Of a DNA stretch of 21,219 bases, positions 1 through 21,219 are shown piece after piece. A program made the translations under genes and the position numbers. Source of the stretch: a virus. Position 1 is the first letter of the stretch, and each line of letters begins with the position of its first letter. Where the stretch lies: IMG/VR virus record IMGVR_UViG_3300009605_004018, positions 1-21,219 of that record; one strand, written 5' to 3'. The notes beneath the pieces were generated by a model. The model worked only from the letters and a program-made list of their open reading frames with translations, searched no databases and was not told the origin of the DNA.

Positions 1-1089
1 GTCTCGCAGCGTATTGAAAATAAGGACCTTCATGCGATGCCCAAGTGGCGAGCGGAGAAGGGGAGTATCGATAAATCGCAAATCACCGACCAACCGGGTG
101 AGATTATCGTATACAACCGAACTGCGACCAGACCGCCGGAGCCATTACCTCCCCCGCCCCTATCTCCTGAGCACAGGTTGATAGAGAAAGAGCAGATTGA
201 CCACATTGAAGCGATTAGTGGCATTAGTGATGTATCCAGGGGTCAGGCCGCTGCTGGCTCTTCTGGCCGGCTTGTCGGTCTTCTTTCTGATTTAGACCAG
301 ACGAAGCTTGGCCCAACGGTGCGGGAGCTCGAAGCGGCTGTTGAGAAGATTGCTCGGCTTATGCTGATGTACTGGCGGGACTTTATGCCCATCGAGCAGA
401 CAATCAAGGTTGCCGGCAAGGATAATATACCGGAGGTCTTCAGCTTCCACGCCAGCCAGGTGCGCTCTACCGATGTGCGTATTGTGGCCAACTCAATGCT
501 ACCAAAGCATCCGAGCTACCGGCGCGAACAAATCATGCAGATGTTTCAGGTGGGTATCCTGGGCGATCCGAACGACCCGCAGACCAAGATGGCAGCTCGC
601 AAGATGATGGAGTTCGGCGGCTCTGAGTTCGAGGGTGATGACTCGAAGGACCGTCAATACGCACGGGAAGAGAACCATGTGCTCATGAATGGCAGGCAGA
701 CCGAGGTGCAGCCATGGGAAGACCATGTGGTGCATATCGATGAGCTGATGAATTTCATGAAGTCAGTGGACTACAGGCTGCTGTCGCCAGACATTCAATC
801 TAATTTTGTGCAGCATCTGGCGATGCATTACTACTATGAATCACAGGCGCAACAGGGCGTACCTTGGTGGCAAGAGTACGTTGGAGCGCCCGGTATGCCC
901 CCAGGGACTCCGCCGGAGGAAGTGGGGGAATTGGTCCAGGTGCCTCAACCGGTAGCTGGGCCTCCTGAAGGTGGAGGTCCACCTCCAGGGCTTATGGGAG
1001 GCGGCACTCCCGAGATGAACCAGGCAATGGGGACTCGCGGGCCAGGTGTTGCAGAGTATGAATATGGTTTTGAAACAGGACCACGGTAA
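1..1089 (+). CDS. Portal protein, C-terminal part (5' end outside the window)
   Basis: The frame is open from the first base, so the true start lies to the left and the 362 visible residues are a C-terminal part; the ATG at 37 is internal. Portal proteins form the dodecameric ring at one capsid vertex through which DNA enters and leaves and to which the tail attaches. The visible stretch SGISDVSRGQAAAG (about residues 69-86), followed by a helix-rich segment ending near MLMYWRDFM, matches the general pattern of P22-like podovirus portals, where GxSDxxRG-type sequence precedes long helices. A proline run (RPPEPLPPPP, about residues 44-53) comes just before it, and the last 65 or so residues are rich in Pro and Gly, probably a disordered tail. 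The gene order portal, scaffold, major capsid protein supports the call. The fold was not tested. Confidence 0.85.
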   Translation, partial: VSQRIENKDLHAMPKWRAEKGSIDKSQITDQPGEIIVYNRTATRPPEPLPPPPLSPEHRLIEKEQIDHIEAISGISDVSRGQAAAGSSGRLVGLLSDLDQTKLGPTVRELEAAVEKIARLMLMYWRDFMPIEQTIKVAGKDNIPEVFSFHASQVRSTDVRIVANSMLPKHPSYRREQIMQMFQVGILGDPNDPQTKMAARKMMEFGGSEFEGDDSKDRQYAREENHVLMNGRQTEVQPWEDHVVHIDELMNFMKSVDYRLLSPDIQSNFVQHLAMHYYYESQAQQGVPWWQEYVGAPGMPPGTPPEEVGELVQVPQPVAGPPEGGGPPPGLMGGGTPEMNQAMGTRGPGVAEYEYGFETGPR

Positions 1090-1090
1090 A

Positions 1091-1116
1091 CGCCTACTGA
1101 CGCGATAGTCAGTGCG
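1091..1116 (+). promoter_or_regulatory. Intergenic hairpin between portal and scaffold genes
   Basis: A perfect inverted repeat ACTGAC (1096-1101) / GTCAGT (1108-1113) encloses a 6-base loop. It is extended by CGC (1091-1093) pairing with GCG (1114-1116) across a 2-base bulge. It starts one base after the portal stop codon and ends just before the Shine-Dalgarno of the next gene. No U-run follows, so it is not a typical intrinsic terminator. It may be an RNA processing or stability element that sets portal and scaffold levels apart; that role is inference. Confidence 0.45.
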
Positions 1117-1117
1117 T

Positions 1118-1122
1118 GGGAG
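1118..1122 (+). promoter_or_regulatory. Ribosome binding site that sets the scaffold start
   Basis: GGGAG lies 8 bases before the ATG at 1131. This favours 1131 over the in-frame GTG at 1116, which lies inside the preceding hairpin and lacks an upstream Shine-Dalgarno. Confidence 0.7.
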
Positions 1123-1130
1123 ATATAAAG

Positions 1131-1868
1131 ATGAGCGATACTGGTACAGACCACACGATGGAATCGCAGGCCATCGAGGAAGCCGATCTTAACGCGGAGT
1201 CAAGCGATATTGACGAATTTGAACCTGAGATTGGCGAGGACGGAAAACCGCAAGCGGTTCCTTATGAGCGTTTCAAGGAGAGTCGCGAGCAATTGCGAAC
1301 TGACCGAGACTCGCAGGGGGACTTGGAGGCGAGGCTCCGTCAGTTAGAGGCTGAAAAGGACCAACTGAATAACTACGCGCAGTGGGCGCATGGTCAGTTA
1401 CAACAAGGAATAAATCAGGTAACACAACCGCAGCAGGCCAGTGAGTACGATGAGTTTGCCGATCCATTAGAACAGAAGGTTACCAGTTTAGAGCGGAAGT
1501 ACGAGGAGTCGCAACGGCAACTCAGTGAGGCGGCCAAGTGGCGCCAAGAGGCTCTTCTTGAGAAAGAGGAGCGCCGCATTGAATCGGAGATTTCTGATGC
1601 CCAGGCTAAGTATCCCTGGGCGGAGAGGCGAGACATCCTAGAGGGGATCCGAGTAAATCCCTATGCTTCTGTAGGAGAGTTGGCGAAGCGTTCACACCGC
1701 TCCGAGAGTAAAAAGTTCGAGAAACGGGCTGGCACTCGGGGAATGAAGGTGCCTCCGCGTTCTTTGCAACGTGGTGGAAATGTCGCGGCTCCACGGGCAC
1801 GGGATTATGGTGATAACCTTGAAGACGCTGAGGCTGGTGCGATTGAGTTCCTGAAATCAATAGGTTGA
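1131..1868 (+). CDS. Putative capsid scaffold protein
   Basis: The 245-residue product is highly charged and mostly helical. Residues 10-40 are acidic (many E and D). QAVPYERFKE (41-50) resembles the VPYxRF element common near the start of phage scaffold-like proteins. Coiled-coil-like stretches follow at about 62-92 and 112-155, with a basic segment at 185-225. Scaffold proteins guide assembly of the major capsid protein into a procapsid and are then lost; a short C-terminal region usually contacts the coat. The position between portal and major capsid genes is the classical one. A shorter start is chosen because GGGAG sits 8 bases upstream. No protease motif is visible, so the scaffold probably leaves intact or is cut by a protein encoded elsewhere. 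The call rests on composition and position, not on a strong sequence signature. Confidence 0.75.
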   Translation: MSDTGTDHTMESQAIEEADLNAESSDIDEFEPEIGEDGKPQAVPYERFKESREQLRTDRDSQGDLEARLRQLEAEKDQLNNYAQWAHGQLQQGINQVTQPQQASEYDEFADPLEQKVTSLERKYEESQRQLSEAAKWRQEALLEKEERRIESEISDAQAKYPWAERRDILEGIRVNPYASVGELAKRSHRSESKKFEKRAGTRGMKVPPRSLQRGGNVAAPRARDYGDNLEDAEAGAIEFLKSIG

Positions 1869-1885
1869 TTTTAGGAGGGTAGCTC

Positions 1886-3157
1886 ATGGCTATTCAAAAG
1901 ATCGGAACAGTTGGGGGCGGCAGCAATTTTGATGTTGTTCTCAAGGATTTTTATGAGGGTCCTGTTCGGGAGCACCTCAACAACAAGGTTACACTTCTGC
2001 AATACGTCGAAAAGTCCAAGCGAAGCTGGACAGGTCGGCGGGTTCAGTTCCCGGTGCATTTGACTCGTAACTCGGGCGTTGGCGCTCGTGGTGAAACGTC
2101 TTCGCTTCCGGCTGCTGGATCACAGGGTTTCGTCACGTCAAACATTCTGGCTAAATATATGTACGGCCGGATTACTTTGACGGGCGCTGTTATCGCAGCA
2201 TCACAGGGTTCAGCCGGCGCATTCGCTACGGCAATGAAGACGGAAATCGACGGTATGCGCCGCGATTTGCGTAACGACATGAACCGTCAGTGCTACGGCA
2301 ACTTCCTCAATGACGCGGCGCTAGGTGCTGGTCATGGTGGTAAAACGGGCGTCATGTCGCTGGTTACAACTCCTGTCGGAACTGTTACCACGGTGACTTG
2401 TGATAATCCCGGCAGTCGGTACGTCAAGGTAGGCGATGCGCTTGCTATTGGCACTGTTGCCGAATTGACGAGTGGAACGCCTATTTTTGCAGAAGCATTG
2501 ACTGTCCCAAGTCGAACCACGTTCACGATGGCCAGCGCAACAATTGTTGATAACGACCTTATTGTTCGTGGTGACGCTAATGGTAACTCGTTTAACAACG
2601 AGATTACTGGTATCGATCACATCGTCCAAGACGACAGCGATTTCGACTTGCAGGGTGTTGATGTTGGGGCTAATGCGGATTGGAAGGCGCACAACGAAGG
2701 CAATGCCGGTACGGACCGTCCGTTGTCTCTTGAGTTGATGCAACTTACCATTGATGCAATCGATGAGAAGGGCGGCGACGAGCCGAACCTTATCATAGGC
2801 CATCACTCGCTTCGTCGAGAGTACATCAATCTTTTGACAAGCGATGTGCGCTATGCTCCTGAGCAATTGCGTGGTGGTTTCCAGAAGTTGACGTATGCTG
2901 GCGGTTCGAACCCGATCACAATCGAGTTCGATAAGCACGCAACCTACAACAAGTTATTCTTCCTAAGCACAGGCGACCTGAAGCTCTATGTCCAAAAAGA
3001 CTGGGGCTGGGCGGACCAAGACGGTTCGGTGCTTTCCCGAGTAACTGGCAAAGACCAGTGGGAAGCGTTCATGTGTTGGTATGGAAACTTGGGTTGTGAG
3101 CGACGTAACACGCACGGCGTGTTGAGCGACGTTAGCGTCAGTAACCTTATTTTCTAG
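1886..3157 (+). CDS. Major capsid protein (probably HK97-type fold)
   Basis: The 423-residue product should form the icosahedral shell. It opens with a helix followed by a basic, flexible segment (about 42-90) that fits an extended loop. It then has the helix that typically forms the capsid spine (about 108-142, AFATAMKTEIDGMRRDLRND). A likely beta-barrel insertion follows at about 159-232, with the pattern VKVGDAL...TTFTMASATIVDNDLIVRGD split over its strands; such insertions are common in podovirus coats. The C-terminal third carries the expected mixed helix and strand region, ending in VLSDVSVSNLIF. A strong AGGAGGG Shine-Dalgarno (1872-1878) is 7 bases from the ATG, and a terminator follows directly. 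All 22 arginines use CGN codons and none AGA or AGG, unlike the large downstream genes, consistent with selection for high expression. No N-terminal processed extension is evident. Confidence 0.88.
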   Translation: MAIQKIGTVGGGSNFDVVLKDFYEGPVREHLNNKVTLLQYVEKSKRSWTGRRVQFPVHLTRNSGVGARGETSSLPAAGSQGFVTSNILAKYMYGRITLTGAVIAASQGSAGAFATAMKTEIDGMRRDLRNDMNRQCYGNFLNDAALGAGHGGKTGVMSLVTTPVGTVTTVTCDNPGSRYVKVGDALAIGTVAELTSGTPIFAEALTVPSRTTFTMASATIVDNDLIVRGDANGNSFNNEITGIDHIVQDDSDFDLQGVDVGANADWKAHNEGNAGTDRPLSLELMQLTIDAIDEKGGDEPNLIIGHHSLRREYINLLTSDVRYAPEQLRGGFQKLTYAGGSNPITIEFDKHATYNKLFFLSTGDLKLYVQKDWGWADQDGSVLSRVTGKDQWEAFMCWYGNLGCERRNTHGVLSDVSVSNLIF

Positions 3158-3163
3158 TTTTAT

Positions 3164-3188
3164 GGGGGGCTTCGGCCCCCCTTTATTT
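3164..3188 (+). terminator. Intrinsic terminator after the major capsid gene
   Basis: A 7-bp stem (GGGGGGC at 3164-3170, GCCCCCC at 3175-3181) is capped by the very stable UUCG tetraloop, closed by the preferred C-G pair and followed by TTTATTT. It begins 6 bases after the capsid stop codon. The reverse strand has no U-run after the hairpin, so it should act in one direction. Partial read-through would leave capsid mRNA in excess over the downstream tail genes. Confidence 0.85.
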
Positions 3189-3192
3189 AGTA

Positions 3193-3204
3193 TCCCTTCG
3201 GGGG
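3193..3204 (+). promoter_or_regulatory. Second small UUCG hairpin
   Basis: CCC (3194-3196) and GGG (3201-3203) enclose another UUCG loop, with a possible U-G pair below. It follows the terminator by 5 bases and has no U-run. It may only help protect or fold the leader of the next gene. The stem is short, so the call is weak. Confidence 0.3.
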
Positions 3205-3213
3205 GAAAACTGT

Positions 3214-3220
3214 GGAGTGA
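3214..3220 (+). promoter_or_regulatory. Ribosome binding site that sets the start at 3228
   Basis: GGAGTGA lies 7 bases before the ATG at 3228. The in-frame ATG at 3162 would start inside the terminator region and translate the two hairpins, so it is not used here. Confidence 0.75.
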
Positions 3221-3227
3221 TAGACCA

Positions 3228-3848
3228 ATGATCAAAGACAGAAATATCGATTATAAGTACCGCATTGAGACGATTCATGCGTCTGCGATGACCAGCATGG
3301 GTAATCTTGTTGGTACGGAGGATGGTGATGCTGACTTCATCCACCCTGCCGGAAGCAATGCGGATGCCCTGCTGACTACTTTTGGCTCTGCCGGGCTCGT
3401 GGGTTGGAAAATGACAACTGCTGGCCGCCTGGTGCGACATCTTTTGTATTCGCCCACTTACATGGACTGGGAAAATGACATCTTTTTCCGAGTCATTTGG
3501 ACAAGCGGTAGCAGCACAACGGCAGACACCATTGACTGGAAAGTCCTACTTGGGCGGACGGGCTCGGACACAGCGCCAACCGGCGCAGCCGTCCCGCTAG
3601 GCCCCCCTATTGCCCAGGACACGGTAGCTGCGGCGAATGTTGTTCAGTACACCCGCTGGGGCACGCTGATCGCCTCCACGCTGGTGCCTGATGATACAAA
3701 CTTCATCACGGTTGACGTTGAAATGGATGCGTTTGCTGCTGGGCTGAGCGAAGACAAGGGTCTGCTTGGCGTGCAGATTGCGTACATACCTAAGCTGACT
3801 GATGGGCCGCAGGTCAATGACAATGCGTCACCGCAGAACGTGCAGTAA
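3228..3848 (+). CDS. Beta-rich virion protein of unknown role
   Basis: The 206-residue product is dominated by alternating hydrophobic and polar residues typical of beta strands, for example WENDIFFRVIWTS (81-93), TIDWKVLLG (101-109) and ITVDVEMDAF (160-169), closing with LLGVQIAYIP (179-188). This overall pattern resembles small jelly-roll or beta-sandwich proteins that decorate phage heads or form appendages. It is the first gene after the capsid terminator and lies before the neck genes, a position often held by a decoration or head-completion protein. I do not recognise a named family. The start is set by GGAGTGA 7 bases upstream. No signal peptide or membrane segment is seen. Confidence 0.5.
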   Translation: MIKDRNIDYKYRIETIHASAMTSMGNLVGTEDGDADFIHPAGSNADALLTTFGSAGLVGWKMTTAGRLVRHLLYSPTYMDWENDIFFRVIWTSGSSTTADTIDWKVLLGRTGSDTAPTGAAVPLGPPIAQDTVAAANVVQYTRWGTLIASTLVPDDTNFITVDVEMDAFAAGLSEDKGLLGVQIAYIPKLTDGPQVNDNASPQNVQ

Positions 3849-3850
3849 TT

Positions 3851-4360
3851 ATGGTATTGACTGAAAAACAGTGGCGGTTGCTCAAGGCAATCCGCTGGGA
3901 CAAGCATGAGACCAAGCGCATCAAAGAGCGGGTGCATGACGACAAGTTAATTGTCGGATTCTGTAACCAGCGAAAGCGATGGGTGATTGCGCGTCTTGTG
4001 GCCGCCACTGTTGAAGTCAAGTTCGGAGTAAAGACCATACCAAGCAGGGAGACTGTGCCTTACATATGGAAGGTGTGGGAAGACGATGATGGTTCTTTCC
4101 TCCCGATCCGAGATGTTCGGCTGTGTCAGTACATCCGGCGATGTGACCTCTGGCGCATGGGTACAGCAGCTTACCTGCAGCAATACACAGATGAAGAGTG
4201 GAAGGAAGAGCAGCGCGACCGAAGCGAGCTCGATGACATCTACAATCGAAGCAAAGACCTCTACAAACGCCTGAAGCCAGAGGCAGAGAGGCTGTGCGGT
4301 TATGTGCCTAGAGTCAACACCTTCCAGAAACACCACTTCATCCAGGGGAATGTGGCATGA
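3851..4360 (+). CDS. Unknown phage protein in the neck gene cluster
   Basis: The 169-residue product is not recognised. It is rich in charged and aromatic residues, with a basic N-terminal half (many K and R in residues 12-50), a central segment VWEDDDGSFLP (75-85) and a helical, charged C-terminal half (113-148). The start follows the previous stop codon by only 2 bases and has no clear Shine-Dalgarno, so translation probably depends on ribosomes ending the upstream gene. Its stop overlaps the adaptor start by four bases (ATGA). Close coupling to the adaptor suggests a virion or assembly role, for example head completion or an assembly chaperone, but the sequence itself does not show this. 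Confidence 0.6.
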   Translation: MVLTEKQWRLLKAIRWDKHETKRIKERVHDDKLIVGFCNQRKRWVIARLVAATVEVKFGVKTIPSRETVPYIWKVWEDDDGSFLPIRDVRLCQYIRRCDLWRMGTAAYLQQYTDEEWKEEQRDRSELDDIYNRSKDLYKRLKPEAERLCGYVPRVNTFQKHHFIQGNVA

Positions 4361-5046
4361 CTCTGACACGTACCAACGTAAAGTCTCTGGCCAAAAACCT
4401 TCTCGACGAGAAGGGCTCGCTGTTTTGGACCGATTCGCTGCTAAATACGCTGTCGGATGAGGCCAATAGAGACGTGTGGCGGGAGATTATCCGGGTCAGC
4501 CCAGAGCATTTTCTGAATGTTGATACCTTCACCTGGCCAGCCAATACAGAGCGCATCGATATGGAAGATGCGAGTATCTTCACCAAAGTGCCATATAAGA
4601 TTATAGGTGTTGAGGACTACAGCTCTGCCGGCGGCATAACCACCTCGAATCTACCCCGAAAGTGGATGCCGTTTCGTTTCAGCGAGCGCCAGAAGTACCA
4701 CCTGGAGGCCGATGCCCTCTATGGGGGAAATCCCCACTATTACGCCACCCAGGGGCAGTATATGTACATGGCGCCGCTCACAGGTGCTGCCCTCAACGTA
4801 ACGGCCTACAGTATCGCTCACCTGGATGCCATGGCGGCTGATGGTACGGCAGTGCTCGGCGGTAGGGCGGATATGTTCCACGATGCGGTCTACAAGCGCC
4901 TTGCCTACTTGATGAATATCAAGCAGAACGGCAACAATCCTATGATTGAAAAGCTGTGGGATGAGGCGGTCGTTTATATTGAAATGAATGCCGAATCCAG
5001 GCAGGTCGATGAACCCTGGTCGGTCAAGGTGCTGGGGCACTATTAG
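4357..5046 (+). CDS. Head-to-tail adaptor protein, putative
   Basis: The 229-residue product fits the podovirus adaptor (tail accessory) pattern, as in P22 gp4-like and SU10-like adaptors. It has an N-terminal helical part in which WTDSLLNTLSDEANRDVWREI (24-44, split here as one helix pair) matches the usual 'W-x-D-x-x-L-x-x-x-x-N-x-A' layout. A mixed central part follows, with HYYATQGQYMYMAPL (127-141) resembling the adaptor strand pair RYY...G..I.L.P. A C-terminal helix (172-215, FHDAVYKRLAYLM...) completes it. Such proteins form a ring below the portal that joins it to the tail nozzle. AGGGG at 4344-4348 serves as Shine-Dalgarno, and the ATG overlaps the upstream stop. The nozzle gene follows after 10 bases, as expected for partners. 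The family assignment is from recalled patterns, not a search. Confidence 0.68.
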   Translation: MTLTRTNVKSLAKNLLDEKGSLFWTDSLLNTLSDEANRDVWREIIRVSPEHFLNVDTFTWPANTERIDMEDASIFTKVPYKIIGVEDYSSAGGITTSNLPRKWMPFRFSERQKYHLEADALYGGNPHYYATQGQYMYMAPLTGAALNVTAYSIAHLDAMAADGTAVLGGRADMFHDAVYKRLAYLMNIKQNGNNPMIEKLWDEAVVYIEMNAESRQVDEPWSVKVLGHY

Positions 5047-5050
5047 GAGG
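5045..5050 (+). promoter_or_regulatory. Ribosome binding site for a GTG start
   Basis: A full AGGAGG overlaps the end region of the adaptor gene and lies 6 bases before the GTG at 5057. This supports the non-ATG start of the nozzle gene. Confidence 0.8.
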
Positions 5051-5056
5051 TGAGCG

Positions 5057-6973
5057 GTGGCTACAAAACTGTTCACCTACCCTGGCCCATACCAGGGGAT
5101 TGAAGAGCGAGAGAACTATCAAACGGAGCGCCACGCTTCAATCTCTGTGAATGTGGACTATGCCAGGGGCTATATTGAGCCGCGCCTTGGCTTTACCCAT
5201 CTGGCCAATACCGGGTTAGATACAGGTAAGATCCACGTCTGTGAGCCACGTAACCTTCCTCCGCGCATCCTAATGATGGGTAAAAAGAGTGGGAAGGTGC
5301 AGTTTCAGACGGCAGATCTAGATGGCAATCTGACCACCATGCAGGATGTCTCTACCGATTTGGGTGAGCCGTTCGACCCAAGTGAAGATCCAACTGAATT
5401 TGAGTGCTCGTTCATCGACTGCACTCTGCCCACCTTTGATGAGAATGGGAACGTCCAGGACACCCACTTCATCACCGTGGTGAGTACGAAGTACACAACC
5501 TACGTTTATGACGCAGTGCGTGACAGCGCAAACCTTCGTGCGGTGGATATGACCCAGGATGTGGACCAACTCGGGAAGCTCAACGTCTCCTACTGGGACG
5601 GGGCGCCGAGAGGGACTATCGCTGTCAGGCATAACTCTCTTTATTTCTACGCCGGGTTCAGGCTGTACGATAAAGTTGACTTTACAGACACCCTGGAAGA
5701 AAAACAAAACCTTGTGCCGAAGTGGCGCCTCGATGAGGCTCGGTCAATCTTTACGTTGGACCCGGCGCTTGTGATGCATTCGGACCTCTGGAAGTTTGCA
5801 GACATCAAGGCCGATAACATGTTCTTCGTTGACGAACGAGAGCGGATCACTGGGCTGGTGAGCTTCAAGGGGATGTTGGTCGCATTTACAGACCGCGCAA
5901 TCTACAATCTCCACGGCCAGTCGGCGGACACGCGAACTATATCTAAAGCAGTTGATGGAGTGGGATGTGTTGCCCCTGACAGCGTGATTGCTGTCGGTGG
6001 GTTGATTTACTTCCTCTCATACGATGGCGTCTACAGCTATGCCGGCCAAGCCACAGAGGGAGCGGTAAAGAAAATATCAAGCGGAGTGGACTCGATGTTT
6101 ACCCACCGCGCCGCAGAGACACACCTCCCCTTTGAGGTTAAGACAAATCTTAGGGCACTGGGATACCCCTTTTATGTAGACAGGAACCTTCTTCGTCATG
6201 CCAAGGCGCTTCACATCAAGAGCCGGCAGCAGATTTGGTGGTCTTTGCCGGTAGGCACAGGGGCCATCGCTTCCAGTGATTTTAGCACCACACTGGTGTG
6301 GGACTACAGAAACCAGGCATGGACCGTGTTCACCGGTGAATACGGAGGTGGCGCGTTTAATCATAAGTTCTTCTCTGGCGACACAATTACAGTTGGCGCA
6401 GAAGAGCGGGTTTATACGCTCTCTTCGACAGGGAAGCTCTACCGATACGGGATGGAGCTCAGGGACTACAATGGCACGAACTATAAGTCGCCGGAGATGG
6501 TTTGGCAGTCCAGCCGGATGTTTAGAACCAGCGACAGTGTTAGTACATATAGGCCGCTGCGATTCAAAATCCTAACCAGAGGGAAGACGCCAACGGCAAG
6601 TTCTAATAGGCCGCGCTGGTTCATGGAAGGCGAGGAGCAGGCGACAGACTCCAAAATGATTGAGGGAGCGTCAACTGTTCGGCGGGTGCTTACTGCCGAC
6701 AGGCAGGCGACCAGTGGCGACTTTGATTTCCACCCAAACGAGGACTCTAACAACTTCTACAACAGCTCGGGCGGCGGCGTGTACGGTGAGGATGACACTG
6801 ACGCCGTGGCTGACTATGAGGGCTCCTCATGGATGACATTCAAGGCGGAGCCGGGTGCGGTGAAGAGTCGGAGTTTCCGGGTTGGCGTTTTAGATCCAGC
6901 AAAGACAACACTCGGGCCATACCTAGTCATAAGGGACTATTCCGTTGAGACCGATGCGGGAGATTTCCGTTGA
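5057..6973 (+). CDS. Tail nozzle / tail tubular protein (beta-propeller-like)
   Basis: The 638-residue, beta-rich product resembles podovirus nozzle or stabilisation proteins (P22 gp10, T7 gp12 and SU10 nozzle type), which form the conduit below the adaptor and carry the tail fibres. The characteristic part is FKGMLVAFTDRAIYNLHG (270-287), then GVGCVAPDSVIAVGGLIYFL (301-320), then SYDGVYSYAG. This is the usual 'G.. AP.SV... G..IYFLS.DGVY' blade pattern in which an early strand pair is followed by a glycine, a disc-like repeat and a 'D-G-V/I-Y' turn. Further Trp and Tyr-rich blades follow (around 395-425 and 450-480). Near the N-terminus, YARGYIEPRLGF (35-46) matches the 'G.l..R.G' opening common in this family. 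Translation starts at GTG with AGGAGG 6 bases upstream. The gene overlaps the next by four bases. Confidence 0.75.
   Translation: MATKLFTYPGPYQGIEERENYQTERHASISVNVDYARGYIEPRLGFTHLANTGLDTGKIHVCEPRNLPPRILMMGKKSGKVQFQTADLDGNLTTMQDVSTDLGEPFDPSEDPTEFECSFIDCTLPTFDENGNVQDTHFITVVSTKYTTYVYDAVRDSANLRAVDMTQDVDQLGKLNVSYWDGAPRGTIAVRHNSLYFYAGFRLYDKVDFTDTLEEKQNLVPKWRLDEARSIFTLDPALVMHSDLWKFADIKADNMFFVDERERITGLVSFKGMLVAFTDRAIYNLHGQSADTRTISKAVDGVGCVAPDSVIAVGGLIYFLSYDGVYSYAGQATEGAVKKISSGVDSMFTHRAAETHLPFEVKTNLRALGYPFYVDRNLLRHAKALHIKSRQQIWWSLPVGTGAIASSDFSTTLVWDYRNQAWTVFTGEYGGGAFNHKFFSGDTITVGAEERVYTLSSTGKLYRYGMELRDYNGTNYKSPEMVWQSSRMFRTSDSVSTYRPLRFKILTRGKTPTASSNRPRWFMEGEEQATDSKMIEGASTVRRVLTADRQATSGDFDFHPNEDSNNFYNSSGGGVYGEDDTDAVADYEGSSWMTFKAEPGAVKSRSFRVGVLDPAKTTLGPYLVIRDYSVETDAGDFR
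6958..6962 (+). promoter_or_regulatory. Ribosome binding site for a TTG start
   Basis: GGGAG lies 7 bases before the TTG at 6970, whose last two bases and the next one form the stop codon of the nozzle gene (TTGA). This supports the unusual TTG start. Confidence 0.65.
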
Positions 6974-7716
6974 GCTACTTTAGAACCCACAGCCAGAAGA
7001 TGCCCGTCGACCTCTCGGGCCAGGATGAGCGGTTCAGGGGGGTTATGGCGCGTGTTGAGCAGATTGCACAACGCCAACTCTACAGCGGTCCGATTATAAC
7101 GCCGAAGACCACCATAGCTGAGGCTGTGGCGGGGCTCGGGAAGGAAGGCGGCAGGCTGCTGCTCTCAGAGGGGATCTGGAATTTTACAAACACCCTCGAC
7201 ATAACGCAGGCGAATGTGCAGCTCATCTCCACATCGCCAGGTAATACGGTCTTCAAGAAGAAATCCACAAGCGGACGACCTGCCATTTTACTGTCAGGCC
7301 AGGAGTGTGTCCTAGAGGGGATCCGCTTCAGTGATGGGTCTACGACGGCTGATGATAAAACAGTTGACGTGAGCGGGGATTTGTGCGTCGTGCGGAACTG
7401 CGTGTTCGCAGATGTAAACATCGGGGTGTATGCCAGTGGCATTGATTACCTGACGATAGAGAACTGTCACTTTCTAGACTCCAATCAGGCGGGCATCTAT
7501 ATCACTGGCACATCGAAGATGGGGGCTTACCGGGGCAACATGTTCAAGGTGTTTCCGGGCGGTGGATATGGTATCTATTTGGACGATAATGTGTCCGACT
7601 CTATGATTGTGGGTAATGTGGCAGATACCTCGATTACAAAGGCATATTCCTATAAGCCGACTGCGGCGAATATGGCTGTGACGGCAAACGTTGGACAGGT
7701 AGACGGGAGCAGATAG
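6970..7716 (+). CDS. Short beta-helix protein, probably a tailspike-like appendage
   Basis: The 248-residue product has a helical N-terminal part (17-38), the phrase TIAEAVAGLGKEGGRLLLSEG (48-68, the usual start of a phage pectate-lyase-like fold: an index helix, then a first coil), and then coils of a right-handed parallel beta-helix at about 70-222. Repeating short strands such as CVLEGIRFSD, LCVVRNCVFAD, YLTIENCHFLD and GIYITGTSKM, separated by about 20-25 residues with frequent N, G and D at turns, show this. Phage proteins of this fold often bind or cut surface polysaccharide. No catalytic pair can be assigned here, and the protein is much shorter than usual tailspikes, which have a receptor-binding C-terminal domain. 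It overlaps the nozzle gene and the next gene. It could alternatively be a plug or adaptor for a separate fibre. Confidence 0.7.
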   Translation: MSYFRTHSQKMPVDLSGQDERFRGVMARVEQIAQRQLYSGPIITPKTTIAEAVAGLGKEGGRLLLSEGIWNFTNTLDITQANVQLISTSPGNTVFKKKSTSGRPAILLSGQECVLEGIRFSDGSTTADDKTVDVSGDLCVVRNCVFADVNIGVYASGIDYLTIENCHFLDSNQAGIYITGTSKMGAYRGNMFKVFPGGGYGIYLDDNVSDSMIVGNVADTSITKAYSYKPTAANMAVTANVGQVDGSR

Positions 7717-8222
7717 TGGCTACAGTAACAGCAGACACGACGAATATTGCAAACGGCAATCAGGTTGATGCGGATGACATCAGCACTTGCATCAATAGTT
7801 TGCAAGCCTTCATCAATGACGGGACGGCAGATACCAACAATTACTCAACAAACAAGAGTGATATGTGCCTTACGTTCGTTTATGACGACGCCCTCGGCGG
7901 GGCAAAGCAGCTAAAGACAAAGCTGCCCGCAAGCATATCTAACTTCACCGTTGTCTTTGCTACGGCATACATGGAATTGCTTGGCGGTACGAACTTCACG
8001 GTGAGGGTTGATAAGAAATCCGGCGGGTCAACAACAACGATAATCGCTGCCGCAGCCCTCACCTGTACCGTTGCGAACACAATTTATTCAACAAGCTCAG
8101 TGACCTCTGGAACGCTGTCCGGTGGCGATGAGTTGCATGTGGTGCTGACCAATAGCGGGACAATAACCGGACCAATTACTGTCACAATATGGGCTCAAGC
8201 CACGCATAGAGTAGCGGAGTAA
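7716..8222 (+). CDS. Beta-sandwich appendage or fibre-like protein
   Basis: The 168-residue product begins with a segment NGNQVDADDISTCINSLQAFIND (13-35, in its core DADDI), which recalls the 'G.. vdA.dvN..f..L' opening of many phage fibre and neck appendage proteins that attach to the virion. The remainder alternates strand and turn, with FTVRVDKKSGG (94-104), then GTLSGGDELHVVLTNSG (132-148) and ITVTIWA (154-160), typical of a small beta-sandwich. It starts at GTG, sharing one base with the previous stop codon (TAGTG), with GGGAG (7705-7709) 6 bases upstream. A structural appendage role is inferred from position after the beta-helix gene and from the strand pattern; no specific family is recognised. 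Confidence 0.5.
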   Translation: MATVTADTTNIANGNQVDADDISTCINSLQAFINDGTADTNNYSTNKSDMCLTFVYDDALGGAKQLKTKLPASISNFTVVFATAYMELLGGTNFTVRVDKKSGGSTTTIIAAAALTCTVANTIYSTSSVTSGTLSGGDELHVVLTNSGTITGPITVTIWAQATHRVAE

Positions 8223-8225
8223 TAG

Positions 8226-9839
8226 ATGCCTTACTTAGACAAGAAACGATACAAGAATCCAACTATCCCGAAGGGGCAGGCTACGTTGGGGGCGAGCGTA
8301 AAGCCGCCGTCATCGTCTTATTCTCAGGCGGCCCAGCCTCCTGGCGCTCCTATGCGCGTGGCAGGCTCTGCTCTGAGGGATGCGGCAATGGCCAGGGCGA
8401 AAGCGCCGCGAACAGGAGCTCCGCCTGTACCGCAGACACCGCCCAGAACCATGGGTGCGATCCAACAGCCGCCAATGAAGACAGCACTGGGAGCAAGCGG
8501 GGCAGGCCAGCCGAGGCAACAGATGGCCAGCCAGGCAGCGACAAGAATGCTGCAACCCACTGCGCCAGCTATTCCCCCGACCCAGCCCAGAGGGCCTGCA
8601 GTGCCATTACCAGCGGCCCCGCCGCCGCCAAGGGGCGAGCAGGTGTATCAGCCGTTAGGGATGGGTAGTGGGGCGCCGGGTGCTACGCCTGCCCCAACGG
8701 GGGTAGATTATGGCCCGCCAGATCCGGGTGTGATGGGCATGCCTCAGCAGGCGCCTGGGGCAGCCGACCTGCAGCTTGAGAAGCCTCCGGTTACGACTGA
8801 GGAAAAGCTCGCCGGTGTCACTTCCCCAGAGTTCTATCAGAAATGGGCGCAGCCTGGTCAGTATTACGATCCAAAGACGGGGACATATAAAGAACTAATC
8901 CCCGGCGGTGGAGAGGTTGCATCTCAGGACATCCAGGCCGAGGCTCTGGCCATGCTTGAGAAACGTGGCCATGAGGGCTACGGGATGAGCGAGGAAGAGC
9001 TCCAGCAAGCGAAAGATGTCATCACCTCCCAGATGTATGACCAATTCACCCAGATTGCCGAAGAGATGGCCTGGAGTGGACGTGCGGGAGCGGGTGGACT
9101 TCTAGCCAGGGGGTTCGGGCGAGCGGGAGCGGGAGCGGCTCAAGAGCTGAAGAAACTCTTCGTTGAGAATGCCAAGATAGCCGTCCAGGAGAAGATTGCC
9201 TATATTGACCGGATGCTTCAGATGTACGGCGCCAAGCTCAACGCTGAGACTGTCATGGCGCTGCAAGATAAGAGGGCAGAGCTTGAGAAAGAGATGTTCG
9301 CCATGGAAGAGGGGGTCGGAAGTAAGACCGAGGGCTTTGCTATGCGGCAAGATGTGGCGTACCAGGCTGGCGGTGAGGGCTGGGGTGGAAAGTCGGCCCA
9401 GGCTATTGAACACATCATGGACAATTCTGAAATGACCTACGATGAAGCCGCCCAGTACTTCAGAAAAGGTAAAGACGGCAAGATGGAGTACGACTTTACA
9501 GGTCCTCCGCCGCCCATGGCGCCTCCAACTTGGGAGCACGGTGATGATGTGTGGGAGATGATGCCTGAATGGAAGAAGGCAATGTGGTGGCACAGGTACT
9601 CGAAATTCGGGGACGCTTGGGATCCGCATGCGGGTGGCGCAGCAAAGAAGGATGACGAAGGCGGGGTTTTCTGGAGTTTCTGGGACGCATGGAAGGATAA
9701 GTTGAGCGGGGAAGACCGGAAAGAGCTGGATGACATGTACAAATACCACATGGAGCCGGGTGGCACCGGCCAACACTATAAGTATGCAGGCGGTAAGGAT
9801 TACGTGAAGTACCCTGTGACCGGAAAACCACCATATTAG
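8226..9839 (+). CDS. Putative internal virion (ejection) protein, 537 residues
   Basis: Residues 1-190 are very rich in Pro, Ala, Gly and Gln and are probably disordered (for example PAIPPTQPRGPAVPLPAAPPPP, 114-135, in part). Residues 190-420 are mainly helical, with a Gly and Ala-rich link containing RAGAG twice (286-290 and 299-303) and a long charged helix at 305-362. Residues 436-489 hold nine tryptophans, an unusual density. Small ejection proteins of podoviruses are helical, often carry a Gly-rich link, and are released into the cell envelope with the DNA. Position behind the tail genes and before two larger helical proteins supports this role. CGGAGT lies 7 bases before the ATG. No enzyme motif is seen. 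Alternative: an assembly cofactor of the giant protein downstream. Confidence 0.5.
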   Translation: MPYLDKKRYKNPTIPKGQATLGASVKPPSSSYSQAAQPPGAPMRVAGSALRDAAMARAKAPRTGAPPVPQTPPRTMGAIQQPPMKTALGASGAGQPRQQMASQAATRMLQPTAPAIPPTQPRGPAVPLPAAPPPPRGEQVYQPLGMGSGAPGATPAPTGVDYGPPDPGVMGMPQQAPGAADLQLEKPPVTTEEKLAGVTSPEFYQKWAQPGQYYDPKTGTYKELIPGGGEVASQDIQAEALAMLEKRGHEGYGMSEEELQQAKDVITSQMYDQFTQIAEEMAWSGRAGAGGLLARGFGRAGAGAAQELKKLFVENAKIAVQEKIAYIDRMLQMYGAKLNAETVMALQDKRAELEKEMFAMEEGVGSKTEGFAMRQDVAYQAGGEGWGGKSAQAIEHIMDNSEMTYDEAAQYFRKGKDGKMEYDFTGPPPPMAPPTWEHGDDVWEMMPEWKKAMWWHRYSKFGDAWDPHAGGAAKKDDEGGVFWSFWDAWKDKLSGEDRKELDDMYKYHMEPGGTGQHYKYAGGKDYVKYPVTGKPPY

Positions 9840-9848
9840 GAGGAAAAA

Positions 9849-12182
9849 ATGCCTTACAGACCACCCACACACATAGGCCAGGGCTGGTACGGCCAGGCTC
9901 GCCAAATGGCAGCGCAAAGAATGCAGCAGGAGGCGGCGAATGCTCTCGCGCAAGAGCAGCTCTCCTGGAACAAAATGAGGACCTTTACAGATCCACTTTT
10001 GCAGTTTGGCTCACAAGTGGCACTAAAGTTTATCCCCCAGGTGGCGCCAGAAGAGTCAATGGCAGTCGCCACTGAGCGAGCCTACAAAGCGGGGGAGCGA
10101 GGTGTTGGCGTTGGGGAGGCTATCGGTCAGCAGCCCGCAGTGCCGTCCGAGGTGGAAGACTTCAACAGGGCGCGGCAGCGTTTTGAGCAAATGCGGCAAG
10201 ATGTTATCCAGGATACGAAAGCCGCCCCAGGCCCAGGACCAATACCTACGCAAGTTGCTGGGGGACCAACGGCCCCGCCTGCGGGTGCGCCCGTGGGAGG
10301 CCCAACTGCACCACCACCGCCCGCCCCTCCGGTGCGAAAGCCAACGCTACGCGGACTGCAAGAGAGGATCAAGGGCGCGCCCGTGGGCGCTCCGGTGAAA
10401 CCGCCGCCTGGCTGGGGGACACAGCCTGAGCACTATAAAGACTTGAGCCCGAGAAAGCGGCTACTGCTGGAACAGTGGAAGTCTGGTCAGGCAGCGGCGG
10501 GGCGCCAGCGAGAGAAGGAGCAACTCCAGGCTGCCGCCGCCAAGAGCACGTTGAGGCGGGGTGTCGCGGCACTTGTTAAGGACTGGGACCATACGGCTAC
10601 ACACGCCAACGGGAAACCCATCAGGGACTATTCTCGGGCCAATGTTAAGGCAATGCGATCTTATGCTGACGACTTGGTAAGCGGGCTGGTGTCCGAGGCG
10701 GAACTCAAGGGTCTCTTGGTAACCCCGGCTCAAAAGGCGAGCTATAAGGCAACCGGGGACTTTGCATACCGGAGATCTCTAACCAAGCAAGAGATGAAGG
10801 TGCATGAGGATCTGTGGGTCAACTACTACTACATCATGGAGAGGCAGGCCACAGAACGCGGAAAGGCGACTATCAAGGCAGCGCGGATCTCTGCGGCGGT
10901 CAGGAACAGGGCAAAGAAGTATGGGCTTAAAGGGATTAACGCTGGGCAGTGGGCTAACGGCGTAGATAGGGCGGCTACGAAGCACGGGTTCAACCAGGCT
11001 GATCAGAAATATAAGGTGATTAGTTCGATTATACACATGGAGACAAGGGATGCTAACGCAAGGGTAAATGCCCTGAAGAAAGATTCGGTGTATGGCCCAA
11101 TCATCGAGGATGCCCTGAAGTTCTCTCGAATGAAACAGCGCCCGGTGAAGCCTGTATTACTCGGACCGGAAGGGACGGGGATGCGAAACCTTCAGGGGTA
11201 TTACAAGAATAAAAGCCTTCCGCCGGGGGACGTGGCGCTGCTAAATGAACTTGCGGGGCTGCCCAAAACTCAGGCGATGAACAAAGTCCAGAAAAGCCCC
11301 TACAAAGAGGCCTATGCGGGCTACAAGCTGTTTAGGCCAGCGCCAACGCCCATAGCGGGCACGGTGGCATCCGGACCGAAGGGTGCCGGATTGCCGAATC
11401 TGCAGGCATACAAAAGCTCTCCGCAATACAACCCCAAGGACGGCCCTCTGCTTGATGAACTGGCCAGGCTGCCTAAGAAGAAAGCCAAAGCCGCTTCGAG
11501 CAAGAGGAAGTATCGTGCGGCATACCGTCGATACCGAAACTTCAAGCCGGCAACGCCTGCAAGGAGCTTTGCTAGGGTGAAGGTCGACTACGACAACATT
11601 AAGAAGAAACTGGGGTTCTACAGCAAAGGCCAGGATTATACCGACAAACTCGAAAAGCACGCCAAGGCGATGATTAAGGCAGGCAGAATTGAACTGACTA
11701 TAGGGGGCAAGAAGGTAATTGGCAGTAAGCTGAGGGGCGGTGGTTTGACCGGATGGAGGTGGTCCACCGATGGGAGCTTTGACAAGCATAAGTTACCGAA
11801 GGAGATCAAAGATCTCAAGGGCGCGGGCTACACGCCGAATGAGGCATGGCTACAGAAGCAGCCTGGCATTGGGAAGCGATTTGAGAGGAAAAACATAAAG
11901 GGGCGGGCCGCGCTTATCAAACGCATCGACTCCAGATTTAAGAAGTATATGAATTGGACCCAGCAGCAGTTCGATCAGCATTTCGGGGTAGAGGGCAGAA
12001 AGGTCTACCAGTGGATACAGGAACTTAAGGGAGTGATGGGCACCCAATGGGGCAAGGCAGGCACACAGGAGGCTCCAAAGGGTCGATTGGCTCGGGCAGC
12101 GAGTCTGATTCGACAGCAGGGCTGGCCGGCCTCTAAGAAGCGGCGCGCACTTTTGGCTTATGCGGACAAGCTGAGGACATAG
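9849..12182 (+). CDS. Putative internal virion (ejection) protein with duplicated domain, 777 residues
   Basis: The N-terminal 110 residues are helical with a Gln and Met-rich helix (19-42). Residues 126-200 are rich in Pro, Gly and Ala (GPTAPP appears twice). The rest is helical and strongly basic, with many K and R up to the end. Residues 439-568 contain two adjacent 70-residue-period copies of one domain (see the repeat entry). Basic, helical and long proteins of this kind behind the nozzle gene are usual for podovirus ejection proteins that line the internal core and may contact DNA. A perfect AGGAGG lies 5 bases before the ATG, the joint strongest site here with that of the capsid gene, suggesting high copy number. 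No lytic transglycosylase or protease signature is visible. The stop codon directly abuts the start of the giant gene. Confidence 0.5.
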   Translation: MPYRPPTHIGQGWYGQARQMAAQRMQQEAANALAQEQLSWNKMRTFTDPLLQFGSQVALKFIPQVAPEESMAVATERAYKAGERGVGVGEAIGQQPAVPSEVEDFNRARQRFEQMRQDVIQDTKAAPGPGPIPTQVAGGPTAPPAGAPVGGPTAPPPPAPPVRKPTLRGLQERIKGAPVGAPVKPPPGWGTQPEHYKDLSPRKRLLLEQWKSGQAAAGRQREKEQLQAAAAKSTLRRGVAALVKDWDHTATHANGKPIRDYSRANVKAMRSYADDLVSGLVSEAELKGLLVTPAQKASYKATGDFAYRRSLTKQEMKVHEDLWVNYYYIMERQATERGKATIKAARISAAVRNRAKKYGLKGINAGQWANGVDRAATKHGFNQADQKYKVISSIIHMETRDANARVNALKKDSVYGPIIEDALKFSRMKQRPVKPVLLGPEGTGMRNLQGYYKNKSLPPGDVALLNELAGLPKTQAMNKVQKSPYKEAYAGYKLFRPAPTPIAGTVASGPKGAGLPNLQAYKSSPQYNPKDGPLLDELARLPKKKAKAASSKRKYRAAYRRYRNFKPATPARSFARVKVDYDNIKKKLGFYSKGQDYTDKLEKHAKAMIKAGRIELTIGGKKVIGSKLRGGGLTGWRWSTDGSFDKHKLPKEIKDLKGAGYTPNEAWLQKQPGIGKRFERKNIKGRAALIKRIDSRFKKYMNWTQQQFDQHFGVEGRKVYQWIQELKGVMGTQWGKAGTQEAPKGRLARAASLIRQQGWPASKKRRALLAYADKLRT
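11163..11552 (+). repeat. Tandem protein-level duplication, 70-residue period
   Basis: Copy 1 covers residues 439-508 (11163-11372) and copy 2 begins at residue 509 (11373). Over the first 60 positions they align without gaps with 27 identical residues by hand count. The shared frame is G-P-x-G-x-G-x-x-N-L-Q-x-Y, later P-x-D, LL-x-EL-A-x-LP-K, and at the end K-x-x-Y-x-x-A-Y-x-x-Y-x-x-F-x-P-A. The DNA has diverged, so the duplication is old. Spaced Tyr residues and the final F-x-P suggest a small helical module. Confidence 0.9.
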
Positions 12183-15100
12183 ATGCCGGGAACAGATCCG
12201 TTTGGTGTTGATCTAAATAGCCACCTCAATAGCTTTGAGGATGGCACTCAGCCTGCAGTTACGCAGTCGCTGGCCCCCATTGCCCCTGCGCTGGTAGAGC
12301 CCGTTTCCTATCCCACGGTGGAGCCCGTTCAGCCCATCGGTGCGCCGCCAATGGCCGAACAAGACTTCCCCTATCCGCCAGCACAAGAAGAGCAGCAGTG
12401 GCAGCAGAGCATCCCTCCCCCCGAACCAATTGAGGGCTATTCGCCGCGCTTTGTCAGCCAACCCTTTCTGGATGAGGCCGGGAGTGTTGCGGGGGCTTAT
12501 GTAATAGACGGGGCGCCAGATACGGCCAGCGGGACTCCCGCTGTACATGAAGCCTATGTGTCGTCAGGGGTTGATTCGGCTACCGGAGAGCAGACGTTCT
12601 CGCAGGTTTACCCTTTTGAGGGTCGGGATAAGGGTGATGTCGTAGAGCGACTTAGCCCGGCCCTGTGGAACCCGAACGGCTCCACAAGGCAGAAGTTCCC
12701 GGAGGTGGCCATTGACTACCTGTGGAAGGGCTGGGGAGCGAATCATCCGTTCACAATCCAAGCCATCCAGGCCATGGGCGGGGTTGTTGCCTGGTCCCAG
12801 GGAAGGAGGGCTCCGCTGGCGCCTGCGGTGGGCATGTGGGAGTGGACGGCTCAGATGCAGGCGGCGGACACATCGTTCTGGACGCCGAAGCCTGAAAAAG
12901 TAACTTTCGGCAACCGGCTATATCCAACCCCGGACTTTACCACCCCAGGTAGGATGGCGTTCAACCCCCTTGGCGGTAGGCCAGGCGGCGAGGTGGTGCT
13001 GGACTTCCTGAAGGGTCTCTACGAGAGCGGGTCGTATGAGTCTTCGCCTTATATTCTTCTGCCCTACCTAAGTGGAGGCATGCACACCACAATGGCCGGG
13101 TATGAGTTCACTCAGGAGAAGTTCCAGGGGGAGCACGAAGAGCTTGAGCGCGGCGGCGTGGCTGAGGCGGTGGATTATGCCATATCCATATTCGATGACC
13201 TCTATGGGAAAGACACGTCATTCCAGAGCTACAGAACTGACGGGGATTCGGTGCTTTCGGAGCTGAACCTTCACATCAGGGCCAAGCATGCCTGGGAGCG
13301 GTTCTATCGGGAAGGTGGGGGTGAGCAGCCTGTCGATGTCGATATGATAAGTAAAGACCCGCGCCTTCAGCGTGCGGCTGTGGTTCGGGTTGTCTCGCAG
13401 GGTCCAGGTGGCGCACAGGCAGAGAATGCTGCAGCAAAGCTCTTCGAGGCAGATCTTTCCCCCCGAGCCCGACTGATTTTAGAGCTCGCAAAGAGCCAGG
13501 GGCAGTATCCGGCAGCTCGCAAGAAGCTGTTTGACACAGTGGGCGCGCAGGTCGATCACCTAGTAAAAAGCCTTGGTGAAATCTTGCGTTCAGATAGTCG
13601 AGCGGTGAATAAGCTTTACGGTAAGGACATCAGGCTCATCCTGGATATGAGGAAGATGCTCGACCCCACGCGGTCAAAGTACTACAAGGGGGTAGACGGC
13701 GATCATGCGGAATCTGGCGGGGTTGTCGCAATCATCCACCAGTTGAACCGGATCAAGAAAACCCTGCGAACAGGGCAGCTTCAGCTTGGGCTGAAAGAAG
13801 ACATCAAGCACCCCGGCTTCTGGAAAGTCGATGCGCTGCTAACCCGCTGGCCAATCGCCAATTACAGCAGGAAGGAATGGGGATTGATATATAAAGGCGT
13901 TCCAGAGGTAAACCGCCACGGGCTTTACTTGGGACGAGCCGCCAAGCCGGGGTTCGGGGGCGAACACCAGTTTGGGTTCCCCCCTATTTATGTTGAGCCT
14001 GGCACCCCTGCGATGAAGAACCCGGGGGAGCGGGCGGCAAACCTCCTGAGCCTCGTTGATCCGCCGATAGGTACAAATGCCTGGGCAAAGAAGACCGGGT
14101 ATCTAAAGTCAAAGCGGCCGGGACCATACAAAGAGTTCAAGAGAGCGAAGAAGGCGTGGATGCCGGAAATCCAGGAGGCGGCTGGCTGGGAGCCTGGCAC
14201 TGGCGATGCTCAATACATGTCTCATGTGATGTATGGTTATTCACTCGACCTCAACGGGCTATTCCCATACCGGAAGCCGAGGAGCGCCGACCATAGCTCA
14301 ATAAGCATTGGCGAGCGACTTTCACCGAATCCCATAGTCCACAAGGGGCTTGCATCCGCATGGCGCACCGTTATCTCACCAGAGGAGCAGAAAGCAATAT
14401 TGCTACAGGCCAAAGACTCGAAGATCCCGCCGCATGTCTTGGCCGGGTGGCCTCTTTGGCACGGTCAAGATGCGAAAGCCATGGCAGTCAGGCGCACGCG
14501 CATTTTAGTGGACCCCGATGGTAAGCCCTTGCTGAACGACAAGGGGAAAAAGATAGAGCTGTCCATAGAGGAGTATGATCGCCGCTATCCCGACTATTCT
14601 GCCGTCCACGGTGTGGATAAAGAGACCGGCAAGCCCACGGTGGCTCGGGAATACAAGGACCGGCCGCCCTATAAAGAGGTAGAGCACCGGCGGGGCATGC
14701 ACAGGCACATGATCACAGGAGACTGGGTTCCGATGCCTGACAGCGACGAAGTCGATCGTTTCATGGGTAGCTCGCTCATGCTCCCGGTGGGTGTCGCCAA
14801 AGCACTATACGAAGAGGTTGGGCTGAACTACGTCCTTGGGCAGGGGGGGCAGAGATTCCTTGCTACCGACCCTGGCCCGGATGTTTATCCGGCGGGCCAA
14901 CTGCAGACCGGGACCTGGTTCACATTCGGTAAGAGCATGGTGGAGGTGCCCTGGGGCATTGCGAACGATCTGCGGCGCAAATTCATGTATGGCATGGTTG
15001 ATATGTGGCCGGACTGGGTAGGCGACGGAGTAAAAGAGAGCATCAAACAATTCGTCTGGGACCAGGACTGGACTACGGGGGAAATTTTGCGTGGCCGCAG

Positions 15101-18100
15101 AGACCCCGGCATTGAATACTTTCGATGGGCAACGCATATGTTCGGAGGGGATAAGCCCAGCGACGACTGGATGGAACGTTCCTACGAAACCATCCCAGAG
15201 CAACTGCTCTACCTTGCAGCCCACAGGGTCATAATCCCGCTGGAAGTCGGTCGCCATATGTTGATGATGACTGACCCAGCCTACGGCCCGAACGAGGTTG
15301 CCCAGTCGCTGGCTGATACTGCCAATGTCTTGGTGGCGACAGGCCCGCTTGTGGCCTACGGGGCCGTCCGGGGGCTTATAGGGCAGCCGGAAACCATGCA
15401 AAAGGTTGCCGAGGAAGTGGGTATCCTGCCAACACTCTTTGTTGGATATGGCATGGGCAAGAAGCTGAAGGGGGCAGTCAAAAGTTACGTGGGCGCTGTC
15501 AACAAGGTCCTAGTGTCCGGTGAGCTGCTGGCCGAGGCCATTGCAAACGGCACAGTCCCGGAAGGCTACCAGCCAACTCCGTATGTGCCCCGTGGACAGT
15601 TCTTTAGACCTGGCGGCCGAGCTCCCCTGGAGGTGGCCGATTTGCCCTCCCTGAGAGTGGGAGACCTTAGGCGGATGGGCGAGCCAGATGCCATCGCAGA
15701 AGTTGTCTTTCAGCAAGGCAGCACCAAAGCTGTCCACCGGACGCTTTCTGCGCTGCTAGAGGCTCGACATGTTCTGGTCTCCGAGCTGGCAAACTTTTCC
15801 AGCGGCGTCCCCGATGTCAAGGTAGACACGGCAAACAGGCCATACGTGTTCAACCAGCGCCACGGCGTTCGGATGTACCTCGATCAAATGAAGCCCGTCT
15901 TCCCGAAAGGCAATGAGCCCTTGAGGCTCATGTGGACTGACCCCAAAAGCGGCATCCAATGGACCGTTATGCGAATGAGCAAAGACTCGAACATGTTTGT
16001 CAATTGGTTCGGGAGGGGAGTGGAAGGGTGGAAGAATGCTGAGAACTTCAAGAAGGAGTGGTCTGCTCGGCAAAAACACGTCAACGATGGCATAAAGCGA
16101 CACACCGAGGGTATAGAGCTCCTTCAGCAACGCCTGTTCGGTGAGAAGGGCGACATGGAACTAATACCCAGCCCGCTCTACGGGAAGGGTCGCCGGATCG
16201 CCGCCAAGTTCTATAGCGATTTCTTGCCGCATTTGCTTGGCTCGCTGGCCCTAGGACCGCAAGGTTTACCGCTGATGGCGCCGATTGAGTTCGCATCCCT
16301 CGTCATGCGAAAGTTCACAACCGGCGCTCCGTCTGCTTACAGGGTGAAAATCCCCGGCACCGGCAAGGCGATTACTATCCCCGGCGCCCTCCATGCCTGG
16401 TCAAAGGCAATGTTTCTCTACCGAGACCAAGTCATCCCAGAGGCTCTCTCAAACATACTGTTTGAATCCAACAGGACCACAAACAAGGGGACAGCAGCAT
16501 CCTGGGACGCAGTGCGAGCCCTCCCGGACGCACTCAAGCCGACAGTCTTTGACGCCATGACAATGGAAGCCCAGTCATACTCGTGGAACGTGGTGGTCTT
16601 CGATGGCTGGAGGTCGGGGCTTGAGCAACTCTCCCGCCTGAATGCCGGGGAGCTCGCGAAATACAGAGCGTCTAACCACAGGAATCTTTCCAGTGGGCCA
16701 AAGGAGCTGAAGGCTCGTGTTGAAAGTGACCTGCCCGGACTCATCGCGCAACGCGACGGAGGGCGCATACCGCTGCCCGCATTCTGGCAGCCCTACGTGA
16801 CAGCCTGGGAGGCCAAGAATGGGCCTATGGGCTCGGATAAGAACCTGCGCCGAATCCGGGCGCCAGAGTTCTACAGAGAGTTGTTCTATACCGATTTGCC
16901 CAGCGTTGGTGAAATCAATCAAGCCCTTCAGGCGCTCGGTGAGCAGCTCTACCGCAAGGGGAGCCGGCGGGAGCACTATGAGGGAGAGCGCAAAAAGAAG
17001 TTCAGGCTGACCCCCAAGCAGGAGACTACGGTTCGGGAGACATATCCTCACGTCACCGGCCGCGAGAAAGTTACCTATGACGCAAAAGGCAAGCCGATTA
17101 AGATTGATGTGCCGAAGCCAGATATTGAGGTCATGCCTGCCCTGGACCCGTCTCGCATAAAGACATACAGCGATAGCCTGAGCCCAGGGAAGATAGGGGT
17201 TCGCACATCATCTGAGTACACCGGACCAGTCGTTCCGGTGGTGCATGATGCTGTTTCAGGCTACCGGTATAACCCCCTCCACAAACGCTATGAGGTTGAC
17301 TCAAACTTCCGCACCGTCGCGTCAGAGTTTTCACCCCTTCTGCTGCGACACGTTGAGCAGGTTGTTGACTTCCTCAACCGCGATGTGTCAGCGCGTCCAC
17401 TTGCAGACCGGTTCCAGATGGTCCATGACGGCGTAGTGGCCGAAGGTTTGGCGGACAACCCGGCGAATCTAACCAACTATGCGATGCCCCAGTCCTATGA
17501 CCGGACGGTGCAGTTGAGAAACCGCATTTTAGAACTCACTCGCGACCTGAAGGAGGGCCGGATTGACACGAAGGAATACTTTGCTCTGCTAAGGTCTGAG
17601 CGCAATGGTGCAGCGCAAGATATAGCAGCGCATGCTAAGGCCGCAGGTCAGATGATGCCGAACTGGGACAAGCGGATGGGTATCCCCAAGGAGATTTCAA
17701 AAATAGAGCGCGGCCTTATAACAGACCCGGTGTCGTTTGACCGCATGATGGTGGCGGACCTGGCCTCGCTTGAAAACCTCGTCAACAGACACAAGGCGTT
17801 CCGCCAGATAATGAAACAGTTCCCAGGCGTATGGCGAGAGGCCAGCTTCTTTCCCGATGCCAAATCGGCCAGGGCTGCCGGCTATGAGATCATGCCAGAC
17901 ATGAAATACCCCGGCACTACTATCAATGTGTTCGGCGGGCTGGCCGGGAAGTATGTTCGGGGAGATATACAGCGCATCTGGGTCTGGGAGCACAAGTTCA
18001 ACGAGTACGCCAGAAAGCTTCTACCCAAGACGGTGGTGTGGTGGAAGCGCCTACGCACTGTCTATAACTTGCCAGTTGCCTTCCGTAACTATGTGACCCA

Positions 18101-19880
18101 ATGGCTGTATCACGGGCCGATGTATGGCGTAAATCCAATGACCAAAGAGGGCCAGCACTACCTTGGACTTGCCCGTCAGGCGATGGCAAACCCCCACAGC
18201 CCAATGGGTAAGCTATTGCTTGAGAGCCAAACCCTGAGCGGCGACTTCTCTCGCACCGACCTGATGGTCAACGCGCGGGTCTCCTTCTACGACATCATCT
18301 ACGGGAAGAACTTTAGTGACACTCGGCGCATCTTTACCAACATGCACACCTTCCCCTACCACTTGATGAGCAGGATCAGCAAACGAAACAAAGGGGCGTT
18401 GGCGCTGCATGCTGTCATGTCTGACTTACCTAATGCCATATATGGCTTTAACGATCAGCTCTACCGGGCCGCGAAGTTCTTCAAGTCGTACATGCCGGAT
18501 CACCACAGGGGCGGCAAGACCAGGACCGACATGTTCCAGGCCTCGCTGGACGGGCGAGAGATAAGCCAGAACTATGCTCATGCCCCAATGGCAGTAAACT
18601 TCCTCTCATCTCCTTACCCGAGCAGGCTGTCCACAGCCCACTTCCTATCTCCGGTCGGCGTTGTCACTCCATTTATGCGCTATGGTGTACAGGCCGCTAG
18701 GGGCTTGAAGCGGAATTTAGACAACCCGGTCCAGGCTGTGACGATAGCCGCCATGATGAACACCTGGGACTATCTGACGGCACTGTCTGTTTCCCAGGCC
18801 GGCGTCTCTGAAGATGAGTGGCGGGCAATCAGGAGCAATTCGCCTATGTCTTGGCGCCTGCGGTATATGGCAACGCCATGGACCATCAAGGCCAAGTTTG
18901 GCGCCTCCGGTGCCCCCGAGGATGTTTGGTGGACTGGGGTCAATGTCGGCTGGCTTCAGCCGTTTACCCTCAAGTCGTTCCTTGGGCAGAGAGGTGATGA
19001 AGATGACGTGGGTCTGGCCAGTCTGTTGCTGGAGGCTGCAACAGGGTTTACGTTCGACCCGCAGGACAACTGGATGCCAGGTCAAATAAGCCGAGCGTTG
19101 CAGTGGTTAACTGAGAAGAGCCCCCGGACGAGAAGGGAGCTCTCGAAAAGATATTTTGATGGGGATGAGATTACACTGGGCAGGGTGCTCTTGCACATTG
19201 GGAAAGAGCAGGCTGTGCCGCCGACAATCACAAGGGTGATGGATATCTGGGGCGAGAACATTCCGGGGATGGCGAAGTGGGCAAAGACGGCTGGTATGAC
19301 GCTGGAGCCGCAAGGGATGCAGCGGAGCGCACTTGTAGACGTGCGGCATAACTTCAATAAGATGCACGTCGCCAAAGAGGATGCGGATGATGAAACGGCG
19401 AAGCAATTTGGCCTCCCGAGGCTCCCGGCCTACAGCATAATGGATGAAAAGAGTCACGAGCCTATGTTCGAGGGCAGTCCGCATACATGGGGTGAGGTCG
19501 CTGCCTCTCGAAGGCTCCGGTCACAGCAGCACATCGCAGAGGCCCTCAAGGGATACTACGCTGACATGGAGGGTCTCAGCAATACGATCACCGCTGGTCA
19601 GACCAGAGAGCCTGGCCCTGAGATGATGTACTACATCGATGCGTTTGATAAACTCAAACCACTTGCGGATGCCGGCTGGATAGTCAAGTCTGACGATGCG
19701 ACGGACGCGGAGCCGGGGCTCTACCTCACCTCTGCACGTCTAGCCGTTGGCGGGTTCCTTGCGTACTTGAGGGAATGGGTAGGCAAGGCCGGGTTTGAGG
19801 ATATTTTGCGAGAGATAGATCCCAAATTCCAAACAGAGGAAGTATACTTTGGTGGAAGGATTGAGGTAGAAGAGCCATAA
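12183..19880 (+). CDS. Giant internal virion (ejection) protein, 2565 residues
   Basis: This gene is more than a third of the window. Residues 26-85 are Pro and Glu-rich and likely disordered; the rest is a long mainly helical protein with many Trp and aromatic residues. Hydrophobic stretches at about 1049-1066, 1079-1093 and 1347-1374 could insert in a membrane during ejection. The C-terminal part has a layout I recall from giant phage internal and polyvalent proteins: LPVAFRNYVTQ (1963-1973), then FNDQLYRAAKFF (2089-2100), then VTPFMRYG (2161-2168) and DNPVQA (2180-2185). Such proteins are packed in the head and enter the cell with or before the DNA. No lytic transglycosylase, zinc protease or complete polymerase motif was found. 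The start uses TGAGGA about 6 bases upstream and follows the previous stop without a gap. Enzymatic activity cannot be excluded. Confidence 0.62.
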   Translation: MPGTDPFGVDLNSHLNSFEDGTQPAVTQSLAPIAPALVEPVSYPTVEPVQPIGAPPMAEQDFPYPPAQEEQQWQQSIPPPEPIEGYSPRFVSQPFLDEAGSVAGAYVIDGAPDTASGTPAVHEAYVSSGVDSATGEQTFSQVYPFEGRDKGDVVERLSPALWNPNGSTRQKFPEVAIDYLWKGWGANHPFTIQAIQAMGGVVAWSQGRRAPLAPAVGMWEWTAQMQAADTSFWTPKPEKVTFGNRLYPTPDFTTPGRMAFNPLGGRPGGEVVLDFLKGLYESGSYESSPYILLPYLSGGMHTTMAGYEFTQEKFQGEHEELERGGVAEAVDYAISIFDDLYGKDTSFQSYRTDGDSVLSELNLHIRAKHAWERFYREGGGEQPVDVDMISKDPRLQRAAVVRVVSQGPGGAQAENAAAKLFEADLSPRARLILELAKSQGQYPAARKKLFDTVGAQVDHLVKSLGEILRSDSRAVNKLYGKDIRLILDMRKMLDPTRSKYYKGVDGDHAESGGVVAIIHQLNRIKKTLRTGQLQLGLKEDIKHPGFWKVDALLTRWPIANYSRKEWGLIYKGVPEVNRHGLYLGRAAKPGFGGEHQFGFPPIYVEPGTPAMKNPGERAANLLSLVDPPIGTNAWAKKTGYLKSKRPGPYKEFKRAKKAWMPEIQEAAGWEPGTGDAQYMSHVMYGYSLDLNGLFPYRKPRSADHSSISIGERLSPNPIVHKGLASAWRTVISPEEQKAILLQAKDSKIPPHVLAGWPLWHGQDAKAMAVRRTRILVDPDGKPLLNDKGKKIELSIEEYDRRYPDYSAVHGVDKETGKPTVAREYKDRPPYKEVEHRRGMHRHMITGDWVPMPDSDEVDRFMGSSLMLPVGVAKALYEEVGLNYVLGQGGQRFLATDPGPDVYPAGQLQTGTWFTFGKSMVEVPWGIANDLRRKFMYGMVDMWPDWVGDGVKESIKQFVWDQDWTTGEILRGRRDPGIEYFRWATHMFGGDKPSDDWMERSYETIPEQLLYLAAHRVIIPLEVGRHMLMMTDPAYGPNEVAQSLADTANVLVATGPLVAYGAVRGLIGQPETMQKVAEEVGILPTLFVGYGMGKKLKGAVKSYVGAVNKVLVSGELLAEAIANGTVPEGYQPTPYVPRGQFFRPGGRAPLEVADLPSLRVGDLRRMGEPDAIAEVVFQQGSTKAVHRTLSALLEARHVLVSELANFSSGVPDVKVDTANRPYVFNQRHGVRMYLDQMKPVFPKGNEPLRLMWTDPKSGIQWTVMRMSKDSNMFVNWFGRGVEGWKNAENFKKEWSARQKHVNDGIKRHTEGIELLQQRLFGEKGDMELIPSPLYGKGRRIAAKFYSDFLPHLLGSLALGPQGLPLMAPIEFASLVMRKFTTGAPSAYRVKIPGTGKAITIPGALHAWSKAMFLYRDQVIPEALSNILFESNRTTNKGTAASWDAVRALPDALKPTVFDAMTMEAQSYSWNVVVFDGWRSGLEQLSRLNAGELAKYRASNHRNLSSGPKELKARVESDLPGLIAQRDGGRIPLPAFWQPYVTAWEAKNGPMGSDKNLRRIRAPEFYRELFYTDLPSVGEINQALQALGEQLYRKGSRREHYEGERKKKFRLTPKQETTVRETYPHVTGREKVTYDAKGKPIKIDVPKPDIEVMPALDPSRIKTYSDSLSPGKIGVRTSSEYTGPVVPVVHDAVSGYRYNPLHKRYEVDSNFRTVASEFSPLLLRHVEQVVDFLNRDVSARPLADRFQMVHDGVVAEGLADNPANLTNYAMPQSYDRTVQLRNRILELTRDLKEGRIDTKEYFALLRSERNGAAQDIAAHAKAAGQMMPNWDKRMGIPKEISKIERGLITDPVSFDRMMVADLASLENLVNRHKAFRQIMKQFPGVWREASFFPDAKSARAAGYEIMPDMKYPGTTINVFGGLAGKYVRGDIQRIWVWEHKFNEYARKLLPKTVVWWKRLRTVYNLPVAFRNYVTQWLYHGPMYGVNPMTKEGQHYLGLARQAMANPHSPMGKLLLESQTLSGDFSRTDLMVNARVSFYDIIYGKNFSDTRRIFTNMHTFPYHLMSRISKRNKGALALHAVMSDLPNAIYGFNDQLYRAAKFFKSYMPDHHRGGKTRTDMFQASLDGREISQNYAHAPMAVNFLSSPYPSRLSTAHFLSPVGVVTPFMRYGVQAARGLKRNLDNPVQAVTIAAMMNTWDYLTALSVSQAGVSEDEWRAIRSNSPMSWRLRYMATPWTIKAKFGASGAPEDVWWTGVNVGWLQPFTLKSFLGQRGDEDDVGLASLLLEAATGFTFDPQDNWMPGQISRALQWLTEKSPRTRRELSKRYFDGDEITLGRVLLHIGKEQAVPPTITRVMDIWGENIPGMAKWAKTAGMTLEPQGMQRSALVDVRHNFNKMHVAKEDADDETAKQFGLPRLPAYSIMDEKSHEPMFEGSPHTWGEVAASRRLRSQQHIAEALKGYYADMEGLSNTITAGQTREPGPEMMYYIDAFDKLKPLADAGWIVKSDDATDAEPGLYLTSARLAVGGFLAYLREWVGKAGFEDILREIDPKFQTEEVYFGGRIEVEEP

Positions 19881-19915
19881 TTAACACTGTATATATGGAG
19901 CGATAGGAGACTAAG

Positions 19916-20362
19916 ATGGCAAATTCAAGATCGATGTACGCGGTGTCTTTGGACAAAAAATCTGGGGAAGCCTTCGTGCTTTCGACGGGGGTGAGCGATT
20001 TCCAGAGCGCAATATTTACGCCTCCCTTTGGCGCTCATACGTGGCAACTCAGAATGAGGTCGAATAACGATGCAGACATGAGCATATCTATCGAAACGGT
20101 CGATGAAGATAGCCACGCGATCCACGTTGACGGAAGCCCGTTTACAAATGTGGGCCTGGGCGGTCATGCCGACTCGGACTTTAATACAGGGGGCGTTCTT
20201 GAAGTCACAATCGATTCCACTAACCCGTCCATAAAGGTTACATGCGCTGGCTCTGGCGCACATCTCACAGAACTCAAAGTGAAGGCGTATAGAACACTCG
20301 AAGACGTATCGACCGGCGCATACGTGGCATCGGCAGATACCACCACAGTGGTGATAAGCTAA
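19916..20362 (+). CDS. Small beta-rich protein, possible virion decoration
   Basis: The 148-residue product shows strand-like alternation through most of its length, for example HTWQLRMRSNN (41-51), MSISIETVDED (55-65), VLEVTIDSTN (94-103) and LTELKVKAYRTL (117-128). This suggests a beta-sandwich. It is not recognised as a named family. AGGAG (19905-19909) lies 6 bases before the ATG. The 35 bases before it, after the giant gene, are AT-rich but contain no convincing promoter. One base of its stop codon is shared with the next start (TAATG). The pairing with another beta-rich gene suggests structural parts, such as head decoration or fibre components. Confidence 0.45.
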   Translation: MANSRSMYAVSLDKKSGEAFVLSTGVSDFQSAIFTPPFGAHTWQLRMRSNNDADMSISIETVDEDSHAIHVDGSPFTNVGLGGHADSDFNTGGVLEVTIDSTNPSIKVTCAGSGAHLTELKVKAYRTLEDVSTGAYVASADTTTVVIS

Positions 20363-20913
20363 TGGGAATAACAAGATACGGCACAAGACTTAGCCTGAAA
20401 AAAAGCCAGGTAGACTCTATCGGCGGCGGCGGCACGGCAGACGGGCGCACCATCTACACTCGAACCTTTCAGCTAACCCAAGCTCAAATCGCAGCCAAGG
20501 GCGGAGTCACCTCCGCTGACTTCGCCATATTCACACTTGCAGCTAACGAGGGCATACGTTGGATCTGGTTTAGAACCATTGCAAGTTTCACCGGGGGTCC
20601 AAATCTCTACGCCGAAGTGGGCTGGGCGGCAGAGCACGCAGGGCTTTACTCTCAACAAGCTGTGACATCAGCGGGCAACTACGATGACGCCGGCCATCAT
20701 TCCGATGTCGTAGGTGGGCTTGGACTCAATGACGAGATGGGTGAAGCGGGGCCAGAATACGACGCGACCGCACTTATGGGGACAGAAAAAGCCATACGAC
20801 TCTACAGTGCGACAAATAGCGGAAACCATGACGGGATAACCGGCGGCGGGCCGCTTTATATCAATGTTGAAATCGTCAGATATGACGCCAGCCAAGTGGA
20901 GAATGTGACATGA
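20362..20913 (+). CDS. Beta-sandwich virion protein, possible decoration or appendage
   Basis: The 183-residue product has a flexible Gly-rich N-terminal part (20-28) and then a pattern I recall from small phage structural beta-sandwich proteins. A strand TIYTRTFQLTQ (30-40) is followed by FAIFTLAANEGIRWIWFRTI (54-73) and FTGGPNLYAEVGW (76-88), then a loop-rich middle (95-140) and closing strands AIRLYSAT (144-151) and LYINVEIVRYD (165-175). The hydrophobic-strand, F-x-G-G, V-G series is typical. Function is inferred as a capsid decoration or fibre-anchoring protein. There is no good Shine-Dalgarno, so translation is probably coupled through the shared stop and start. It overlaps the next gene by four bases. 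Confidence 0.5.
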   Translation: MGITRYGTRLSLKKSQVDSIGGGGTADGRTIYTRTFQLTQAQIAAKGGVTSADFAIFTLAANEGIRWIWFRTIASFTGGPNLYAEVGWAAEHAGLYSQQAVTSAGNYDDAGHHSDVVGGLGLNDEMGEAGPEYDATALMGTEKAIRLYSATNSGNHDGITGGGPLYINVEIVRYDASQVENVT

Positions 20914-21176
20914 GCAAGGGCAGGCTTTATAAACTTACCGAACGCAAATTGGTCTTTACCGCAATGGCGGCGGCTGGCATTGATTGCACAGACGAGTTGG
21001 CTGAAATCGAAGCGGGTATCGAGAAGGAAAAGAAACGCGCAGAGATTGCGGGGATTGCGGAATACTACGCCAAGAAGAAACGGTGGAAGGGCAGTCCGAC
21101 AAACGGCCAGAAAAAGAAGATCAAGGAGAGCCTTGGTCTCTCGCCGCGATGTGTCGCTGAAGAAATCATCAAATGA
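20910..21176 (+). CDS. Small basic protein of unknown function
   Basis: The 88-residue product is short and charged. Residues 24-56 form a probable helix with alternating acid and basic residues, followed by KKKRWKG (55-61) and GQKKKIKESLGLSP (66-79). It has no membrane segment or known signature. It could be a nucleic-acid-binding or assembly accessory protein; a small terminase subunit is conceivable because such genes often precede the large subunit, but no helix-turn-helix is evident. Its start overlaps the preceding stop (ATGA), with GGAG-like bases about 8 upstream, and its stop overlaps the next start in the same way. Confidence 0.55.
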   Translation: MSKGRLYKLTERKLVFTAMAAAGIDCTDELAEIEAGIEKEKKRAEIAGIAEYYAKKKRWKGSPTNGQKKKIKESLGLSPRCVAEEIIK

Positions 21177-21219
21177 AGCCTGAGACCCGGGCCGGCCAAC
21201 TGGCACTCAAGCATTGCAC
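21173..21219 (+). CDS. Start of a further gene, cut by the right edge
   Basis: An ATG overlaps the previous stop codon (ATGA, as in two earlier joins) and opens a frame that stays open to the last base. Only 15 residues are visible (MKPETRAGQLALKHC), too few to name a function. The overlap pattern shared with its neighbours makes a real gene likely. Downstream of the small basic protein, a terminase large subunit or another virion gene would both be plausible. Confidence 0.45.
   Translation, partial: MKPETRAGQLALKHC

Follow-up and report, generated by a model that had tools for sequence, protein, structure and literature searches.

A giant cysteine-free putative ejection protein of a podovirus-like phage and its conserved C-terminal core

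The ejection trio of phages T7, P22, N4 and DEV provides a pore in the outer membrane, a tunnel through the periplasm and an inner-membrane or cytoplasmic element (PMC8954989, PMC12633501, PMC10925440). The C-terminal domain (CTD) of the N4-type virion RNA polymerase (vRNAP) has been solved; it damps transcription in vitro, its specific role is given as unknown, and its C2 part has no structural relative (PMC12633501). The absence of cysteine from vRNAP was noted earlier and explained by the passage through the tail and the periplasm (PMC2784036, PMC3715699, PMC3915230); our literature search found cysteine absence stated for vRNAP but no general statement of it for ejection proteins. In SU10, gp20-24 are missing after genome release (PMC9509320).

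Gene order around the giant frame

The window, i.e. the whole stretch of 21,219 nucleotides analyzed here (IMG/VR record IMGVR_UViG_3300009605_004018), contains the following genes:

1..1089, plus strand: portal, 3' part (Pfam P22_portal, 1.9e-13; PHROG portal, 9.4e-19)
1886..3157, plus strand: major head protein (PHROG 14242, 1.9e-63; Jasmine, Shocker and DS1, about 30%)
5057..6973, plus strand: 638-aa tail hub or stabilization-type protein (PHROG 511, 3.9e-11; PHROG 3287, 6.9e-10)
8226..9839, plus strand: 537-aa protein, first of the trio, no cysteine; outer-pore slot (position of T7 gp14, P22 gp7 and N4 gp52)
9849..12182, plus strand: 777-aa protein, second of the trio, no cysteine; tunnel slot (position of T7 gp15, P22 gp20 and N4 gp51)
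12183..19880, plus strand: giant putative ejection protein P0001, 2565 aa, no cysteine; open frame, slot kept in relatives

The slots of the 537-aa and 777-aa proteins were assigned by position and cysteine count. The preliminary description had recognized a podovirus-like block and, directly behind two large genes, an uninterrupted frame of 7698 bases. Both observations hold: the block has a P22-type portal, a major head protein and a 638-aa protein matching PHROGs labeled 'internal virion protein' and 'virion structural protein', and the two genes preceding the frame are those of the 537-aa and 777-aa proteins. Comparison with the records of T7, P22, N4 and SU10 showed that three consecutive genes follow the tail hub, P0001 being the final one and the longest; the order is the same in the relatives in which the slot is sequenced.

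A longer contig (G001, 30.6 kb, 99.8% identical to the window) carries the complete portal gene (718 aa) and has the order terminase, portal, a 250-aa protein placed where a scaffold would be, major head protein, proteins of connector size, 638-aa hub, a small beta-helix-like protein, and then the proteins of 537, 777 and 2565 aa; downstream come three small genes and then what are probably an amidase and a primase/helicase, these two being read from sequence only. In the window, the 248-aa gene at 6970-7716 resembles on reading a right-handed beta helix with tailspike-like repeats and has no PHROG match. Downstream of the window, a contig of the same phage, 3300008218_000032 (L017/L018), was found on reading to encode proteins of 275 aa (amidase-endolysin-like), 133 aa (having a membrane segment and VGCGT, which resembles a lipobox) and 786 aa (primase/helicase-like).

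The P0001 frame starts with ATG and has 2565 codons and no internal stops; the chance of an open frame this long, given the base composition, is P ~7e-45, and the GC content at codon positions 1, 2 and 3 is 60, 44 and 66%. The frame is open in three contigs of one phage: the G001 copy has 4 differences in 7698 bases, changing one residue, and a partial copy in G002 differs at 3 of 3225 bases, all in third positions. The unusual length of P0001 could be explained by an assembly error or a frameshift fusing at least two genes, but the same frame is open in the three contigs and the giants in the same slot of sister phages have 1851-2588 aa, which makes the chance of such an artefact negligible.

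Relatives with a giant in the same slot were found through the portal and the head protein, which have homologs in Arthrobacter phage Jasmine, Microbacterium phage Shocker and Cellulosimicrobium phage DS1; the head protein also matches spring-water podoviruses. Jasmine has podovirus morphology with a tail of about 10 nm (PMC5513430). In these relatives, too, the structural block has as its final large gene one for a giant of 1106-1803 aa, in many cases located just before the lysis genes. In addition, head-protein and portal alignments brought in contigs from IMG/VR whose genes are arranged in the same way. Their same-slot giants (3300024517_000038, 3300020473_001846, 3300040985_002201 and others) have, where complete, 1851-2588 aa and zero or one cysteine and, like P0001, follow two cysteine-free proteins. 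All that they have in common with P0001 is a C-terminal core (20-25% identity, blastp E down to 4e-11). A search with P0001 of the MCP-relative records gave no match, though their same-slot giants proved homologous by blastp and profile.

Two of these giants have irregular frames. In the G006 giant (L037:2048-9616, plus strand) residues 10-34 are an exact 25-residue copy of its own interior segment, NDPVKMVRWLREPVHEVGQWGRKWM, and the G004 giant, although 97% identical, lacks this copy at the corresponding position; the duplication reflects recombination or an assembly fault. The giant of 3300003690_000089 (L094:960-7641, minus strand) is split over three frames of 1377, 465 and 478 aa, probably by metagenome-assembly frameshifts, and its core lies within the two downstream pieces.

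Absence of cysteine

The trio formed by P0001 and the 537-aa and 777-aa proteins has no cysteine in 3879 residues, whereas the other genes of the window have 22 in 3134 (Fisher P 1.9e-8). Base composition is not the cause, since the other five frames of the P0001 gene contain 76-118 cysteine codons. In 12 phages from the group of the window phage and the actinophage group, the ejection-type sets have 2 cysteines in 37,469 residues versus 301 in 39,905 for their neighbours, though the sequences are mostly unalignable.

Known or synteny-assigned ejection sets behave similarly: cysteine counts are 2/2448 residues in T7, 0/1309 in P22, 0/4294 in N4, 0/2925 in SU10, 1/2282 in P-SSP7 and 5/2574 in the less strict epsilon15, while the other virion genes of these calibration phages together have 166/24,218. 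By protein (L102, L103, L104, L110), cysteine is absent from P22 gp7, gp20 and gp16, N4 gp50, gp51 and gp52, SU10 gp20-24, and T7 gp15 and gp16; T7 gp14 has one. In the phages compared, cysteine does occur in most of the tail hubs, fibres and portals.

That the depletion also occurs in phages of Gram-positive Actinobacteria favours tail passage, and not periplasmic chemistry alone, as its explanation. The Fisher tests take residues as independent, and short proteins may be cysteine-free by chance, so that the marker should be applied only where a gene is long or several genes form a run. Cysteine absence is a correlate of ejection, not a proof of it; across adjacent long genes it is a homology-free marker, which could help to locate ejection genes in podoviruses that lack annotation.

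A conserved core and a variable N-terminal region

According to the preliminary description, P0001 had no recognizable enzyme motif, and our searches agree. Pfam, PHROGs and the PDB gave no matches for the whole protein, and Pfam searches of four 500-aa pieces, such splitting having been suggested at the outset, gave nothing meaningful. A TBLASTN search of 50,697 phage records with the whole protein and its C-terminus was likewise empty. HExxH, Walker A and GxSxG motifs are absent, a transglycosylase motif was not seen, and an N4-type RNA polymerase domain was not detected. Polymerase, protease and muramidase identities were rejected, having neither match nor motif. A PDB profile search gave only acetyltransferase matches at chance level (E 0.2-1.2). 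None of 11 relatives has a match to an enzyme family.

The P0001 protein can be subdivided as follows:

12183..17252, plus strand: N-terminal region, residues 1-1690, variable; relatives detected in near-identical contigs only
15321..15383, plus strand: most hydrophobic 21-residue stretch, residues 1047-1067 (mean hydropathy 1.27)
17856..18881, plus strand: conserved core, residues 1892-2233, common to sister giants, actinophage giants and the vRNAP CTD
18069..18089, plus strand: LPVAFRN (RN motif); Shocker has PGHHIRN and vRNAP CTDs have N at the aligned position
18663..18686, plus strand: VTPFMRYG (PF motif), PFYSW in Shocker and DS1
18720..18737, plus strand: DNPVQA (NP motif), NPI/NPV in sisters and NPVHS in N4 gp50

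The core boundaries were set by iterated HMM search, and the core family has a depth of ten sequences. All four strings of the C-terminal layout that had been noticed beforehand (LPVAFRN, RAAKF, VTPFMRYG and DNPVQA) are located inside the core. P0001 alone matches the profile of the other nine members with P=1.4e-25. Among 2084 ORFs of related contigs, the core HMM matched only same-slot giants, two more distant ones weakly, and the two downstream pieces of the broken giant.

Direct BLAST and phmmer comparison of P0001 with the Jasmine, Shocker and DS1 giants gave nothing significant, and profiles are therefore needed to link them. With the core profile, the giants of Shocker, DS1, Jasmine, ctEqG8, G008 and G009 are matched in their C-terminal region (P=1.6e-9), RN being aligned with RN and PF with PF. 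Applied to annotated ejection proteins of model phages, the core HMM yielded one unexpected match, N4 gp50 3365-3449, with E 7e-5; the set searched numbered 32, reversed decoys among them. A profile built from the C-termini of nine schitovirus vRNAPs matches the core profile over about 220 columns, around N4 3180-3450, with P=2.5e-8 (1.6e-8 without P0001). Taken singly, the core of P0001 fails to match the vRNAP CTD profile (P=0.18), and the link hence rests on the family profile.

Controls were at background level: P was 0.37 for a reversed profile and 0.26-0.62 for eight control proteins (T7 gp15 and gp16, P22 gp16, SU10 gp24, P-SSP7 gp16, N4 gp51, and the N4 N-terminal and RNAP domains). 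Among 200 block-shuffled versions of each target profile, the best P was 0.026 for vRNAP and 0.013 for the actinophage giants, with best scores of 26-27 compared to the real scores of 66 and 79. E-values from small custom sets vary with set size, and it is the profile controls that carry the argument; in single-sequence phmmer a reversed decoy reached E=0.004, and E-values near that level were excluded as evidence. Judged by these profile comparisons, the C-terminal core of P0001 is distantly homologous to the CTD of N4-type vRNAP. The impression that the C-terminal layout recalls giant internal proteins of phages is thus upheld by the profile-profile comparison, while its other part, a link to polyvalent proteins via LPD38, is not, as P0001 has no match to the Pfam LPD38 family; LPD38 was rejected as its identity. 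Related records showed no LPD38 either, in a search in which no positive control gave a signal.

The slot, the absence of cysteine and the C-terminal core, all in common with N4 gp50, could also be explained if P0001 were a diverged vRNAP whose polymerase domain has become unrecognizable. We consider this highly improbable: the N4 RNAP domain matches P0001 with E=2, the level of reversed decoys, P0001 has a single isolated TxxGR-like string, and Pfam RNA_pol, with T7 as positive control, is absent in five related records, though enzymes of the N4 type could escape this model. A tail protein or minor virion protein with a structural role that is retained in the particle, such as a fibre, a tape-measure-like protein or a scaffold, would equally be encoded in the late structural block, and position alone does not prove ejection. 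Such a protein is nevertheless very unlikely here, given that 2565 cysteine-free residues are typical of annotated ejection proteins while hubs, fibres and portals mostly contain cysteine, and that the core is common to the CTD of ejected vRNAPs.

The N-terminal two thirds evolve differently. Comparison of residues 1-1690 with the N-termini of the sister-clade giants by hhalign showed no relation (P 0.086-0.65), yet the portals of these IMG/VR relatives are 61-67% identical to that of the P0001 phage. The 777-aa protein is similarly diverged, with no match to the tunnel-slot proteins of sister phages (P=0.13), and the 537-aa protein is related to their first-slot proteins (P=4.2e-18). With the 1690 residues and the 777-aa protein so diverged, this portion of the ejection set changes at a much higher rate than the head. 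The N-terminal region is lineage-specific, perhaps fitting the host envelope or acting in the host. The earlier suggestion that the residues outside the C-terminal layout could hold novel domains for delivery to the host gains no support from these comparisons, nor do they contradict it.

Long N-terminal regions unrelated between P0001 and the sister clades would be expected if P0001 were a polyvalent effector, in which the N-terminal two thirds comprise unrecognized host-modifying enzyme domains and the core is the delivery part, and phage proteins delivered elsewhere do carry such domains (PMC5512222). This seems rather unlikely, as P0001 has no catalytic motif and no LPD38 match, its relatives lack enzyme families, and the structure model has low confidence only; multiple enzymatic domains in one chain, a trait of polyvalent proteins, were not found in P0001 with Pfam, PHROGs or motifs. 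It is, however, compatible with a role in ejection and does not exclude it. Separately, an 838-aa cysteine-free protein (L109:4488-7004, plus strand) has both the window-family core and the actinophage-type core, with a sub-threshold LPD38 match downstream (E=0.0076). It is an intermediate scoring with both profiles, and a possible bridge to polyvalent proteins.

The AF2 models, one for the core from 8 rows and one for residues 130-900 from a single sequence, are mainly helical, loosely in line with the helical character ascribed earlier to the large proteins of this block, but their pLDDT values of only 43 and 35 are too poor for fold comparison. The hydropathy of residues 1047-1067 falls below the usual transmembrane threshold, and the stretch may tentatively be considered a possible membrane-interacting segment. 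The giants of Jasmine, Shocker, DS1 and ctEqG8 (L011, L012, L015 and L014) have at residues ~150-230 the motif GDVxxDPxTYxxxG, found loosely also in G008 and G009, which may be a membrane-inserting segment.

Proposed role and comparison with known ejection proteins

P0001 very likely is the third, inner-membrane or cytoplasm-side ejection protein of a podovirus, in the slot of gp16 and vRNAP, ejected without a polymerase. The ejection-like character proposed in the preliminary description is supported by the gene order, the cysteine-free trio and the distant homology of the core to the CTD of the ejected N4-type vRNAP; from these we infer packaging, ejection and a channel role. P0001 would be synthesized late, packaged into the capsid and driven out via the portal and the tail alongside the 537-aa (outer pore) and 777-aa (periplasmic tunnel) proteins, with which it would form a transient channel for DNA entry. 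The absence of cysteine may let the long chain cross the tail and the envelope partly unfolded and refold without disulphides. The core probably is a shared module of ejected giants, serving packaging, ejection or the handling of entering DNA; since no polymerase or peptidoglycan-cutting domain was found, a function in delivery or DNA handling is the best interpretation.

The homologous core in polymerase-free giants of the same slot suggests that the basic job of the vRNAP CTD is not transcription control and that damping transcription was not its original role. A bolder reading, to which we give a fairly low chance, is that ejected giants have in the core an engine or a packaging tag of general use, older than the polymerase fusion, and that the 1690 N-terminal residues are new cargo. 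If true, N4-type vRNAP would exemplify a broader scheme, with interchangeable cargo brought into the cell by a conserved C-terminal module. As the core is present in phages of culturable Arthrobacter and Microbacterium, these could provide simple systems for studying domains of the vRNAP CTD type.

Proteins of the gp16 type are said to carry membrane segments, and homology to T7 or P22 gp16 is often absent between phage groups. T7 gp16 and P22 gp16 occupy the same slot as P0001 and have no cysteine, but show no sequence similarity to it (hhalign P 0.56 for both); the hydrophobic stretches of P0001 are weak (1.27). The window trio has the same order as the sets of T7, P22, N4 and DEV, P0001 being third, and P0001 is about twice as long as the largest gp16-like protein tabulated in PMC8954989 (609-1337 aa) and smaller than vRNAP. 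Closer are Shocker gp37, Jasmine gp29 and the DS1 and ctEqG8 giants, which like P0001 lie in the same slot of a cysteine-free set; these giants of 1106-1803 aa come from phages mostly of Actinobacteria, with Gram-positive hosts where known, and differ from P0001 in their N-terminal hydrophobic motif GDVxxDPxTY. Unlike N4-type vRNAP (schitovirus gp50, DEV gp71), P0001 has no detectable RNA polymerase domain, HExxH subdomain (C1) or N4-type N-terminal domain; like it, P0001 is third in the ejection set, is free of cysteine and, by the family profile, shares the C-terminal core.
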